Shown: piece after piece, positions 1 to 64,000 of the stretch
How positions within the stretch are numbered: position 1 is the stretch's first letter
Layout of the letters: the number at the start of each line of letters is the position of its first letter
Source: Tsukamurella sp. TY48
GTDB taxonomy: Bacteria; Actinomycetota; Actinomycetes; Mycobacteriales; Mycobacteriaceae
Assembly: GCF_019656655.1 (NCBI RefSeq)
Contig: NZ_BPMV01000001.1
Coordinates: 992,001 to 1,056,000 of the forward strand
DNA: 64,000 nucleotides
Reading direction: 5' to 3'
The notes under the pieces: generated by a model
Told to the model about the DNA's origin: nothing
Database searches by the model: none
Seen by the model: the letters and a program-made list of their open reading frames with translations, nothing else
Position numbers and translations under genes: made by a program

Positions 1-375
1 GCCCTTGGGGCTGGTGCAGTCGATCTCCATCGGGCTGAGGATCGGGCTGATGCCGGGCTGTACGGGACGCTTGACGTAGCAGCCCGGGACCACCTCGGTG
101 ATGCCGTTGCCGCCGGGGGCCGGGGTGCGCGGTCCCGCACCGTTCCCGCCGTTCGCGACCCCGGTGGCGCCGGCCGTGGCCGGACTCCCGCCCTGGCCCG
201 CACCGGTCGCCGCCGAACCGGCCGCCGGGCCGGCCTGGTCGGTGGCCGCGGTCGGTGGCGCGTTTCGCGTATCACCGTCCGCCGTGCTCTGATTCCCGCC
301 GTTGGTCCCACACGCACTTGCGGTGATCAGACCCACGACGGCGACACCTGCGACTACTGCCCGCGACTTAGTCAT
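1..375 (-). CDS. Putative lipoprotein, C-terminus outside window
   Basis: The first 125 codons of a minus-strand gene run off the left edge. The N-terminus (MTKSRAVVAGVAVVGLI) is a short basic-hydrophobic signal followed by TASAC, a lipobox-like site that would lipidate Cys22. Next comes a spacer rich in Gly, Ala, Pro and Thr (about residues 25-95), then a more ordered segment with Cys-Tyr and Asp-Cys. This suggests an exported, membrane-anchored protein with a disordered linker and a folded domain beyond the edge. The ATG at 375 has an AAAGG-type ribosome site upstream. I do not recognise the family and no function can be assigned. Confidence 0.75.
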   Translation of the reverse strand, partial: MTKSRAVVAGVAVVGLITASACGTNGGNQSTADGDTRNAPPTAATDQAGPAAGSAATGAGQGGSPATAGATGVANGGNGAGPRTPAPGGNGITEVVPGCYVKRPVQPGISPILSPMEIDCTSPKG

Positions 376-532
376 CTTCTGCAACCTTTACTACACAGAC
401 TTGAAGATAGACTTTACCCATACTTCCGATTTTTGCAGCCCCGAATAGGACATATCACCGCAGGAAACGTGAACTGCGACAAAACTGTCCCGACGCGACA
501 TTCAGAGGTCATACGTCGTTGGCCGTACGGTT

Positions 533-554
533 GCCTCGGCGCGGGTACCGAGGC
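533..554 (-). terminator. Stem-loop just after tsaE
   Basis: GCCTCGG (533-539) and CCGAGGC (548-554) form a perfect 7-bp stem with an 8-base loop, four bases beyond the tsaE stop. No U-tract follows on the minus strand, so it may be a weak or factor-assisted terminator of the nnr-alr-hydrolase-tsaE operon. Confidence 0.4.
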
Positions 555-557
555 GGT

Positions 558-998
558 TCAGGCCTCGACCCACCGCCACTGCGCGGTGCGCACATCGGTG
601 CCCTCGGCACGACGCAGCCGCACCATCAGGTGCCGATCGGTGAGGCGCTCGGCCACACCCTCGCCCCACTCGACGACGACGACGCAGTCCTCGAGGTCGG
701 TATCGAGGTCGAGTGCGTCCAGATCGTCGAGCCCGCCCAGGCGGTAGGCGTCGACGTGCACCAGACCGGGCCTGCCCGGCGCACCCGGACGGTGCTCGCG
801 AGCGATGATGAAGGTGGGGCTCGAGACCCTGCCCTGTACGCCGAGTCCGGCGGCGATCCCCCTGGTCAGCGCCGTCTTACCGGCGCCGAGCGGACCGTCG
901 AGGATCACCAGATCGCCCGCGGCGAGGCCGGCCGCCAGTTCCCGGCCCAGCGCCTCGGTGTCCTCCACCTCGGGCAGCGTCCGCTCTTCGCCGGTCAT
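558..998 (-). CDS. tsaE: tRNA threonylcarbamoyladenosine synthesis ATPase TsaE
   Basis: This 146-residue P-loop ATPase works with TsaB and TsaD to make the t6A37 modification of ANN-decoding tRNAs in the cytoplasm. The Walker A motif GPLGAGKTAL lies near residues 34-43, followed by SSPTFIIAREH and VHVDAYRL, the usual TsaE blocks, and VVVVEWGEG near the end. I placed the start at ATG 998, which overlaps the hydrolase stop as ATGA; the frame continues upstream but only through hydrolase coding sequence. It is the last gene of the nnr-alr-hydrolase-tsaE operon. The usual next genes tsaB, rimI and tsaD are absent here. Confidence 0.93.
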   Translation of the reverse strand: MTGEERTLPEVEDTEALGRELAAGLAAGDLVILDGPLGAGKTALTRGIAAGLGVQGRVSSPTFIIAREHRPGAPGRPGLVHVDAYRLGGLDDLDALDLDTDLEDCVVVVEWGEGVAERLTDRHLMVRLRRAEGTDVRTAQWRWVEA

Positions 999-2050
999 CG
1001 CGGCACCGCCCGGTCGACGAGCGCCGCCACCGCGAGCGCCACCCGGTCGGCGGCCTCGAGGATCAGCATGTGCCCGGTGTTCGCGAGCACGATCAGCTCG
1101 GTGTCCAGCTCCTCGGCCATCGCCTTCGACTTGCGCAGCGGGGTCATCCAGTCGTGATCGCCGCACACCACCGATGTCGCGATGTCGCGCAGGATGGGCA
1201 GCGCGTCCTGTTCGTCGTAGCTCTCCAGGGCGGCCATGAATCCAGCCGTGGTGTCGAGCGGGGCCGACAGGCTCATCGTCGACGAGAAGTGGGTCATGGT
1301 GGCGCTGCGGTCGCCGCGACCGTAGGCGCCGGCGGTGACGAAGGGTTCGGCCAGCGGTTTGACCGCGTCGCGTCCGCGGCCCACCACCGAGGGCAGGAAC
1401 CGCACCGCGGCGCGGAACATGTCGAGCACCGGATTACGCAGCGCGGCAGCCAGACCGGAGTCGGTGAGCGCATGCGAGGCGGTTCCCAGGAGTGCCGCTC
1501 CCACCACCCGGGAACCGATCAGGTCCGGGTGCCCGGTGGCGAGCGCGCAGATCGCCATGCCGCCCATCGAGTGCCCCACCAGGACCACCGGGCCGGTCGG
1601 CACCAGGGCGTCCATCACGGTGGCGATGTCGTCGCCCAGCAGTGCGACGGTGCTCTGCTCGGGCGTGCACGAGCCCGAGTCGCCGTGCCCGCGGCAGTCC
1701 GGGAAGACCATCCGGACCCCGTCGCCCCAGCGCCTCTGCAGGGCGTTGCGCACCAGCACCCAGCTCGCGGACCGGAGCGTGAACCCGTGGATGAACAGCA
1801 CCGTGATCGGGGCATCGCGCGGGCCGACCTCGCGGACGTGCAGCGGCACACCGTCGGAGCTCATGACGATCGTCTCCCGGTCGGACCGGAAGGTGAGGTC
1901 GTCGGCGCTGATCGGGTCGTCGTCGACCCGCACGCCGAGCGCGCGGCGGGCGGCGGCGAGTCCCGTCAGCGTGGCGACAGCGACCGACGTGCCGAGACCG
2001 GCGAGGACCGCGGGGCCGGGGCGATGCCGTCCGGCGCCGGACGCCTTCAC
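995..2050 (-). CDS. Alpha/beta-fold hydrolase with N-terminal hydrophobic segment
   Basis: This 351-residue serine hydrolase has a hydrophobic stretch at about residues 13-37, a possible membrane anchor or uncleaved signal. The fold shows FIHGFTL (oxyanion region), GHSMGG (nucleophile Ser), CGDHDWMTP (acid Asp region) and NTGHM (catalytic His), so the triad looks complete. The substrate is unknown; esterase or lipase activity is likely. The start is GTG 2050, overlapping the alr stop by four bases (GTGA), and its own stop overlaps the tsaE start. This suggests translational coupling. A hydrolase between alr and tsaE is common in actinobacteria, but the position does not reveal its job. Confidence 0.85.
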   Translation of the reverse strand: MKASGAGRHRPGPAVLAGLGTSVAVATLTGLAAARRALGVRVDDDPISADDLTFRSDRETIVMSSDGVPLHVREVGPRDAPITVLFIHGFTLRSASWVLVRNALQRRWGDGVRMVFPDCRGHGDSGSCTPEQSTVALLGDDIATVMDALVPTGPVVLVGHSMGGMAICALATGHPDLIGSRVVGAALLGTASHALTDSGLAAALRNPVLDMFRAAVRFLPSVVGRGRDAVKPLAEPFVTAGAYGRGDRSATMTHFSSTMSLSAPLDTTAGFMAALESYDEQDALPILRDIATSVVCGDHDWMTPLRKSKAMAEELDTELIVLANTGHMLILEAADRVALAVAALVDRAVPR

Positions 2051-3189
2051 CGCTCCCCCGTGTACTCGCGGGCCACCCGGCCGCGCACGGCGGTGAGCAC
2101 CTCGTAGTCGATGGTGCCGAGCAGCTCGCCCCAGTCGGACGCGCGGGCGGCGCCGGGTGCGTCCCCGAACAGCACCGCGGTATCGCCCTCGGTCACCCCG
2201 CCACCGTCGGGACCGAGGTCGATCACGAACTGGTCCATGCACACCCGGCCCACCTGGGGGAACCGCCGGCCGCCGATCGCCACCTCGAACCGGCCGCTCA
2301 GCGGGCGCCACACGCCATCGGCGTACCCGGCCGGGATCAGCCCCACAACGGTGTCCCGCGGCGCGATCCAGGTGTGCCCGTAGCTCACACCGTCGCCCGC
2401 GGCGAGCGGCTTCACCAGGATCACCGGCGCAGCGAAGGTCATCACCTGACGTAGCCCGAAGTCCCTGCCGGGCACCGGGATTCCGCCGTAGATCGCGATT
2501 CCCGGGCGCACCAGGTCGAAGTGCAGATCGGGCCGGGTCAGGGCCGCGGCCGAGTTGGCGGCGTGCACCCGGGTGGGTCGCAGGCCGTGCGCGCGGGCGT
2601 CGGCGGCCGCCGCGGCCAGGGCGTCGCGCTGCACGTCGAGGAACGGATGCCCGGGCTCGTCGCCGTGCGCGAGGTGGGTGAACACGCCCTGCAGCTCGAC
2701 GGTGCCCGCGCGCTCGGCCTCGACCAGGGCGTCGCGGGTGGCGGCCCATTCGTGCGGGGCGACGCCGTTGCGGTTGAGTCCGGTGTCGACCTTGACGTGC
2801 ACCACCGCGGGCCTGCCCACGCTGCGCGCCGCCGCGACGACCTCGGCGAGCTGCCGCGGCGAACTGACCCCGAGCCGGACATCCGCGGCGATCGCGCGTT
2901 CGTAGCCGGAAGTGCTGAGCCAGCTCAGGATGGGGACGGTGATCCCGGCGTCGCGCAGGGCGAGCGCCTCGTCGACCGTGGTGACGCCGAGTTCGGTGGC
3001 ACCGCCGGCGAGCGCCGCCCGCGCCACCGGCAGCGCGCCGTGACCGTAGGCATCGGCTTTCAGCACCGCCATCACCTCGGCGGTCGGCGCGTGCTGCGCC
3101 ACGACCTGCACGTTGTGGGTCACGGCGCCCAGGTCGATGTGCGCGGTGGGTCGGTCCAGCCGACCGGGGATCTCGGTCATGACGGGCAT
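2047..3189 (-). CDS. alr: Alanine racemase
   Basis: This PLP enzyme interconverts L- and D-alanine for peptidoglycan precursors. The N-terminal TIM barrel carries the PLP lysine in AVLKADAYGHG. The C-terminal beta-domain contains SYGHTWIAP with its conserved Tyr, and GRVCMDQF follows. Length is 380 residues from ATG 3189 (MPVMTEIP); an in-frame ATG at 3180 would give 377 and is equally possible because neither has a strong ribosome site. It follows nnr by four bases and overlaps the downstream hydrolase start, so the four minus-strand genes are probably one transcript. Confidence 0.95.
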   Translation of the reverse strand: MPVMTEIPGRLDRPTAHIDLGAVTHNVQVVAQHAPTAEVMAVLKADAYGHGALPVARAALAGGATELGVTTVDEALALRDAGITVPILSWLSTSGYERAIAADVRLGVSSPRQLAEVVAAARSVGRPAVVHVKVDTGLNRNGVAPHEWAATRDALVEAERAGTVELQGVFTHLAHGDEPGHPFLDVQRDALAAAAADARAHGLRPTRVHAANSAAALTRPDLHFDLVRPGIAIYGGIPVPGRDFGLRQVMTFAAPVILVKPLAAGDGVSYGHTWIAPRDTVVGLIPAGYADGVWRPLSGRFEVAIGGRRFPQVGRVCMDQFVIDLGPDGGGVTEGDTAVLFGDAPGAARASDWGELLGTIDYEVLTAVRGRVAREYTGER

Positions 3190-3193
3190 CAGC

Positions 3194-4609
3194 CTAGTCC
3201 CGCAGGATCGCCGCGAGGACGTGCGGGAGGGCGGCGCTGATCGCCGCGGCGTGAGTGGGCGCACCGTCGGCGGCGCGGTCCGCGGCGAGGCTGTGCACCC
3301 GGGCTGCGCACGCGGCGGCGTCCAGCGGGTCGAGCCCCGAGGCGAGCAGGGCGCCGACGATGCCGGTGAGTACGTCCCCGGACCCGGGGGTGGCGGCCCA
3401 GCTCGATCCGGCGGTGTCGACGACCGCGGCGCCGTCGGCAGCGGCGATCACGGTGCGATGCCCCTTGAGCAGCACCGTCACCCCGAAGGAGGCCGCCAGC
3501 TCGCGGGCCGCGGCCACCCGGTCGTTCCCCACCGGCCCGGCCAGCCTGCCGAACTCCCCCGCGTGCGGGGTGAGCACCGTGGGTGCCGTGCGATCGGCCA
3601 GCAGACCGGGATGCTCGGCGAGCAGGGTGAGCGCGTCCGCGTCGAGCACCGTCGGCAGGTCCCGGCCGAGCACGGCGGCCAGACGGTCCGCGGCGGCACC
3701 GTCGGTGCCCATGCCGGGCCCGGCCGCCCAGGCCTGTACCCGGCCCGCATCCGACGGCTCATCGGTCGCGACCACCTCGGGCCAGGCGGCGAGCACCGCC
3801 TCGCGGCCGGTGCCGGCGTACCGGACCATGCCGGACGTGGCGCGGACCGCCGCGCCCGTGGCGAGGACCGCCGCCCCCGGGTAGGTGGCGCTGCCCGCGA
3901 GCACGCCGACCACGCCCAGGGTGTACTTGTCGTCCCGGGCGCCGGGGACGGGCCAGCGGGCCGCGACATCGGCGTCCTCGAAGGAGACCAGCTCACCGGG
4001 GCCGGGCCGCAGGCCGATGTCGATCAGCTCGACCCGTCCGCACTGTGCGGCCGCGAGGGCGTGCACGGGCTTGAGCGCCCCGAAGGCGACGGTCACGGCG
4101 GCGGTCACGGCCGGGCCGTGCACCACGCCGGTGGCCACGCCGACGCCCGACGGAGTGTCGGCCGCGACGACCGGTGCATCGATCTCCTCGACCAGGCGCG
4201 CCGCCTCGGGCCGCAGCGCACCGCGGCCCCTGATCCCGACGATGCCGTCGATCACCAGATCGGGGCGGCCCGGTGCGGTGACCACGCGGCCCCCGGCGCG
4301 CCGGAAGGCGGCCATTCCCGCGTCGTGGACGCGCCCGGGATCGAGCAGGATCGCCTCGACCGCGACACCGCGGCGGCGCAGGTACGCACCGGCGAAGAGG
4401 GCGTCGCCGCCGTTGTCGCCGGAGCCCACCAGCAGCGTGATCCGGCGGCCGGAGACGCCACCGGTGCGGTCGGTGAGTTCGTCGGCGCAGACCCGCGCCA
4501 GGCCGTACGCGGCGCGCCGCATGAGCGCACCGTCGGGCAGCGTTCTGAGCAGGGGCGCCTCGGCGTCGCGGACCGTGTCGGGGAGGTGGTAGTGCCGCAC
4601 GAGGGCCAC
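3194..4609 (-). CDS. nnr: Bifunctional NAD(P)H-hydrate epimerase/dehydratase
   Basis: This 471-residue metabolite-repair enzyme restores NAD(P)H that has been hydrated. The N-terminal epimerase domain (YjeF_N, about residues 1-205) contains VGSGDNGGDALFAG. The C-terminal ADP- or ATP-dependent dehydratase domain (YjeF_C) contains DALTLLAEHP, LTPHAGEFGRL, LLKGHRTVI and ATPGSGDVLTGI, where the GSGD motif carries the catalytic Asp. Length and order match actinobacterial fusions. The GTG start at 4609 opens the operon with alr, the hydrolase and tsaE. The divergent gene at 4639 shares a 29-base intergenic region, so the promoters must overlap. Confidence 0.93.
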   Translation of the reverse strand: MALVRHYHLPDTVRDAEAPLLRTLPDGALMRRAAYGLARVCADELTDRTGGVSGRRITLLVGSGDNGGDALFAGAYLRRRGVAVEAILLDPGRVHDAGMAAFRRAGGRVVTAPGRPDLVIDGIVGIRGRGALRPEAARLVEEIDAPVVAADTPSGVGVATGVVHGPAVTAAVTVAFGALKPVHALAAAQCGRVELIDIGLRPGPGELVSFEDADVAARWPVPGARDDKYTLGVVGVLAGSATYPGAAVLATGAAVRATSGMVRYAGTGREAVLAAWPEVVATDEPSDAGRVQAWAAGPGMGTDGAAADRLAAVLGRDLPTVLDADALTLLAEHPGLLADRTAPTVLTPHAGEFGRLAGPVGNDRVAAARELAASFGVTVLLKGHRTVIAAADGAAVVDTAGSSWAATPGSGDVLTGIVGALLASGLDPLDAAACAARVHSLAADRAADGAPTHAAAISAALPHVLAAILRD

Positions 4610-4638
4610 GGTACGTCAGATCGACTAACGTGAGCGGC

Positions 4639-5484
4639 GTGACCGATGCGAACAAGCTGGTGAAGCAGTTGAAGCGTCGCGGACCGCACCGCGTGCTCAA
4701 GGGGGATCTGGGCGTGGCCGGCGTGCCGGGCCTGATCTACACCCCCGAGGCGGGCGTGAACCTGCCCGCGGTGGCCTTCGCGCACGACTGGCTGACGCCC
4801 GTGAAGCGGTACCGCAAGACGCTCGAGCACCTGGCCTCGTGGGGCCTGGTGGTGGCGGCGCCCGACACCGAGCGCGGTGTGATGCCCTCCGATTCCCGGC
4901 TGGCGATCGACCTGGGAACCGCACTCGATGTGATCACCGAGGTGCGGCTCGGCGACGGCGACATCACGGTGAACAAGGCCCGCCGCTCGGTGGTGGGCGA
5001 CGGTTTCGGTGTGGGCGCCGCACTGATCGCCGCCGCGGCCGACCGCCGGGTGGAGGCGGTGGCGGCGCTGTTCCCCTCGCCCACGTCGCCGCAGGCCGAG
5101 CAGGCCGCGACCGGCACCACCGCGCCCGCGCTGATCGTGGCGGCGCCGGGTGACGAGCAGTCGATGACCTCGAACGCCGCGGCGCTGTCGCTGCGGTACA
5201 CGGGTCCGACGGAGCTGCGCATCGTTCCCGATGCGGAGGCCGGTGGCCTGGCCGAGGGCATCTCGGTGCGCGGTGCACTCGGGGCCGGTGGATCGGACAA
5301 GAACACGCAGAAGTCGGTGCGCGCCCTGCTCACCGGCTTCCTGTTGGCCACCGTGGGCGGCGACGACGAGTACAAGGTGTTCGCCGAGCGCGACGCGGAT
5401 CTCGGAGATCTCGCGGTGGTGTGGGATCCGAACGCCGAGCCCGAGCAGCCGAGCATGCGCGAGCGGCTCCGCAGCCTGGTCTGA
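4639..5484 (+). CDS. Alpha/beta-hydrolase-fold protein, nucleophile apparently missing
   Basis: The 281-residue protein resembles dienelactone hydrolase or chlorophyllase-like proteins: AFAHDWLTP after strand 3, GLVVAAPDTERG, and a nucleophile-elbow region VVGDGFGVGAAL. At the elbow (residues 120-124, G-D-G-F-G) the serine or cysteine position is glycine, so ordinary catalysis is doubtful. A late Asp region (AAPGDEQS) is present, but no clear catalytic His is visible. I chose GTG 4639 because TAACGT (4626-4631) lies seven bases upstream, the spacing of a leaderless transcript; an in-frame GTG at 4630 overlaps that box. A binding, regulatory or scaffolding role is possible. Confidence 0.75.
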   Translation: MTDANKLVKQLKRRGPHRVLKGDLGVAGVPGLIYTPEAGVNLPAVAFAHDWLTPVKRYRKTLEHLASWGLVVAAPDTERGVMPSDSRLAIDLGTALDVITEVRLGDGDITVNKARRSVVGDGFGVGAALIAAAADRRVEAVAALFPSPTSPQAEQAATGTTAPALIVAAPGDEQSMTSNAAALSLRYTGPTELRIVPDAEAGGLAEGISVRGALGAGGSDKNTQKSVRALLTGFLLATVGGDDEYKVFAERDADLGDLAVVWDPNAEPEQPSMRERLRSLV

Positions 5485-5493
5485 GGACTCCGG

Positions 5494-6174
5494 TCAGACG
5501 GCGCGGTACAGCCGTTGCGGACGGCCCGCCCGGCCGTACTGCAACCGGATGTCGACGGCGCCCGTGACGAGGAAGTGCTCGAGGTAGCGGCGCGCGCTCA
5601 CGCGGGACAGTCCGGCACCGTCCGCGCATTCGGCTGCGGAGACCTCGCCCCGCGCGCGCACCACCTCGAGCACCAGTGCGCCCGTCTCGGTGCTGAGCCC
5701 CTTGGGCATGGGCGATGAGGCGGACCGCGTGCCGCCGAACAGCGCGTCGATGGTGCCCTGATCCGTGTGTTCCGTCGCCTCCAGAATCCGCTTCCGGGAA
5801 CGGAATCCTTCGAGTTTGCGACGCAGCTGGGCGGTGTCGAAGGGCTTGACGAGGTAGTCGTTGGCGCCGCCGTGCAGCGCCGCCGAGACCGCATCCACCT
5901 CCCGCGCGGCGGTGATCATGATGACGCCCACATCGCGGCCCTCGGCCCGGATCCGGCGCAGCACATCCAGTCCCGATCCGTCGGGGAGGTACACGTCGAG
6001 CAGCACCAGATCGGGCTCCAGCTCGGCGATCCGCTCCCAGCACTGCTCGGCGGTACTGGCGATCCCGACCGACCGGAATCCCGGTGTCCCATCGACGAAA
6101 CGGCGATGGATCTCGGCCACCATGAAATCGTCGTCCACCACCAGTACCCGGAGGTCCGGGACGGCCTCGGTCAT
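5494..6174 (-). CDS. CitB/DcuR-type response regulator
   Basis: This 226-residue cytoplasmic regulator has an N-terminal receiver with acidic residues VVDDD, phospho-acceptor Asp60 in LVLLDVYLPDG and Lys110 in YLVKPF. The C-terminal part (about residues 160-226) is a winged-helix-like segment (RGEVSAAECADGAGLS, RRYLEHF) typical of citrate/C4-dicarboxylate regulators. Its ATG overlaps the stop of the sensor kinase gene as ATGA, so the two are co-translated. The divergent TctC-like and GntP-like genes are the obvious targets. Its own stop lies ten bases from that of the convergent hydrolase-fold gene. Confidence 0.88.
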   Translation of the reverse strand: MTEAVPDLRVLVVDDDFMVAEIHRRFVDGTPGFRSVGIASTAEQCWERIAELEPDLVLLDVYLPDGSGLDVLRRIRAEGRDVGVIMITAAREVDAVSAALHGGANDYLVKPFDTAQLRRKLEGFRSRKRILEATEHTDQGTIDALFGGTRSASSPMPKGLSTETGALVLEVVRARGEVSAAECADGAGLSRVSARRYLEHFLVTGAVDIRLQYGRAGRPQRLYRAV

Positions 6175-7820
6175 GTTCGGCTCCGCACCGCTGGGGCGCG
6201 ATCCGGACCGTGCCCGGGCAGGCGCACCCGGAACCGTGCACCGCCGGAGCTCCGGTCCACCACCTCGGCGGTACCGCCGTGCCGGTGCGCGACGATGCGG
6301 ACCAGCGCCAGTCCGATGCCGCGGCCACTGAGATCGGCGGCCTTCGATGTGACTCCGCGCGTGAACAATCGGGACCGCAGCTCCTCCGGAACCCCCGGCC
6401 CCGTGTCCTGCACCTCGATCACGATCCCCTCCTCCTCGTCGTCCTCGATGTGCACCAGTACCCGGGCGTCGGGCCCGCCGACGCAGGCGTCGAGAGCGTT
6501 GTCCACCAGGTTGCCGAGCACCGTGATCACATCGGCGGACAGTGCCGGATCCAGTTGCGGCAGTGCGGAATCCTCCGTCAGTTCGAGTGTCACCAGCGAT
6601 TCCGCCGCGAGCGAGACCTTGGCGATGAGCAGCGCGGCGACTGCGGGATCGTCGATGCGGGAGGTGACGGCGTCGCTGATCGCCGCGCGCCGCCGGGTGA
6701 GGACCGCCACGAAATCCTTCACCGCCGCGTACTCCTCGAGTTCGGCGAGCCCCGAGATCGTGTGCAGCTGGTTCGCGAACTCGTGCGTCTGCGCCCGCAG
6801 CGTGTCGGTCACGCCCTTGTGCGAGCTGAGGCGGTTCTGCAGATCGGCCACCTCGGTGCTGTCGCGCATGGTGGTCACGGAGCCGATGCTCTTCCCCTGG
6901 CTCGATGCCGGTCGCCGGTTGAGCACGAGGACGCGCTCGGCGGTCACCAGGACGACGTCCGTCTCCATCGGTCCGGCGCGCAGGAACTCCCGCACGGCGG
7001 GCTCCAGCGGGACCTCGTCGACGGTGCGCCCCAGCGCATCCGAGGTGAGCGCGAGCAGATGCCGCGCCCCGTCGTTCGCGAGGGTGATCACCCCGTCGTC
7101 GGTCACGGCGACCACGCCCTCGCGGATGCTGTGCAGCAGTGCCTCGCGATGGTCGGCGAGGGAGGCGATCTCGTCGACCTCCAGGCCGCGCGTGTGCCGC
7201 TTGATCCTGCGGGCGAGCAGCCAGGACCCGACGAGTCCGAAGGCCGCCCCCAGCCCGAGGTACAGCACGAGCAGTCCGCTCGCGCCCCGCAGGAGCGACA
7301 ACCGGCTGGGATAGGCCTCGCTGACCGCGGCGACGGCCACCACCTCCCCCGTGGGGCGCAGGACCGGGACGTGCGCGGCGATCGATCGCTGCCCGCTCAC
7401 GTCGAGGTCGCCCGACCAGCCGCGTCCCGCGAGAACATCGCTCGGACCGAATCCGGTGACGGTACCCACGCGGCGCGGGTCGGTCGAGGCGATCACGGTG
7501 CCGTCCGGGGCGATGATCTCCGCGGTCCGCGCCCCCGACAGGGCGGCCGCGCGATCGACCTCGGGCGCGAGCACCCAGGATCGCGCGGGGTCGTCGATCC
7601 CGTCCCGCACCACGGGCGTGGCGACGAGATTCTCCGCCGCGGCGGAGAGCCGTTGCCCGCGGATCGCGCGGAACTCATTGGTCGACTGGTGGACCGAGGC
7701 GACGGACACCACCAGGAGGACGGCGGCGATCACCGCGAGCTGGAGCACGAGGAACTGCGCAGCCATGCTCCGGGACCGGCGTGCCGCCGCCCCGACCGCG
7801 CCGGACGCCCATGACCACAA
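6171..7820 (-). CDS. CitA/DcuS-type sensor histidine kinase
   Basis: The 549-residue membrane kinase has TM1 near residues 20-42, an extracytoplasmic sensor domain (about 45-170), TM2 near 178-200, a PAS-like domain, and the family's H-box in RAQTHEFANQLHTISG. The ATPase domain shows NLVDNALDA, DTGPGV and GRGIGLALVR. The family senses carboxylates outside the cell. I use TTG 7820, which has GGAAG nine bases upstream; ATG 7766 (MAAQFLVLQL) is an alternative that keeps TM1 intact. It overlaps its partner regulator downstream and faces the TctC-like gene across 65 bases. Confidence 0.9.
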   Translation of the reverse strand: MWSWASGAVGAAARRSRSMAAQFLVLQLAVIAAVLLVVSVASVHQSTNEFRAIRGQRLSAAAENLVATPVVRDGIDDPARSWVLAPEVDRAAALSGARTAEIIAPDGTVIASTDPRRVGTVTGFGPSDVLAGRGWSGDLDVSGQRSIAAHVPVLRPTGEVVAVAAVSEAYPSRLSLLRGASGLLVLYLGLGAAFGLVGSWLLARRIKRHTRGLEVDEIASLADHREALLHSIREGVVAVTDDGVITLANDGARHLLALTSDALGRTVDEVPLEPAVREFLRAGPMETDVVLVTAERVLVLNRRPASSQGKSIGSVTTMRDSTEVADLQNRLSSHKGVTDTLRAQTHEFANQLHTISGLAELEEYAAVKDFVAVLTRRRAAISDAVTSRIDDPAVAALLIAKVSLAAESLVTLELTEDSALPQLDPALSADVITVLGNLVDNALDACVGGPDARVLVHIEDDEEEGIVIEVQDTGPGVPEELRSRLFTRGVTSKAADLSGRGIGLALVRIVAHRHGGTAEVVDRSSGGARFRVRLPGHGPDRAPAVRSRT

Positions 7821-7847
7821 CGTTCAATACTTCCGTTTCTTTCACAT

Positions 7848-7865
7848 ACGTGATGCAGATCACGT
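7848..7865. promoter_or_regulatory. CRP/GlxR-like dyad in divergent promoter
   Basis: A perfect 7-bp inverted repeat with four central bases, ACGTGAT-GCAG-ATCACGT, contains GTGA-N6-TCAC, the core of CRP/GlxR sites. It sits between the kinase and TctC-like gene starts and could control both. The outermost bases differ from the textbook TGTGA-N6-TCACA, so the assignment is by similarity only. Confidence 0.5.
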
Positions 7866-7885
7866 CGTAGTCCAGTATTACCGGT

Positions 7886-8896
7886 GTGACGATGACTCTC
7901 GCAATCCGCAACGCGACGGCGCGGCCGATCGGCCGCCGCGCCTTCGTGGTCGGAGCCGGCCTGGCGCTGGCCGGGGCATCGTCGGCATGCGGGCGGGCGG
8001 CCGACGGGGCGCCGCGCGATCTGCGGTTCATGGTGCCCCACAGCCCCGGCGGCGGCTACGACCTCACGGCACGGACGGCGGCACGCACCCTGGAGGACAC
8101 GAAGGCCGTGGCCCGGTGCGACGCCTTCAACGTGATCGGCTCGGGCGGCACGGTCGCGATGGCGCGGTTGATGAACGAGCGCGGCAACGGCTCGCTCATC
8201 ATGATGATGGGGCTCGGCGTGATCGGCGCGTGCTCCGCAGTCCGAAGTACCTACCGCGCCACCGATGCGACACCGCTCGCGAGGCTCATCGACGATCAGG
8301 AGGGGATCGTCGTGCCGGCGCAGTCGCGGTTCCGCACCGTCGACGATTTCCTGTCCGCATGGCGGCAGGACCCCGGCGCCGTGCGGATCGGCGGCGGATC
8401 GTTCACCGGAGGCCCGGACCACCTGTTCCCGATGGAGCTCGCCCGGACACTCGGCATCGCCCCCGCCCGCGTGGACTTCTCCCAGTACTCCGGCGGCGGT
8501 GATCTGCTCACCGCGCTCCTCGGCCGGCGGGTGGACGCCGCCGTCTCCGGAACCGGGGAGTACCGCAGCCAGATCGCCGGCGGCGGTCTCCGCGTGCTCG
8601 CCGTATCGGGCCGGGAACGGGTTCCCGGAATCGACGCCCCCACACTGCGGGAGGCCGGAGTGGACCTAACCTTCAACAACTGGCGCGGCGTGCTCGCGCC
8701 GCCGGGCATCACACCCGGCCGGCGCCGGGCCCTGGTCGACATGCTGGCCCGCATGCGGTCCTCGCCGCAGTGGCAGGAAGCGCTGCGCCGCAACGGTTGG
8801 ACCGACGAATTCTCGACCGGCACCGATTTCGAGAAGTTCCTCGCCCAGCAGGAGGAGCGCGTGGCGAAGGCCCTCCGCGATCTCGGCCGGACCTGA
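7886..8896 (+). CDS. TctC-family (BUG) solute-binding lipoprotein, Tat-type signal
   Basis: This 336-residue extracytoplasmic binding protein belongs to the tripartite tricarboxylate receptor family, which binds citrate and other carboxylates. Family features are LRFMVPHSPGGGYDLTAR at the N-terminus, GGGSFTGGPDHLF in the centre and NWRGVLAPPGI near the C-terminus. The export signal has a twin-arginine motif (GRRAFVVGAG) and ends in GASSAC, a lipobox-like site, so it may be a Tat-exported lipoprotein. GTG 7886 or ATG 7892 could be the start. Unusually, the next gene is a GntP permease and no TctA or TctB gene is nearby. Confidence 0.88.
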   Translation: MTMTLAIRNATARPIGRRAFVVGAGLALAGASSACGRAADGAPRDLRFMVPHSPGGGYDLTARTAARTLEDTKAVARCDAFNVIGSGGTVAMARLMNERGNGSLIMMMGLGVIGACSAVRSTYRATDATPLARLIDDQEGIVVPAQSRFRTVDDFLSAWRQDPGAVRIGGGSFTGGPDHLFPMELARTLGIAPARVDFSQYSGGGDLLTALLGRRVDAAVSGTGEYRSQIAGGGLRVLAVSGRERVPGIDAPTLREAGVDLTFNNWRGVLAPPGITPGRRRALVDMLARMRSSPQWQEALRRNGWTDEFSTGTDFEKFLAQQEERVAKALRDLGRT

Positions 8897-8942
8897 GATC
8901 CCTGCCCTCCGAATCCCCTTCTTTCCACTCATCTCGCCGCCC

Positions 8943-8968
8943 GGCGCTCTCGCATGCCCGCGAGCGCC
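8943..8968 (+). other. Hairpin between TctC-like and GntP genes
   Basis: GGCGCTC (8943-8949) pairs with GAGCGCC (8962-8968). The stem lies in the 111-base gap between the binding-protein and permease genes. It may protect the upstream mRNA or reduce read-through, giving more binding protein than permease. No U-tract follows. Confidence 0.3.
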
Positions 8969-9007
8969 CGATGACGCATCCACACACCGACAACCCGGAG
9001 GAACCCG

Positions 9008-10399
9008 ATGATCGACGGTTGGAAACAGACCATGCCCACGGCGATGCTGCTGAGCATTGCGCTGGTGGCGATCGTAGGGTTGCTCGTGCTGATCCTCCGG
9101 TTCAAGCTGCACCCGCTGCTGGCCCTGAGCGTGACCTCGATCGCGACCGCCTTCGCCACCGGGATCCCGGTGAGCGCGATCATGAAGGTACTCGAGGGCG
9201 GGCTCGCGAAGACCCTCGGCGAGGTGGCCCTCCTGATCAGCTTCGGCGCGATGTTCGGCCGCCTCGCCGAGAGCAGTGGCGCGGCGCAATCCCTCTCGGA
9301 CACCATGATCCGCGTCTTCGGTGAGAAGCGAGCGCCGCTCGCCCTCGGGGTCGCATCGCTGCTGTTCGGCTTCCCGATCTTCTTCGACGCCGGCCTGATG
9401 GTGATGCTGCCCATCATCTTCGCCGTGGCCCGCAAGCTCGGCGGCAGCGTCCTGACCTACGCCATCCCCTCGGCGGCAGCGCTGTCCGCGATGCACGTCT
9501 TCCTCCCGCCGCACCCCGGCGCGGTGGCCTCGACCGTGCTGCTCGGCGGCGACATCGGCCTGGTGATCGTGATCGGCCTGCCCGTGGTGGTGCTCACCTG
9601 GTTCATCGCGGGCTACCTGTACGGCATCTTCATCGGCAAGAAGATCTTCATCCCCGTCCCCGACTTCCTCAGCGGCGGAAAGGAGACCGAGCGGGTCGAG
9701 AATCCGCCGCGGCCCGGGATCATCCTGGCGCTGCTGTTCCTGCCACTGGTCCTGATCCTCACCAACACGGCGCTCGCGACGCTGGTGAAGACCGGCACGC
9801 TCGCGAAGGACAACACCTACCCGGCGCTGGCATCGGTCTTCGGCTCCACGCCGATCGCGCTGTTGATCACGCTCCTGGTGGCCATCGCCGTGTTGGGTGT
9901 GCGGCGCGGGAAATCGGCGTCGGTGATCGAGGACCTCCTCGATCAGGCGCTGCGGCCGGTGGCGCCGGTCATCCTGATCACCGGTGCGGGCGGCATGTTC
10001 GGCGGCATCTTCCTGGCCAGCGGGATCGGTGGCGCACTGTCGTCGGTGCTCGGCAGTATCGGTCTGCCGCTGATCGTCTCGGTGTTCATCGTGGCCGCGA
10101 TCCTGCGCATCGCGCTGGGCACCGCGACGGTGGCGATCACGACATCGGCCGGGCTGCTGGGTGCCTCGGTGACCGCGGCGGCCCTGAACCCGGTGCAGAC
10201 CACCGCGGTGATCCTCGCCCTGGCCGCCGGATCGTCGATCTTCCCGCACGTCAACGATGCCAGCTTCTGGATGATCGGCCGGATCCTGAACATGGACGTG
10301 CCCACCACGTTCAAGACGTGGAGCGTGACGAAGACCTTGATCTCGGTGGTGGGCTTCGGTTTCGCCTGCCTCGTGTTCGCCCTCGGCAGCGCCGCCTGA
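9008..10399 (+). CDS. GntP-family carboxylate/gluconate:H+ symporter
   Basis: This 463-residue integral membrane protein has about 12 hydrophobic segments. GntP-family blocks include LRFKLHPLLALS, GGLAKTLGEVALLISFGAMFG, FGFPIFFDAGLMVMLP, HVFLPPHPGAV, ITGAGGMFGGIFLASGIG, and near the end SSIFPHVNDASFWM. The family moves gluconate and related sugar acids with protons. Here it follows a TctC-like receptor and a CitA/CitB-type system, so a carboxylate substrate is likely. The start has a strong ribosome site, GGAGGA, just before ATG 9008. The gene ends 20 bases from the convergent small gene, with a weak 6-bp hairpin (10401-10420) between them. Confidence 0.92.
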   Translation: MIDGWKQTMPTAMLLSIALVAIVGLLVLILRFKLHPLLALSVTSIATAFATGIPVSAIMKVLEGGLAKTLGEVALLISFGAMFGRLAESSGAAQSLSDTMIRVFGEKRAPLALGVASLLFGFPIFFDAGLMVMLPIIFAVARKLGGSVLTYAIPSAAALSAMHVFLPPHPGAVASTVLLGGDIGLVIVIGLPVVVLTWFIAGYLYGIFIGKKIFIPVPDFLSGGKETERVENPPRPGIILALLFLPLVLILTNTALATLVKTGTLAKDNTYPALASVFGSTPIALLITLLVAIAVLGVRRGKSASVIEDLLDQALRPVAPVILITGAGGMFGGIFLASGIGGALSSVLGSIGLPLIVSVFIVAAILRIALGTATVAITTSAGLLGASVTAAALNPVQTTAVILALAAGSSIFPHVNDASFWMIGRILNMDVPTTFKTWSVTKTLISVVGFGFACLVFALGSAA

Positions 10400-10418
10400 C
10401 GACCGCGCCCCGCGGCGG

Positions 10419-10601
10419 TCAGCCGGCGCTGAGCCAGGAATCGTGTTCGTCGTCGGCGCGGATCACCGGGATGGGCCGGGTGATCGGCTCGGCCGGAACC
10501 TCGATACCGAAGGCCTCGATGAGGTGGTCGAACATGTCCTGGCGTTCCGCGGCGCGGATCGCGCGGGCGTGCGCCTCCTCGGGCGTCTCGTCGGGCAGCA
10601 T
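10419..10601 (-). CDS. Small acidic protein, third gene of candidate ESX-substrate operon
   Basis: This 60-residue protein starts at ATG 10601 behind a strong AGGAGG site that overlaps the stop of the 549-residue gene. An N-terminal amphipathic helix is likely (TPEEAHARAIRAAERQDMFD), followed by a Pro-rich, acidic tail with a single Trp. It has no signal or membrane segment. I do not recognise the family. Position and tight coupling suggest it works with the two upstream products, perhaps as a small chaperone or an accessory, but no motif supports a specific role. Confidence 0.7.
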   Translation of the reverse strand: MLPDETPEEAHARAIRAAERQDMFDHLIEAFGIEVPAEPITRPIPVIRADDEHDSWLSAG

Positions 10602-10609
10602 CGGGCCTC

Positions 10610-12259
10610 CTAGGGGACGGTGACGGCGAGTTCGGCGCCGCTGCCCTGCTGTTCGGGCGGGCACGGCTCCTCGGCGGGTGCACTCGGGGTCTGATCCCCC
10701 TGCTGCGGTGCGCCGGACTTCGGTCCCGGCGCCGGGGAGACAGCGGCCGGATCGGGGCCCGTGGACGCCGACGGCGTGGCGCCCTGGGACGCTCCGCCGA
10801 CGGATGCTCCGGGAGTACCGGTGTTCGCCGCGCCGCCTGTGGTTCCGGCGCCCGGGTTTCCAGCGCCAGTGGTTCCGGCGCCAGTGGTTCCAGCGCCCCC
10901 GGGGGTTCCAGCACCTGCGGTGCCGGCGGAGGGCTTATCGCTCGGCGTCGCTCCCGCGGGGACGGTGCCCGCGGGCTTGTCCTTCGCATCGTCGAGGGTG
11001 AGCTTGCCGTCTTCGCCCACCTTGAGCGTGGCCTTCTCCTGGGTGCCGTCCGGCTTCGTGACGGTGACGTCGACGGTCTTGCCGTCGGGACTGAGCTTCG
11101 CGGTCACGGTGTTGCCCTGCGCGTCCTTCGTCCCGGACGTGCCGTTCTTGTCGTCCTTGCCCTTGGCCTCGTCCTTGCCGTCCTTGCCGTCCTTGGCATC
11201 GGTCTTGTCGTCGGTCTTCCCGAGGCCGAGCTGCTCGGCGATCTTCGGTACCAGCTGCGACAGCCACGAGGGCATGCCGCCGCTCCCCGACGATCCGCTC
11301 AGCCCGGACAGCGGGTTGGTCGACGACGGTGTCGCCGATGCGGGCGTCGTACTGGCCGGCGTGATCCCGGTTGTGGGCGTCGTCGCCGTCGGGGTGCCGG
11401 TGGTGAGGCCCGACGGTGACGTGGTGCCGGTCTTCCCGCCTGTCGATCCTCCGGTCGAGCCGTCGGTGCCGGCGCCTCCCGTGGACCCGCCACCGGGCGA
11501 GGTGGTCCCGCCACCGCCCGGCGATGTGGTGCCGCCGCCACCGGGTGAGGTGCCGCCGGGGTTCGTCGTGCCGCCATTCGTCGAGCCACCGCCCGGTGAC
11601 GTATCGAACTGTGGGGCGGGGAAAGCGGAGGTATCCACCTTCGCTGCGGCGGGTACCGCTGCGTACGCCTTCTCGATCGCTGTCCGCGCCTCCGCGATGA
11701 TCGAATCGAACAGTTCCACGTCTTGGCTAAGCCGCGCTTCGAAATTGGCGACGAACTCCGCGTCGAGCAGCATCCCGCGAGGCATGGTCTCGAATTGCTG
11801 GGAGAGCGTCTCCGTTTCGGCCGCGGTGAACTCGGCATTCAGCTTGGCGACCTTCTGCGCGACCGCCGCAACGACCGCGCCATCGGCTGCATCCGCCGCG
11901 GTGGCGGAAGCCTCCAGCGAATCCGCGATGGGGGTACTCAGCTTCTGGTGGGCGTCGAGTGTGACCAACGCGGAACGCCCGGCCGAATCCGGCCATCCGC
12001 GGTCGACGTCACCCCGTGCGGCGGACTGGTCCGTGGCCGCCTGCCGCGCAACCGACGCCGCCTTGCGCAGCTTCGCCGCATCGGAGCGCAAGGCTTCGAG
12101 GTCAGTACCTCGCTCGTTGTCGTAGGCCCGACAGAAGTGATCACGCCAGTCCGGCCACTGCTTCGCGGAAATCATCGAGGCCACGTTCAACACGATCCGG
12201 AAGTACTGCAAGGGCGCGGCGCCGAGGTCGAGCATCGAATCGATCGTGCGATCAGCCAC
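10610..12259 (-). CDS. Large helical plus low-complexity protein, candidate type VII substrate
   Basis: The 549-residue protein has a helical N-terminal half (about residues 1-205) with a WXG100-like core: a long helix, a turn DRGWPDSAGRSAL near residue 90, and a second long helix. Residues about 215-330 are Gly/Thr/Ser/Pro repeats. A short SWLSQLVPKIAEQLGLG helix, a Lys/Asp-rich stretch and a beta-type segment follow (TVTAKLSPDGKTVDVTV), then a long Gly/Ala/Thr/Pro tail. It has no classical signal peptide. GTG 12259 overlaps the EspC-like stop by eight bases, so the two are coupled. This layout recalls EspB/PPE-type secreted partners. Function is unknown; secretion through ESX-4 is inference. 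Confidence 0.75.
   Translation of the reverse strand: MADRTIDSMLDLGAAPLQYFRIVLNVASMISAKQWPDWRDHFCRAYDNERGTDLEALRSDAAKLRKAASVARQAATDQSAARGDVDRGWPDSAGRSALVTLDAHQKLSTPIADSLEASATAADAADGAVVAAVAQKVAKLNAEFTAAETETLSQQFETMPRGMLLDAEFVANFEARLSQDVELFDSIIAEARTAIEKAYAAVPAAAKVDTSAFPAPQFDTSPGGGSTNGGTTNPGGTSPGGGGTTSPGGGGTTSPGGGSTGGAGTDGSTGGSTGGKTGTTSPSGLTTGTPTATTPTTGITPASTTPASATPSSTNPLSGLSGSSGSGGMPSWLSQLVPKIAEQLGLGKTDDKTDAKDGKDGKDEAKGKDDKNGTSGTKDAQGNTVTAKLSPDGKTVDVTVTKPDGTQEKATLKVGEDGKLTLDDAKDKPAGTVPAGATPSDKPSAGTAGAGTPGGAGTTGAGTTGAGNPGAGTTGGAANTGTPGASVGGASQGATPSASTGPDPAAVSPAPGPKSGAPQQGDQTPSAPAEEPCPPEQQGSGAELAVTVP
10838..10915. repeat. 15-base tandem repeats encoding Gly-Ala-Gly-Thr-Thr
   Basis: Units close to GGTTCCAGCGCCAGT recur about five times and encode the GAGTT/GAGNP repeats in the tail of the 549-residue protein. 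Such tracts can slip, so repeat number may vary between strains. Confidence 0.6.
11485..11610. repeat. Imperfect repeats encoding PGGGTTS units
   Basis: Repeats of about 18-27 bases built on CCGCCACCGGG encode successive Pro-Gly-Gly-Gly-Thr-Thr-Ser units between the helical and C-terminal parts of the 549-residue protein. This is probably a flexible linker. Confidence 0.6.
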
Positions 12260-12560
12260 GCCCAGCGCCCTTCACATCGGCCGCACCGGTGGTATCCGTG
12301 GTCTTGTGCGCGGCGGCCGACGCGTTCAGTCCCACTCCCATCGCCCGCGCCGCATCCCGCCAGGCGTCCGTACGGGCGGCAAGAGCCGTGATCGCCGCAT
12401 TCCACTTCTCGCCCTCGTCCGCGTACTCGCGTCCGAACTTGTCCGACGACAGTGAGCCCGCACGCAAGGCAGTGGCAGAGGTCCCGAGGTTGTCCGCCAC
12501 CGTCGAGTACTTGCCACCCGCCCCGGCCACTACGGCTGTATCGATCTCGGTTCCGGCCAT
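12252..12560 (-). CDS. EspC/WXG100-like protein, candidate type VII secretion target
   Basis: From ATG 12560 (GGGGGA six bases upstream) the protein has 102 residues, the normal WXG100/EspC size. It is two helices around a loop: residues 5-35, then FGREYADEGEKWNAAITAL and DAWRDAARAMG in the second helix. The FG...W...L layout and size match EspC-type 'type VII secretion target' proteins. The C-terminal Y-x3-D/E export signal appears as His-x3-Asp (HKTTD), a variant. It overlaps the 549-residue gene by eight bases, as expected for a pair secreted as a heterodimer. The ECF-type promoter 39 bases upstream matches that of eccD-mycP. Confidence 0.75.
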   Translation of the reverse strand: MAGTEIDTAVVAGAGGKYSTVADNLGTSATALRAGSLSSDKFGREYADEGEKWNAAITALAARTDAWRDAARAMGVGLNASAAAHKTTDTTGAADVKGAGRG

Positions 12561-12598
12561 GCGATCCCCCATCGCCCGTAGGTCCCCTACACCCATTG

Positions 12599-12624
12599 GA
12601 CGCATCAGCGGGCGGATCGGTTCC
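12599..12624 (-). promoter_or_regulatory. ECF-sigma (SigM-like) promoter of candidate substrate operon
   Basis: On the minus strand GGAAC (12624-12620) is followed by a 17-base spacer, CGATCCGCCCGCTGATG, and CGTC (12602-12599). GGAAC-N16-18-CGTC is a classic ECF promoter and is the form I recall for mycobacterial SigM. Fourteen of 17 spacer bases equal those of the promoter at 22917-22942, so this is unlikely to be chance. Transcription would start about 30 bases before the EspC-like ATG. Confidence 0.75.
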
Positions 12625-12632
12625 GCCCGACC

Positions 12633-13325
12633 TCAGGCGATGGCGCCGGCACCCCGGACAGCGACGAGGAGTCCGTCCGGACGTTGTGCCACGGGGACCG
12701 GGTCGACCTGCGCGAAGCCGCAGCCGATGGTGCGCGAGGCACCGTCGGCCTCGGCGCTGTCGCCGACCATCAGGACCTCCTCGGGCGGCAGGCCCAGCGC
12801 GGCGGACGCGACCCGGAAGATCTCGGCGTCGGGCTTCACGTGGCCCACCTCGAAGGAGAGGACGAACTCGTCGACCAGCCCGTCGATCCCCTCGCGCTCG
12901 AACGCGGGCCGGATGTCGTAACCGATGTTGGACAGCACCCCCACCTTCAGACCGGCATCGCGCACCGCCCGCAGCACGGCCGCCGTATCGGGATAGATCG
13001 TCCAGTTCAGCGGATCGGAGAACTCGCCGTAGAGCCGGCTGCGTTCGTCCGCGTCGGTGACCCCGGAGGACGCCATGACGTGCAGGTAGGCGTTGCGGTG
13101 GTCCTCGGAGCTGAGGTCGCGGGCGTGCCAGGTGCGCAGGGCATCGTCGTCCATCGGGACGGGCACGCCGACGGGCACCGTCATCCGGTACAGCAGCTCG
13201 CTCTGCGCGGCGTCGTCGAGCGGATGACCGTCCGGACCGGCGAGACCCGCGAACCACTGCGGGTCGGGTTCGAGCCGGAAGAGGGTCCCGGAGAAGTCGA
13301 AGAGCACGCCGCGGTAACTGGTCAT
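12633..13325 (-). CDS. HAD-superfamily hydrolase
   Basis: The 230-residue protein has HAD motif I LFDFSGTL (nucleophile Asp; the second position is Ser instead of Asp), motif II GVLSNIG, a Lys in GHVKPD and motif IV MVGDSAEAD. The all-helical cap between motifs I and II suggests a small phosphorylated substrate, or haloacid-dehalogenase-type chemistry given the altered motif I. The start is ATG 13325, preceded by TAGCAT at leaderless spacing and a LacI-type palindrome further upstream, so it probably has its own regulated promoter although glmM is upstream on the same strand. Confidence 0.85.
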   Translation of the reverse strand: MTSYRGVLFDFSGTLFRLEPDPQWFAGLAGPDGHPLDDAAQSELLYRMTVPVGVPVPMDDDALRTWHARDLSSEDHRNAYLHVMASSGVTDADERSRLYGEFSDPLNWTIYPDTAAVLRAVRDAGLKVGVLSNIGYDIRPAFEREGIDGLVDEFVLSFEVGHVKPDAEIFRVASAALGLPPEEVLMVGDSAEADGASRTIGCGFAQVDPVPVAQRPDGLLVAVRGAGAIA

Positions 13326-13345
13326 GGGCCCGATGCTACCGCCAA

Positions 13346-13359
13346 TCGAAACGTTTCGA
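13346..13359. promoter_or_regulatory. LacI-family-like palindrome before HAD gene
   Basis: TCGAAACGTTTCGA is a perfect 14-bp palindrome with the central CG and GAAACGTTTC core of LacI/GalR operators. It lies seven bases upstream of the TAGCAT box (13333-13338, minus strand), over the expected -35 region of the HAD gene, so repression is a reasonable guess. No LacI-type regulator is encoded in the window. Confidence 0.45.
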
Positions 13360-13367
13360 CCAGTGGG

Positions 13368-14702
13368 TCAGCCGATCAGGCCGGCGAGCCGCTCGGCGGT
13401 GCTGCGGGCGGCCTCCTCCGTGGGGGCCTCGACCATCACGCGCACCAGGGGCTCCGTCCCCGACGGACGCAGCAGGATGCGCCCCTCCTCGCCGAGGGCG
13501 GCCTCCTCCGCGGCGAGCGCGGCGGTGAGCGCCGGCGCCGCCATCGCGGCGGCCTTGTCGATCACGCGCACGTTCACCAGTACCTGCGGCAGCACCGTGA
13601 GGACCGCGGCGAGCTCGGCCAGCGAGCGTCCCGTCTGCGCCATCCGCTCCATCAGCTTGAGCCCGGTGAGCACACCGTCGCCGGTGGTACCGAAGCCCGG
13701 GAGCACCACGTGCCCCGACTGCTCGCCACCCAGCGCGTAGCCACCGGAACGCAGCTCCTCCAGCACATAGCGATCACCGACGGCGGTGGTGCGCAAGGTG
13801 ATTCCCGCCGCGCGCATCGCCAGATGCAGGCCGAGGTTGCTCATCACGGTGGCGACCAGCGTGTGGTCGGTGAGCTCGCCGGCCTCGTCCATCGCGATCG
13901 CGAGGATCGCCATGATCGCGTCGCCGTCGATGATCCGTCCGGACGCGTCGACCGCGAGGCAGCGGTCGGCGTCACCGTCGTGCCCGAGTCCGAGGTCGGC
14001 CTCGTGCGCGAGCACCGCGGCCTGCAGGCTCTCCAGATGCGTGGAACCGCAGTCGCGGTTGATGTTCAGGCCGTCGGGCACGTCGTGGATCGCGATCACC
14101 GTGGCACCGGCATCGCGGTAGGCCTTGGCGGCCACCGTCGCGGCGGCGCCGTTGGCGGCGTCGACCACCACGGTGAGTCCGGCGAGGGACCGGTGCACGG
14201 CCGACTCCAGATGCGCCACATAGCGATCGACGGCGTCGAAGGCGCGCTTGACGCGCCCGATCCCGGCGCCGGTGGGACGCGGCGGAGCCGGATCGTCCAG
14301 GGCCGCTTCGATCGCGTCCTCCTGGGCGTCCTCCAGCTTGTGCCCGCCGCGGGCGAAGAACTTGATGCCGTTGTCCGGCATGGGATTGTGCGAGGCGGAG
14401 ATCATCACGCCGAGTGCGGCGTCGTACTCCGCGGTGAGGTGCGCGACGGCGGGCGTGGGCATCACGCCGACGAGCAGCACGTCGACACCGGCACTGGTGA
14501 GGCCCGCCGAGACTGCGGCGGAGAGCATCTCACTGGAGGCGCGGGGGTCCCAGCCGACCACGGCGAAGGGACGGTCGGTGCCGTCCGGATCGTGCGCACC
14601 GAGCACCGCCGCCGCGGCGGCGGACAGCCGCAGTGCGAGATCGGCGGTCAGGTCCTTATTCGCCAGGCCGCGCACACCGTCGGTCCCGAACAGACGCCCC
14701 AT
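13368..14702 (-). CDS. glmM: Phosphoglucosamine mutase
   Basis: This 444-residue enzyme converts glucosamine-6-phosphate to glucosamine-1-phosphate for peptidoglycan and cell-wall synthesis. It begins [11 protein letters not shown]. The phosphoserine loop is [18 protein letters not shown], the Mg2+ loop is HDGDADRC, the sugar loop contains GGEQSGHV, and the C-terminal phosphate-binding loop is [13 protein letters not shown]. All four signature regions are intact. It follows rpsI on the same strand, as in mycobacteria, but a strong stem-loop in the 94-base gap separates them. Confidence 0.96.
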
Positions 14703-14742
14703 GAAGAATTCCTCACTGCAGAGAAGTGGTGGAGAAACGCGG

Positions 14743-14780
14743 CAGGGCAGGCACTCGCACGAATGCGAGTGCCTGCCCTG
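14743..14780 (-). terminator. Strong stem-loop between rpsI and glmM
   Basis: CAGGGCAGGCACTCGCA (14743-14759) is followed by loop CGAA and its perfect 17-base complement (14764-14780). The stable tetraloop hairpin lies just after the rpsI stop. The minus-strand sequence after it has a short TTTCTC, not a long U-tract. It probably ends or attenuates the ribosomal transcript before glmM. Confidence 0.75.
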
Positions 14781-14796
14781 TGCGAAGAGCCTGCAA

Positions 14797-15300
14797 TCAG
14801 CGCTTGCTGTACTGCGAAGCCTTACGGGCCTTCTTCAGGCCGTACTTCTTGCGCTCGACGGCACGCGGGTCACGCGTGAGGAAGCCGGCGCGCTTGAGCG
14901 CGGGGCGATCCTCGGGCGAGACCTCGATCAGCGCGCGGGCGATGGCCAGGCGCAGGGCGCCGGCCTGACCCGAGGGGCCGCCACCGGAGAGGTTGGCGGC
15001 GATGTCGAAGGACTCCAGGCGCTCAACGGTGACCAGCGGGTCCTTCACCAGCTGCTGGTGCAGCTTGTTGGGGAAGTAATCCTCGATGGTGCGGCCGTTC
15101 AGCACGAAGTTGCCGGTGCCGGCGGTCAGGCGCACGCGCACGACGGCCTCCTTGCGGCGACCGACGGTCTGGATGGGGCGCTCGACGACGACCGGGCCAC
15201 GGGGGGCGCGGGTCTCGGCCGAAGCCTCAGGGGTCTCCGAGGTGTACTCGTTGGGAACGACCTCGGCGTCGGTCTCGTTGGTCTCGATCGCGTCGCTCAC
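14797..15300 (-). CDS. rpsI: 30S ribosomal protein S9
   Basis: S9 is 167 residues here. An acidic, actinobacterial-type N-terminal extension (about residues 1-40) precedes the conserved body: [49 protein letters not shown], ending in [12 protein letters not shown], whose terminal Lys-Arg reaches the P-site tRNA. It starts at GTG 15300 and overlaps the rplM stop by four bases, so the two proteins are coupled. A terminator-like stem-loop follows. Confidence 0.97.
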
Positions 15301-15743
15301 TGAGCCACCTGCTTGATCTCGTAGGGAACCGGCTGCTGCGCGGCGTGGGGGTGGTTCGGGCCGGCGTAGACCTTCAGCTTGCCGCCGATGGCGCTGCCCA
15401 GCTTGTTCTTGGGGATCATGCCCAGAACAGCCTTCTGCACCACGCGCTCCGGGTTCGTGGAGCCGAGCACCTCACTGATCGTGCGGGACCGCAGGCCGCC
15501 CGGGAAGCCCGAGTGGCGGTAGTGCCGCTTGTCGGTGAGCTTGGCGCCCGAGAGGGCGACCTTCTCAGCGTTGATGATGATGACGTAGTCGCCGCCGTCC
15601 ACGTTGGGGGCGTAGGTCGGCTTGTGCTTGCCGCGCAGCAGGTTGGCAGCTGCGACGGCGAGGCGGCCGAGCACCACGTCAGAAGCGTCGATGACGTGCC
15701 ACTGGCGGGTCACGTCACCCGCCTTCGGGGTGTAAGTAGGCAC
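15297..15743 (-). CDS. rplM: 50S ribosomal protein L13
   Basis: L13 is 148 residues from GTG 15743, close to the usual 147. Conserved segments are [43 protein letters not shown] and [13 protein letters not shown] chose the GTG because AGAGGA lies six bases upstream and the product then begins [14 protein letters not shown], as in relatives; the frame stays open upstream but without conserved sequence. It is the first gene of rplM-rpsI. The 252-base region up to the divergent DoxX-like gene must hold its promoter; I see no other gene there. Confidence 0.97.
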
Positions 15744-15995
15744 AGGAGGTCCTCTGCTCGATGGTTCGGTGCCGGTCCCGTGCGCAGCGAGAGCACTCCC
15801 GGCGACCAACGGAGACCCGGGACTCGACTCCGCACCACCCCATCAGGGCAGCGCGGCGCCACACACCAGCGCACCAGAGTACGCGGGACCTGGGGTGCAG
15901 GTCAAAACGCGAGGACGCACCCCGGGGACGAATCAGGGGACGAACCGGGGCCTTCCCCGATGTGACGGTGCCATCACTCGTCCTACCTTTCCCTC

Positions 15996-17369
15996 ATGTC
16001 CACTCCGACCACACCGGTGACGCCGTCCGCCGACCTACCGTCCGACTCCCCCGACGATGCCGCACCGTCGGCCCCGCAGCCCTGGACCACCGCACAGAAG
16101 GTGGCCTTCCGGCTGCTCTTCACCCTCGGTGGAGGACTGCTGATCCTGGCCGTCTTCGGCAGCCTGTTCCTCGCGCCGATCATGCCGCCGGTCCAGGCGG
16201 TGTTCGCCCGGCTCTGGGCCGCCGTGAGCGGCACCGACTACAACCCGCCGCAGATCACCGGCACCGGCGACACACTCGCGATCTGGCAGTACCACCTGGG
16301 CTGGCTGGTGGTCGGGCTCGTGATCACCGCGATCTGGTCGCTGCTGGACCGCAATCGCACCGACTACCGCTCACTGGGCGGCCTGCTGTGGCGGGTGGCC
16401 CGGTTCGCGCTGGCCATCGGCATGATCTTCTACGGCATGGCGAAGGTGATCCCCACCCAGATGGGCGCGATGGCCCTGCCCAGCTACGCCCTCACCCCGT
16501 CGGGCGATGTGAGCCGGATGAACGTGCTGTGGGGATTCATGGGCGCCTCCGACGGCTACTCCATCGTCACCGGCCTGGTCGAGCTGATCTCCGGGCTGCT
16601 CCTGCTGTCCCGGCGGACCTGGGCGGTGGGCGCGCTCGGCGCCATCGTGTCCATGGGGCAGGTGGTCCTGCTCGACACCTTCTACAACGTGCCGGTCAAG
16701 TTCCTGGCCTTCGAATTCCTGGTGATCGCCGTCGCCATCCTCGCGCCGTACTGGCCGAACATGCTGCGGGCCGTGCTCGGCAAGACCTCCGGGCCCGCTC
16801 CCACGATCTGGCCGGCCGCCGGTGCCGACCGCACCTGGCTGCGCCGGACCGGCACGGGACTGGCCGGGCTGGTCACCGTGGTCATGCTGGTGCTGCCCGC
16901 GACGATCGGGGTGCTGTCGCTGAGCGTGATCAAGTCCCCGCGCACCACCCTCGACGGGACCTGGCACACCACCTCCTTCCACATCGACGGTCGCCAGGCG
17001 ACCCTCGGCGCCGACGAGGACGGACTGCCCTGGGCCAATATCGCGATCACCTACCGCGGCCCCGGGCTGATCGCGTCGGAGGGCGATGGCTACAACAACC
17101 TGGTCACCCAGGACACCGCCGCCCGGGTGACCCCCTGGTTCCTCACCGTCGATGAGACGACACTGGACATCAAGCGCCGCAAGGACGATCAACCCGTGCG
17201 CCTGGAGTACCGCCAGCCCGACGCCGATCACCTGACCCTGGTGGGCACCGTCGACGGCAAGCGGATCGCGGCGAGTTACGAACGGCGAGCGATGCTTCGG
17301 GACTCCGAGAAGGTGAAGTTCACCCACCCCGAACCCGATCCGCAGCGACCGATCGAGGTGTTCCCGTGA
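15996..17369 (+). CDS. DoxX-like membrane protein with C-terminal soluble domain (copy 1)
   Basis: The 457-residue protein has a disordered N-terminus (about 1-27), seven or so hydrophobic segments between 28 and 310, and a hydrophilic beta-rich C-terminal domain of about 145 residues beginning LDGTWHTTSFHIDGR. A conserved segment FYGMAKVIPTQMG lies between helices, and WGFMGASDGYSIVTGLVELISG follows. The helical core resembles DoxX/DoxD-type proteins, but I do not recognise the full architecture. Start ATG 15996 is preceded by TACCTT at six bases, a leaderless arrangement. It is the first of two tandem paralogues. Confidence 0.8.
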   Translation: MSTPTTPVTPSADLPSDSPDDAAPSAPQPWTTAQKVAFRLLFTLGGGLLILAVFGSLFLAPIMPPVQAVFARLWAAVSGTDYNPPQITGTGDTLAIWQYHLGWLVVGLVITAIWSLLDRNRTDYRSLGGLLWRVARFALAIGMIFYGMAKVIPTQMGAMALPSYALTPSGDVSRMNVLWGFMGASDGYSIVTGLVELISGLLLLSRRTWAVGALGAIVSMGQVVLLDTFYNVPVKFLAFEFLVIAVAILAPYWPNMLRAVLGKTSGPAPTIWPAAGADRTWLRRTGTGLAGLVTVVMLVLPATIGVLSLSVIKSPRTTLDGTWHTTSFHIDGRQATLGADEDGLPWANIAITYRGPGLIASEGDGYNNLVTQDTAARVTPWFLTVDETTLDIKRRKDDQPVRLEYRQPDADHLTLVGTVDGKRIAASYERRAMLRDSEKVKFTHPEPDPQRPIEVFP

Positions 17370-17430
17370 CCGTCGCGATCGATGACAACTGTCACTAGGA
17401 GATGTGGTGAACGATCCCTACCCTTCAGAT

Positions 17431-18801
17431 ATGACCGCACCCGAGAATCCCGCGCCGCCCGTCGCCGACACCGACGCGGCCACGCCGGAGCCCCGCTGGA
17501 CGGACGGCCAGAAGGTCGCCTTCCGGCTGCTGTTCGTGACCGGCGGCGGACTCCTGCTGCTGTCGGTGTACGGCAACATCGGACTCGGATCCCTCTGGTA
17601 CGTCACCGGAATCTGGTGGGCCCTGGCCCAGATCGGCAGCTACGCCGCCCGCGGTGAGGGCGTGGACGTGGTGCTCGCCTCGGGCGGCGATCAGATGTGG
17701 ATGTGGTGCATGCACCTCGGCTGGATCCTGGTGAGCCTGGTGATCGTCGCGGTCTGGACGGCGCTCGCCCGGAAGAGCGATCGCCCGAACTACCGATCGC
17801 TGGGCGGGCTCCTGGAGATCTTCGCGCGGTACGGCCTGGCGATCTCGATGCTCTACTACGGCTTCGCCAAAGCGATCCCCACCCAGATGGGCTTCATGCA
17901 GCTGCCGGCTCATCAGCTCCAGCTCACCGGCGACACCAGCCTGTTCAACACGCTGTGGGGATTCATGGGCGCCTCGGACGGCTACTCGATCGTGACCGGG
18001 CTGATCGAGCTCGCCGCGGGCTTGCTGCTGCTGTTCCGCCGGACCGCCCTGGTCGGATCGATCGTGGCGATCGTCGCGACCACGCAGGTCGCGATCCTCG
18101 ACCTGTTCTACGACGTGCCGGTGAAACTGGTGGCCTGGGAGCTGCTGGTGATCGCCGTCGCCCTCACCGCCCGGTACTGGCGGCCGCTGCTGCTGGTGGC
18201 CTTCAACCGCGACGGCGCACACCCGGTGCCCGCGCTGCCCGTCGCCGGAGCGCAGCGGAAGTGGGTGCGCGTCACCGGCTATTCGCTGAAATCGATCATG
18301 ACCGCGTTCGTCCTGATCACCGGCATCGTGCAGGGCGGCGTGCTGTACTACGTGATCCACACGCCCCGCTCGGACCTGGACGGAACCTGGCGGGCCACGT
18401 CGTTCACCATCGACGGGCGGCCCGCGGCGCTCACCGACCGCGGGCCCGCCCCGTGGCCGAATCTCGCGATCACCCTGCGCGGCAACGCCGACAACGCCAC
18501 CCTGAAGATGTTCAGCACCGGCTACGACAGCGTGGTCACCCAGGAGGTGTCCGGCTACACCACCGCCTGGCTCACCGAGCAGAAGGGCGACGTGCTCGAA
18601 CTCCGCAAGAACAAGGGCGATGCGCCGCTGCCCCTGACCACCCGGCTGGACGGCGAACGGCTGTACGTCTCGGCCACCGTCGACGGCAAGCGTGTCGAAG
18701 GTGTTTACGAGCGCCGGTTCATGGAGCGCGACCGCTCCCGGATCCGGCTGATCCAGCCCGACGACGAATGGGGCGCGCCCAGCGCCGAACAGGGCAACTA
18801 G
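17431..18801 (+). CDS. DoxX-like membrane protein with C-terminal soluble domain (copy 2)
   Basis: This 456-residue paralogue keeps the same layout: disordered start, WTDGQKVAFRLLF, helices, YYGFAKAIPTQMG, WGFMGASDGYSIVTGLIELAAG, and a C-terminal domain beginning LDGTWRATSFTIDGR. I chose ATG 17431 because TACCCT stands six bases upstream, exactly as in copy 1; GTG codons at 17404 and 17407 with AGGAG nearby are alternatives. Its stop codon and that of eccC share the palindrome CTAG. The function is unknown; the extracytoplasmic domain may sense or bind something. Confidence 0.8.
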   Translation: MTAPENPAPPVADTDAATPEPRWTDGQKVAFRLLFVTGGGLLLLSVYGNIGLGSLWYVTGIWWALAQIGSYAARGEGVDVVLASGGDQMWMWCMHLGWILVSLVIVAVWTALARKSDRPNYRSLGGLLEIFARYGLAISMLYYGFAKAIPTQMGFMQLPAHQLQLTGDTSLFNTLWGFMGASDGYSIVTGLIELAAGLLLLFRRTALVGSIVAIVATTQVAILDLFYDVPVKLVAWELLVIAVALTARYWRPLLLVAFNRDGAHPVPALPVAGAQRKWVRVTGYSLKSIMTAFVLITGIVQGGVLYYVIHTPRSDLDGTWRATSFTIDGRPAALTDRGPAPWPNLAITLRGNADNATLKMFSTGYDSVVTQEVSGYTTAWLTEQKGDVLELRKNKGDAPLPLTTRLDGERLYVSATVDGKRVEGVYERRFMERDRSRIRLIQPDDEWGAPSAEQGN

Positions 18802-21800
18802 GCCTCCTCGTCCGGGTGCACCATGGCCACCTGAATGAGCTCGGTGCCCCGGGCGCGGGAGACCCAGGTGCCGCGACCGGGCGGCATCTGGCTCATCCGC
18901 ACCGAGCCGAGCACCGTGCCCTCGTCGCGGGAACCGCTCATCACCAGGCCATCGGCACCGAGGTCGCGGACCCGGGCGAGGAAGGGCTCGAACATACCGC
19001 GCGCGAGACCACCACTGCGCCGGGCGATCACCACCTTCAAGCCCACATCGCGGGCCTGCGGCAGCAGGTCCATCAGCGGGCTGAGCGGGTTGCCCGCCGG
19101 GCCCGCGACCAGGTCGTAGTCGTCGATCACCAGGTAGACATCGGGACCGGTCCACCACGACCGCTCCTTGAGCTGCTGCGGGGTGACGTCCGGCCCCGGG
19201 CAGCGTCCCTTGAGCACCTCGGCGAGCTGGTTCACCAAGGTGGTCAACGTCTCCGCGGTCGAGGCGTAACCGGCGAGATGCTCGCCCTCCACCGCGCCGA
19301 GCAGCGTGCGGCGGTAGTCCACCAGCAGGATCTTCGTCTGCTTCGGCGTGCCGGCCGCGATCAGCGAGGTCATCAGGGTGCGCAGGGCCTCCGTCTTACC
19401 GCACTCAGTCTCGCCGAGCATGAGGAAGAAGGGCTGCGACTCGAACTGCAGGGTGGCCGCGGCCAGCTCGGACTCGCCGATACCGAGGACGGCGTGCGTC
19501 GACGGTGCGCCGCGCCGCGCCGGAATCCGGTCCAGCTGCACCCGTTCCGGCAGCATCCGCACCTCGGGCGCGCGCTCCTCGTACTGCGCGGCGATCTCGG
19601 CCACCGCGGCGGCCTGCGCCACCGGCACGTCCTCGGACGGTGCGCCGCAGGGCAGCGCGACCAGCATGTGCAACTGCTCGGACGTGAGGCCGCGACCGGG
19701 ACGCCCGACCGGGACGAGCGAGGCCACGCGGCGTCCCATCTCCGAGTCCATCGGGTCGCCGAGCCGCAGCTCGATCCGCGTACCCAGCTGGTCCTTGACC
19801 GCCGGGCGCACCTCGCCCCACCGCGACGCGGCGATCACCAGGTGCACGCCGTACGAGAGTCCCTGCGCGGCGATCGCGTTCACCTGCGGCTCCAGGGCCT
19901 CGAACTCGGTGCGCAGCACCTGCCATCCGTCGATCACGAGGAAGACGTCACCGAACGGATCGCGCTGCGCCGCAGGATGGTCGCGGTACTGCGCCATCGA
20001 CTCCACGCCGTGCTCACGGAAGGCCGCCTCCCGCCGCCGGATCACGGAGGTGACCTCGGCGACGGTGCGCCGGACCCGGTCCGGATCGAGCCGTCCGGCG
20101 ACGGAGCCCACGTGCGGCAGGCCGGACAGGCCCGCGAGCGAACCGCCACCGAAGTCGAGCACGTAGAACTGCACCTGCCGCGGGGTGTGCGTGAGCGACG
20201 ACGACAGGATCAGTGTGCGCAGCGCGGTCGACTTACCCGACTGCGGGCCGCCCACCACCGCCACGTTGCCCTGGGCGCCGAACAGGTCCACCACCAGCAG
20301 GTCACGGCGCTGATCGTACGGCCGGTCGACGATGCCGACGGCCACCCGCAGGGGCGTCTGGTCGACGCGGCGCAGGTGCTCCGCCAGCTCGCCGACGGCC
20401 GACGACTCGTCGAGCGGCGGCAGCCACACCTCGTGCGCCGGGAGGCCGTGACCGGAGAGCTTGCCGACCATGGTCTGCAGCACGGACATCCCCGAACCGA
20501 CGGGCTCGCGCTTCGGCGCCGGATCGCCGGGCTGCGCCGGGATGCGCATGAGGCCGTCGGGCAGGCCCGTGCGCTGCGGCTGCTCCACCGGGACCGGCTC
20601 GATCCCGAACAGCCGCACCGGCCCCGCGGCGGCGCTGGAACCGAAGCGTGCGGTACCGGCCACCGCCACCTGCGGCGGTACGTACTCGCCGGAGACGTAG
20701 CTGGCATGGAACCGGCGGGGCGGATCGGCGTCGAACTTGAGGTATCCCGCGCCCGGCGTGGACGGCAACTGGTAGGCATCGGGAACGCCCAGCACCGCGC
20801 GGGATTCGCTGGCCGAGAAGGTCTTCAGGCCGATCCGGTAGGACAGGTGCGAGTCCAAGCCGCGCAGCTTGCCCTCCTCGAGCCGCTGCGAGGCGAGCAG
20901 CAGGTGGATGTGCAGCGACCGGCCGAGGCGGCCGATGGCCACGAACAGCTCGGCGAAATCCGGTTTCTGCGAGAGCAGTTCGGAGAACTCGTCGACGATC
21001 ACCACGAGCGCGGGCATCGGGTCCAGCGGGGCTCCCGCCCGGCGGGCCTTCTCGTACTCGCCGACGTTCGCGAAGTTGCCCGCCCGGCGCAGCAGCTCCT
21101 GGCGACGGTTCATCTCGCCCGACAGCGCATCGCGCATGCGGTCGACCATGGCGATCTCCTCTTCGAGGTTGGTGATCACCGCCGCCACGTGGTTGAGCGA
21201 TTCGAGCCCGAGGAAGGTGGCGCCGCCCTTGAAGTCGACCAGCACCAGGTTGAGCGCCTCCGGCGGGTGCGTGGCCACCATCGACAGCACCAGCGTCCGC
21301 AGGAATTCACTCTTGCCGGAACCCGTGGCGCCGATGCACAGCCCGTGCGGGCCCATCCCGTTCTCGGCCGCCTCCTTCAGGTCCAGTTCCACCGGCTCGC
21401 CGCGCGGCCCCACACCGATCGGCACACGCAGCCGCTCCCGCGCTGTGCGCGGGCGCCACGCGGTCTCGGGGCTCACGGCCGCGGCGTCGGACAGCCCGAT
21501 CAGCGCGGGAAGCCCCGGATCGCCGGGACCCGCGTCGGCGTCGAAGTCGACGAGCTGCGCCACCGATGCCGGCCGGTAGCGGCCGATCCGGCGCGCGGTC
21601 ACCTGTGCGCCGCCCGCTGTCACCGAGTCCGGGCGGGCGAAGAACTCGACCCCCGCGGCGCTACGGGCGCCGAGCCGGTCGCTCTCGTCGACCACCAGTT
21701 GCAGGCCACTGCGGGTGGCGAGCGCCCCGGGTTCGGGGCTCAGGTCGATGAGGGTGACGCCGTCGATCCCGACGGCGGCGTCGAGCGGGCCACCGGGGGT

Positions 21801-22808
21801 GACCACGATGCCGCGGTCGAGCACGATCACGTGGTGCACCCGGGTGGGGTCCACCGGGGTGGCGCGGGCGAAGGCACCGCGATCCGCGAGGTCGGGCCCG
21901 ATGGAGTCCTCCAGCTCGGCCGCGGAGCCGAAGATCAACCGGATCGGCCCCAGCGCGTCGGATGCCGTGGGGTGCGCCGCGTGCGGCAGCCACTTGAGCC
22001 AGGACCACTCGGCGGATTCCGCATCGTCGGTGGCGACCGCGATCCGCACGTGATCGGGACCGTGCAGCGTCACCAGGCTCAGCAACACGGCGCGCACCGC
22101 GTCGTAAGCCGCGGCGCGCGGACCGTCGACCCCGACCGCGGGGAAACCGCGCAGGGCCACCGCCACCGGGAGCCCCGGCACCGCCGCGTTGCGGCGCACG
22201 AACCGGCGCAGCGCCACCGTCGACACCGGTTCGAGGTCTTCGAGCGGGCCGGTCTCCGGCGGCACCAGCCGGGTGGCCAGCCGCTGGCTCCCGATGCCGA
22301 CACGTACGTGCAGGAAATCGGGGTCGCTGGGCCGGCGCTCCCACATCCGGCGGGTGCCGACGCACCCCGCGAGCGCGGCGGGATCGGGATGGATCCACTC
22401 GAGCGCGGCGCGCTGCTCACCGCGGGTGCGTTCCACCTGACCGCGCACCTGCCCCAGGTACCGCAGATAGTCCTTGCGATCCTCGTTGAGCTCGGCGGCG
22501 TTGGGCCCGTTGCGATTGCCGTTCATGCCGTACATGCCGGCCATCGACATCAGCATCATCAGCGGGAACATCATCATGAACGGGCTCTGCATCATGGTGC
22601 TGCCCGAGGTGAACATCAGCGCCACCATGCCGATGACGGCCACCACCATCACCACCGGCAGCAGCTTGCCCAGCAGGCCGCCCGGCACGGCGCGCGGCAC
22701 CTCGGGCGGTGCCTGCAGCGCCACCTCGCCCCCCGGGGCACGCGGCGGCGCCAGGCGCTGCTTGCGCGCGAATCCCTCGGTGACCGGCTCGAACACCACG
22801 TCAGCCAC
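18798..22808 (-). CDS. eccC: ESX-4 type VII secretion ATPase EccC
   Basis: EccC is the motor of the type VII secretion membrane complex. The 1336-residue protein has two transmembrane helices near residues 50-110 and three FtsK/SpoIIIE ATPase domains with Walker A motifs GATGSGKSEF (about 490), GGPQSGKSTA (about 856) and GETECGKTEA (about 1136). Only the first has a full Walker B (VIVDEFSEL); the second (VIDGW) and third (VIDDYD) lack the catalytic Glu, as is usual for EccC. Start GTG 22808 has GGGGGAGG six bases upstream and gives the normal N-terminus. It diverges from eccD-mycP. The gene order matches mycobacterial ESX-4. Confidence 0.95.
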   Translation of the reverse strand: MADVVFEPVTEGFARKQRLAPPRAPGGEVALQAPPEVPRAVPGGLLGKLLPVVMVVAVIGMVALMFTSGSTMMQSPFMMMFPLMMLMSMAGMYGMNGNRNGPNAAELNEDRKDYLRYLGQVRGQVERTRGEQRAALEWIHPDPAALAGCVGTRRMWERRPSDPDFLHVRVGIGSQRLATRLVPPETGPLEDLEPVSTVALRRFVRRNAAVPGLPVAVALRGFPAVGVDGPRAAAYDAVRAVLLSLVTLHGPDHVRIAVATDDAESAEWSWLKWLPHAAHPTASDALGPIRLIFGSAAELEDSIGPDLADRGAFARATPVDPTRVHHVIVLDRGIVVTPGGPLDAAVGIDGVTLIDLSPEPGALATRSGLQLVVDESDRLGARSAAGVEFFARPDSVTAGGAQVTARRIGRYRPASVAQLVDFDADAGPGDPGLPALIGLSDAAAVSPETAWRPRTARERLRVPIGVGPRGEPVELDLKEAAENGMGPHGLCIGATGSGKSEFLRTLVLSMVATHPPEALNLVLVDFKGGATFLGLESLNHVAAVITNLEEEIAMVDRMRDALSGEMNRRQELLRRAGNFANVGEYEKARRAGAPLDPMPALVVIVDEFSELLSQKPDFAELFVAIGRLGRSLHIHLLLASQRLEEGKLRGLDSHLSYRIGLKTFSASESRAVLGVPDAYQLPSTPGAGYLKFDADPPRRFHASYVSGEYVPPQVAVAGTARFGSSAAAGPVRLFGIEPVPVEQPQRTGLPDGLMRIPAQPGDPAPKREPVGSGMSVLQTMVGKLSGHGLPAHEVWLPPLDESSAVGELAEHLRRVDQTPLRVAVGIVDRPYDQRRDLLVVDLFGAQGNVAVVGGPQSGKSTALRTLILSSSLTHTPRQVQFYVLDFGGGSLAGLSGLPHVGSVAGRLDPDRVRRTVAEVTSVIRRREAAFREHGVESMAQYRDHPAAQRDPFGDVFLVIDGWQVLRTEFEALEPQVNAIAAQGLSYGVHLVIAASRWGEVRPAVKDQLGTRIELRLGDPMDSEMGRRVASLVPVGRPGRGLTSEQLHMLVALPCGAPSEDVPVAQAAAVAEIAAQYEERAPEVRMLPERVQLDRIPARRGAPSTHAVLGIGESELAAATLQFESQPFFLMLGETECGKTEALRTLMTSLIAAGTPKQTKILLVDYRRTLLGAVEGEHLAGYASTAETLTTLVNQLAEVLKGRCPGPDVTPQQLKERSWWTGPDVYLVIDDYDLVAGPAGNPLSPLMDLLPQARDVGLKVVIARRSGGLARGMFEPFLARVRDLGADGLVMSGSRDEGTVLGSVRMSQMPPGRGTWVSRARGTELIQVAMVHPDEEA

Positions 22809-22896
22809 GAACGGCCTCCCCCACACACCTGCGGCGCGCCCCCACGCGCCGTCGTGCCACCACTGTGCACTGCCGGGCCGCCGCCGTCGAGCCCTT

Positions 22897-22911
22897 CGAC
22901 GAACTTCGTCG
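22897..22911. promoter_or_regulatory. Palindrome upstream of ESX-4 ECF promoter
   Basis: CGACGAACTTCGTCG is a perfect 7-bp dyad around a central C, ending six bases before the -35 element of the eccD promoter and within the eccC/eccD divergent region. It could bind a dimeric regulator acting on eccD-mycP, on eccC, or both. No known consensus is recognised. Confidence 0.4.
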
Positions 22912-22916
22912 GAAGT

Positions 22917-22942
22917 GGAACCGATCGGCCCGCTCGTGCGTC
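22917..22942 (+). promoter_or_regulatory. ECF-sigma (SigM-like) promoter of eccD-mycP
   Basis: GGAAC (22917-22921), the 17-base spacer CGATCGGCCCGCTCGTG and CGTC (22939-22942) form a full ECF-type promoter. Transcription would start about 48 bases before eccD. From established knowledge, SigM activates ESX-4-linked esx genes in M. tuberculosis and recognises this type of motif. The matching promoter is at 12599-12624. Confidence 0.75.
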
Positions 22943-22997
22943 TAATTGACATCGGGCCCGGTCGCGGGCCTGGAGAACGGCATGCGAGGGGGACGCT

Positions 22998-24491
22998 ATG
23001 ACCGATCTGGTGGAGGGCACGGAGACGGAGGTTGCGCGGCTGAGCCGCGTGTCGGTGCTGTGCGGGGGCGCGCAGGTCGATGTCTCACTGCCCTTGCAGA
23101 CACCGACCGAGGTGTTGATCCCGGAGCTGATCCGGCTCTTCGGCGATCGCATCTCGGGTACCGCGGAAGCCGCATGGGCCCGGCCGTGGCGGCTGGCACC
23201 GGTGGGCGGCGAACCGCTGCCCGGGCCGCAGACGCCCGCGGATGCGGGCATCACCGAGGGCGACCTGCTGGTGCTGTTCGTCGCGGAGGCCGCGCCGCCG
23301 CCCGCCGTGTTCGACGACGTCTTCGACACCGCGGCGGGCGATCTCGCGACCGGTACCCGGTGGAACGAGCGCGCCGCGATGATCGTGGGCCTGATCGTGC
23401 TGGCCGGCGCCACGCTGGCCACCGCCGCGGTGAGCCTGCGCCTCGGGCTCGGGCCGCGCGGGGAATCCGGTGCCCGCCCCGCGGTGGACGGTGTTTTCGC
23501 GCTGCTGTGGACTGCGGGCGCCGCGCTCCTGCTCTTGGTCGGTGCCGGTACCTCGGTGCGACGCCTCACCGGCTCGGGGCCCGTGCCCACCGCCCTGGCG
23601 AGCTGCGCCACGGTGCTCGCCGCCACCGCCGGTGTGCTCGCCGTCCCGCTCGGGGTGGACGGCCGCTACGGCGCCCCGCACGCCCTGCTCGGGGTGGTCG
23701 CCGCCGCGGTGACCGCCGTTGTCGCGCTGCGCATCACCGGCCGCGGAACGGTGGTGCACATCGCCGTCATCACCGCCGCCGCGGTGGTGGCGCCCGCCCT
23801 GTTCGCGGCGCTGTGGCTGCCCGGTCGCCGCGCTGCGATCGCCGCGACCGTGGCCGTGGCCGCGTACATCGTGATCACCTTCGCCGCCCGGATCGGCGCA
23901 TCGGTCGCGCGACTGCCGCTGCCGAAGGTGCCCGCCGCGGGCGAACGGATCGATCCGATCGACGACGAGCCGCCGCCCACCGTCGCGGGGGTCGGCGCCG
24001 TCGCTGTCGGCCTGAGCGAGGAGGCCGGGGCGCCGCCGCGCACCGGGTACGCACAGCAGGTGTGCTCCGGGATCACCGTGGGCGCCGCGGCGGCCGGGTC
24101 GATCGCCGCGCTCCTCGTGGGAGCGGTGGCACGCGAACTCCCCTTGCACCACATCGCTTTCGCCGCCGTGATCGCGATCGCGTACTGCCTCCGCGGTCGC
24201 ACGCACGGCGATCCGGTTCAGGCCGGTTCGGTGATCCTCGGCGGCAGCGCGGTGGCGATCGGCACCGCGACCAGCCTGGCGTGGGGCTACGGCGTGTGGC
24301 CGGTGCTGGGCCTGGTGACGCTCGCCGCGATCGCCGGACTGGCCGTGGCCTGCGGCGTGGGCGCGCCTCGCATCACCTTCAGTCCCATCCAGCGACGGTT
24401 CGCGGAACTCGGTGAGTACCTGACCATCGCGGCTGCGGGACCGCTGCTCGGGTGGGTGTGGGACGTGTACGCCACCGTCCGGAACCTGTGA
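22998..24491 (+). CDS. eccD: ESX-4 type VII secretion membrane channel protein EccD
   Basis: The 497-residue EccD has an N-terminal ubiquitin-like domain (about residues 12-95: RVSVLCGGAQVDVSLP to EGDLLVLFV) and then about eleven transmembrane helices in two groups around a polar loop at 300-340. It forms the main membrane barrel of the ESX core complex with EccB and EccC. ATG 22998 has GAGGGGGA upstream. The mycP start overlaps its stop by one base. It is transcribed divergently from eccC with 189 bases between them, containing the ECF promoter and a palindrome. Confidence 0.92.
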   Translation: MTDLVEGTETEVARLSRVSVLCGGAQVDVSLPLQTPTEVLIPELIRLFGDRISGTAEAAWARPWRLAPVGGEPLPGPQTPADAGITEGDLLVLFVAEAAPPPAVFDDVFDTAAGDLATGTRWNERAAMIVGLIVLAGATLATAAVSLRLGLGPRGESGARPAVDGVFALLWTAGAALLLLVGAGTSVRRLTGSGPVPTALASCATVLAATAGVLAVPLGVDGRYGAPHALLGVVAAAVTAVVALRITGRGTVVHIAVITAAAVVAPALFAALWLPGRRAAIAATVAVAAYIVITFAARIGASVARLPLPKVPAAGERIDPIDDEPPPTVAGVGAVAVGLSEEAGAPPRTGYAQQVCSGITVGAAAAGSIAALLVGAVARELPLHHIAFAAVIAIAYCLRGRTHGDPVQAGSVILGGSAVAIGTATSLAWGYGVWPVLGLVTLAAIAGLAVACGVGAPRITFSPIQRRFAELGEYLTIAAAGPLLGWVWDVYATVRNL

Positions 24492-25774
24492 TGCGGCGCG
24501 CGCTCGTCGGGATCGCGACCGCGGGATTGCTGGTGGCCGTCGGAGCCCCGGCCGGCGCCGCGCCGCCCGCCTCCGATCCACCGCCCGACGGTGCGCCGCG
24601 GGGCCCCATCGCCCCGCTCGCTCCGACCGTGCAGAAGACGCAGTGCCACACCCTCAAGACCGTGCCCGGGACCGATTACACCCGTGCCGATCACGCGCTC
24701 CGCTCGCTGCGCTACGACCAGGCGTGGAAGTTCACCCGCGGCGAGGGCCAGAAGGTGGCGGTGATCGACACCGGGGTCACACCGCACCCGCGGCTGGGCG
24801 AGGTGATCCCCGGCGGCGATTACGTCTCCTCGGGCGACGGCCGCGACGATTGCGATGCGCACGGCACCGCGGTGGCGGGCATCATCGCGGCGCGGCCGGC
24901 GCCGGGCGATGCCTTCGTCGGCGTCGCTCCCGGTGCGTCGATCATCGCGATCCGGCAGGCCAGCCAGGCCTTCGAGCCCAAGGACCGCGGCGCCAACAGC
25001 CACGGGAACGTGACCACGATGGCCTACGCCGTGACCCGCGCGGTCGATCTGGGCGCCACCGTCATCAACATCTCCGAGGTGGCCTGCGGCGGCGCGGGAA
25101 CGAACCTGGGCGACGATGCGCTCAGCCGCGCCGTGCGTTTCGCCTTCGACCGCAACGTGGTCGTGGTGGCCTCCGCGGGCAACGTGGGACGCGACGGCGC
25201 GTGCTCGGCGCAGAACGAGACACCCGGATCACCGGTCACCGTCGCCTCCCCGGCCCGGTTCTCCGAACACGTGATCACCGTGGCGGCCACCGAACCGGAC
25301 GGCCGCGCGGCCTCGTTCTCCCTCGCCGGACCGTGGGTGGCCGTCGCCGCACCGGGCACCGATGTGACCACGCTCGAACCGCGCGGCGGCGGGCTGGTGA
25401 ACGGCCAGACCACCCGCGAGGGCATCACCCCGCTCGCGGGGACCAGCTTCGCCGCGCCCTACGTGGCCGGCGTCGCCGCGCTGGTGCGCGCCCGCTTCCC
25501 GCAGCTCACCGCGGCCCAGGTGCGGGCCCGGATCCTGTCCACCGCCCGCGACGCCGCCGCATTGCCTGCCGGGGCGCTGGGCGCGGGCATCGTCGACCCG
25601 GTCGCGGCACTCACCGCGGACCTGCCCGACGGGGCCACCAGGGCCGGGAGCCTCGACCTGCCGGCGCCGCCACCGCGCGACGACCGGCCGCGTACCACGG
25701 CACTCGCCGGTGCGGGCCTGCTCGCCGTCGCGGCGGCCGCCTTCTGCCTGTCCCGGCGCACTCGCCGGGACTAG
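24491..25774 (+). CDS. mycP: ESX-4 type VII secretion mycosin protease MycP
   Basis: This 427-residue subtilase is anchored outside the membrane and is needed for a stable ESX system. Residues 1-23 are a Sec signal ending AGA-AP. The triad is Asp93 (VAVIDTGV), His124 (DAHGTAVAG) and Ser319 (LAGTSFAAPYVAG). A Pro-rich stretch and a C-terminal helix (about 401-420) before SRRTRRD follow, the mycosin anchor. Start ATG 24491 overlaps the eccD stop. In mycobacterial ESX-4 the next gene is eccB; here an aldo/keto reductase takes that place and points the other way. Confidence 0.95.
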   Translation: MRRALVGIATAGLLVAVGAPAGAAPPASDPPPDGAPRGPIAPLAPTVQKTQCHTLKTVPGTDYTRADHALRSLRYDQAWKFTRGEGQKVAVIDTGVTPHPRLGEVIPGGDYVSSGDGRDDCDAHGTAVAGIIAARPAPGDAFVGVAPGASIIAIRQASQAFEPKDRGANSHGNVTTMAYAVTRAVDLGATVINISEVACGGAGTNLGDDALSRAVRFAFDRNVVVVASAGNVGRDGACSAQNETPGSPVTVASPARFSEHVITVAATEPDGRAASFSLAGPWVAVAAPGTDVTTLEPRGGGLVNGQTTREGITPLAGTSFAAPYVAGVAALVRARFPQLTAAQVRARILSTARDAAALPAGALGAGIVDPVAALTADLPDGATRAGSLDLPAPPPRDDRPRTTALAGAGLLAVAAAAFCLSRRTRRD

Positions 25775-25775
25775 A

Positions 25776-26600
25776 TCAGCGGAGGTTGAACTCGGCCGGA
25801 TCGGGACCGATGCGGCGGCCCGGCAGCGCGGTGATCCTCGCGACCTCATCGGCCGTCAGCTCGAACCCGAAGACCTCGAAGTTCTCGGCGATGCGGGCCG
25901 GGGTCACCGACTTCGGGATCACCACGTTGCCCAGCTGCAGGTGCCAGCGCAGGATCGCCTGCGCCGGGGTCACGCCGTGCGCCGCCGCGATCTCCACGAT
26001 CGTGGGGTCTTCGAGCGACTCGCCCTGGCCGAGCGGCGACCAGGCCTCGGTGGCGATGCCGTGCTCGGCGTGGAAGGCGCGCAGCTCGTCCTGCGGCAGG
26101 CCGGGGTGCAGCTCGATCTGGTTGACGGCCGGCGCCTCGCCGGTCTCGTCGATCACGCGCTGCAGGTCTTCGACGCGGAAGTTGCTCACGCCGATCGACT
26201 TCGCGCGGCCCTCGTCGCGGATCTTCTGGAAGGCCTTGAAGGTGTCCACGGCGCGGCCGTACTCGGGCACGGGCCAGTGGATCAGGTACAGATCGACGTA
26301 GTCGGTGCCGAGCCGCTCCAGCGAGGCGTCGAAGGCGCGCAGCGTCTCGTCGAAGCCCTGGTCCGAGTTCCACAGCTTGGTGGTGAGGTACACATCGCCG
26401 CGGTCCAGGCCGGAGGCGGCGATGGCGCGGCCGGTGCCGGCCTCGTTCTCGTACACCTTCGCGGTGTCGATACTGCGATAGCCCACGCGCAGGGCCTCCG
26501 CGACGGCGGCCTCGGCGCCGTCGTCGGACACCTGCCACACGCCGAAGCCGAGCTGGGGGATGGTCTTGCCGGAATTGAGGGTGATGTCGGGAACCGTCAT
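25776..26600 (-). CDS. Aldo/keto reductase
   Basis: This 274-residue NADPH-dependent reductase has a TIM-barrel AKR pattern: LGFGVWQV, RSIDTAKVYENEAGTG (catalytic Asp and Tyr), TTKLWNSDQGFD (catalytic Lys), LYLIHWPVP (catalytic His), GVSNF, NQIELHP and VIPKSVTPARIAENFEVF (cofactor site). All four catalytic residues are present. It resembles the 2,5-diketo-gluconate reductase group; the natural substrate is unknown. ATG 26600 is chosen because the product then starts TVPDITLNSG. Its stop lies one base from that of mycP, leaving no room for a terminator. Confidence 0.93.
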   Translation of the reverse strand: MTVPDITLNSGKTIPQLGFGVWQVSDDGAEAAVAEALRVGYRSIDTAKVYENEAGTGRAIAASGLDRGDVYLTTKLWNSDQGFDETLRAFDASLERLGTDYVDLYLIHWPVPEYGRAVDTFKAFQKIRDEGRAKSIGVSNFRVEDLQRVIDETGEAPAVNQIELHPGLPQDELRAFHAEHGIATEAWSPLGQGESLEDPTIVEIAAAHGVTPAQAILRWHLQLGNVVIPKSVTPARIAENFEVFGFELTADEVARITALPGRRIGPDPAEFNLR

Positions 26601-26700
26601 ACCTCGATCCAACGACACCGGCCGCCGGGATTGTTCCGACTCCGAGGAAAAGAATCTTCTGCGATCCGAACGCGACGGTCCCGGTGGCTAACCTGTCGGT

Positions 26701-28230
26701 ATGGCGATCACGGCGCAGGACCTCATCGACGCGGTCCTCGACCGCGGCACGTTCACCTCCTGGGACGGGCCGCTGGTGGACGTGCATCCGGACGCCGACT
26801 ACGCGGCGGCGCTGCAGCGCGCGCGGGAGAAATCGCACCACGACGAGGCCGTGGTCACCGGCGAGGGCCGCATCCGCGGCCAGCGGGTGGCCCTGATCGC
26901 CTGCGATTTCGCCTTTCTCGGCGGCTCGATCGGCGTCGCGGCGGCCGAGCGGATCGTCTCGGCGGTCGAGCGCGCCACGGCGCTGCGGCTGCCGCTCCTC
27001 GCGACCCCCACGTCGGGCGGCACCCGGATGCAGGAGGGCACCGTCGCCTTCCTGCAGATGGTGAAGATCTCCGCCGCCGTCACCCTGCACAAGCAGTCCG
27101 GTCTGCCCTACCTGGTGTACCTGCGCGATCCCACGATGGGCGGCGTCTTCGCGTCGTGGGGATCGTTGGGGCACATCACCATCGCCGAGCCCGGCGCCCG
27201 CATCGGTTTCCTCGGCCCGCGCGTGTACGAGGCCGTGCGCGGCGAACCCTTCCCCGCGGGCGTGCAGACCGCGGAGAACCTGTTCGCGCACGGGCTGATC
27301 GACGGCGTGGTGCCGCTGCGGTTCGTGCGCCTGCTCGCGCATCGGGCGCTGCGGGTGATGTCGAGCACCGCCGATGCCGATCCGCTCGCTCCCGACCTGG
27401 GCGAGAGCAAAGCGCTGGTGCCCGCGAGCGACGGGACCCCCGCCTGGGATTCGGTGCGGATCAGCCGGGAGGCCGGGCGGCCCGGGGTGCGCGCCTTCCT
27501 GCGGCACGCCGCGACCGACCGGGTGCCGCTGTCCGGGACCGGCGAGGGCGAGACCGATCACTCGCTGCTGCTCTCGCTCGCCCGGGTGCAGGGCTTCCCG
27601 TGCATCGTCGTCGGGCAGGACAACGCGGTTCACCGGGCCGGTCAGGAGGACTCGGCCGGTACTCCTCCCCTGCTCGGTCCGGCGGCGCTGCGCGCTGCCA
27701 GGCGCGGCATGCGCCTGGCCGCCGAACTCGGCCTGCCGCTGGTGCTGGTGATCGACACCTGGGGCGCCGCCCTGTCGCCCGAAGCGGAGGAGGGCGGCCT
27801 CGCGGGCGAGGTGGCACGGAGCCTGTCCGATCTGGTGACCCTTCGCGTTCCGACGGTGTCGGTGCTGCTCGGGCAGGGCACGGGCGGCGGGGCGCTGGCG
27901 ATGCTGCCCGCCGACCGCGTGCTGTGCGCGCAACACGCCTGGCTCGCCCCGCTGCCGCCGGAGGGGGCGAGCGCGGTGATGTACCACGACACCGAGCACG
28001 CACCGGAGATGGCGGCGAAGCAGCGGATCCGGTCGGCCGATCTGCTCGCCGACGGCGTGATCGACCGGATCATCCCCGAGCGCCCGGACGCGGCCGATGA
28101 GCCGACCGAGTTCTCCCGGCGGGTGGGGCTGGCGGTGCGCGAATCGCTCGCCGAGCTCGCGCTGATCCCCGATTCGATCCGGATCAGCCGGCGCCTGGAC
28201 CGCTACCGGTTCCTGGGCACGCGCCGCTGA
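26701..28230 (+). CDS. Fused acyl-CoA carboxyltransferase (AccD/AccA-type, AccD3-like)
   Basis: The 509-residue protein joins a beta-type N-terminal half (about 1-250; DFAFLGGSIGVAAAERI, TPTSGGTRMQEG, DPTMGGVFASWG) to an alpha-type C-terminal half (about 270-480; LVLVIDTWGA, GQGTGGGALAMLPADRVL). Such single-chain carboxyltransferases move CO2 from biotin to acetyl- or acyl-CoA and need a separate biotin carboxylase/carrier subunit, absent here. There is no zinc ribbon at the N-terminus. It resembles mycobacterial AccD3. TAACCT six bases before ATG 26701 suggests leaderless transcription. Its stop adjoins that of the next gene in TGATCA. Confidence 0.87.
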   Translation: MAITAQDLIDAVLDRGTFTSWDGPLVDVHPDADYAAALQRAREKSHHDEAVVTGEGRIRGQRVALIACDFAFLGGSIGVAAAERIVSAVERATALRLPLLATPTSGGTRMQEGTVAFLQMVKISAAVTLHKQSGLPYLVYLRDPTMGGVFASWGSLGHITIAEPGARIGFLGPRVYEAVRGEPFPAGVQTAENLFAHGLIDGVVPLRFVRLLAHRALRVMSSTADADPLAPDLGESKALVPASDGTPAWDSVRISREAGRPGVRAFLRHAATDRVPLSGTGEGETDHSLLLSLARVQGFPCIVVGQDNAVHRAGQEDSAGTPPLLGPAALRAARRGMRLAAELGLPLVLVIDTWGAALSPEAEEGGLAGEVARSLSDLVTLRVPTVSVLLGQGTGGGALAMLPADRVLCAQHAWLAPLPPEGASAVMYHDTEHAPEMAAKQRIRSADLLADGVIDRIIPERPDAADEPTEFSRRVGLAVRESLAELALIPDSIRISRRLDRYRFLGTRR

Positions 28231-28752
28231 TCAGCCGACGACGACGCTCCACTGCACGCGCTGCGGTTCCACCGAGGTGACGGTGGCCCGCACGGGCCGA
28301 CTGACGCCGCGGTCGGTCATGGCGCAGTTCTGCACGGCGCCGACGGTGGCGGGCAGCGCACCGTCGCACCGCACCGTGTCGACCGGGCCACGCTGTGCCA
28401 GAACGTACTTCGTGTGCCGCTCCAGTTGGGCCGTGGTGACGCGGCGCCCGGCCTGCGGGTCACCGTCGACCACCGAGTCCCAGCGCACGTTGTCGCCGTC
28501 GACGCCGGTGACGCGCAGCCGGACGGAGAACTTCTCGCCCTCACTGGTGAGGGTGCAGTGCTGGGCGGAGCCGACCTCGGCCTTGAGGCCGCCGTCGCAG
28601 TCGAGGTGGTCGCTGGGGTCCGCGCCCACCTCGGAGAGCGTCCCGGCTTCGACCCGCCCCTCGTCGATCCCGGTGGGGGCGAACAGGGTCCAGGTGACGG
28701 CGAGCGCACCGGTGACGCCCACCAGCGCCATCACCAATCCGCGTGCTGCCAT
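28231..28752 (-). CDS. DUF4333-type exported protein with two repeats
   Basis: The 173-residue protein has an N-terminal hydrophobic segment (about 5-27; signal or anchor) and two copies of a module of about 55 residues. Each has a Cys-Asp-Gly pair followed about 14 residues later by a second Cys: LDCDGGLKAEVGSAQHC and VRCDGALPATVGAVQNC. This matches DUF4333, a cell-envelope domain of mycolic-acid actinobacteria, here duplicated; a disulfide within each module is likely. ATG 28752 has AGGTGG upstream. Function is unknown. Confidence 0.8.
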   Translation of the reverse strand: MAARGLVMALVGVTGALAVTWTLFAPTGIDEGRVEAGTLSEVGADPSDHLDCDGGLKAEVGSAQHCTLTSEGEKFSVRLRVTGVDGDNVRWDSVVDGDPQAGRRVTTAQLERHTKYVLAQRGPVDTVRCDGALPATVGAVQNCAMTDRGVSRPVRATVTSVEPQRVQWSVVVG

Positions 28753-28840
28753 CGTCCGACCACCTCAGCGGATCAACTCCGCATTACTGCTTCCATGATT
28801 TGCGATGATTAAACCACGGAAACCGAAGGAGATCCAGGCG

Positions 28841-30082
28841 CTATCCCTTGCCGGACACCGTGAGGTAGATCAACGCCACGTTGAGCGCCACGATCAGCGC
28901 GGCAGCCGCCGCGGAGGCCCAGCGCAGCAATGCACCATCGGTGAATTCGCCCATGATCCGGCGGTCGCCCGTGTACCGGCGCAGCGGCAACAGCGCGAAC
29001 GGGATGCCGAAGCTCAGCACCACCTGGGAGATGACCAACGCCTGGGTCGGTGAGACGCCGATCGCGAGTACGCCGATCGCGGGGACCATGGTGACCATGC
29101 GGCGCACCAGCACCGGGATCCGGCGGTGCAGCAGCCCCGCCATGATGGTGCCGCCGGCATAGCTCCCCACCGAGGTGGACGCCAGGCCCGAGGCCAGCAG
29201 GCCCACTGCGAACAGGCCCGCGACGGCCGGGCCGAGCGCGTCGCGCACCGCGGCGTGCGCGCCCTCGATGGAGTCGGTGCCCTCGCGTCCGTAGAGGGCA
29301 CTGGCGGCCAGCACGAGCAGGGCGATGTTGACGGCGCCGGCGACGACCAGCGCGATCACCACGTCGATGCGGGTGATCCGGATGAGACGGCGCGCGCGGG
29401 CGGCACCGCCGGGCTTGCCGTGCCGGTCGATGACGAGGGCCGAATGCAGGTAGATCGCGTGCGGCATCACGGTGGCGCCGAGCATCGAGGCGGCCAACAG
29501 GACCGTCTCCGTGCCCTGCAGCCGCGGCACGAGGCCGCCGAGGAGGGAGCCCGCGTCCGGCGGTGCCACCACCAGGCCCGCGAGGAATCCCACCACGATC
29601 ACCGCGAGCAGAGCGATGATGACCAGCTCGAACCGGTACTGACGGCGGCCGTCGGCGAGGGTGAGCAGCACCGTCGAGATCACGCCGACGATGAGCCCGC
29701 CCCACACCAACGGCACCCCAAACAGAAGGTTGAGCGCGAGCGCGCCGCCGATGATCTCAGCCACATCGGTGGCCGCGGCCACGATCTCCGCCTGCCCCCA
29801 GAAGGCGAGGCGGGCGCGACGGGGCAGCCGCTCCCCCAGCATCTGCGGGAGCGAGCGCCCGGTGACCACGCCCAGCTTGGCCGACTGGTACTGGATCATC
29901 ACCGCCATCACGTTGGCCACCACCAGCACCCACACCAGCAGGTAGCCGTACCGCGCGCCGGCCGTGATGTTCGCGGCCACGTTGCCCGGGTCCACGTAGG
30001 CGATCGCGGCGACGAACGCCGGACCCAACAGCATCGCCTTCCGCGCCCGCGAGGCCTTTTGCACATCCACGTCCGTCAGCAC
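28841..30082 (-). CDS. mntH: NRAMP-family Mn2+/metal:H+ symporter MntH
   Basis: This 413-residue transporter imports Mn2+ (and perhaps Fe2+) with protons. The metal-site motifs are intact: DPGNVAANITAG in TM1 and ASMLGATVMPHAIYLHS in TM6 (Met-Pro-His). About eleven hydrophobic helices are visible. The start is GTG 30082, with TAGCCT exactly six bases upstream, so the mRNA is probably leaderless. A 16-bp palindrome covers the -35 box, suggesting repression by a metal-sensing MntR/DtxR-type protein. Confidence 0.95.
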   Translation of the reverse strand: MLTDVDVQKASRARKAMLLGPAFVAAIAYVDPGNVAANITAGARYGYLLVWVLVVANVMAVMIQYQSAKLGVVTGRSLPQMLGERLPRRARLAFWGQAEIVAAATDVAEIIGGALALNLLFGVPLVWGGLIVGVISTVLLTLADGRRQYRFELVIIALLAVIVVGFLAGLVVAPPDAGSLLGGLVPRLQGTETVLLAASMLGATVMPHAIYLHSALVIDRHGKPGGAARARRLIRITRIDVVIALVVAGAVNIALLVLAASALYGREGTDSIEGAHAAVRDALGPAVAGLFAVGLLASGLASTSVGSYAGGTIMAGLLHRRIPVLVRRMVTMVPAIGVLAIGVSPTQALVISQVVLSFGIPFALLPLRRYTGDRRIMGEFTDGALLRWASAAAAALIVALNVALIYLTVSGKG

Positions 30083-30088
30083 GCTCGA

Positions 30089-30123
30089 AGGCTATCCAAA
30101 TACAGAGTTTCGGTCAACCGAAA
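30089..30123 (-). promoter_or_regulatory. mntH promoter with overlapping operator
   Basis: On the minus strand TTGACC (30117-30112), a 17-base spacer and TAGCCT (30094-30089) form a good housekeeping promoter. The perfect palindrome TTTCGGT-CA-ACCGAAA (30108-30123) covers the -35 box. Placement before mntH suggests an MntR or other DtxR-family operator; the regulator is not in the window. Confidence 0.7.
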
Positions 30124-30170
30124 TCTGCTAGGCGGAAGGGTGGTGCGCCGTCCGCCCCTAGGCTGCTGCC

Positions 30171-30971
30171 ATGACCACACGCGACCACGGCGACCCGGGC
30201 GACGCCCCCACCATCGCCCCGCCCCTCACGGACGTCACGCAGCCGCGGCGCCCCTCCGCCGCCGAGGAGGCGCGCACGGTGGCCGCGGCAACCAACACCG
30301 CCACCCTCGGCAGCCTGTCCGAGGACGGTGGGCCGTGGGCCTCGCTGGTGACCTACGGGCTGCTGGGCGGCGCCCCGGTGCTGTGCGTCTCGCACATGGC
30401 CGAGCACGGCCGCAACCTGGCCCGGGACCCCCGCGCGAGCCTGTCGATCGTGGCGCCCGACGCACCGTCGGACCCGCTCGCGAACGCGCGGATCACCCTG
30501 GCCGGCACCGTCCGCCGTCCGGAGGGCGACGAACTCGCCGCTGCCCGGGAGGCGCACCTGAACGCGGTGCCCGCGGCGAAGTACTACATCGACTACAGCG
30601 ACTTCACGCTGTGGCTGCTCGACGTGGAGCGGGTGCGCTGGGTGGGTGGCTACGGCCGCATGGACTCGGCGTCGCGCGCGGACTACGCCGCCGCCGAACC
30701 GGATCCGGTGACGCCGCACGCGGCGGGCGCAGTGCGCCACCTCAACGACGACCACGCCGATGCCCTGCTCAACATGTCCCGACGGTTCGGCGGCTACCCG
30801 GACGCCACATCGGCGCGCTGCGAGCGGGCCGACCGGTACGGCCTCGACATCCGCGTGGACACGCCGCGCGGTTGGTCGGTGACGCGGGTGGGCTATCTCG
30901 CCCCGATCGACGCCGCCGCGGACCTGCGGCAGGCCACCGTCGCCCTGGCCCGCGCCGCGGCCGAGGGCTGA
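30171..30971 (+). CDS. HugZ-like pyridoxamine-oxidase-fold protein with DUF2470 domain
   Basis: The 266-residue protein has a split-barrel flavin/heme-binding domain (about 35-165: TATLGSLSEDGGPWASLVTYG, HGRNLARDPRASL, ARITLAGTVRR) and a C-terminal DUF2470 domain (about 185-260) with HLNDDHADALL. This pairing is that of HugZ-type proteins, linked to haem handling or flavin-dependent redox. ATG 30171 is preceded by TAGGCT at six bases, suggesting leaderless expression. It diverges from mntH; both may respond to metal status, which is inference. A strong stem-loop follows. Confidence 0.87.
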   Translation: MTTRDHGDPGDAPTIAPPLTDVTQPRRPSAAEEARTVAAATNTATLGSLSEDGGPWASLVTYGLLGGAPVLCVSHMAEHGRNLARDPRASLSIVAPDAPSDPLANARITLAGTVRRPEGDELAAAREAHLNAVPAAKYYIDYSDFTLWLLDVERVRWVGGYGRMDSASRADYAAAEPDPVTPHAAGAVRHLNDDHADALLNMSRRFGGYPDATSARCERADRYGLDIRVDTPRGWSVTRVGYLAPIDAAADLRQATVALARAAAEG

Positions 30972-30978
30972 TACGCAA

Positions 30979-31009
30979 GAGCCCCGCACCGTCGAACGGT
31001 GCGGGGCTC
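30979..31009. terminator. Bidirectional terminator between HugZ-like and FKBP genes
   Basis: GAGCCCCGCACCGT (30979-30992), loop CGA and its perfect 14-base complement (30996-31009) lie between the two convergent genes. Stem stability and location fit a terminator for both strands, though no long U-tract is present. Confidence 0.8.
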
Positions 31010-31028
31010 GTGCCGGGCGGACGTCGTC

Positions 31029-31388
31029 CTACTTGACGCCCAGCAGGTCGATCACGAAGACGAGCGTCTTGCCGGACAGACGGTGACCGCCACCGGCGGG
31101 ACCGTAGGCGAGCGACGGCGGGCAGATCAGCTGGCGGCGGCCGCCGACCTTCATGCCCGGGATGCCCTCCTGCCAGCCCGCGATGAGGCTGCGCAGCGGG
31201 AAGTTGATCGACTCGCCGCGGCTCCACGAGGAATCGAACTCCTCGCCCGAGTCGTACTCCACGCCCAGGTAGTGCACGTCCACGACGCTGTCGGGCTGCG
31301 CCTCGGCGCCGTCGCCGACCACGATGTCCTTGATGACGAGCTCGGTGGGCGCGGGGCCCTCGGGGAACTCGATCTCCGGCTTGCTCAA
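31029..31388 (-). CDS. FKBP-type peptidyl-prolyl cis-trans isomerase
   Basis: This 119-residue single-domain FKBP accelerates proline isomerisation. Conserved blocks are VDVHYLGV, GEEFDSSWSRGE, INFPLRSLIAGWQEGIPGMKVGGRR, AYGPAGGG and LVFVIDLL, including the active-site Trp-Gln-Glu-Gly. I chose TTG 31388 because AAGGGAGA precedes it and the product begins SKPEIEFPEG as in relatives; ATG 31442, overlapping the gltA stop as ATGA, would add 18 residues unlike the family. It has no signal peptide, so it is cytoplasmic. It lies 50 bases after gltA and may share its transcript. Confidence 0.92.
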   Translation of the reverse strand: MSKPEIEFPEGPAPTELVIKDIVVGDGAEAQPDSVVDVHYLGVEYDSGEEFDSSWSRGESINFPLRSLIAGWQEGIPGMKVGGRRQLICPPSLAYGPAGGGHRLSGKTLVFVIDLLGVK

Positions 31389-31438
31389 TTCATCTCCCTT
31401 GATCAGGCGATGCAGGTTGTCCCGACGAATCGGAGGCA

Positions 31439-32737
31439 TCATGCACCGGGGTAGTCACGGGCGGTGTAGCCCGTGTAGATCTGCCGAGGCCGACCGATCT
31501 TGGTCGACGGATCCTCGTGCATCTCGCGCCAGTGGGCGATCCAGCCGGGCAGGCGGCCGAGGGCGAAGAGCACCGTGAACATGCGCGTCGGGAAGCCCAT
31601 CGCGCGGTAGATCAGACCGGTGTAGAAGTCCACGTTCGGGTACAGCTTGCGCTCGATGAAGTAGTCGTCGTGCAGGGCGACGTCTTCGAGCCCCTTGGCG
31701 ATGTCGAGCAGCTCGTCGGATACGCCGAGCAGCTCGAAGATGCGGTCCGCGGTCTGCTTCACGATGGCCGCACGCGGGTCGTAGTTCTTGTAGACCCGGT
31801 GACCGAAGCCCATGAGCTTCACGCCGTCCTGCTTGTTCTTGACCTTGTTCATGAAGTCCTTGGTGTCGCCACCGGAGGCCTTGATGTCGTCGAGCATCTC
31901 CAGCACGGCCTGGTTGGCGCCGCCGTGCAGCGGGCCCCACAGGGCGTTGATGCCGCCCGAGATCGACGTGAACAGGTTGGCGTTCGACGAGCCCACCAGG
32001 CGCACCGTCGACGTCGAGCAGTTCTGCTCGTGATCGGCGTGCAGGATGAGGAGCATGTCGAGGGCCTTGACGATCTCCGGGTCGACCTCGTAGGGCTCGG
32101 CCGGGAAACCGAAGGTCATGCGCAGGAAGTTCTCGACCAGGCTCAGCGAGTTGTCCGGGTACAGGAAGGGCTGTCCCACCGACTTCTTGTACGCGTAGGC
32201 GCAGATGGTGGGGAACTTCGCCAGCAGGCGGATGGTGGAGAGCTCCACCTGGGCGGGATCGTTGTGATCCAGCGAGTCCGGGTAGTACGCCGACAGCGCG
32301 TTGACCGCCGAGGAGACGACGGGCATCGGGTGCGCGTTGCGCGGGAAGCCGTTGAAGAAGAGCTTGAGATCCTCGTGCAGCAGGGTGTGCCGCTGGATCT
32401 TCGCGGTGAACTCGGCCAGCTGCTCCGGGCTCGGCAGCTCACCGTGGATCAGCAGGTAGCTGACCTCGATGAAGGTGGACTTCTCGGCCAGCTGCTCGAT
32501 GGGGTATCCGCGGTAGCGCAGGATGCCCTCGTTGCCGTCGATGTACGTGATGGCCGACTTGCACGATGCGGTGTTCACGAAACCACCGTCGAAGGTCGTG
32601 TAACCGGTGTCTGCGAGGAGCTTGCCGAGGGCGATGCCGTCGCTGCCCTCGGTCGCCTTCACGATCGGCAGTTCGATCTGGCCACCGGGGTAGGTGACCG
32701 TAGCTTGCGCCGGCGCGGTGTTGTCATCGGTGGACAA
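31439..32737 (-). CDS. gltA: Citrate synthase (type II hexameric)
   Basis: This 432-residue enzyme condenses acetyl-CoA and oxaloacetate at the entry to the TCA cycle. The N-terminal region (residues 1-60) carries the extra domain seen in NADH-sensitive hexameric enzymes. The catalytic His are in GPLHGGANQ and GFGHRVYKNYDPR, and the catalytic Asp in NVDFYTG; the final blocks FTVLFALGRLPGWIAHWREM and GRPRQIYTGY are typical. The only start giving the full N-terminus is TTG 32737 with GAGGGG nine bases upstream. A second, smaller citrate synthase gene lies at 38522. Confidence 0.95.
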   Translation of the reverse strand: MSTDDNTAPAQATVTYPGGQIELPIVKATEGSDGIALGKLLADTGYTTFDGGFVNTASCKSAITYIDGNEGILRYRGYPIEQLAEKSTFIEVSYLLIHGELPSPEQLAEFTAKIQRHTLLHEDLKLFFNGFPRNAHPMPVVSSAVNALSAYYPDSLDHNDPAQVELSTIRLLAKFPTICAYAYKKSVGQPFLYPDNSLSLVENFLRMTFGFPAEPYEVDPEIVKALDMLLILHADHEQNCSTSTVRLVGSSNANLFTSISGGINALWGPLHGGANQAVLEMLDDIKASGGDTKDFMNKVKNKQDGVKLMGFGHRVYKNYDPRAAIVKQTADRIFELLGVSDELLDIAKGLEDVALHDDYFIERKLYPNVDFYTGLIYRAMGFPTRMFTVLFALGRLPGWIAHWREMHEDPSTKIGRPRQIYTGYTARDYPGA

Positions 32738-32775
32738 TGTTCGTATCCCCTCGCTGTAGTCGGCTGATAAAAAGG

Positions 32776-32787
32776 CTACCCGGGTAG
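32776..32787. promoter_or_regulatory. 12-bp palindrome upstream of gltA
   Basis: CTACCCGGGTAG is a perfect palindrome about 40 bases before the gltA start, inside an AT-richer promoter stretch. It may be an operator. It matches neither the RamB nor the GlxR sites I know for corynebacterial gltA. Confidence 0.3.
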
Positions 32788-32848
32788 AAACCTAGCGGTC
32801 GCGCTGCCAGGCGCGTAATCAGGGTCGCCAGATCGTCCACTCCGCGCA

Positions 32849-33742
32849 CTACCGGATGCCCCACGAGCAGGCCCAGGAGCCGCCCGGAGAGATGGTCGCC
32901 ACGTCGGTCCCGGTGTGCAGCGCGTTGCCCGGACCGGACATCGGCTCGACCGCCAGCGCCCGCTGCGGCGGGTGCCCGAGGAAGCCCTGCGCGGCCTCGA
33001 CCGAGGCGGTGAACACCTGCACCCAGGGCAGACGGGAATCGGTCCACAGCTCGACCTGTCCGTCGGGCGCCCGCAGCGTGTACCGGTTGTCGGTGGCGGT
33101 GAACGGGGTGTCCAGTTGCACGCCGGCCAGCGGTGCGGGCCCGGTGTAGTCGTAGATCGTGCCCTCGGTGGCGCGGGTGGGTCCGGTGGGCAGCAGCCGT
33201 TCGTCGAGCGGCTGCCAGCGCCGCGCGCCCAGTTCCAGGGTGCACTCGTCGATCGGGGTCTCACCGACGCGCAGGTAGGTGTGGAAGCCCACCACGAAGG
33301 GCAGGTCGACGGTGCCCGTGTTGTGCGCCTCGAAGGCACAGGCGAGGCCGTCCGCACCGACGGAGTACCGGATGCGCAGGTGCAGGTCGTAGGGCCAGCC
33401 CGGGTGCCGCCCCACGTCGACGGCCAGCGTCACGGCGTCGGTCGCGATCTCGACGTCGTCCCAGTCGACGGCGCGGACCAGCCCGTGGTTCGCGGTGCCG
33501 GTGTCCTCGTGGGTCACGGTGAGCCGGTGCACCTCGCCGCCGAAGGCGTAGACGCCGTCCTCGGTGCGGCCCGGCCACGGCGCGAGCACGACGCCCGCCG
33601 AGACGGGCGGCTTCGTGCCGAGCGGCCACTCCTCGGTGAGCGCGACACCGTCGCGCCGTAGGCCGCGCAGGGCCCCGCCGGTGCGCGCGATCTCGGCGGT
33701 GTACCCGCCGCCGACGATGGTGAACCCGGGTTGCACCGACAT
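32849..33742 (-). CDS. Aldose 1-epimerase family protein
   Basis: The 297-residue beta-sandwich protein belongs to the galactose mutarotase family, which interconverts alpha and beta anomers of hexoses. Markers are LAPWPGRTEDGVY, the catalytic-His segment TGTANHGLVR, PFVVGFHTYLRV and a late Glu in ALAVEPMSGPGNAL (catalytic base). ATG 33742 has TACTAT seven bases upstream on the minus strand and no ribosome site, so leaderless expression is likely. It stands alone between gltA and divergent short-chain dehydrogenases. Confidence 0.9.
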   Translation of the reverse strand: MSVQPGFTIVGGGYTAEIARTGGALRGLRRDGVALTEEWPLGTKPPVSAGVVLAPWPGRTEDGVYAFGGEVHRLTVTHEDTGTANHGLVRAVDWDDVEIATDAVTLAVDVGRHPGWPYDLHLRIRYSVGADGLACAFEAHNTGTVDLPFVVGFHTYLRVGETPIDECTLELGARRWQPLDERLLPTGPTRATEGTIYDYTGPAPLAGVQLDTPFTATDNRYTLRAPDGQVELWTDSRLPWVQVFTASVEAAQGFLGHPPQRALAVEPMSGPGNALHTGTDVATISPGGSWACSWGIR

Positions 33743-33870
33743 GGGCGCAATAGTACGGGCGTTGCGCCGTTCGCGCCCCGGGCGCAACCGCGTGCAACCC
33801 GCGCCCGGCCCCACTGGCCTACCGTCGAGGGCAGTCCGGCGGCCGATCGCCGGGAACCGAAGGAGACATC

Positions 33871-34794
33871 GTGGCGAACAACTGGACCGAGCGGGACGTG
33901 CCGAGCCAGGAGGGCCGCGTCGCCGTCGTGAGCGGTGCCAACACCGGCCTCGGATTCGAGACGGCGCGCGTTCTCGCGCAGCACGGCGCCGAGGTGGTGC
34001 TCGCGGTCCGCGACACCGGCAAGGGCGAGGCCGCACGGCAGCGGATCCTGGCCGCGGTCCCCGGCGCGACGGTGCGCCTGCAGCGCCTCGACCTCGGCGC
34101 GCTGGACTCGGTGCGCACCGCGGCGGCGGAGCTGCGCGAGAGCACGCCCCGGATCGACCTGCTGATCAACAACGCCGGCGTGATGTACCCGCCGAAGCAG
34201 ACCACCTCCGACGGTTTCGAGCTGCAGTTCGGCACCAATCACCTGGGCCATTTCGCCTGGACCGCACAGGTTCTCGACCTGCTGCTGGACGTTCCCGGAT
34301 CGCGGGTGGTCACGGTCGCCTCGCTGGCCCACCGGATCCGCGCCGCGATCCATTTCGAGGATCTGCAGTGGGAGCGCTCCTACGAGCGGGTCGCCGCGTA
34401 CGGCCAGAGCAAGCTCGCGAACCTGCTGTTCCACTACGAGTTGCAGCGCCGCCTGCAGGAGCGGGCCCGGGGTGAGCGCGGCACCGTCGCGATCGCGGCG
34501 CATCCGGGTATCGCCGATACCGAGCTGGTGCGCAACCTGCCGAAGGCACTGCAGGGACTGCAGGCGGCCGCTCCCCTGTTCTCGCACGACGCGGCCAACG
34601 GCGCCCTGTCCCAGTTGCGGGCCGCCACCGATCCGGGCGCGCTGGGCGGTCAGTACTACGGCCCCGACGGCCTGGCCGAACGGCGCGGGGCGCCGAAGGT
34701 GGTCGCCTCGTCGGCCCAGTCCTACGACCTCGACCTGCAGCGCCGCCTGTGGTCGGTGTCGGAGGAACTGACCGGCGTCACGTTCCCGGTGTGA
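33871..34794 (+). CDS. Short-chain dehydrogenase/reductase (tandem copy 1)
   Basis: This 307-residue NAD(P)-dependent oxidoreductase has the cofactor motif SGANTGLGFETAR, NNAGV, and the catalytic set Ser in TVASLAHR and Tyr-x3-Lys in AYGQSKLANLL. It resembles retinol-dehydrogenase/protochlorophyllide-reductase-like SDRs common in actinobacteria. The Gly-rich motif begins with Ser instead of Thr. GTG 33871 has AAGGAGA upstream. A close paralogue follows 50 bases downstream with its own ribosome site. The substrate is unknown. Confidence 0.92.
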   Translation: MANNWTERDVPSQEGRVAVVSGANTGLGFETARVLAQHGAEVVLAVRDTGKGEAARQRILAAVPGATVRLQRLDLGALDSVRTAAAELRESTPRIDLLINNAGVMYPPKQTTSDGFELQFGTNHLGHFAWTAQVLDLLLDVPGSRVVTVASLAHRIRAAIHFEDLQWERSYERVAAYGQSKLANLLFHYELQRRLQERARGERGTVAIAAHPGIADTELVRNLPKALQGLQAAAPLFSHDAANGALSQLRAATDPGALGGQYYGPDGLAERRGAPKVVASSAQSYDLDLQRRLWSVSEELTGVTFPV

Positions 34795-34844
34795 TCTGCG
34801 CCGCCACGCCCTAGTCTTGCAGTCGCACACGATCAGGAGGCGGC

Positions 34845-35765
34845 ATGACGAAGTGGACCGAACGGGACGTACCCGACCAGACCGGCCGGGTAGCGGTGGT
34901 GACCGGCGCCAACACCGGCCTCGGATTCGAGACGGCGCGCGTCCTCGCGCAGCACGGCGCCGAGGTGGTGCTCGCGGTCCGCGACACCGCGCGCGGTGAG
35001 GATGCGCTGCGCCGGATCACCGCCGCGGCACCGAATGCCACGGTGCGGCTGCACAGCCTGGACCTGGGCTCGCTGGACGCGATCCGCGCCTCGGCGCAGC
35101 AGTTGCACGCGAGCACGCCCCGGATCGACCTGCTGATCAACAACGCCGGCGTGATCCCGCCGGAGCGGCAGACCACCGCCGACGGCTTCGAATTGCAGTT
35201 CGGCACCATGCATCTGGGGCACTTCGCCTGGACCGCGCAGGTACTCGACCTGGTGCTCGACGTGCCCGGCTCGCGGGTGATCACGGTGGCGAGCGATTCG
35301 CACCGCTACCGCCGCGCGATCGATTTCGACGATCTGCAGTGGGAGCGCTCCTACCCGAAGGTCGCGGCGTACACACAGGCCAAGCTCGCGAATCTGTTGT
35401 TCCACTACGCCTTGCAGCGCCGCCTGGAGGCGCGGGCGCGGGGTGAGCGCGGCACCGTGGCCCTCGCGGCGCATCCGGGTGTCGCCAACACCGAGGCGGG
35501 GCGGCACCTGCCGCCCATCCTGCAGCGCATCATCATGGCCTCCACGCCGATGTACCAGGACGCGGCGAGCGGCGCGCTGCCGCAGCTGCGGGCCGCGACC
35601 GATCCGGGCGCGCTCGGCGGCCAGTACTTCGGTCCCGACGGGCGCGGCGAGCGGCGCGGCAACCCGAAGGTCACCGTGTCCTCGCAGTACTCCTACGACG
35701 CCGCGGCGCAGCGGCGGCTGTGGCAGGTGTCCGAGGAGCTCACCGGGGTGAGCTTCCCGATCTGA
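34845..35765 (+). CDS. Short-chain dehydrogenase/reductase (tandem copy 2)
   Basis: The 306-residue paralogue of the preceding gene is nearly collinear with it (WTERDVP at both N-termini, ELTGVSFPI at its end). It has the standard TGANTGLGFETAR, NNAGVIPPE, TVASDSHR and YTQAK. Differences cluster after residue 200 (GRHLPPILQRIIMASTPMYQDAA), the region that lines the substrate pocket, so the copies may have different substrates. AGGAGG stands five bases before ATG 34845. It ends two bases before the stop of the convergent DsbA-like gene. Confidence 0.92.
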   Translation: MTKWTERDVPDQTGRVAVVTGANTGLGFETARVLAQHGAEVVLAVRDTARGEDALRRITAAAPNATVRLHSLDLGSLDAIRASAQQLHASTPRIDLLINNAGVIPPERQTTADGFELQFGTMHLGHFAWTAQVLDLVLDVPGSRVITVASDSHRYRRAIDFDDLQWERSYPKVAAYTQAKLANLLFHYALQRRLEARARGERGTVALAAHPGVANTEAGRHLPPILQRIIMASTPMYQDAASGALPQLRAATDPGALGGQYFGPDGRGERRGNPKVTVSSQYSYDAAAQRRLWQVSEELTGVSFPI

Positions 35766-35767
35766 GG

Positions 35768-36430
35768 TCAGCCGGCGAGCACCTTCTGCAGCCAGCCGGT
35801 GTCGGTGAGGTCGACCCTCGTGCCCTTGTTCACCACGGTGGGCGTGCCGGTGCCGCCGATGCTCTTGAGGGAGTTCAGGTTCGCGGCGGCGATGGCCGCG
35901 GCGTCGACGCCGGTCTTCCCGTCGCGGATCTTGGCCACGGTCGCGGCGGGCACCCCGGCCTTCGCGGCGACGTCGGCGATCTGCGGGTCGGTCAGGTCCG
36001 ACGGTCCGCCCTCGGTCGGCTGCGCGGCGAACAGTGCGGTCACGAAGCGCTGGGTAATGGCGGGCGAGGAGTCCTTCGCCGTGGCCGCGAAGGCCTTGAT
36101 CGCGCGCGAGGAGTAGGTGCCGCTCGCGGACTGGCGGTCGAGGAAGGCCATCGGCCGGTAGGCCACCGTGAGCGTTCCCGCCGTGATCGCGGAGGTGATG
36201 GCGGCGCCGTCGCGCTTCTCCAGGTTGGCGCAGGCGGGGCACAGGAAGTCGACGTACATGGTGATCTCGCGGCCGCCGGAGCCCACCTTCACGGCCCCGT
36301 CGGAGACGGACTGTCCGGGGGTGGACGGCGCGGCGACCGCGGTCCCGGTGATGGATCGGGAGCAGCCGCTGAGCGCGAGCAGCGCGACGACAGTCATCAG
36401 TACCAGAGTGATTCCGCGGTTCGCCTTCAT
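35768..36430 (-). CDS. DsbA-like thiol-disulfide lipoprotein
   Basis: The 220-residue exported protein has a signal ending LLALSGC, a clear lipobox, a short linker and a thioredoxin fold of the DsbA type: YVDFLCPACANLE (redox CPAC), a helical insertion, and GTPTVV carrying the cis-proline. It would make or reshuffle disulfides at the outer face of the membrane. I chose ATG 36430, with TACGCT six bases upstream (leaderless); a GTG at 36436 would add two residues. Downstream overlap with the SDR gene is avoided by two bases. Confidence 0.9.
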   Translation of the reverse strand: MKANRGITLVLMTVVALLALSGCSRSITGTAVAAPSTPGQSVSDGAVKVGSGGREITMYVDFLCPACANLEKRDGAAITSAITAGTLTVAYRPMAFLDRQSASGTYSSRAIKAFAATAKDSSPAITQRFVTALFAAQPTEGGPSDLTDPQIADVAAKAGVPAATVAKIRDGKTGVDAAAIAAANLNSLKSIGGTGTPTVVNKGTRVDLTDTGWLQKVLAG

Positions 36431-36444
36431 GACCACAGCGTAGG

Positions 36445-37740
36445 TCAGCGGGTCACGCGGTACCGCACGAAGGCCGGGACGGCGAGCGCCGCGATCACGG
36501 TGAACACGATCACCAGCACGCCACCGCCCGCCGCGGCCATCGCGGCACCCGCCGAGGCGGCCGCGGCGCCGTGCAAGGCATCACCGATGCGCGGGCCACC
36601 GGCCACGACCACGGTGAAGACGCCCTGCAGGCGCCCGCGGACATCGTCGGTCGCGGCCTCCTGCAGCATCGTCGTGCGGAAGGCCGCGGAGAACATGTCG
36701 GCCGCGCCGCCCAGCGCGAGCAGGACCAGCGCCGCCCACAGCCAGCTGAAGTGCGCCGCCACACCGAAACCCGCCATCGCGGCGCCCCACAGCACGATCA
36801 TCACGATCACCGCCAGCCCCTGCCGGGCGACCCGCGAGGTCCAGCCCGAGAGCACGCCGCCGAGTACCGCGCCCACCGACATCGCCGCGAACAGCGCACC
36901 GAACACCCAGCCGCCCTCGATGGGATCGCCGAAGTTCTCGTGCGCGATCTGCGGGAACAGGGCGCGCGGCATGCCGAAGACCATCGCGATGATGTCCACG
37001 ACGAAGCTCATGAGCAGCACCTTGTGGCCCGCGAGGTACCGGAAACCGTCGATCACGGAGCTCAGCCCCAGCGACTGCCCCTTGTCCTCCGCCTTGATCG
37101 ACGGCAGCTTCCACACCGCCCAGAGCGTGACCATGAGGCTCGCGGCGTCGAGCGTGTACAGCCAGTGCACGCCGATCACCGGGATCAGCGGCGCACCCAG
37201 CATCGGTCCGGCGATGGCGCCGAACTGCATCACGGTCATGTTGAGCGAATTCGCCGCCGGCAGCTGCTCGGGCGGGACGAGCCTGGCGTAGATCGCGGAG
37301 CGCGTCGGCTGATTGACGCCGAAGAAGGCCTGTTGCAACGCGAAGGCGCCGAGGATCAGCCACACGTTGTCGGGCAGCAGGGCGAGCATCAGCGCGGTGC
37401 CCGCGAGGCCGAGGGTGGTGCCGATGATCACCAGCCGGCGGTCCAGGGCGTCGGCGATCGCGCCGCCCCACAGGCCGAAGATCACCAGCGGGACCAGGCC
37501 GAAGACGCCGGTCAGGCCCACGTAGGCCGACGAGCCCGTGATCGCGTAGATCTGCGCGGGGACCGCGACGGCGGTCAGCTGCGCGCCGATCACGGTGACG
37601 ATGCCCGTCCACCACAGTCGCCGGTAGTCCGGGTTCTGCAGCGGTCGCGTATCCGCGAGGAGTCTCGGCACCAGGAAATCGTACGGCGTCCTCACCACCG
37701 TCCCCGCCGTCCCGGCTCCCGCTGTGACGTACCCCGGCAC
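36445..37740 (-). CDS. MFS transporter, EntS/MFS_3-like exporter
   Basis: The 431-residue protein has twelve hydrophobic segments and the MFS loop GGAIADALDRR between helices 2 and 3. The segment QPTRSAIYARLVPPEQLPAANSLN and the late DVRGRLQGVF are typical of the MFS_3 group that exports siderophores or drugs. Substrate is unknown. GTG 37740 is the first start; GTG 37689 would remove 17 residues and cannot be excluded. Two similar dyads lie 43-107 bases upstream, suggesting tight regulation. Confidence 0.87.
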   Translation of the reverse strand: MPGYVTAGAGTAGTVVRTPYDFLVPRLLADTRPLQNPDYRRLWWTGIVTVIGAQLTAVAVPAQIYAITGSSAYVGLTGVFGLVPLVIFGLWGGAIADALDRRLVIIGTTLGLAGTALMLALLPDNVWLILGAFALQQAFFGVNQPTRSAIYARLVPPEQLPAANSLNMTVMQFGAIAGPMLGAPLIPVIGVHWLYTLDAASLMVTLWAVWKLPSIKAEDKGQSLGLSSVIDGFRYLAGHKVLLMSFVVDIIAMVFGMPRALFPQIAHENFGDPIEGGWVFGALFAAMSVGAVLGGVLSGWTSRVARQGLAVIVMIVLWGAAMAGFGVAAHFSWLWAALVLLALGGAADMFSAAFRTTMLQEAATDDVRGRLQGVFTVVVAGGPRIGDALHGAAAASAGAAMAAAGGGVLVIVFTVIAALAVPAFVRYRVTR

Positions 37741-37782
37741 CCTCGGTGCCCCACCCCGCGCCGCCTTCCGCGCCGCCTTCCG

Positions 37783-37847
37783 TGACTTAACTGCGTTACG
37801 TGTAGGCGAATCCCCAGGAGACGGTGTGGGCTAACGCTGTTAAGTCA
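37783..37847. promoter_or_regulatory. Pair of inverted TAAC-N3-GTTA operator-like elements
   Basis: TGACTTAACTGCGTTA (37783-37798) recurs in reverse orientation as TAACGCTGTTAAGTCA (37832-37847), with one mismatch in 16. Each arm contains its own dyad TAAC-N3-GTTA, with centres 49 bases apart. It lies after pdxH and before the MFS gene. It may be a twin operator for the MFS promoter or, less likely given the 33-base loop and AT-rich stem, a terminator of pdxH. Confidence 0.5.
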
Positions 37848-37855
37848 GGGAGGGG

Positions 37856-38491
37856 TCAGGGTTGGAGGCGGACGGGGGTGAAATCGGGGGCCACGAGGCG
37901 GACGCGGTTGTGCACGCGGTTCTCGCGGCCCTGCCAGAACTCGACCACCTGCGGGGTGATCCGATAGCCGCCCCAATCCGGGGGCACCGGCACGTCCTGC
38001 CCCTCGAAGCGGGCCTCGACCTCGGCGAAGCGGCGGGCCATCTCGGCACGATCGGATACCGGGCGGGACTGATCGGAGCTCCAGGCCCCGAGCTGCGAGC
38101 CCCGGGGACGCTGCGCCCAGTACTCCGCGGTCTCCTCCGCCGTCACCCGCGTCACCCGGCCGCGCACGTGCACCTGCCGGTGGATGGCGATCCACGGGAA
38201 GGTCACCGAGGCAACCGGGTTCACCGCGATCGCGATCGCCTTGTCGGAGCCGTAGTTGGTGTAGAAGACCACGCCGCGCTCGTCGAGGCCCTTGCACAGC
38301 ACGGTGCGGGTGGCGGGCAGCCCCGTCTCGTCGACGGTGGCGAGCACCATCGCGTTGGGCTCCGGCGCACCGGCGGCCACCGCCTCGTCGAACCAGGCCC
38401 GGAACACGGGCACCCATCCGCCCTCGAGGCTCTCGGGCCCCAGGTCGGTTTCGTCGCCGTCGTACTTCTCACGCATCGCACTCAGGTCCAC
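37856..38491 (-). CDS. pdxH: Pyridoxamine/pyridoxine 5'-phosphate oxidase
   Basis: This 211-residue FMN enzyme makes pyridoxal phosphate. Family blocks are PNAMVLATVDETGLPATRTVLCKG, FYTNYGSDKA (FMN phosphate), QVHVRGRVTRV, WAQRPRGSQLGAWSS, and WGGYRITPQVVEFWQGRENRVHNRVRL at the C-terminus. Length is normal. GTG 38491 is preceded by TAGGTT at six bases on the minus strand (leaderless). Only 30 bases separate it from divergent citA, so the two promoters overlap. PLP made here serves serC, alr and the aminotransferases in the window. Confidence 0.95.
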   Translation of the reverse strand: MDLSAMREKYDGDETDLGPESLEGGWVPVFRAWFDEAVAAGAPEPNAMVLATVDETGLPATRTVLCKGLDERGVVFYTNYGSDKAIAIAVNPVASVTFPWIAIHRQVHVRGRVTRVTAEETAEYWAQRPRGSQLGAWSSDQSRPVSDRAEMARRFAEVEARFEGQDVPVPPDWGGYRITPQVVEFWQGRENRVHNRVRLVAPDFTPVRLQP

Positions 38492-38497
38492 GGAGCC

Positions 38498-38514
38498 AAC
38501 CTACTCACTAGAGT
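38498..38514. promoter_or_regulatory. Overlapping divergent leaderless promoters, pdxH and citA
   Basis: The 30-base intergenic region holds TAGGTT for pdxH (minus, 38503-38498) and TAGAGT for citA (plus, 38509-38514), five bases apart. Each stands six or seven bases from its start codon. Each -35 region would fall inside the start of the opposite gene, so polymerase could occupy only one promoter at a time. Confidence 0.55.
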
Positions 38515-38521
38515 CGACGTC

Positions 38522-39628
38522 ATGGCGAGTGACATTCCCGGCGGCCTCGAGGGCGTGGTGGCCTTCACCACCGAGATCGCGGAACCCGACCGCGACGGCG
38601 GGGTGCTGCGTTACCGCGGCGTGGACGTGGCCGATCTGGTGCGCAACCACGTCACCTACTCCGAGGTGTGGGGCCTGCTGGTGGACGGCGAGTGGGGCAA
38701 CCCGCTGCCCGCGGCCGAGCCCTTTCCGCTGCCGATCCACAGCGGCGACGTCCGCGTGGACGCGCAGGCCGGGCTCGCGATGCTCGGCCCGCTGTGGGGC
38801 TTCGAACCGCTGCTCGACATCGACGATGCCACGGCCCGCGAGAACCTGGCCCGCGCCTCGGTGATGACGCTGAGCTTCGTCGCGCAATCGGCCCGCGGCC
38901 TGGAGCGGCCCGCGGTGCCGCAGCACATCATCGACCGGTCCCCCACCGTGACGCACCGATTCATGACCCGCTGGCACGGCGAACCCGATCCCGACCACGT
39001 GCGGGCGATCGACGCCTACTGGGTGGCCGCGGCCGAGCACGGCCTCAACACGTCGACGCTGACGGCGCGGGTCATCGCATCGACGGGGGCCGACGCCTCG
39101 ACGGCACTGTCGGGTGCGGTGGGCGCACTGTCCGGCCCGCTGCACGGCGGCGCACCGTCGCGCGTGCTCCCGATGCTCGACGAGGTGGAGCGCACCGACG
39201 ATCCGCGGTCGGTGGTCACCGCGCGCCTGGACCGGGGCGAGAAGATCATGGGTTTCGGGCACCGGGTGTACCGCGCCGAGGACCCGCGCGCCGCGGTGCT
39301 CCGCGAGGTGGCGCGCGATCTGGACGCGCCCCGCTACGAGGCCGCCGCCGCCCTGGAGCGCGAGGCCAACCAGGTCTTCGCCGAGCGCCGGCCCGACCGG
39401 GCGATCTCGACCAACGTGGAGTTCTGGGCGGCGGTGATCCTGGATTACGCGAACGTCCCGGTGCGGATGATGCCGGCGATGTTCACCTGCGCGCGGACCG
39501 CCGGCTGGTGCGCCCATGTGCTGGAGCAGAAGCGGTCCAACAAGCTGATCCGACCGTCCGCCCAGTACACCGGCCCCGCGGCCCGGCGGCCGGATGAGGT
39601 ACCCGGGTGGGACACCATTAGGATTTAG
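38522..39628 (+). CDS. citA: Citrate/2-methylcitrate synthase family protein (CitA-like)
   Basis: This 368-residue enzyme is shorter than gltA and lacks its N-terminal domain. It has RYRGVDVADLV, the catalytic His motifs GPLHGGAPSRV and GFGHRVYRAEDPR, and the Asp region NVEFWAAV, where Glu replaces the usual Asp of the NVDF motif. That substitution is worth checking for activity. ATG 38522 has TAGAGT seven bases upstream. serC starts three bases after its stop. In M. tuberculosis citA is also near serC and gltA. Substrate may be propionyl-CoA or acetyl-CoA. Confidence 0.88.
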   Translation: MASDIPGGLEGVVAFTTEIAEPDRDGGVLRYRGVDVADLVRNHVTYSEVWGLLVDGEWGNPLPAAEPFPLPIHSGDVRVDAQAGLAMLGPLWGFEPLLDIDDATARENLARASVMTLSFVAQSARGLERPAVPQHIIDRSPTVTHRFMTRWHGEPDPDHVRAIDAYWVAAAEHGLNTSTLTARVIASTGADASTALSGAVGALSGPLHGGAPSRVLPMLDEVERTDDPRSVVTARLDRGEKIMGFGHRVYRAEDPRAAVLREVARDLDAPRYEAAAALEREANQVFAERRPDRAISTNVEFWAAVILDYANVPVRMMPAMFTCARTAGWCAHVLEQKRSNKLIRPSAQYTGPAARRPDEVPGWDTIRI

Positions 39629-40756
<1,128 letters not shown>

Positions 40757-40781
40757 CGGTTCGAACAACTACCCTTGCACC

Positions 40782-41564
40782 ATGCAGGAACTGCGGGTTG
40801 TAGCGCTGGACGACGACGGGACGTCGCTGGTCTGCGAGGGCTCCGCGGGACGTTTCCGGCTGCCGATCGACGACACCTTGCGTGCTGCCGTGGCCGGTGA
40901 GCTGACGCGCGGCGTGCAGACCGAGCTCGAACTGGGTTCGGAGCTCTCGCCCCGCGATATCCAGGCCCGCATCCGCGCCGGCGCCTCCGTGGAGGAGGTC
41001 GCCGCGCTCGCGGGCGCCCCCGTGCACCGGATCAAGCGGTTCGCGAGCCCCGTGCTGCTGGAGCGTGCCCGGGCGGCGGAGCTGGCGCAGCTCGCGCATC
41101 CCGTGCGGGGCGACGGCCCGATGCACACGGCGCTCGCGGACGTGATCCGCGGCGCGCTGGTCGAGCGCGGTCACACCGACACCACCGAGTGGGACGCCTG
41201 GAAGGGCCCCGAGAACCGCTGGGTGGTGCGGATCGCGTGGACGGTGGGCAAGTCCCGCAACGAGGCGCACTACAAGTTCGCGCCGGGCGCCCACGGCGGC
41301 ACCGCGACCCCGATCGACGACACGGCCCGCGAGCTGCTCGATCCCGATGCCCGGCGCGCCCTGCGCAGCATCGAGCGCACCGCCCCCGTCGACGATTTCG
41401 AGGTCGACGAGCCGCTGCGCGCGGTGGGCGGCGAGCCGCCCCACCGGGCACCGGAGGCACCGCGGCAGGCCCCCGAGGCGCCCCGCGATCACGACCGGCG
41501 GCATCCCGAGATGCCGTCGTGGGAGGACGTGCTCCTGGGCGTCCGCGGCGGTAAGAACGGCTGA
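40782..41564 (+). CDS. sepH: Septation protein SepH
   Basis: The 260-residue protein matches SepH (DUF3071), which stimulates FtsZ assembly at division sites in actinobacteria. The N-terminal domain (about 1-180) includes LPIDDTLRAAV, LSPRDIQARIRAGASVEEVAALAG (helix-turn-helix-like) and RIKRFASPVLLERARAAELAQ; the tail is Pro/Glu-rich and ends SWEDVLLGVRGGK. The serC-sepH neighbourhood is conserved in mycobacteria. ATG 40782 has TACCCT six bases upstream, suggesting a leaderless mRNA. Confidence 0.92.
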   Translation: MQELRVVALDDDGTSLVCEGSAGRFRLPIDDTLRAAVAGELTRGVQTELELGSELSPRDIQARIRAGASVEEVAALAGAPVHRIKRFASPVLLERARAAELAQLAHPVRGDGPMHTALADVIRGALVERGHTDTTEWDAWKGPENRWVVRIAWTVGKSRNEAHYKFAPGAHGGTATPIDDTARELLDPDARRALRSIERTAPVDDFEVDEPLRAVGGEPPHRAPEAPRQAPEAPRDHDRRHPEMPSWEDVLLGVRGGKNG

Positions 41565-41609
41565 CGGACCGACCGCCGCACTGCACTTCTCGACAGGAGG
41601 GGACGATCC

Positions 41610-42362
41610 GTGGGCGCGAGAGCCGCGACTATCTGGTTCATCGACGTTGCCGAGCCGAAGGGCATCCTGGCCATCGCCGGGCGGCCCGACGAGGCCGCAT
41701 CCCGTGCGGTGGCCGAGCGCATCCTGGGCGGCCCCGTGGCGGGGCGTCCGGAATCCCTGGCCCGCGCGGCGGATCCGCTGCCGGGGCACGTGTACGTAGG
41801 CTCCTACGGCGGGCTGACGGTGGTGGCACACGAGGGCCTGCGGGTGACCCGTCCCAGTGAGCTGGCCTCGTCGTGGTGGGAATTGGTGCCCGCCGCGCGC
41901 AGCTTCCTGCTGATCGCCGATCCGGATCGCGCGGTGGGCGGTTTCGCCATCCACACCGGCGATGCCGTGCGGCGCGCTTTCGCGGCGCATCCGCTCGACA
42001 TCCTGGAGGACGAGGGCCTGCCGGAGCGGTTCGAGGGCCCGTTCTGGGCGGGTGAGCATCCGTTGACCTACGCGGAGGGCGTGCAACCCGATCCGCGCGC
42101 GCTCCCCTTCCATCCGATGGAGTTCGCCGAGCAGGCCAACCGGGAACTGTTGGGCTTCCGGTTCACGCACCCGCTGGAGCCGACGGATCTCGATCCGGCG
42201 CGGATCCAGGTGATCGACTTCGTGCCCGCCGCGGCGGTCGCCGAGCCGCCGGTCCAGCAGGCGCCCCCGCAGGTCCCCGACGGTGCGCCGCAGCCACCGG
42301 TCGAGGAGCCCGAGCCGAATCATGAGGACCGCGGCAAGGTCCGCAGCTTCTTCGGCTTCTGA
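41610..42362 (+). CDS. Conserved hypothetical protein, DUF6928-like
   Basis: The 250-residue protein starts at GTG 41610 behind AGGAGG. It is soluble, begins TIWFIDVAEPKGIL, has VYVGSYGGLTVVAHEGL, WWELVPAARSFLLIADPDRAVGGFA, EGPFWAGEHP and LPFHPMEFAEQANRELLGF, then a Pro/Glu-rich tail ending RSFFGF. I recall this pattern as DUF6928, a mycolic-acid-actinobacterial family of unknown function; the name was not checked. The gap to sepH is only 45 bases, so the two may be co-transcribed. Confidence 0.75.
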   Translation: MGARAATIWFIDVAEPKGILAIAGRPDEAASRAVAERILGGPVAGRPESLARAADPLPGHVYVGSYGGLTVVAHEGLRVTRPSELASSWWELVPAARSFLLIADPDRAVGGFAIHTGDAVRRAFAAHPLDILEDEGLPERFEGPFWAGEHPLTYAEGVQPDPRALPFHPMEFAEQANRELLGFRFTHPLEPTDLDPARIQVIDFVPAAAVAEPPVQQAPPQVPDGAPQPPVEEPEPNHEDRGKVRSFFGF

Positions 42363-42434
42363 TCCGCGGCGGGGCCGCATCGCGAAACTGTCGCTCAGCG
42401 CGCACCTGCGGCCATAGTGTCCTCGGCCGGCCGC

Positions 42435-43646
42435 TCAGACGCTGTTTCGCGACGCACGCAGCGCGTACATCCCGCACACCGCGCAGGTGACCGCGGAGAC
42501 CACACCGCCCACGATCAGTGGTGCGGCGGGCGTGGTGGCATCCGCGATGACGCCGAGCAGCGGGGCGCCCAGTGGGGTGCCGCCGAGGAAGGCCAGCATG
42601 TAGATGCCCATGACTCTGCCGCGGAACTCGGGATCCACTGATAGCTGCATGATGCTCATCGCCGAGGTGGTGAAGGCCATCTGCAGGAATCCCACCGCGA
42701 TGAGCAGCACCGCCGCCAGCCAGAACCAGGGCGCGAAACCGGTGAACACCTGCGCCACGCCGAAGGCGGTGCCGCCGAGCAGGCAGGTGCGCAGCTGCGC
42801 CCGGCCGGTGCGTTTGGCGGCGATCAGCGCGCCGGAGAGGGTGCCCACGGCGAGCATCGTGGACAGCAGGCCGTAGGCGTCGGCACCGAGCCCGAAGCCC
42901 TTGCGGGCCAGGATGGACAGGGCCAGTGGGAAGTTGATGCCGAAGGTGGAGACGAAGAAGACCGCGACGATCACCAGCAGCAGTTCGGGTCGTCGGCGCA
43001 CGTACCGGAAGCCCTCCCGCAGCTGGCCTTTCGCCCGCTCCACCGGCGGCGACGGGTGCAGCTCCCCCACCCGCATCGCCACCAGGGCGGCCACGATGGC
43101 GCCGGTGAAGACGGCGTTGACCGCGAACACCCAGCCTGTGCCCACGCCCGCGATGAGCAGCCCGGCGATGGCCGGGCCCACGATCCGCGCGGCGTTGAAA
43201 ACCATGGAGTTGAGCCCGATCGCGTTGGGCAGCAGCTCCGGTCCCACCATCTCGATGGTGAAGGCCTGCCGGAACGGGCCCGCGATCGCTGCGGTGCACC
43301 CGAAGACGAAGGCGATCACGAAGACGTGCCACAGCTGCACGGCCCCGGTGAGCGTGAGCACCGCGAGCGCGGCGGCGCACAGCGCGGCCGCGGACTGCGT
43401 GAACATCAGCGCCCGCCGCTTGTCGTAGCGGTCGGCGAGCAGTCCCGCCCACGCGGACAGCAGCAACGTGGGGCCGAACTGGAGGGCCATCACCGCGCCC
43501 AGCACCCAGGCGCGGCCGTGCGCCAGGTCCAGCACCAGCCAGTCCTCGGCGACGCGCTGCATCCAGGTGCCCACCAGGCTCACGGACTGGCCGCCGGCCC
43601 AGAGCCGATAGTTCCGTGTCCGCAGGGACACGAAAACACTCGGCAT
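42435..43646 (-). CDS. MFS transporter (MFS_3/EntS-like)
   Basis: This 403-residue protein has twelve helices. The first segment LRTRNYRLWAGGQSVSLVGTWMQRVAEDWLVLDL and AGLLADRYDKRRAL are typical of multidrug or siderophore exporters of the MFS_3 group, as are FRQAFTIEMVGPELLPNAIGLNS and DPEFRGRVMGIYML. ATG 43646 has TACTAT seven bases upstream on the minus strand (leaderless), so it is likely separate from the pyrimidine operon, which ends 37 bases upstream on the same strand. Confidence 0.9.
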   Translation of the reverse strand: MPSVFVSLRTRNYRLWAGGQSVSLVGTWMQRVAEDWLVLDLAHGRAWVLGAVMALQFGPTLLLSAWAGLLADRYDKRRALMFTQSAAALCAAALAVLTLTGAVQLWHVFVIAFVFGCTAAIAGPFRQAFTIEMVGPELLPNAIGLNSMVFNAARIVGPAIAGLLIAGVGTGWVFAVNAVFTGAIVAALVAMRVGELHPSPPVERAKGQLREGFRYVRRRPELLLVIVAVFFVSTFGINFPLALSILARKGFGLGADAYGLLSTMLAVGTLSGALIAAKRTGRAQLRTCLLGGTAFGVAQVFTGFAPWFWLAAVLLIAVGFLQMAFTTSAMSIMQLSVDPEFRGRVMGIYMLAFLGGTPLGAPLLGVIADATTPAAPLIVGGVVSAVTCAVCGMYALRASRNSV

Positions 43647-43682
43647 ACTTCTAATAGTAGTCCTAAGTTTCGGGCCGCCCCG

Positions 43683-45149
43683 TCAGCTCTCGGTGGCGAC
43701 CGCCTCCGGACTCGGGACCCGCGAGCCACCGCCGAGCACCGGGGTCAGGACCAGCACCAGGACCGCCCCGAGAGCCGCACCGATCGGCCAGCTCAGCGCC
43801 GTGACGTACTGCGAGGTGGGCACCAGCGCGATCACCACGGCCACGGCCCCGGAGATCGCCAGCGCCGCGACGGCCGCGGGGTTGACGCCGCGGACGAAGT
43901 AGTACGAACCGTCGGGGCGGGTGGAGTACAGGTCGGCGATCCGCGTGCCCTGCTTGCGGATCAGGTAGTAGTCGACGACGAGGATGCCGAACACCGGCCC
44001 CATCAGCGCCCCGACGCCGCCCAGGAAGTACACCACCGCCGTCTCGCTGCCCCACACCTTCCACGGCAGCACCACGATCGACAGCACGGCGGTGATGATG
44101 CCGCCGGTGCGGAAGGAGATGTACTTCGGCGCCACGTTGCTGATGTCGTAGGAGGGCGAGACGAAGTTGAGCACCACGTTAATGCCGACGGTGGCGATCG
44201 CGAACAGCAGTGCCGCGATCACCACGATCACGTCCGAGTCGATCTCCGAGACCAAGGCCACCGGGTCCTTCGAGCTGTCCCCGAAGACCTTCAGCGAGCA
44301 CAGCGAGATCACCAGGGAGATCAGCACGAAGGCCGTCTCGTTGAGCGGGATCCCGAGGGCGTTACCCCGCTTGATGGCGCGGGTCGACGGTGAGAGCCGG
44401 GCGAAGTCGGCGTAGTTCACCAGCGGGCCGGCCATGAACGCCACCATGAGGAAGGCGACGGCCACGAACGCGGCCACGGTGCTCGGCCCGGACAGCGGCG
44501 AACCGGTGCGGGCGTTCCAGTCGATGCTCCAGTCGGCCTTGTTCAGCATCCACAGCGCCAGCGCGAACATCCCGATCCACACCACGGGTCCGGCGAAGTC
44601 CGAGACCCGGCGCACGATGTCCATGCCGTAGGACAGGATCAGCAGCTGCACCACCCACAGGCTCATGAAGACGACCCATCCGAGCGGGCTCTGCCCCAGG
44701 AAGCCGCCGTGCGTCCACGCCTCGGTGGACGGCCAGATCCGCACGATGAGGGCGATCACCGCCAGCGCCGCGAGGTAGGTCTGGATGCCGTACCAGAACA
44801 CGGCGACCAGGCCGCGCAGCAGCGCGGGGATGTTGGCGCCGAAGATCCCGAAGGTGGCGCGGGCGAACACCGGGAAGGGCACGCCCACCTTCTGTCCGGC
44901 CACGCCGATCAGGTTGGACCCGGCCCACAGCATCAGGACGCCGACGAACAGCGCCGCCACCGTCTGCCAGCCGCTCAGGCCCAGGGCGAGCATGCCCACG
45001 GCGAAGCCGTAGCTGCCCAGGCTGTGCGCGGAGGTCATCCACAGGCAGAACAGGTCCCACGACTTCCAGGTGGCGTTCTCCTTGGTCGTGGGGGCCAGAT
45101 CTGCGTTCAGCAGCGCCGAATCACTGGGCGCGGTTACCGGTTCGGACAT
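43683..45149 (-). CDS. NCS1-family nucleobase/hydantoin permease
   Basis: This 488-residue importer of the nucleobase:cation symporter-1 family has about twelve helices, with NCS1 blocks WKSWDLFCLWMTSAHSLGSYGFAVG, GVPFPVFARATFGIFGANIPALLRG, AFMAGPLVNYADFARLSPS and GVGALMGPVFGILVVDYYLIRKQ. Family members carry uracil, hydantoin, allantoin or dihydropyrimidines. It is the last gene of the six-gene degradation operon, 21 bases after mmsA, so it most likely brings in the pathway's substrate. Confidence 0.93.
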   Translation of the reverse strand: MSEPVTAPSDSALLNADLAPTTKENATWKSWDLFCLWMTSAHSLGSYGFAVGMLALGLSGWQTVAALFVGVLMLWAGSNLIGVAGQKVGVPFPVFARATFGIFGANIPALLRGLVAVFWYGIQTYLAALAVIALIVRIWPSTEAWTHGGFLGQSPLGWVVFMSLWVVQLLILSYGMDIVRRVSDFAGPVVWIGMFALALWMLNKADWSIDWNARTGSPLSGPSTVAAFVAVAFLMVAFMAGPLVNYADFARLSPSTRAIKRGNALGIPLNETAFVLISLVISLCSLKVFGDSSKDPVALVSEIDSDVIVVIAALLFAIATVGINVVLNFVSPSYDISNVAPKYISFRTGGIITAVLSIVVLPWKVWGSETAVVYFLGGVGALMGPVFGILVVDYYLIRKQGTRIADLYSTRPDGSYYFVRGVNPAAVAALAISGAVAVVIALVPTSQYVTALSWPIGAALGAVLVLVLTPVLGGGSRVPSPEAVATES

Positions 45150-45170
45150 GGCGGAGCCCCTGTCGTTCGA

Positions 45171-46667
45171 TCAGTCGTTCTGTGGGAAACCGAGATTGAT
45201 GCCGCCGTGGCTGGGGTCCAGCCAGCGCGAGGTGACGGCCTTCTCGCGGGTGAAGAAGGCGTAGCCGGCGGCGCCGTAGGCCTTCGCGTCGCCGAACATG
45301 GACGCCTTCCAGCCGCCGAAGCTGTAGTAGGCCACGGGAACCGGGATCGGCACGTTGATCCCGATCATGCCCACCTGGACCTGCCGCTGGAACCGGCGGG
45401 CGGCGCCGCCGTCGTTGGTGAAGATCGCGGTGCCGTTGCCGTAGGGCGAGGCGTTGATGATCTCGATCGCCTCGGCGAACCCGGACACCCGGATCACCGA
45501 GAGCACCGGGCCGAAGATCTCGTCGCGGTAGGCGGCGGAGTCGAGCGGCACCCGGTCCAGCAGGGTGGGGCCGAGCCAGAATCCGTCGGCGGCACCGTCG
45601 AATTCGTCGCCCCGGCCGTCGACCACCACGGTGGCGCCGTCGGTGGCGGCGATGTCGATGTAGCCCGAGACCTTGTCGCGGTGCGCGGCCGTGATCAGCG
45701 GGCCCATATCGCAGCCGCGGCGGCCGTCGCCGGTGCGCAGGGACGCCATCCGGGTGCGGATGCGCTCGATCAGGTCGTCCGCCACGGAGTCGACCACCAG
45801 GAGCGCGGAGACGGCCATGCAACGCTCACCGGCGCTGCCGAATCCGGCGTTCACGGCGGCATCGGCGGCGAGGTCCAGATCGGCGTCCGGGAGCACCAGC
45901 ATGTGGTTCTTGGCGCCGCCGAGGGCCTGCACGCGCTTGCCTGCCGCGGTCGCCTGCTGGTAGACGTACTGCGCGATCGGGGTGGAGCCGACGAAGGAGA
46001 TCGCCGCGATGCCCGGGTGCACTAGCAGCGCGTCGACGGCCTCCTTGTCGCCGTGCACCACGTTCATCACGCCGGCCGGAAGTCCCGCCTCGTCGAGCAG
46101 GGCGGCCAACCAGTTCGAGGCCGACGGATCCTTCTCACTCGGCTTGAGCACCACCGCGTTCCCGGCTGCGATGGCCAGCGGGAAGAACCACAGCGGCACC
46201 ATCGCCGGGAAGTTGAACGGGCTGATGATGCCGACCACGCCAAGCGGCTCGCGGACCGAGTACACGTCCACGCCGGTGGAGGCGTTCTGGGTGAACTCGC
46301 CCTTGTTCAGGTGCGGCATGCTGAGCGCGAAATCGACCACCTCGATCCCCCGGGCGATCTCGCCGGCGGCATCGGCGAGCACCTTGCCGTGCTCGGCGGT
46401 GAGGATCTGCGCCAGCTCGTCGCGGCGGCTGGTGAGCAGCTCGCGGAACCGGAACAGCACGTCCATCCGGCGGGCGATCGACGCCTCGCCCCACTCGACC
46501 TGCGCCGCCTTCGCCTGCGCCACCACGGCGTCGACATCGGCGGCCGAGGCCAGCCGCACCTGCGTGCTCACGGTGCCCACGGCGGGGTCGTACACCGGCG
46601 AGGTGCGGGTGGAGGTGCCGGCCCACGGGCGGCCGGCGACGAGGTGATCGAGGGTGGGGACGGTCAT
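45171..46667 (-). CDS. mmsA: CoA-acylating (methyl)malonate-semialdehyde dehydrogenase
   Basis: The 498-residue aldehyde dehydrogenase converts malonate semialdehyde to acetyl-CoA (or methylmalonate semialdehyde to propionyl-CoA), with NAD+ and CoA. Markers are SPFNFPAMVPLWFFPLAIA, KPSEKDPSA, SFVGSTPIAQYVYQ, the catalytic Cys in GFGSAGERCMAVS and QVGMIGINVPIPVPVAYYSFGGWKAS. ATG 46667 overlaps the aminotransferase stop by one base, with GGAGAG upstream. In this operon it completes the beta-alanine branch of pyrimidine breakdown. Confidence 0.94.
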   Translation of the reverse strand: MTVPTLDHLVAGRPWAGTSTRTSPVYDPAVGTVSTQVRLASAADVDAVVAQAKAAQVEWGEASIARRMDVLFRFRELLTSRRDELAQILTAEHGKVLADAAGEIARGIEVVDFALSMPHLNKGEFTQNASTGVDVYSVREPLGVVGIISPFNFPAMVPLWFFPLAIAAGNAVVLKPSEKDPSASNWLAALLDEAGLPAGVMNVVHGDKEAVDALLVHPGIAAISFVGSTPIAQYVYQQATAAGKRVQALGGAKNHMLVLPDADLDLAADAAVNAGFGSAGERCMAVSALLVVDSVADDLIERIRTRMASLRTGDGRRGCDMGPLITAAHRDKVSGYIDIAATDGATVVVDGRGDEFDGAADGFWLGPTLLDRVPLDSAAYRDEIFGPVLSVIRVSGFAEAIEIINASPYGNGTAIFTNDGGAARRFQRQVQVGMIGINVPIPVPVAYYSFGGWKASMFGDAKAYGAAGYAFFTREKAVTSRWLDPSHGGINLGFPQND

Positions 46668-47986
46668 CAGATCTCTCCTGACATCAGAACGGAGCGGTAG
46701 ATAGAGATCGCCTCGGCGACCTCGGCATCGGTGACGGTGCACGGGGGGACCACGTGGATCCGGTTGTCCGCCACGAACGGCAGCAGGCCGCCCGCGATCA
46801 GGGCGGTCTTGATCCGGCCCATCCGGTCGGCGCGCAGCGGTGCGCGGGTGGCGCGGTCCTCGACGAGTTCGAGTGCCCAGAAGACGCCCTCGCCGCGCAC
46901 CTCGCCGATCAGTGGGCAGTCCTCGGCCAGCGCGCGCAGCGCCGGGCCGAGCACATCGCGCCCGATCCGGGCGGCGTTGTCGACGATGCCCTCCTCGGCC
47001 ATCGTGTCGAGCGCCGCGACGATCGAGGCGCACGCCAGCGGGTGGCCGCTGTAGGTGAGGCCGCCCGGGAAGACGCGGTCGTCGAAGGTCTTCGCGATGG
47101 CCTCGCCGATCACGACGCCACCCACCGGCACGTACCCGGAGTTGACGCCCTTGGCGAAGGTGATGAGGTCGGGTCGCACGCCGTGCCGGGTGTGCGCGAA
47201 CCACGCGCCGGTGCGGCCGAAGCCCGCCATGACCTCGTCGAGGATCAGCAGAATGCCGTGCTTGTCGGCGATCTCGCGCACGCCGGCCAGGTATCCGGGT
47301 GGCGGCACCAGCACCCCGGCGGTGCCGGGGACGGACTCCAGCAGGATCGCCGCGATGCGGTCCGGGCCCTCGACGGTGACGGTGCGCTCCAGGTGCGCGA
47401 GCGCCCGCTCGCACTCCTGCTCCGGTGTCTGCGACCAGAATTCGGAGCGGTACAGGTACGGGCCGTGGAAGTGCGCGTGTCCCTGGGCGTACTCGTTCGG
47501 CAGCCGCCGCCAGTCCCCCGTCGCGGTGACGGCCGACCCGGTGTTGCCGTGGTACGAGCGGTAGGCGCTGAGTACCTTGCTGCGTCCGGTGTGCAGGCGC
47601 GCCATCCGGATCGCGTTCTCGACCGCGTCCGCGCCGCCGTTGGTGAAGAAGACCTTCGTCAGGCCGTCGGGCGCGAGCTCGACGATGCGGCGCGCCGCCT
47701 CGCCGCGCGCCAGGTTGGCGGTGGAGGGGCCGATGGTGCACAGGCGCGCGGCCTGGTCGGCGATCGCGCGCACCATGGCCGGGTGCTGGTGCCCGATGTT
47801 GACGTTGACCAGCTGGCTGGAGAAGTCGAGATAGCTGCGCCCGGCGCCGTCCCACACCCGGGTTCCCAGTGCGCGGGTGACCACCATCGGGTCGAGTGCC
47901 GCCTGCGCCGACCAGGAGTGGAAGACGTACTCACGGTCCAGTTCGTAGGCCAGGCGGTCCGGGTCCGCGGTGTCCACGGCGGCCAT
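46667..47986 (-). CDS. Class III aminotransferase, probably beta-alanine:pyruvate
   Basis: The 439-residue PLP enzyme has the class III pattern: NIGHQHPAMVRAIADQ, FFTNGGADAVENAIRMAR, YRSYHGNTGSAV, ILDEVMAGFGRTGAWFA and the PLP lysine in ITFAKGVNSGYVPVGGV. Between beta-ureidopropionase and mmsA its role is most likely conversion of beta-alanine to malonate semialdehyde. Its ATG lies one base after the oxidoreductase stop, and its stop overlaps the mmsA start, so the three are coupled. Confidence 0.92.
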   Translation of the reverse strand: MAAVDTADPDRLAYELDREYVFHSWSAQAALDPMVVTRALGTRVWDGAGRSYLDFSSQLVNVNIGHQHPAMVRAIADQAARLCTIGPSTANLARGEAARRIVELAPDGLTKVFFTNGGADAVENAIRMARLHTGRSKVLSAYRSYHGNTGSAVTATGDWRRLPNEYAQGHAHFHGPYLYRSEFWSQTPEQECERALAHLERTVTVEGPDRIAAILLESVPGTAGVLVPPPGYLAGVREIADKHGILLILDEVMAGFGRTGAWFAHTRHGVRPDLITFAKGVNSGYVPVGGVVIGEAIAKTFDDRVFPGGLTYSGHPLACASIVAALDTMAEEGIVDNAARIGRDVLGPALRALAEDCPLIGEVRGEGVFWALELVEDRATRAPLRADRMGRIKTALIAGGLLPFVADNRIHVVPPCTVTDAEVAEAISIYRSVLMSGEI

Positions 47987-47987
47987 C

Positions 47988-49010
47988 TCAGGCGTCCTTC
48001 TTCGCCGTGATGGTGCGGTTCACGGTGGGGATGATGTGCTCGCCGTACTGGCGCATCGTCTCCTCCTTGTTGTCGTGCTGCAGGTAGCCGGCGAACTGGT
48101 GCACGCCGAGTTTCTGCAGTGCTTCGATCTTGGTGAGATGGTCGGAGACGTTGCCCAGCAGGCAGAACCGGTCGATCACCTCGTCGGAGACGAAGTCGGC
48201 GTGGGTGTTCCCCGCCTGTCCGTGCTGGTTGTAGTCGTAGCCGCTGCGCTGGGCGATGTAGTCGGTGAGGGCGGCGGGTACCGCGCCGCCGGCGCCGTAC
48301 CGGGCCACGATGTCGGCCACGTGATTGCCCACCATGCCGCCGAACCACCGGCACTGATCGCGCTGATGCGCCAGATCGTCGCCGATGTACATCGGCGCGG
48401 CGACGCAGATCTTCACCGCCTCGGGATCGCGGCCGGCATCGGACGCGGCCGATTTCACCGCGTCGATCATCCACGCCGCGATGTCCAGATCGGCCAGCTG
48501 CAGGATGAATCCGTCGGCCACCTCTCCGGTCAGCGCCAGCGCCTTCGGCCCGTAGGCCGCGACCCACATCTCCAGCTCGGAGCCGGTGCTCCACGGGAAC
48601 TGGAGCGTCGAGCCGCGATACTCCACCGGCCGGGAGTTGGCGAGTTCGCGGATCACGTGGATCGATTCGCGCAGGGTGGCCAGCGTGGTGGGCTTGCCGT
48701 TCGTCACGCGCACGGCGGAGTCGCCGCGGCCGATACCGCACACGGTCCGGTTGCCGAACATCTCGTTGAGCGTGGCGTACAGCGACGCCGTCACCGTCCA
48801 GTCCCGGGTGGCGGGATTGGTGACCATGGGGCCCACCGTGACTCGCCGGGTCTCGGCGAGCATCTGCGCGTACAGCACGTAGGGCTCCTGCCACAGCAGG
48901 TGCGAATCGAAGGTCCACACGTGGTTGAAACCGTGCGACTCCGCCAGTTTGGTGAGCGCTATGGTGCGTGCGGCGGGTGGATGGCACTGCAGGACGACAC
49001 CGAAATCCAT
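47988..49010 (-). CDS. Luciferase-like (F420/FMN) oxidoreductase of pyrimidine operon
   Basis: This 340-residue LLM-class TIM-barrel flavoenzyme resembles the TIGR03842 subfamily of probable F420-dependent reductases: MDFGVVLQCHPPAARTIAL, GFNHVWTFDSHLLWQEPYV, GPMVTNPATRDWTVTAS, CGIGRGDSAVRV and MWVAAYGPKALALTGEVADGFIL. The operon encodes every step below dihydropyrimidine but no PydA/PreA-PreT, so this enzyme may make or use the dihydropyrimidine. That is inference. AGGAG stands before ATG 49010. It has no signal peptide. Confidence 0.88.
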   Translation of the reverse strand: MDFGVVLQCHPPAARTIALTKLAESHGFNHVWTFDSHLLWQEPYVLYAQMLAETRRVTVGPMVTNPATRDWTVTASLYATLNEMFGNRTVCGIGRGDSAVRVTNGKPTTLATLRESIHVIRELANSRPVEYRGSTLQFPWSTGSELEMWVAAYGPKALALTGEVADGFILQLADLDIAAWMIDAVKSAASDAGRDPEAVKICVAAPMYIGDDLAHQRDQCRWFGGMVGNHVADIVARYGAGGAVPAALTDYIAQRSGYDYNQHGQAGNTHADFVSDEVIDRFCLLGNVSDHLTKIEALQKLGVHQFAGYLQHDNKEETMRQYGEHIIPTVNRTITAKKDA

Positions 49011-49019
49011 GGTCAGCTC

Positions 49020-50441
49020 CTAGATGAGGTACTGGCTCAGCGCGCGGCGGACGAACTTGCCGTCGCCCTTGCGGCCGAGGTACTGGTCGTCGTCCACGAT
49101 CACCTTGCCGCGGGAGAGCACGGTATCGACGTGGCCGTCGATCTCGAAGCCCTCCCAGGCGGAGTAGTCGAGGTTCATGTGGTGCGTCTTCTCGAGCCCG
49201 ATCGAGGTGTGCCCGTTCGGGTCGTAGATCACGATGTCGGCATCGGCACCGGGCGCGAGAACGCCCTTGCGGCCGTACATTCCGAACATCCGCGCCGGGG
49301 TGGTCGAGGTGATCTCCACCCAGCGTTCCAGGGTGATCTTCCCCGAGACCACGCCCTGGTACATCAGATCCATCCGGTGCTCGACCGAGCCGATGCCGTT
49401 GGGGATCTTGGAGAAATCCCCGATGCCCATGTCCTTCTGGCCCTTCATGCAGAAGGGGCAGTGATCGGTGGAGACCATCTGCAGATCGTTGGTGCGCAGC
49501 GCCTGCCACACCTCGTCCTGGTGGTGCTCGTGCTTCGAGCGCAGGGGCGTGGAGCACACCCACTTCGCGCCCTCGAATCCCGGTGCGCCGAGCTGATCCT
49601 CGAGCGAGAGGTAGAGGTACTGCGGGCAGGTCTCCCCGTACACGTTCTGCCCCTGGTCCCGCGCCGCAGCGAGCTGCGCGACCGCCTGCTTCGCGGAGAC
49701 GTGCACCACGTACAGCGGCGCCCCGGTGAGCTGGGCGAGCATGATCGCGCGGTGCGTGGCCTCCTCCTCGAGCTGCCAGGCGCGGGCGATGCCGTGGTAG
49801 TACGGGTCGGTCTTGCCCTGCGCCAGCAGCTGTTCCACCAGCACGTCGATCGCCGGGCCGTTCTCCGCGTGCATCATGGTCAGCAGCCCGGTATCGGCGG
49901 AGACCTGCATCGCGCGCAGGATCTGCGCATCGTCGCTGTAGAAGACGCCCGGGTAGGCCATGAACAGTTTGAAGCTGGTGATGCCCTCATCCTGCAGACC
50001 GCGGATGGCGGACAGTGAGGCCGCGTTCACATCGCCGACGATCTGGTGGAAGCCGTAGTCCACGGCGCATTCCCCGCCGGCCATCTCGTGCCAGGTGGCG
50101 AGTGAATCCTCCAGACGCTCACCGAACTTCTGCACCGCGAAGTCGATGATGGTGGTGGTGCCGCCCCAGGCGGCGGCGCGCGTCCCGGTCTCGAAGGTGT
50201 CCGAGGCGTTGGTGCCGCCGAAGGGCATCGACATGTGCGTGTGCGCGTCGATGCCGCCCGGGATCACGTACTTACCGGTCGCATCGATCACGGTGTCGGC
50301 GGTGGCCGCGAGGTCGCTGCCCAGCACCGTGGTGCCCGGTTCGAGCAGCGCCACGATCCGCTCCCCGTCGACCAGGACGTCCGCCGCGCCGCGTCCGGTG
50401 GCCGAGACCACGGTGCCGCCCTTGATGAAGGTCGTCGTCAT
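49020..50441 (-). CDS. hydA: Dihydropyrimidinase (D-hydantoinase)
   Basis: The 473-residue amidohydrolase opens dihydrouracil or dihydrothymine to the N-carbamoyl beta-amino acid. The binuclear zinc site is intact: IDAHTHM, the carboxylated Lys in TSFKLFMAYPG, HAENG, YVVHVSA and STDHCPF. The C-terminal tail includes DADIVIYDPNGHTSIG. Length is normal. It lies ten bases after the beta-ureidopropionase gene and nine before the oxidoreductase, within one operon. Hydantoin is a possible alternative substrate. Confidence 0.94.
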   Translation of the reverse strand: MTTTFIKGGTVVSATGRGAADVLVDGERIVALLEPGTTVLGSDLAATADTVIDATGKYVIPGGIDAHTHMSMPFGGTNASDTFETGTRAAAWGGTTTIIDFAVQKFGERLEDSLATWHEMAGGECAVDYGFHQIVGDVNAASLSAIRGLQDEGITSFKLFMAYPGVFYSDDAQILRAMQVSADTGLLTMMHAENGPAIDVLVEQLLAQGKTDPYYHGIARAWQLEEEATHRAIMLAQLTGAPLYVVHVSAKQAVAQLAAARDQGQNVYGETCPQYLYLSLEDQLGAPGFEGAKWVCSTPLRSKHEHHQDEVWQALRTNDLQMVSTDHCPFCMKGQKDMGIGDFSKIPNGIGSVEHRMDLMYQGVVSGKITLERWVEITSTTPARMFGMYGRKGVLAPGADADIVIYDPNGHTSIGLEKTHHMNLDYSAWEGFEIDGHVDTVLSRGKVIVDDDQYLGRKGDGKFVRRALSQYLI

Positions 50442-50451
50442 GGCGGCCGCC

Positions 50452-51300
50452 CTAGCGCGCGGGGATCGCGGTGTAGGAATCCGGGCGACGGTCCCGATAG
50501 AACTGCCAGTCGTTGCGGACCTCGCGGACCAGACCGAGGTCGAGGTCGCGGATCACGATCTCCTCGGTATCGGTCGAGCCCGCCTCGCCGACCAGGTTGC
50601 CGCGCGGGTCCACGAAGTAGGAGGTGCCGTAAAAGGTGACCGCGAGGTCGCCGAATTCGTCGGTCTCCGTGCCGATCCGGTTGTTGGCCGCCACGAAGTA
50701 CTGGTTGGCCGCGGCCGCGGCGGGCTGCTCCAGCTCCCACAGCCGGTTCGACAGCCCCGGCTTGGTGGCGGACGGGTTGAAGACCAGTTCGGCGCCGCCC
50801 AGGCCCAGCTCGCGCCAGCCCTCCGGGAAGTGCCGGTCGTAGCAGATGTACACGCCCACCTTGCCGACGGCGGTGTCGAAGACCGGGTAGCCGAGATTGC
50901 CGGGGCGGAAGTAGAACTTCTCCCAGAACCGGTCGAGGTTCGGGATGTGATGCTTGCGGTACTTGCCCAGGTAGCTGCCGTCGGCGTCGAGGACAGCGGC
51001 GGTGTTGTAGTACAGGCCGGGCATCTCCTCCTCGTATACGGGGAGCACGATCACCACGCCGAGCTCCTTGGCGAGCGCGCCGAACCGCTCGGTGAGCGGG
51101 CCCGGCACCTGCTGGGCGTACTCGTAGTACTTGGCGTCCTCGACGATGCCGAAGTAGGGGCCGTGGAACAGCTCCTGGAAGCAGACGATCTGCGCGCCGT
51201 CCGCCGCGGCCTGCCGTGCCAGCGCCTCGTGCTTGTCCACCATCGACGCCTCGTCACCGGTCCATGTGGCCTGCGTGATGGCCGCCCTGATCACCGTCAT
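50452..51300 (-). CDS. Beta-ureidopropionase (nitrilase family)
   Basis: The 282-residue C-N hydrolase splits N-carbamoyl-beta-alanine into beta-alanine, CO2 and ammonia. The Glu-Lys-Cys triad appears in VCFQELFHGPYF (Glu), GKYRKHHIP (Lys) and VYICYDRHFPEGWRELGL (Cys). The His after the Lys and the HFPEGWR context are those of plant-type N-carbamylputrescine amidase and beta-ureidopropionase. ATG 51300 has GGAGGA upstream; the frame extends to 51351 without conserved sequence. It is the first gene of the operon, divergent from the GntR/MocR regulator. Confidence 0.92.
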   Translation of the reverse strand: MTVIRAAITQATWTGDEASMVDKHEALARQAAADGAQIVCFQELFHGPYFGIVEDAKYYEYAQQVPGPLTERFGALAKELGVVIVLPVYEEEMPGLYYNTAAVLDADGSYLGKYRKHHIPNLDRFWEKFYFRPGNLGYPVFDTAVGKVGVYICYDRHFPEGWRELGLGGAELVFNPSATKPGLSNRLWELEQPAAAAANQYFVAANNRIGTETDEFGDLAVTFYGTSYFVDPRGNLVGEAGSTDTEEIVIRDLDLGLVREVRNDWQFYRDRRPDSYTAIPAR

Positions 51301-51331
51301 CGTGTCCTCCGATCCGTCTCGACTACTTCTG

Positions 51332-51381
51332 ATACTCTCCTGGGTAAACATTTCCCGAATATTTCAGTTGCGCGAGAGTAT
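51332..51381. promoter_or_regulatory. Inverted ATACTCTC pair between regulator and operon
   Basis: ATACTCTC (51332-51339) and GAGAGTAT (51374-51381) are 8-base arms 34 bases apart in the 121-base divergent region. Each falls near a likely -10 region: TATGTT just to the right on the plus strand and TATCAG on the minus strand. They may be half-sites of the MocR-type regulator, one for each promoter. Confidence 0.4.
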
Positions 51382-51421
51382 GTTACGGAGTGTGCCGCAC
51401 CGCGGCCCCCGAGGAGGCGAG

Positions 51422-52810
51422 ATGGATAAATCTCCGGCCGACCCGATTCGTCCGACGCCGGCGCTGCACATCGACGACCCCACACCGGCCGGGATCGCGG
51501 GTGCGATCGCACGCATGATCAACACCGGCGAGCTCCTGCCGGGCGACCGGCTGCCCACCGTGCGCGCCCTCTCCCAGCAGTTGAGCGTCTCCCCCGCCAC
51601 GATCAGCCACGGATGGCAGGCCCTGGCCCGCTCGGGCCTGGTCGTATCGCGTGGGCGCAGTGGAACTTTCGTCGCCGACGGTGCGGTCCGTCGCCCCGCC
51701 TCGTCGTCGCGGACGGGCGCCATGGCTAGCCAGCACGGCGACGTCCGATGGGATCTCTCGCTCGGCGCTCCCGATCCGCGGCTGCTGCCGGAGATCGCGC
51801 AATCCCTTGCGGCGGTGGCCCGCCGGGGCGAGACCACGAACTATCACGAGCACCCCGTGGTCCCCGAGCTCGGGGCGCTCCTGAGCAGCACCTGGCCCAC
51901 CTCCTCGGAGGCCCTGACCATCGTCGACGGCGCCCTCGACGCGGTCGTCCGCGCGCTCGACGCCACCACCCGCTACGGCGACCGGGTGATCGTGGAGAAC
52001 CCCACCTTCCCCCAGTTCCTGGATCTCCTGGAGATCAACGGCCTGCACGCGCTCCCCGTGGGCCTCGACGACGAGGGGATCCGCCCCGACGATTTCGCGC
52101 GGGCACTCGCGCAGGGACCGTCGGCCGCGATCATCCAGCCCCGCGCGCACAATCCCACCGGCCGCTCGATGTCACCGGGCCGCGCGAAGGAACTAGTGCG
52201 CCTGCTGCGCGGGAACGCGCAGTGCATGGTGATCGAGGACGATCACTCCGGTTCCGTAGTGGCCGCACCGGATCTGAGCCTGGGCCGATGGATCCCCGAA
52301 CGGGTGCTGCACATCCGCAGCTTCTCCAAATCGCACGGCCCCGACCTGCGGATCGCGGCCATGTCCGGCCCGGCCGAGGTGATCAACCGGGTGGTGACCC
52401 GGCGCGCGCTCGGCCCCGGCTGGACGCCGCGCATCCTGCAGCGCCTGCTCTACGACCTGCTCTCCGATCCAACGGCGGAACGCACCGTGGCCCGGGCCCG
52501 CGAGGAGTACGCGCGCCGCCGCGACGCCCTCGTCCCCGCGATCGAGGGAATCGACGCCGCCGCGGCCACCGCCGAGGGCCTCAACCTCTGGATCCCCGTG
52601 GACGACGAGCGAAGGGCCCTGATCCACCTGGCAGCGGAGGGCATCCGGGTGGCGCCCGGCACCCCGTTCGTCGTGGGAACGCCCGAGACCGACCACGTCC
52701 GGGTCACGATCGCACCGCTCGACGCCGAGTTCACCGACGTCGGACGGGCCGTGGCGACGGCCGCCGCCCCGTTCAAACGGGACGAGTTCTACGCGCTGCG
52801 CGAACTCTGA
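51422..52810 (+). CDS. GabR/MocR-type PLP-dependent transcriptional regulator
   Basis: The 462-residue regulator joins an N-terminal GntR winged helix (about 20-85: LPGDRLPTVRALSQQLSVSPATISHGWQAL, SGTFVADG) to a class I aminotransferase-like domain with QPRAHNPTG, IEDDHSG and the PLP lysine in RSFSKSHGPDLR. Such proteins bind PLP plus an amine effector; GabR senses GABA. Divergent to a beta-alanine-producing operon, beta-alanine (a GABA analogue) is a plausible effector. ATG 51422 has GAGGAGG five bases upstream. The gene's product is soluble. Confidence 0.92.
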   Translation: MDKSPADPIRPTPALHIDDPTPAGIAGAIARMINTGELLPGDRLPTVRALSQQLSVSPATISHGWQALARSGLVVSRGRSGTFVADGAVRRPASSSRTGAMASQHGDVRWDLSLGAPDPRLLPEIAQSLAAVARRGETTNYHEHPVVPELGALLSSTWPTSSEALTIVDGALDAVVRALDATTRYGDRVIVENPTFPQFLDLLEINGLHALPVGLDDEGIRPDDFARALAQGPSAAIIQPRAHNPTGRSMSPGRAKELVRLLRGNAQCMVIEDDHSGSVVAAPDLSLGRWIPERVLHIRSFSKSHGPDLRIAAMSGPAEVINRVVTRRALGPGWTPRILQRLLYDLLSDPTAERTVARAREEYARRRDALVPAIEGIDAAAATAEGLNLWIPVDDERRALIHLAAEGIRVAPGTPFVVGTPETDHVRVTIAPLDAEFTDVGRAVATAAAPFKRDEFYALREL

Positions 52811-52822
52811 AGCCCCGCCCGC

Positions 52823-53098
52823 CTATCCGACCACGCCGTTCCCGATGGCCGCCAGCGCGCAGAGCCAGGTGAGCAGGAGCGCGACGGCACCGCCGGCGCA
52901 GAACCAGCGCGTGACCGGCCGGTGGCGATAGACGTACAGCACCGGTGCCGCGCCGCCGGTGCCGAGGGCCAGGAGCCCGAGCCCCAGCCACATGTTCACC
53001 AGCATGACCGTCACGAACAGCAGCGAAAGCACCGTGCCACCGAGCATCGCGACCAGCACCGCCACCGCGGTGCCCGTGAAGGCCGGTGTGTATCGCAC
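52823..53098 (-). CDS. Small three-helix membrane protein, DUF2537-like
   Basis: From GTG 53098 the protein has 91 residues and three hydrophobic helices (about 8-30, 33-50, 63-85) with YVYRHRPVTRW in the loop. Size and neighbourhood (next to a TrmH-like methyltransferase) match DUF2537 proteins such as Rv0879c. The frame continues upstream into the methyltransferase gene but without membrane-like sequence. The gene follows the methyltransferase by four bases and is probably co-transcribed. Function is unknown. Confidence 0.78.
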   Translation of the reverse strand: MRYTPAFTGTAVAVLVAMLGGTVLSLLFVTVMLVNMWLGLGLLALGTGGAAPVLYVYRHRPVTRWFCAGGAVALLLTWLCALAAIGNGVVG

Positions 53099-53102
53099 CC
53101 GT

Positions 53103-53909
53103 TCACTGTGACATGCGCTCGTACAGGGCGACGGCCGTGGCGGTCGCGACGTTGAGCGAGTCGGTGCCGCGCGACATCGGGATGACGGCCCGGACATCGG
53201 CGGCGGCGAGCGCCTCCGGGCTCAGCCCCGGGCCCTCCGCACCCACCATCAGCGCCACCCGCTCGGGTGCGCCGGCGAGCGCGCCCGCCACCCTCGCCTC
53301 CCCCGACGGAGTGAGCGCCACGGTCCGGAAGCCCCGCTCGGCCAGCAGTCCGAGCCCCGCCTCGGGCCAGTTCTGCGCCGGCAGGTGCGCGAAGGGCACC
53401 AGCAGCACGTGCCCCATCGAGACCCGCACGGCCCGCCGGTACAGCGGATCCGAACAGCGCGGCCCGAACAGCACCGCATCGGCGTTGAGGGCGGCGCAGT
53501 TGCGGAAGATCGAGCCCAGGTTCTCATGATCGTTGACCCCCTCCAGCACGACCACGGTGCGCGCCTCGTCGAGGAGGCGGCCGGGGTCGAGCGGAGCGGG
53601 GCGTTCGGCGGCCGCGAGCACCCCGCGGTTGAGGTGGAAGCCCACCACCTCGGCCATCAGATCGGCGGTCACCTCGTACCGCGGCACCTGCGGCGACCGG
53701 TCCGCGAGGCGTTCCAGTTTCCCCGCGGTCCCCATGATCGCGTGCGGTGGGAACCGCGAAGCGAGCATCCGCTCCACCACCGGCACCCCCTCGGCCAGCA
53801 CCACACCGCGCGCCAGGTCGGGGCGCTTGTCGGCCGTCGAGAGATCACGGAAATCATTGAGCCGCTGATCATCCGGATCGTGAATGGGATAATTCGGTTG
53901 CGCCGCCAC
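53103..53909 (-). CDS. TrmH/SpoU-family RNA 2'-O-methyltransferase
   Basis: The 268-residue SPOUT methyltransferase uses S-adenosylmethionine to methylate ribose in rRNA or tRNA. An N-terminal L30e-like RNA-binding part (about 15-105) precedes the knot with motif 1 EGVNDHENLGSIFRNCAA (catalytic Arg), motif 2 LMVGAEGPGLSPEAL and motif 3 IPMSRGTDSLNVATATAV. All three motifs are intact. The exact RNA target cannot be told. GTG 53909 has TAGGCT six bases upstream; this box shares two bases with the divergent eis promoter. Confidence 0.92.
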   Translation of the reverse strand: MAAQPNYPIHDPDDQRLNDFRDLSTADKRPDLARGVVLAEGVPVVERMLASRFPPHAIMGTAGKLERLADRSPQVPRYEVTADLMAEVVGFHLNRGVLAAAERPAPLDPGRLLDEARTVVVLEGVNDHENLGSIFRNCAALNADAVLFGPRCSDPLYRRAVRVSMGHVLLVPFAHLPAQNWPEAGLGLLAERGFRTVALTPSGEARVAGALAGAPERVALMVGAEGPGLSPEALAAADVRAVIPMSRGTDSLNVATATAVALYERMSQ

Positions 53910-53915
53910 GGGTCC

Positions 53916-53925
53916 AGCCTAGTAT
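53916..53925. promoter_or_regulatory. Interlocked -10 boxes of trmH-like and eis genes
   Basis: TAGGCT on the minus strand (53921-53916) and TAGTAT on the plus strand (53920-53925) share two bases. They stand six and eight bases from the GTG starts at 53909 and 53934. The whole intergenic region is 24 bases, so transcription of the two genes should be mutually exclusive at any moment. Confidence 0.5.
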
Positions 53926-53933
53926 CGATCCAC

Positions 53934-55085
53934 GTGATCGAGATCCGTACCGCCACCGAGGCCGACTGGCCCGAGATGTTCGCCCACGACGTCCGCGCCT
54001 TCGGCTCCCCCTTCGAGGCGGAGGCCGCCGACCTCATCCGCCGCACCCTCGACCTCGACCGGTTCGTGGTGGCCCGCGACACCGAGGACGGCACGCTCGC
54101 CGGCGTGGCCGGCTCCTTCGCGCTCACCCTGACGGTGCCGGGCGGCGCGCAGCTCGCCGCTCCGGGCGTCACCTGGGTGTCGGTGGCGCCCAGCCACCGC
54201 CGGCTCGGCGTGCTGCGGATGATGCTCGACGAGCTGCACTCCCGGTACGCCGCCGAGGGCGCGGCAGTGGCGATCCTCACCGCGAGCGAGGGCACGATCT
54301 ACGAGCGGTTCGGTTACGGCACAGCCACGTTCATCGACGAGGTGACGATCAACCGCCGAACCGCGCGGCTGCGGGCCCCGATGCCCGGCCCCACCCGGAC
54401 ACGCGCCGTGGAGGCCGAGGCCGCGAAGCAGCGGATCGAGGAGCTGTACGAACGCTGGCACGCCGCCACCCCGGGTTCGGCGTCGGCGCAGTGGCAGTGG
54501 GAGCTCTTCCACGCCGACCCGCAATGGTGCCGGTGGGGCGGCTCGGCCCGCCGCTACCTGCTGCATCCGGACGGCTACGTGACCTACCGGGTGGACGAGA
54601 AGGACCGCGCCCAGCTCGACGACGTCAAGGCACTCACCGACGAGGCGGCGGCCGACCTGTGGCAGACCGTTCTGGGACTGGACATCTTCGACGCGGTCAC
54701 CGCAGACCTGCCCACCGACCACCCGCTTCGCGAGATGCTCGTGGATTCCCGGTCGGTCACGGTGACCGGGCACAAGGATCGCCTGTGGCTCAAGTTCATC
54801 GACGTTCCCGCGGCACTGGAGGCGCGGACCTACGAGCGGGACGCGGATCTGGTGCTCGCGGTCGACGGTGCGCCGTACCGGCTGCAGATCACCGCGGGGG
54901 CGGCCAGGTGCACCCCGGTGGACGCCGAACCCGTGGTGGCGCTCTCAGGGGCCACGCTGGCGGGCCTGTATCTGGGCGCGACCTCGCCGAGCACGATGGC
55001 GCGGGCCGGCCGGATCGACGGGGACTTCCGCGCGCTATCGGTGTTCCGCACCGAGCGGCAGCCGGAACTCGGCACGGCTTTCTGA
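53934..55085 (+). CDS. eis: Eis-family GNAT N-acetyltransferase
   Basis: The 383-residue protein matches Eis, a hexameric acetyltransferase that modifies aminoglycosides at several amines and some proteins. It has two GNAT-like domains and a C-terminal sterol-carrier-like domain. The acetyl-CoA loop is VSVAPSHRRLGVLRMML (residues 82 onward), the general acid is Tyr123 (EGTIYERFGYG), and the chain ends in Phe, whose carboxylate is the general base in Eis. GTG 53934 is the start next to the TAGTAT box. A terminator-like hairpin follows. Confidence 0.92.
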   Translation: MIEIRTATEADWPEMFAHDVRAFGSPFEAEAADLIRRTLDLDRFVVARDTEDGTLAGVAGSFALTLTVPGGAQLAAPGVTWVSVAPSHRRLGVLRMMLDELHSRYAAEGAAVAILTASEGTIYERFGYGTATFIDEVTINRRTARLRAPMPGPTRTRAVEAEAAKQRIEELYERWHAATPGSASAQWQWELFHADPQWCRWGGSARRYLLHPDGYVTYRVDEKDRAQLDDVKALTDEAAADLWQTVLGLDIFDAVTADLPTDHPLREMLVDSRSVTVTGHKDRLWLKFIDVPAALEARTYERDADLVLAVDGAPYRLQITAGAARCTPVDAEPVVALSGATLAGLYLGATSPSTMARAGRIDGDFRALSVFRTERQPELGTAF

Positions 55086-55112
55086 CCCGGAATGGCAATC
55101 AGCACCGAATTG

Positions 55113-55137
55113 GGTACGCATCAGTAACCGGCGTACC
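55113..55137 (+). terminator. Hairpin downstream of eis
   Basis: GGTACGC (55113-55119) and GCGTACC (55131-55137) form a perfect 7-bp stem, followed by GCCTTTT. It lies 28 bases after the eis stop in a markedly AT-richer stretch (55086-55215) between two convergent genes. Confidence 0.5.
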
Positions 55138-55215
55138 GCCTTTTCGGTCCGATGCTATTTTCTCTTTCGTCCTATGAATTCACACGGTGTGCGCAAATAT
55201 TCACACTGAAGGAAA

Positions 55216-55656
55216 TCAGGACTGCGACTCTTCGCCGGCGATGAGCCGGTTGAGGATGTTCACGGCACCGTCGAGGGTCTGGCGCTCCGCGGGGGTGAGC
55301 TCGTCCAGCTTGCCCCGCAGCCACGCCTCACGGGCGCGCGCTTCTCCAGTGATCACCTGTTCACCCTCTTCGGAGAGACTGACGATCACCTGGCGCCCGT
55401 CCGTGGGGTGCGGTGCACGCCGGACGAGGCCGAGGTCCGCCAGCGAGGCGATCACGCGCGTCATCGACGGCGGTTGCACCCGTTCACGCGCCGCGAGCTG
55501 GCCGGGCGTCAGCGGCCCGTCGTTCGCGAGGGCGTTGAGCGCGGACAGTTGGGTCAGCGAGACCAGTGAGTCGCGCCGCCGGCCGCGGAGATGGCGCGCG
55601 AATCGCACGGTGGCGAGAGAGAGGTCACCGGCGAGACGGTCGTCATTGTCAGTCAC
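55216..55656 (-). CDS. MarR-family transcriptional regulator
   Basis: The 146-residue winged-helix repressor has SLTQLSALNALANDGPLTPGQLAARERVQPPSMTRVIASLADLGLVRR (recognition region), HPTDGRQVIVSLSEEG (wing with conserved Asp-Gly-Arg) and C-terminal dimerisation helices. GTG 55656 is chosen because TACTCT stands six bases upstream (leaderless); an ATG at 55671 would add five residues and cover that box. It is divergent from the DUF2530 gene, with ACAT...ATGT repeats between them as a possible operator. Its ligand is unknown. Confidence 0.9.
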   Translation of the reverse strand: MTDNDDRLAGDLSLATVRFARHLRGRRRDSLVSLTQLSALNALANDGPLTPGQLAARERVQPPSMTRVIASLADLGLVRRAPHPTDGRQVIVSLSEEGEQVITGEARAREAWLRGKLDELTPAERQTLDGAVNILNRLIAGEESQS

Positions 55657-55713
55657 GGCGCTAGAGTACATCCGAGAGAATGTTTTGCGCGCATGAACCC
55701 CGAGGAGAATGTC

Positions 55714-55983
55714 ATGACTGTTTCGCCGGGACCCGCCGAAGAAGCGGTCACCCCGCCGGAACTCCCGCACTCTCTGACCGAACCGCGGCCCGTGGTGATC
55801 ATCGGCACGGTGCTCTTCGCCATTTCCCTCATCGTGACCCTCGCCGCCCGCGAGACCTTCGGCGACGCCTGGATCACCTGCGCCTGCGGGGTGGGTGTGG
55901 GACTGCTCGGCGCGGCCGTGCTCACCGCCCAGCGGCGGGCGGCCCGCCGGGGCGATCGCGGAGCGCAGCGCGGTCTGTCCTGA
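55714..55983 (+). CDS. Small membrane protein, DUF2530-like
   Basis: The 89-residue protein has a Pro/Glu-rich N-terminus and two hydrophobic helices (about 27-45 and 52-70), ending in an Arg-rich tail. This matches DUF2530 proteins of actinobacteria, of unknown function. I chose ATG 55714 because GAGGAG lies eight bases upstream; ATG 55693 would add seven residues. Its last 62 bases overlap the 3' end of the convergent PAP2 gene. Confidence 0.72.
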   Translation: MTVSPGPAEEAVTPPELPHSLTEPRPVVIIGTVLFAISLIVTLAARETFGDAWITCACGVGVGLLGAAVLTAQRRAARRGDRGAQRGLS

Positions 55984-56536
55984 CCGGTCCCGCACCCTTC
56001 GCGGCGACCGCCTTTCGCGTGGCCAGCAGCCCCAGAGCCACCATCGCCGCACCGATCGACCAGCCGGCCAGCACGTCGGTGAGCCAATGCGCCGCGAGGT
56101 ACACCCGGCTCAGTCCGATGAGCGCGCTGGCGATCACGGCGACCACGAGCGGCCACCGCCGACCGGTGATCGCCCACGCGGACACCGCGATGCACCCGAG
56201 CACCACCGCGGAGTTGAGCGCGTGCCCCGACGGGAAACTCAGCGAGTCGATCTCCACCAACCGGGGCGGGATGCTCGGCCGCTCCCGACCGAAAGCGATC
56301 TTGGTGACGAACATCACTCCCCAGGAGAGCAGTGAGGTCGCCGCACAGTAGGCCGCCCAGACGCGGTGGCGAAGCCGGAGCAACACCAGGACCGCGATCG
56401 TTGCGATCGCGATCAGTGAGACCGTGTTTCCCACCGTGGTGATCGCACGGACCACCGCCGTGAGCGCGTCCGAGCGGATCGACACCACGGCGTCGAGGAC
56501 GCCGGAGTCCACCGGATTGGGCCACTGATCGGTCAT
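55922..56536 (-). CDS. PAP2-family membrane phosphatase
   Basis: The 204-residue protein has about five helices and the complete PAP2 phosphatase signature: KIAFGRERP (motif 1), FPSGHAL (motif 2 with catalytic His) and SRVYLAAHWLTDVLAG (motif 3 with nucleophilic His and Asp). Such enzymes remove phosphate from lipid carriers such as undecaprenyl diphosphate or phosphatidic acid on the outer face. ATG 56536 overlaps the stop of the GHKL ATPase gene as ATGA. The stop lies inside the convergent DUF2530 gene. Confidence 0.92.
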   Translation of the reverse strand: MTDQWPNPVDSGVLDAVVSIRSDALTAVVRAITTVGNTVSLIAIATIAVLVLLRLRHRVWAAYCAATSLLSWGVMFVTKIAFGRERPSIPPRLVEIDSLSFPSGHALNSAVVLGCIAVSAWAITGRRWPLVVAVIASALIGLSRVYLAAHWLTDVLAGWSIGAAMVALGLLATRKAVAAKGAGPVRTDRAALRDRPGGPPAAGR

Positions 56537-59070
56537 CGTTCCCCTGCCTCCGCGGCGTCGACGTGCAGCACGCCTGCGTCGTCGACCCAGTGCGGCACGG
56601 CATGCTCGCCCAAATCCGTCCGGACGGTCAGTCGTTCGTGCACTTCGGTTTCGGGCGCCTCGGGCAGCGCGCCGAGCAGCTGCGCGAGTGTCACACCCGG
56701 ATGCGCGCCGCGCGCGAACCGTGCCCCGCGGCCCATCACGGCCGCCGTGTGCACCTCGCCGGTGCGCGGCAGGTCGAGGGTGGCCGCGAGCGCCGCGGCC
56801 TCCTCGATGCCGCCGAAGACGATGGGAGTGCCCAGGAATCGCAGATGCGGCCGGTCGAGCACCGTCACCGCCTCGGCGGGGACCAGCTCGCCGTCGGCCG
56901 TGCGGACCCGCGCGGGCAGGTCCTCGATGTGCCGTCCGGCGAGCGCGCGATAGGCCGCGGCGATCACGCCGGGCGCGGGGGTGCGCTGCGGATCGGCGAG
57001 GGCGTCGGCCATCGTCTGGGCGTCGGAATCGCTTCGCACCCCGGCGAACAGGGCGGAGCGCAGACGTCCGGCGTCGGGGTGCTCGCAGGGATCCAGCAGA
57101 CCCGCGAAGGTCGGATCGTCGAGCGAGCGCAGCCGCCCCAGCGGGGTGCGGGTGCGCAGCCACCACGCGGTGTACCCGTCCGGATCGTCGAGCACCCCCG
57201 GCAGATCCGCGATCAGCGACAGCGCGGGCTCCCAGTGCTCCACCAGGTCGAGATCGCGCACCGCGATCAGCTCGTCCGGCTCGGACCCCAGCGCCGCCCA
57301 CCAGTCCTCGGCGCCGTCGAGCGTGGAATCGGGCCCCTCCGGGTACTCCTCGCGCAGCACGCCGAAGGTCCAGCCGACGCCGATCGCGCGCAGCGCCGCC
57401 GCCGGATACCGCGCCGCGAACTCCGGATCGACGGTGCCGTAGGGATGATCGTCGCCGAGGACCGCCCGCAGCGGCGCATCGGCGGTCAGCAGTTCGTCGG
57501 CGGGCACGAGCTCACCGGCGGTGTCGGGCACCGGCAGTGCACCCAGCCACGCCGGCCCCACTGCGCCCGTCTCCCCCGCGCACGCCAACACCGCCTCGGT
57601 CAGCGCGAGATCGTCGTCGGTGGCGCCGGATTCCCAGTCGATCCGGTCCACCTCGGCACGCAGCGCCGGATCGGCGAGCAGATCGGCGGTGGTGGCGCGG
57701 CGCGCCCCCACGCGATCGAGTAGCGGATGCGCGGCCTCGGGATGCACCACCCGGGCCCAGCCGATCCGCGCCAGCGTCGCGGGATCGGCGCGATCGGCCA
57801 CCACGGTGGCGCCGCGGGCCCCCGTCACCACCCGGCCGTCGGCGAGGGGTACGGGCAGCGCGCCCAGCTCGTCGGCGGGCAGCCGGGCCGCGTCGAGCGC
57901 CGCGTACAGCTCCGCGTACCAGGCGGGTTCGCGATCCCGGGGCACGGCATCGGCGAGATCGGCGGCGGTCAGCCCGCGGGCGCCCAGGGCCTCCAACCGC
58001 GCGGCGTCCGGCGCGGCCGACAACTCCGGCGGGACCATCGGCAGCGACTCGCACAGCAGCCGGTACAGCTCGTCCGTGAGCCCCGGCAGCACCGCGGCGC
58101 GATCGGGCCGCAACCCGCCGGGCAGCCACGGGTACGACCGCAGCTGCTCCTCGATCGCCGCGCGGAGCGCACCGTCCACCGCACCGGCGGGCGGGCGGCG
58201 CGGCGGCAGCAGGTCCATCGGATCGGCTTGAGCGGCCACGAATTCGGCGTACCCCTGCGCGGCCCGGGCGATCTCGGCATCGGGGTGCAGGTGCCGGCGG
58301 TCCGGGGTGGTGGGCAGGTCGGCGATCACCCGCACCGGGAGGGTGAGCGGTTCATCGGTGCGGGTGGGCGAGTGCAGGAACCGCGCATCGGCGCCGCGGA
58401 CCCAGCGCGCGTGCGGCCCGGTGCCCGTGGGCAGATCCGGCGCGGTGATCCGCTCCCCCGCCACCGTGATCCCGGTGAGCGCGGGCAGGTCCAGCAGCAG
58501 ATCCCCGGCCTCCGCGGCGAACTCGGCCACCAGTTCCGTTCCGGCGCCGAACAGCACCACCTCGGTGGCGAAACCCTCCCGCGGCGGCACCGCGCACGGG
58601 TACGGCAGCCGCATCGTCGCGACCGCGGGCGCACCGGCATCGGCGCGCGAACGGTCCGCGGAGAACTCGATGCCGCCCGCGGTGGAGCGGATCTGCACGT
58701 GGTCGGTCACCGTCAGGACCGCGGCGAAACCCACCCCGAACCGTCCTACAGCGGCACCGTCGGACTTGGGCGAGACGCGCAGCGCGGACAACGACCGCAC
58801 ACCGTCCACCGTGAGCGGGGCACCCGTGTTCGCCACGTGCACGCCGTCCGCATCCAGCCACACCGCCAGCTCGCCGGGGACTCCGGCAGCGGCGGCGGCA
58901 TCGGCGGCGTTCTGCGCCAGCTCCACCGGCACCCGGTCCCGGTAGCCGACGGTCACCAGATCGCGTTCGACCGCGAGATCCTCGGCGGCGCGCGTGGGTG
59001 AGTCCCGCCACGCGGCGAGCACGGCGTCCCGCAGCGCGGCGGTGCCGAAGGGGTCGGCGACGAGGGGCAC
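56533..59070 (-). CDS. Sacsin-like GHKL ATPase-domain protein
   Basis: The 845-residue protein has an N-terminal Hsp90/GHKL ATP-binding domain: ELAQNAADA (N-box, Asn54 for Mg2+), WLDADGVHVANTG (about 71-83), GRFGVGFAAVL (about 109-119) and a Gly-containing lid. The remaining 600 residues are Ala-, Asp- and Glu-rich without domains that I recognise. This matches actinobacterial proteins called 'sacsin N-terminal ATPase-like'. Chaperone or protein-remodelling activity is inferred from the fold. It starts one base after the DUF3027 stop and overlaps the PAP2 gene, so these three form an operon. Confidence 0.88.
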   Translation of the reverse strand: MPLVADPFGTAALRDAVLAAWRDSPTRAAEDLAVERDLVTVGYRDRVPVELAQNAADAAAAAGVPGELAVWLDADGVHVANTGAPLTVDGVRSLSALRVSPKSDGAAVGRFGVGFAAVLTVTDHVQIRSTAGGIEFSADRSRADAGAPAVATMRLPYPCAVPPREGFATEVVLFGAGTELVAEFAAEAGDLLLDLPALTGITVAGERITAPDLPTGTGPHARWVRGADARFLHSPTRTDEPLTLPVRVIADLPTTPDRRHLHPDAEIARAAQGYAEFVAAQADPMDLLPPRRPPAGAVDGALRAAIEEQLRSYPWLPGGLRPDRAAVLPGLTDELYRLLCESLPMVPPELSAAPDAARLEALGARGLTAADLADAVPRDREPAWYAELYAALDAARLPADELGALPVPLADGRVVTGARGATVVADRADPATLARIGWARVVHPEAAHPLLDRVGARRATTADLLADPALRAEVDRIDWESGATDDDLALTEAVLACAGETGAVGPAWLGALPVPDTAGELVPADELLTADAPLRAVLGDDHPYGTVDPEFAARYPAAALRAIGVGWTFGVLREEYPEGPDSTLDGAEDWWAALGSEPDELIAVRDLDLVEHWEPALSLIADLPGVLDDPDGYTAWWLRTRTPLGRLRSLDDPTFAGLLDPCEHPDAGRLRSALFAGVRSDSDAQTMADALADPQRTPAPGVIAAAYRALAGRHIEDLPARVRTADGELVPAEAVTVLDRPHLRFLGTPIVFGGIEEAAALAATLDLPRTGEVHTAAVMGRGARFARGAHPGVTLAQLLGALPEAPETEVHERLTVRTDLGEHAVPHWVDDAGVLHVDAAEAGER

Positions 59071-59071
59071 G

Positions 59072-59800
59072 CTAGGCCCGCTCGGCGGGCACCTTCTCGA
59101 CCGCGCCGTCGTCGTACGGCTCGTAGGCGGGGCTGCCCTGGCCCGACGGTGCCGGCACGCTCGAATGCGCGCCGCAGCCGTAGTGCGCGTGCACCACGTG
59201 CCCGTCGGCCGAGTACTCGTTGCCGCACACGCCGAAGGAGGCGCGCAGCGCCCCGGCCAGCGGCAGGTAGAAGGCGCAGTCGCCGCAGTGGAACCGGGTG
59301 GAGCGCGCCATCTCGGAATCGGGGCCGTACGGGCCGAGGGTCCAGCGCTCGGCGGCGTCCAGGCGGCCGACGCGCGTCATCACGCGCTCGAGGTTCACGC
59401 CGATCTCGCCCGCCACCGCATCGGCCTCCGGATCACCGGAGAGCAGGTAGCCGGGCTCGATGCGCGGATCGTTCTCCCGCGGGGGCAGCACATCGCCGGG
59501 GCTCAGATCGCCCGCGCGGACCCGCTGATCCCACGGCACCCACTCGGGAGCGGTCAATGAACCGGGGCCGGGCAGCAGCGCCGTCTCGGAGACCGTGAGC
59601 TCGCCGCCGGGGGTTCCGGCCAGCACTGCGCACCACTGCCAGCCGCGGTACGCGGGCAGATCGGCCTCGAAGTAATGGGCGACGGCGAACTCGTCCTCGA
59701 CGACGGTCGCCACGTGCGCGCCCACGGCGGCGCCCTCGTCGGCCTCCAGCGCGGCGCGTGCGAGATCGATCGCGGCGCCGGACTGCAATGCGGAAGTCAC
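59072..59800 (-). CDS. DUF3027 protein with Cys-rich C-terminal part
   Basis: This 242-residue soluble protein matches DUF3027 (Rv0877-like). The C-terminal third has HCGDCAFYLPL, GVCGNEYSADGHVVHAHYGCGAHSS and thus four Cys and several His that could bind zinc or an iron-sulfur cluster. The N-terminal half contains GWQWCAVLAG and VPWDQRVRAGDLSPGDVLPP. GTG 59800 starts TSALQSGAAIDLARAALEADEG. It heads the DUF3027-ATPase-PAP2 operon and diverges from the MFS gene by 92 bases. Its function is unknown. Confidence 0.88.
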   Translation of the reverse strand: MTSALQSGAAIDLARAALEADEGAAVGAHVATVVEDEFAVAHYFEADLPAYRGWQWCAVLAGTPGGELTVSETALLPGPGSLTAPEWVPWDQRVRAGDLSPGDVLPPRENDPRIEPGYLLSGDPEADAVAGEIGVNLERVMTRVGRLDAAERWTLGPYGPDSEMARSTRFHCGDCAFYLPLAGALRASFGVCGNEYSADGHVVHAHYGCGAHSSVPAPSGQGSPAYEPYDDGAVEKVPAERA

Positions 59801-59892
59801 ACCTCAAGTGTGCCGTATCGATGCACCCGATCGGCACCGGGGGCGGGCGGTGGTGCCGACACCTGTCGGCGGCATACGGAACAATGGGTGGA

Positions 59893-61578
59893 GTGAGCGG
59901 TCATCCGGGGCAGCAGCACTATCCCCCCGACGAGCCCCGGCGACGCCCGGGGCCGGTTCCGCACGCCCACGTGGGCGGCGGACCGTCGGACACCGACGAG
60001 GGCCGGACCGGTACCGGCGGCGAGCGCGGACCGTCGCGCCCGCAGTACCGCGCCAACCATCACCTGCCGCCCCTCGACGAGACGCCGAGCCCCGGTGAGC
60101 GGCGCGCCGCCGACGAGGAGCGGCGCAAGATGCCGCGCAAGATCACCGTGACCAGGGTCGCGGCCATGCGCAGCCGCGAGATCACCGAGGCCGGCATCGC
60201 CAAGTGGCACCGCGCCACCAAGGCCGACGGCGCCGACAAGTCCGGCCTCACCGCACTCACCTACCCCGTGATCCTCAACAACGCGGTCGACGCGGCGCTC
60301 ATGGTGGCGCTGGCGAACACCCTGTTCTTCGCGGCGGCGCAGGCCGAGTCCAAGTCCAAGGTGGCGCTGTACCTGCTGGTGAACATCGCGCCCTTCGCGA
60401 TCATCGCGCCCTTCATGGGCCCGCTCATCGACCGCATCCAGCACGGCCGCCGGGTGGCGCTGGCCACCTCCTTCGGCATCCGCGTGGGCCTGGCGGTGCT
60501 GCTGATCACCAACTGCACCTACGACTCGGTCGCGAACACGGTGAACTTCGATCCGTGGGTGCTCTACCCCGCCGCGCTCGGGATGATGGTGATGAGTAAA
60601 TCGTTCTCGGTGCTCAAATCCGCGGTCACCCCCCGCGTGCTGCCACCGCAGATCGACCTGGCCCGGGTGAACTCCCGGCTCACGCTGTTCGGCCTGGTCG
60701 TGGGCTCCGGCGTGGGCGGCGCCATCGCCGCGGCCGCCGAGTTCGGGCTGGGCCGCTCGCTGCACATCCCCGGCGCGATCGTGGTGCTGATGATCTTCGC
60801 GGTCGGCGGCGCGGTGATGTGCATGCGCATCCCCAAGTGGGTCGAGAGCACCGCGGGCGAGGTGCCCACCACGCTGTCGTACACCGATGCCATGCGCCGC
60901 GACGACGCCGGCCGCCGGGCCAGCCTGGGCGCGGCCTTCAAGAACCTGCGCGTGCCGCTGGGCCGCAACGTGGTCACCGGGATCTGGGGCAACACCACGA
61001 TCCGCGTGCTCACCGGCTTCCTCACGCTGTTCATCGCCTTCTACTCCAAGGCCGAGCAGGCCGCCGGTGCGCAGGCCTTCACCGCGCTGGCGATGGTCGG
61101 TGCCGTGGGCGCCGCCGCCGGTGTGGGCAACTTCATCGGCAACGGCATCGGCGCCCGCATGCAGCTGCCGAAGCCCGCCCGGGTGGTGGTGCAGGCCACG
61201 ATCGCCGCCACCATCGGCGCCGTCGTCGCGGCCGTCCTGTCCAACCTCGTGGTGGTCACCGTCATCACGTTCATCGCCTCCGGCGCCTCCGCGATCGGCA
61301 AGGTCTCGCTCGATGCGTCGATCCAGGACGATCTGCCCGACGAGTCGCGGGCCTCTGCCTTCGGCCGGTCCGAGACCGCGCTGCAGCTCGGTTGGGTGGG
61401 CGGTGCCGCGCTCGGCGTGCTGCTACCGCCTACGCTGTGGATCGGGTTTGCAACCGTAGCGGCGATCATGGCCGTCGGCACGGCGCAGACGGTGCTGACC
61501 TACCGGGGCGGATCCCTGATCCCGGGCTTCGGCGGCAAGCGTCCGGAGCACATCCCACCCACGACGAACGGGGACTAG
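59893..61578 (+). CDS. MFS-type protein with long cytoplasmic N-terminal tail
   Basis: The 561-residue protein begins with about 120 hydrophilic residues rich in Pro, Gly, Glu and Arg (HPGQQHYPPDEPRRRPGP), then about twelve helices with MFS-like segments (GPLIDRIQHGRRVALATSF, DESRASAFGRSETALQLGW). Size and context match Rv0876c. The transported substrate is unknown. GTG 59893 is chosen because AACAAT stands seven bases upstream; ATG 59884 is possible. The DUF2771 gene starts directly after its stop, so they probably act together. Confidence 0.82.
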   Translation: MSGHPGQQHYPPDEPRRRPGPVPHAHVGGGPSDTDEGRTGTGGERGPSRPQYRANHHLPPLDETPSPGERRAADEERRKMPRKITVTRVAAMRSREITEAGIAKWHRATKADGADKSGLTALTYPVILNNAVDAALMVALANTLFFAAAQAESKSKVALYLLVNIAPFAIIAPFMGPLIDRIQHGRRVALATSFGIRVGLAVLLITNCTYDSVANTVNFDPWVLYPAALGMMVMSKSFSVLKSAVTPRVLPPQIDLARVNSRLTLFGLVVGSGVGGAIAAAAEFGLGRSLHIPGAIVVLMIFAVGGAVMCMRIPKWVESTAGEVPTTLSYTDAMRRDDAGRRASLGAAFKNLRVPLGRNVVTGIWGNTTIRVLTGFLTLFIAFYSKAEQAAGAQAFTALAMVGAVGAAAGVGNFIGNGIGARMQLPKPARVVVQATIAATIGAVVAAVLSNLVVVTVITFIASGASAIGKVSLDASIQDDLPDESRASAFGRSETALQLGWVGGAALGVLLPPTLWIGFATVAAIMAVGTAQTVLTYRGGSLIPGFGGKRPEHIPPTTNGD

Positions 61579-62109
61579 ATGATCAAGCCCAGCCGGAACC
61601 TGGTGATCGGCGGCGCCGTCTTCCTCGTGGCGGTGGCGGTGCTGTTCGCCTTCACGATCAACGCGGCCGTGAAGAAGAACCAGGAACCCAAGCCGCGCCC
61701 CGCGCTCTCGGCGGCCTCGGGCACCGCGCTGATCAAGGTGGCCCCGCTGCAGTACTGCGAGGAGGTGGCGCAGCCCAAGTGCGACGCCCCGGCCCGGCCC
61801 ACCCGGATCGCCGTCGAGCCCGGCAAGGCCCTCGTGATCTCGTTGCCCGACTACATCACCGACCGTCCCTGGGACGTGACGATCCAGCGCTTCGACACCA
61901 CCACCGGCAAGGCCAGTCTGGAGACCCGCACGCACGTGCGGCCGACCGAGGCCACGCTGGTGCTCAAGTCGACCGATCAGCTGATCCTCGGCGCCGTCGA
62001 GATCCGGGTTCCGTCCACGGTGCAGGACGCCTTCGGCAACCTCGTGGCGCAGGCCGTGTGGGGCATCGACACCCTGCCCGACGGGCTCGTCAGCAAGCAG
62101 AACGTGTAG
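61579..62109 (+). CDS. DUF2771 membrane-anchored protein
   Basis: This 176-residue protein has an N-terminal signal-anchor (about 8-30, ending AVKKNQEPKP) and an extracytoplasmic beta-rich domain with APLQYCEEVAQPKCDAPARP, where two Cys probably form a disulfide, and KALVISLPDYITDRPWDV. This is the DUF2771 pattern (Rv0875c-like). Its ATG immediately follows the MFS stop, and a small gene follows by two bases, making a three-gene operon. Function is unknown. Confidence 0.87.
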   Translation: MIKPSRNLVIGGAVFLVAVAVLFAFTINAAVKKNQEPKPRPALSAASGTALIKVAPLQYCEEVAQPKCDAPARPTRIAVEPGKALVISLPDYITDRPWDVTIQRFDTTTGKASLETRTHVRPTEATLVLKSTDQLILGAVEIRVPSTVQDAFGNLVAQAVWGIDTLPDGLVSKQNV

Positions 62110-62111
62110 CC

Positions 62112-62327
62112 GTGGACGAGGCCGAGTGGGTCACCGTCGCGGTTGCCGCGATGCTCTTCCTGCTCCCGATCATCGCCGTGGCCGTAGTGGTCTACCGGAA
62201 GAAGAAGGGCCTGTGGCGCGGTGGCGTCCAGCCCTTCCAGGACCCGAACAACCCGGCCCGGCAGTTCAACGACCCGCCGCCGCCCTCACCCGACCGGGCG
62301 AACGTGCGGCGGATCGACGAGCTCTAG
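62112..62327 (+). CDS. Small single-helix membrane protein
   Basis: A 71-residue protein begins at GTG 62112, two bases after the DUF2771 stop. One transmembrane helix (about residues 7-28: [20 protein letters not shown]) is followed by a basic stop-transfer YRKKKGLWR and a Pro-rich cytoplasmic tail ending NVRRIDEL. The frame is open far upstream in the opposite coding context, so this gene is easily missed. Its TAG stop and that of the cold-shock gene share CTAG. Function is unknown. Confidence 0.75.
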
Positions 62328-62740
62328 GAGTCGAGCTCCCGCGCGATCTCGCGCAGCACCTTGGCGATCTGCTCCGAGGCCTTGCGGTCCGGGTAGCGGC
62401 CCTTGCGCAGCTCCTGCTGCACGCTGCCGTCCAGCAGCTGGATCATGTCCTCGATCATGCCGTGCAGCTCGTCGGCCGGGCGGCGGTTCGCCGCCGGGCG
62501 ACGGGTGCGCTGCGCCGCGCCGCGGGCGACGCTCGGGGCGGGTTCGAGCACCGTGACGGTCAGCGCCTGCGGCCCGCGACGACCCGCGGCCATGCTGAAC
62601 TCGACGCGCTGACCCTGCTTGAGTTCCCCGGTCCCGTCGGGCAGCGCGGACGAACGGACGTACACGTCCTCGCCGCCCTCCTGCGACAGGAAGCCGAAAC
62701 CCTTCTCCGCGTCGTACCACTTGACCTTGCCGGTAGGCAC
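62324..62740 (-). CDS. cspB: Cold-shock protein with C-terminal helical extension
   Basis: The 138-residue protein has an N-terminal cold-shock domain (1-66): [30 protein letters not shown], with RNP1 KGFGFLS and an altered RNP2 (VYVRSSAL in place of VFVHFSAI). A linker and a charged helical tail (about 88-138) follow. This extended form matches Rv0871 (CspB). It binds single-stranded nucleic acid. GTG 62740 is the only start giving PTGKVKWYD. The gene converges with the small membrane-protein gene and diverges from the next. Confidence 0.92.
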
Positions 62741-62816
62741 TTTGTCACCTGCTCCTGCGTACTGAACAACAAACGCGCCCCGCGAGGGCGAGGCGCAACT
62801 GTTCTAGTCTAGCTGT

Positions 62817-63023
62817 GTGGGCAAGTGGGAATCGGTTGTGGTGACGGTGGCGGCGATCCTCTTCGCGGTCGGCCTGATCGCGCTGGCCGCCCTGTTCCTC
62901 ACACCGATGATCGACGGCGGTGTGACGGCCCCGACATGGGTGTACGCGCTCACTCCGCTGGCGCCGATCGGCTTCATCATCGGGATCGTCGGCGTGGTCC
63001 TCGGCAACATCGGGAAGGACTGA
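62817..63023 (+). CDS. Small two-helix membrane protein
   Basis: The 68-residue protein has two hydrophobic helices (about 8-30 and 43-63) joined by DGGVTAPTWVYALTPLAP. It resembles the small protein beside moaA2 in mycobacteria (Rv0870c-like). GTG 62817 has TAGTCT (62805-62810) six bases upstream, suggesting leaderless transcription. moaA begins seven bases after its stop, so the two may share an mRNA. Function is unknown. Confidence 0.78.
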   Translation: MGKWESVVVTVAAILFAVGLIALAALFLTPMIDGGVTAPTWVYALTPLAPIGFIIGIVGVVLGNIGKD

Positions 63024-63030
63024 GGTCGCG

Positions 63031-64000
63031 ATGACGGCATCCACCTCCCCGCGGGCCGGCGACCTCGTCGACCGGTACGGCCGCGTCGCGCGGGACCTGC
63101 GGGTCTCGCTCACCGACCGGTGCAATCTGCGCTGCACCTACTGCATGCCGGCCGAGGGCCTGGACTGGCTCGCCTCCGCGCACGTGCTGAGCACCGAGGA
63201 GATCCAGCGCCTCATCGGCATCGCCGTGCGCGATCTGGGCATCACCGAGATCCGGTTCACCGGCGGTGAGCCGCTGCTGCGCGCCGACCTCCCGGCGATC
63301 GTCGCGCACGCCGCGGCCCTGGTGCCGCGTCCGGAACTGTCGATCACCACCAACGGGCTCTCCCTGGCGCGGCACGCGCAGCGGCTCGCCGAGGCCGGTC
63401 TGGACCGGGTGAACGTCTCGCTCGACACCGTCGACCGCGATACCTACGCCCAGGTGACCCGTCGCGACCGCCTCGACGATGCGCTCGCCGGACTGCGCGC
63501 CGCGGCCGACGCCGGACTCACCCCGGTGAAGGTGAACGCGGTGCTCGGTCCCGGCCGCATCGGCGATGCGGTGCCGCTGCTGCGGCTGTGCCTGGACGCC
63601 GGGTACGAGCTGCGGATCATCGAGCAGATGCCGCTCGACGCCGGGCACACCTGGGAACGCTCGTCGATGATCACGGCGGAGGACCTGCTGGGCGAGCTCG
63701 GCCGCGAGTTCACGCTGACGCCCGACGGTGCGCCCCGCGGCAGCGCGCCCGCGGAGCGGTACCTGGTGAACGGCGGTCCGGCCACCGTCGGGATCATCGC
63801 CTCGGTCACGCGGCCCTTCTGCGGCGATTGCGACCGGGTGCGGCTCACGGCCGACGGGCAGATCCGCACCTGCCTGTTCGCGACGGAGGAGACCGATCTG
63901 CGGCCGCTGCTGCGCGGGGGCGGCTCGGACGCCGAGATCGCCGACGCGTGGCGCACGGCGATGCTGGGCAAGCAGGCCGGGCACGGCATCGATGATCCGA
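63031..64000 (+). CDS. moaA: GTP 3',8-cyclase MoaA, 3' end outside window
   Basis: The first 323 codons of a radical-SAM enzyme that starts molybdenum cofactor synthesis are present. The SAM cluster motif is CNLRCTYC (near residue 34), followed by RFTGGEPLLRADL, ITTNGLSLARHA and VNVSLDT. The second cluster site is partly visible: TRPFCGDCDRVRLTADGQIRTCLF. The conserved C-terminal Gly-Gly tail lies beyond the right edge. ATG 63031 begins TASTSPRAGDLVDRYGR. In mycobacteria moaA2 holds the same place. Confidence 0.95.
   Translation, partial: MTASTSPRAGDLVDRYGRVARDLRVSLTDRCNLRCTYCMPAEGLDWLASAHVLSTEEIQRLIGIAVRDLGITEIRFTGGEPLLRADLPAIVAHAAALVPRPELSITTNGLSLARHAQRLAEAGLDRVNVSLDTVDRDTYAQVTRRDRLDDALAGLRAAADAGLTPVKVNAVLGPGRIGDAVPLLRLCLDAGYELRIIEQMPLDAGHTWERSSMITAEDLLGELGREFTLTPDGAPRGSAPAERYLVNGGPATVGIIASVTRPFCGDCDRVRLTADGQIRTCLFATEETDLRPLLRGGGSDAEIADAWRTAMLGKQAGHGIDDP

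Follow-up and report, generated by a model that had tools for sequence, protein, structure and literature searches.

The 64 kb window analysed here, 64,000 nucleotides of Tsukamurella sp. TY48 DNA, contains two copies of one extended promoter motif, the first upstream of the ESX-4 genes eccD4-mycP4 and the second upstream of a three-gene operon encoding an EspC-like protein, a 549-residue partner and a 60-residue protein (Table 1). Both sites appear to be promoters of a single ECF-type regulon, for which SigM is the likely sigma factor. Co-regulation of the two gene groups is strongly supported, and it is plausible that the EspC-like operon encodes ESX-4 cargo.

Table 1. Features discussed in the text (window positions unless marked C1)
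Feature	Position	Strand	Basis and remarks
SigM-type promoter of eccD4-mycP4	22917..22946	+	GGAACCGATC-N11-GCGTC-TAAT; sequence match and genus conservation
SigM-type promoter of EspC-like operon	12595..12624	-	GGAACCGATC-N11-GCGTC-CAAT; sequence match and genus conservation
eccD4, T7SS membrane protein	22998..24491	+	PF19053/PF08817; NCBIfam TIGR03920, 229.2 bits (cut-off 94.95)
mycP4, mycosin protease	24452..25774	+	NCBIfam TIGR03921, 385.7 (cut-off 278.75)
eccC4 ATPase, divergent from eccD4	18798..22811	-	TIGR03924/TIGR03925 over cut-off; start 22811 set by eye
rplM	15297-15749		recognised by eye; order backed by locus L174
rpsI, next after glmM	14797-15300		recognised by eye; order backed by locus L174
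glmM, ESX-4-flanking neighbour	13368..14702	-	recognised by eye; homologues in same order in another genus (L174)
EspC-like protein, 102 aa	12252..12560	-	start from conservation; alignment A1 of 15 homologues
549-aa partner	10610..12259	-	weak WXG100-like signal in the first ~220 aa; the tail is rich in Gly/Pro/Thr/Ser
60-aa conserved third gene	10419..10601	-	present in 15/15 genus loci; family unassigned by profiles
PE-PPE-EspG-Esx stretch with SigM-type promoter	C1:2766266-2775836		1.75 Mb away; beside Rv3446c-family gene and eccB

The plus strand at 22917-22942 reads GGAACCGATCGGCCCGCTCGTGCGTC followed by TAAT, and the minus strand at 12624-12599 reads GGAACCGATCCGCCCGCTGATGCGTC followed by CAAT. 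The GGAAC-N17-CGTC element and its TAAT/CAAT end, as given in the original prediction, are thus present letter for letter at both sites. This short motif is weak evidence, because the proposed genome scan for GGAAC-N16-18-CGTC returned 271 matches against 188 in the reversed control, and because the three GGAAC-N17-CGTC matches in the window (1.06 expected) were reached in 10 of 100 shuffles; it was rejected as evidence, while the extended motif stands. The motif that carries the signal is the more extended GGAACCGATC-N6-CTGGTGCGTC[C/T]AAT, with two exact matches in the window and none in 100 shuffles. Its extended -35 (GGAACCGATC) and extended -10 (CTGGTGCGTCYAAT) elements may set it apart from the mycobacterial SigM motif. 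Searched as the 30-mer GGAACCGATC-N10-TGCGTCYAAT, even at three mismatches, the signal was found just at the two promoters in 64 kb and never in 100 dinucleotide shuffles. In the TY48 genome, the core matches exactly at 7 places and the full motif at 12. A 25-mer with a spacer shorter by one base gave no exact match and one match at one mismatch; at three mismatches it gave 632 matches against 194 reversed. The two spacers do agree at 14 of 17 bases, as had been counted, but the spacer ends belong to the motif, which accounts for high agreement among sites: at least 14 of 17 bases agree in 22% of pairs drawn from 64 sites of the genus, and for the 13 sites of the TY48 genome 5 of 78 pairs agree that well. 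Spacer likeness was therefore largely rejected as proof of a special pair and is mild extra evidence at most.

With 0-3 mismatches, the extended motif precedes eccD4 in every genus genome that yielded this gene (15 of 15), and the EspC-like operon in every one that yielded the EspC-like gene (15 of 15). Within the genus, a shared extended -35/-10 motif is thus kept at orthologous genes, which we took as one mark of a SigM-dependent promoter. The 17 stretches fetched, which come from 14 genomes of the genus, contain no further 30-mer at up to three mismatches. Inside the EspC-like locus of one genome (G001) we also saw one more 26-mer with one mismatch, which lacks the YAAT end and is absent from the 30-mer matches. 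The core was present in 15 of 16 genus genomes, and in 0 of 16 in the reversed control. Among the 84 distinct sites of the genus, 60 stand in front of one of six gene sets that recur; at 34 of these 60 the set is eccD4, the EspC-like operon or rsmA. The other 24 sites precede none of the six, and 14 of the 84 precede a helical protein and a DUF3558 lipoprotein, without proven T7SS link. Near the start of eccC4 no SigM-type site was found on its own strand, the best minus-strand match in 22601-23000 having 7 mismatches of 15.

The operon had been called distant from ESX-4; about 10 kb separate it from eccD4, and it is part of the ESX-4 neighbourhood, directly beyond HAD-glmM-rpsI-rplM. For its first gene, an ORF start at 12605 was ruled out because it falls within the -10 element, and conservation placed the start at 12560. 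Its product scored 19.2 bits against PF10824, under the EspC family cut-off of 23.5, and is therefore named EspC-like only; the profile matched 6 of 15 homologues at E <= 1. PF25547 (WXG100_2) weakly matched 14 of 15 partner N-termini at E <= 1 (best 5.9e-5), and the 549-residue window protein, at 14.4 bits against a cut-off of 27 for this profile, is called WXG100-like only. The third gene gave no Pfam match (searched as an 81-aa ORF) and no NCBIfam match. PDB profile searches yielded no convincing match. Open frames of 659-896 aa that enclose the EspC-like match in 9 of 15 genomes had suggested an EspC-549 fusion, which was rejected, two genes being present in all 15: the stop is followed by a start three bases on in 8 genomes, the genes overlap by 8-11 bases in 6, and the gap is 57 bases in G010, where the start search was limited. 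In the literature searched, which did not include the primary SigM-regulon papers, we saw nothing that describes the operon as encoding ESX-4 cargo.

The sigM gene was recognised by NCBIfam NF007225 (SigM; 210.5 bits, cut-off 190). In the TY48 genome, as in 7 of 28 loci examined in the genus, a copy of the motif sits between sigM and an anti-sigma-like gene and is thus linked in cis to both, for which reason SigM is the likely reader of both window promoters; the genome motif scan gave no site upstream of sigM itself. The anti-sigma-like gene encodes a protein of 215 residues with one hydrophobic stretch, which would be the anti-sigma factor of SigM.

Other motif sites in the genome precede genes for PE (PF00934) and PPE (PF00823), both over cut-off, an EspG gene (PF14011, 55.2 against 27) and WXG100 genes near an eccB. 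Profile scores at C1:2766266-2775836 were 80.1 for TIGR03931 (cut-off 47.6) and 415.5 for TIGR03919 (cut-off 154); the two Esx proteins there scored 49.5 and 40.6 with PF06013 (cut-off 27.3) and 50.6 and 41.6 with TIGR03930, one over and one under 44.85. We infer that these genes serve EccC4 and EccD4 of the window. The genome also encodes a second T7SS at C1:1.56-1.58 Mb, with a second EccD and EccB together with PPE and EspG; the assignment of its EccC, MycP and EccE is by eye. We dropped the label "ESX-3-like" for this cluster, which by its gene content would fit ESX-4EVOL, an ESX-4-related cluster with pe, ppe and espG that PMC4791881 reports for T. paurometabola. In contrast to ESX-4EVOL, the SigM-type promoter stands on the stretch at 2.77 Mb.

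Of 201 family genomes, 15 of which are from this genus, 111 have the core; these come from 24 of 31 genera, and the reversed control gave 0 of 201. Among the family-scan matches listed, the [CT]AA[CT] end is present in only 6 of 30 loci outside the genus, so many family matches may not be the same promoter, and the full motif is less well supported there. Among the same listed matches, neither the EspC-like nor the 60-aa profile was found at any of the 30 loci, and the partner profile was found at one, at a chance-level E of 0.63. In a sample of eight regions fetched from other genera, an ESX-4 locus was present in one only (L174). In one genome of another genus (g28), the core precedes an EspC-like gene and partner right after glmM, and also the esx pair of an intact ESX-4. 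Rv3440c-Rv3439c of M. tuberculosis lies next to glmM too and may be related to the Tsukamurella operon, to judge by this position and by the pair with its motif at that place in g28. In PMC6963305, Rv3439c goes by the name Ppr2 and is given as interacting with the Rip1 PDZ domain.

Several explanations of the shared motif were weighed. High-G+C DNA could freely yield GGAAC/CGTC pairs by chance, which the genome counts make largely true of the short motif; the extended core has no reversed match in 201 genomes and is kept at orthologous positions, which within the genus refutes chance for this longer form, and we give this reading practically no credence. We also consider it improbable that another ECF sigma factor reads the motif, the sigM-rsmA placement being incidental, although the genome has 14 region-2 matches and motifs of ECF sigma factors resemble each other. 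Against it, sigM and the anti-sigma-like gene flank the motif at the loci given above, and rsmA-like genes follow 13 of the 84 genus sites. Moreover, in mycobacteria ESX-4 has already been placed under SigM: PMC10117145, PMC8593097 and PMC9514802 describe SigM as activating ESX-4 genes, and also esxU/T and esxE/F when overproduced, and as held back by a membrane anti-SigM.

A further possibility, which we take seriously while leaning against it, is that SigM co-regulates both groups in a common stress or contact response, and that the operon is cargo or accessory of the second T7SS, or is not exported at all. The pair could exit through that system, given its EccD and EccB with PPE and EspG; the regulon includes genes without a T7SS look (DUF6802, very small leaderless ORFs), and M. 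abscessus EsxU/T is partly able to exit through ESX-3, according to PMC11791044. However, the ESX-4 locus of the genus has the operon at its side, as that of the g28 genome has a like pair, and the fetched second T7SS region (L052, L139) holds no extended motif at up to five mismatches. We consider it probable that both sites are SigM promoters and that the EspC-like/549-residue pair is made together with eccD4-mycP4, most likely leaving via ESX-4. The original proposal that the shared promoter ties the operon to ESX-4 is thus supported in part: it holds for co-regulation and loses most of its spacer argument, and the operon is a candidate for ESX-4 cargo.

Because the same promoter recurs genus-wide before export genes and before the gene beside SigM, expression of the EspC-like operon is probably triggered along with that of the ESX-4 machine, and its product may be among the passengers of that machine. 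In the mechanism we propose, SigM would be freed from a membrane-anchored anti-sigma factor, itself made from a SigM-type promoter, which would provide negative feedback. RNA polymerase would then start about 7 bases after CGTC at both promoters, and eccD4-mycP4 and the EspC-like/549/60 operon, on opposite ESX-4 flanks, would be transcribed simultaneously. The EspC-like protein and its WXG100-like partner would most likely pair as helical hairpins, in the manner of EspC/EspA or PE/PPE, and leave the cell through ESX-4, with the 60-residue protein as a putative small helper. A wider reading, which we hold as tentative and somewhat doubtful, is that the extended SigM motif marks most ESX-4 cargo in Tsukamurella, and more loosely across the family: EspC-like/WXG-partner/60-aa operons, the PE-PPE-EspG set linked to ESX-4, operons for DUF3558 lipoproteins, and Gly/Pro-rich proteins that have a C-terminal tail in common. 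These would be made with the export machine upon SigM release (cell contact in M. smegmatis), reuniting ESX-4 genes split 1.75 Mb apart.

In M. tuberculosis, the espACD locus of ESX-1 encodes a small EspC-type protein with a larger partner, EspA, and the Tsukamurella operon resembles it in this pairing. It differs in that its small protein falls under the EspC Pfam cut-off, its partner has a weak WXG100_2-like match only, and it has a SigM-type promoter and adjoins ESX-4. SigM-type control of ESX-4 genes is probably common to Tsukamurella and the SigM-ESX-4 regulon of M. tuberculosis and M. smegmatis; compared with the mycobacterial regulon, the Tsukamurella sites precede eccD4-mycP4, the EspC-like/549/60 operon and, at a distance of 1.75 Mb, the PE-PPE-EspG-Esx stretch close to an eccB, and also DUF3558 lipoprotein operons and genes for Gly/Pro-rich proteins. 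Few ESX-4 substrates are known. A long motif with almost no background within the genus provides a short, testable list of candidates for them, and among these is an unnamed three-gene operon tied by its promoter motif to SigM and ESX-4.

Both promoters, the plus-strand site before eccD4-mycP4 and the minus-strand site before the EspC-like operon (EspC-like gene, 549-aa partner gene and 60-aa gene, beside glmM), agree exactly with the letters originally predicted, and SigM promoters have a consensus of this GGAAC/CGTC type. The short pattern proposed for a genome scan, GGAAC-N16-18-CGTC, was in excess (271 matches versus 188 for the reversed pattern) but weak as a motif. The longer core, GGAACCGATC-N11-GCGTC, is found exactly 7 times across the 4.37 Mb genome and 46 times with up to two mismatches (9 reversed); for the full motif, GGAACCG-N14-GCGTCYAAT, the counts are 12 and 19, respectively (7 reversed at up to two mismatches). 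In the window, the 30-mer GGAACCGATC-N10-TGCGTCYAAT matched only the two reported promoters, even allowing 3 mismatches, and gave 0 matches in 100 shuffles of the window. A profile was built from 64 distinct genus sites picked by GGAAC-N16-GCGTC[CT]AA[TC], positions thus fixed by choice; it shows CGATC after GGAAC, CTGGT before GCGTC and purine-T-purine 7-9 bases 3' of CGTC. Some genes have ATG or GTG at, or within 2 bases of, this last element, which suggests leaderless messages at some sites, with a transcription start near the purine.

The core is exact in 15 of 16 genus genomes (1-11 sites each; reversed control 0/16). Among the 16, eccD4 was not found in G003 and the EspC-like gene was not found in G012, a fragmented assembly; each was found in the other 15, with the motif upstream in 15/15. 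Before eccD4 it was exact in 12, with one mismatch in 2 and two in 1; before the EspC-like gene it was exact in 11, with one mismatch in 3 and, in G011, three in the 30-mer. Fourteen of these genomes contributed 17 fetched stretches, where the 30-mer had no further matches at up to 3 mismatches. Across 201 family genomes, including 15 from Tsukamurella, the core was exact in 111 and in 24 of 31 genera (reversed control 0/201). The [CT]AA[CT] end was present at 80 of 84 genus sites versus 6 of the 30 loci examined in other genera.

These 84 sites derive from 89 exact cores among the matches listed, found in 14 of 15 other genus genomes; sites with distinct first 60 bases were kept (5 identical ones dropped), and each was assigned to whichever matching gene came first within a 420-base span. 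The twelve full-motif sites of TY48 lie upstream of the following genes, with genus counts in brackets: rsmA-like, the anti-sigma-like gene beside sigM (13), eccD4 (11), the EspC-like operon (10), 137 aa + DUF3558 and 126 aa + DUF3558 (14 for a 126-137-aa protein then a DUF3558 lipoprotein), DUF6802 (8), YbaB/110/309 (4), PE-PPE-EspG-Esx-Esx, 415 aa, 431 aa and a 53-aa ORF; one has no clear gene downstream. The remaining 24 genus sites had none of the six recurring gene sets; they include all four sites without [CT]AA[CT], and about half precede very small, leaderless-looking ORFs. Very small ORF families (about 50-75 aa) begin near the expected transcription start (L060, L061, L081, L184; also L062, L200, L204, L054, 3' of the motif). 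AbiEi-type-looking regulators (by eye) lie downstream of the core at L147, L153, L164 and L209, and the site at L193 is on the plasmid-looking second contig of G004 (99,806 bases). Three Gly/Pro-rich proteins encoded 3' of SigM-type sites have a C-terminal tail in common: H-x-x-P-x-Y-L, followed by N-G-E and then P-L-V-G-P. Identity between the 415- and 431-aa members is 36%, and the match of the 454-aa member extends over 42 residues.

Features of the TY48 genome (C1 coordinates) and of fetched loci (L), with family scores against cut-offs
Feature	Position	Score or remark
sigM	C1:1879375-1880013	NCBIfam SigM 210.5 > 190
Gly/Pro-rich trio	L049:6817-8064; L137:5638-6933; L134:8546-9910	
457- and 465-aa membrane proteins	window 15996-18801 (+)	adjacent, similar-looking
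WXG100 genes (two further)	C1:2.70 Mb	over cut-off
EccB stretch	C1:2766266-2775836 (L134:6266-15836)	1.75 Mb from window
Rv3446c-family gene	EccB stretch	80.1 > 47.6
EspC-family gene, with 454-aa gene	EccB stretch	Pfam 29.4 > 23.5
PE	EccB stretch	45.2 > 22
PPE	EccB stretch	38.8 > 26
EspG	EccB stretch	55.2 > 27
Esx pair (two WXG100 proteins)	EccB stretch	
eccB	C1:2774418-2775836	
SigM-type site before PE	C1:2769928	exact in fixed bases of full motif
SigM-type site before EspC-family gene	C1:2768174	two mismatches in those bases

TY48 has 14 sigma region-2 matches. Downstream of sigM lie a motif copy, the gene of a 215-aa protein (one hydrophobic stretch; no match in a family search), then trxB and trxA (by eye); the order sigM-motif-rsmA-like also occurs in 7 of 28 genus loci. 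The full motif was not found upstream of sigM itself in the genome scan. Published work describes activation of esx-4 genes by SigM, and of esxU/T and esxE/F on overexpression (PMC10117145, PMC8593097, PMC9514802). Among these papers together with PMC11791044, PMC10449499 and PMC6963305 are descriptions of inactivation of anti-SigM and release of SigM on cell contact in M. smegmatis, the statement that more ESX-4 substrates remain to be found, and a description of Rip1 regulating SigM via its anti-sigma.

The window holds eccC4, eccD4 and mycP4, and both EccB matches of the genome fall outside it, one within the second T7SS and the other in a stretch that begins beside rplQ/truA-like genes (by eye). 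As the genome has two EccB and two EccD, and from the neighbouring genes, we infer that the latter EccB would serve EccC4/EccD4 of the window. An opposite-strand ORF separates the Esx pair from eccB, so eccB need not be under the control of the site before PE. An ESX-4EVOL cluster containing pe, ppe and espG is described for T. paurometabola (PMC4791881). No motif copy was found in the stretch fetched around the WXG100 genes at 2.70 Mb. Several results count against a SigM-type promoter tying the EspC-like operon to ESX-4: certain regulon genes are not T7SS genes, eccC4 has no SigM-type site, a second T7SS is present, and family-wide support covers the core only.

The operon has three genes in 15/15 genus loci (EspC-like 98-113 aa, partner 546-698 aa, third 56-60 aa). 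The EspC-like protein scores 19.2, below the Pfam cut-off of 23.5, and in 14 of 15 loci the N-terminal part of the partner matches WXG100_2 weakly; the nearest named relative found for the 549-aa protein comes from Tsukamurella sp. M9C (50% across residues 1-220). G081, a genome of another genus, keeps an intact order of glmM, rpsI, rplM, two Esx, a 498-aa gene, eccC4 and eccD4; one core copy precedes the Esx pair and another a 112-aa gene with its 320-aa partner directly after glmM, and both copies end in CAAC. In TY48 the 457- and 465-aa membrane proteins, with no Pfam match over cut-off, occupy the rplM-eccC4 interval where G081 carries the Esx pair. Of the G081 pair, the 320-aa protein hits the partner profile at E = 1.8e-6, and the 112-aa protein has a weak match to the EspC-like profile (E about 0.15; 1e-5 in a small set) and scores 22.3 against PF10824, below 23.5. 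The operon had been called distant from ESX-4; since G081 has a similar pair and core directly after glmM, the comparison of the genus with G081 indicates instead that it has probably flanked ESX-4 for a long time.
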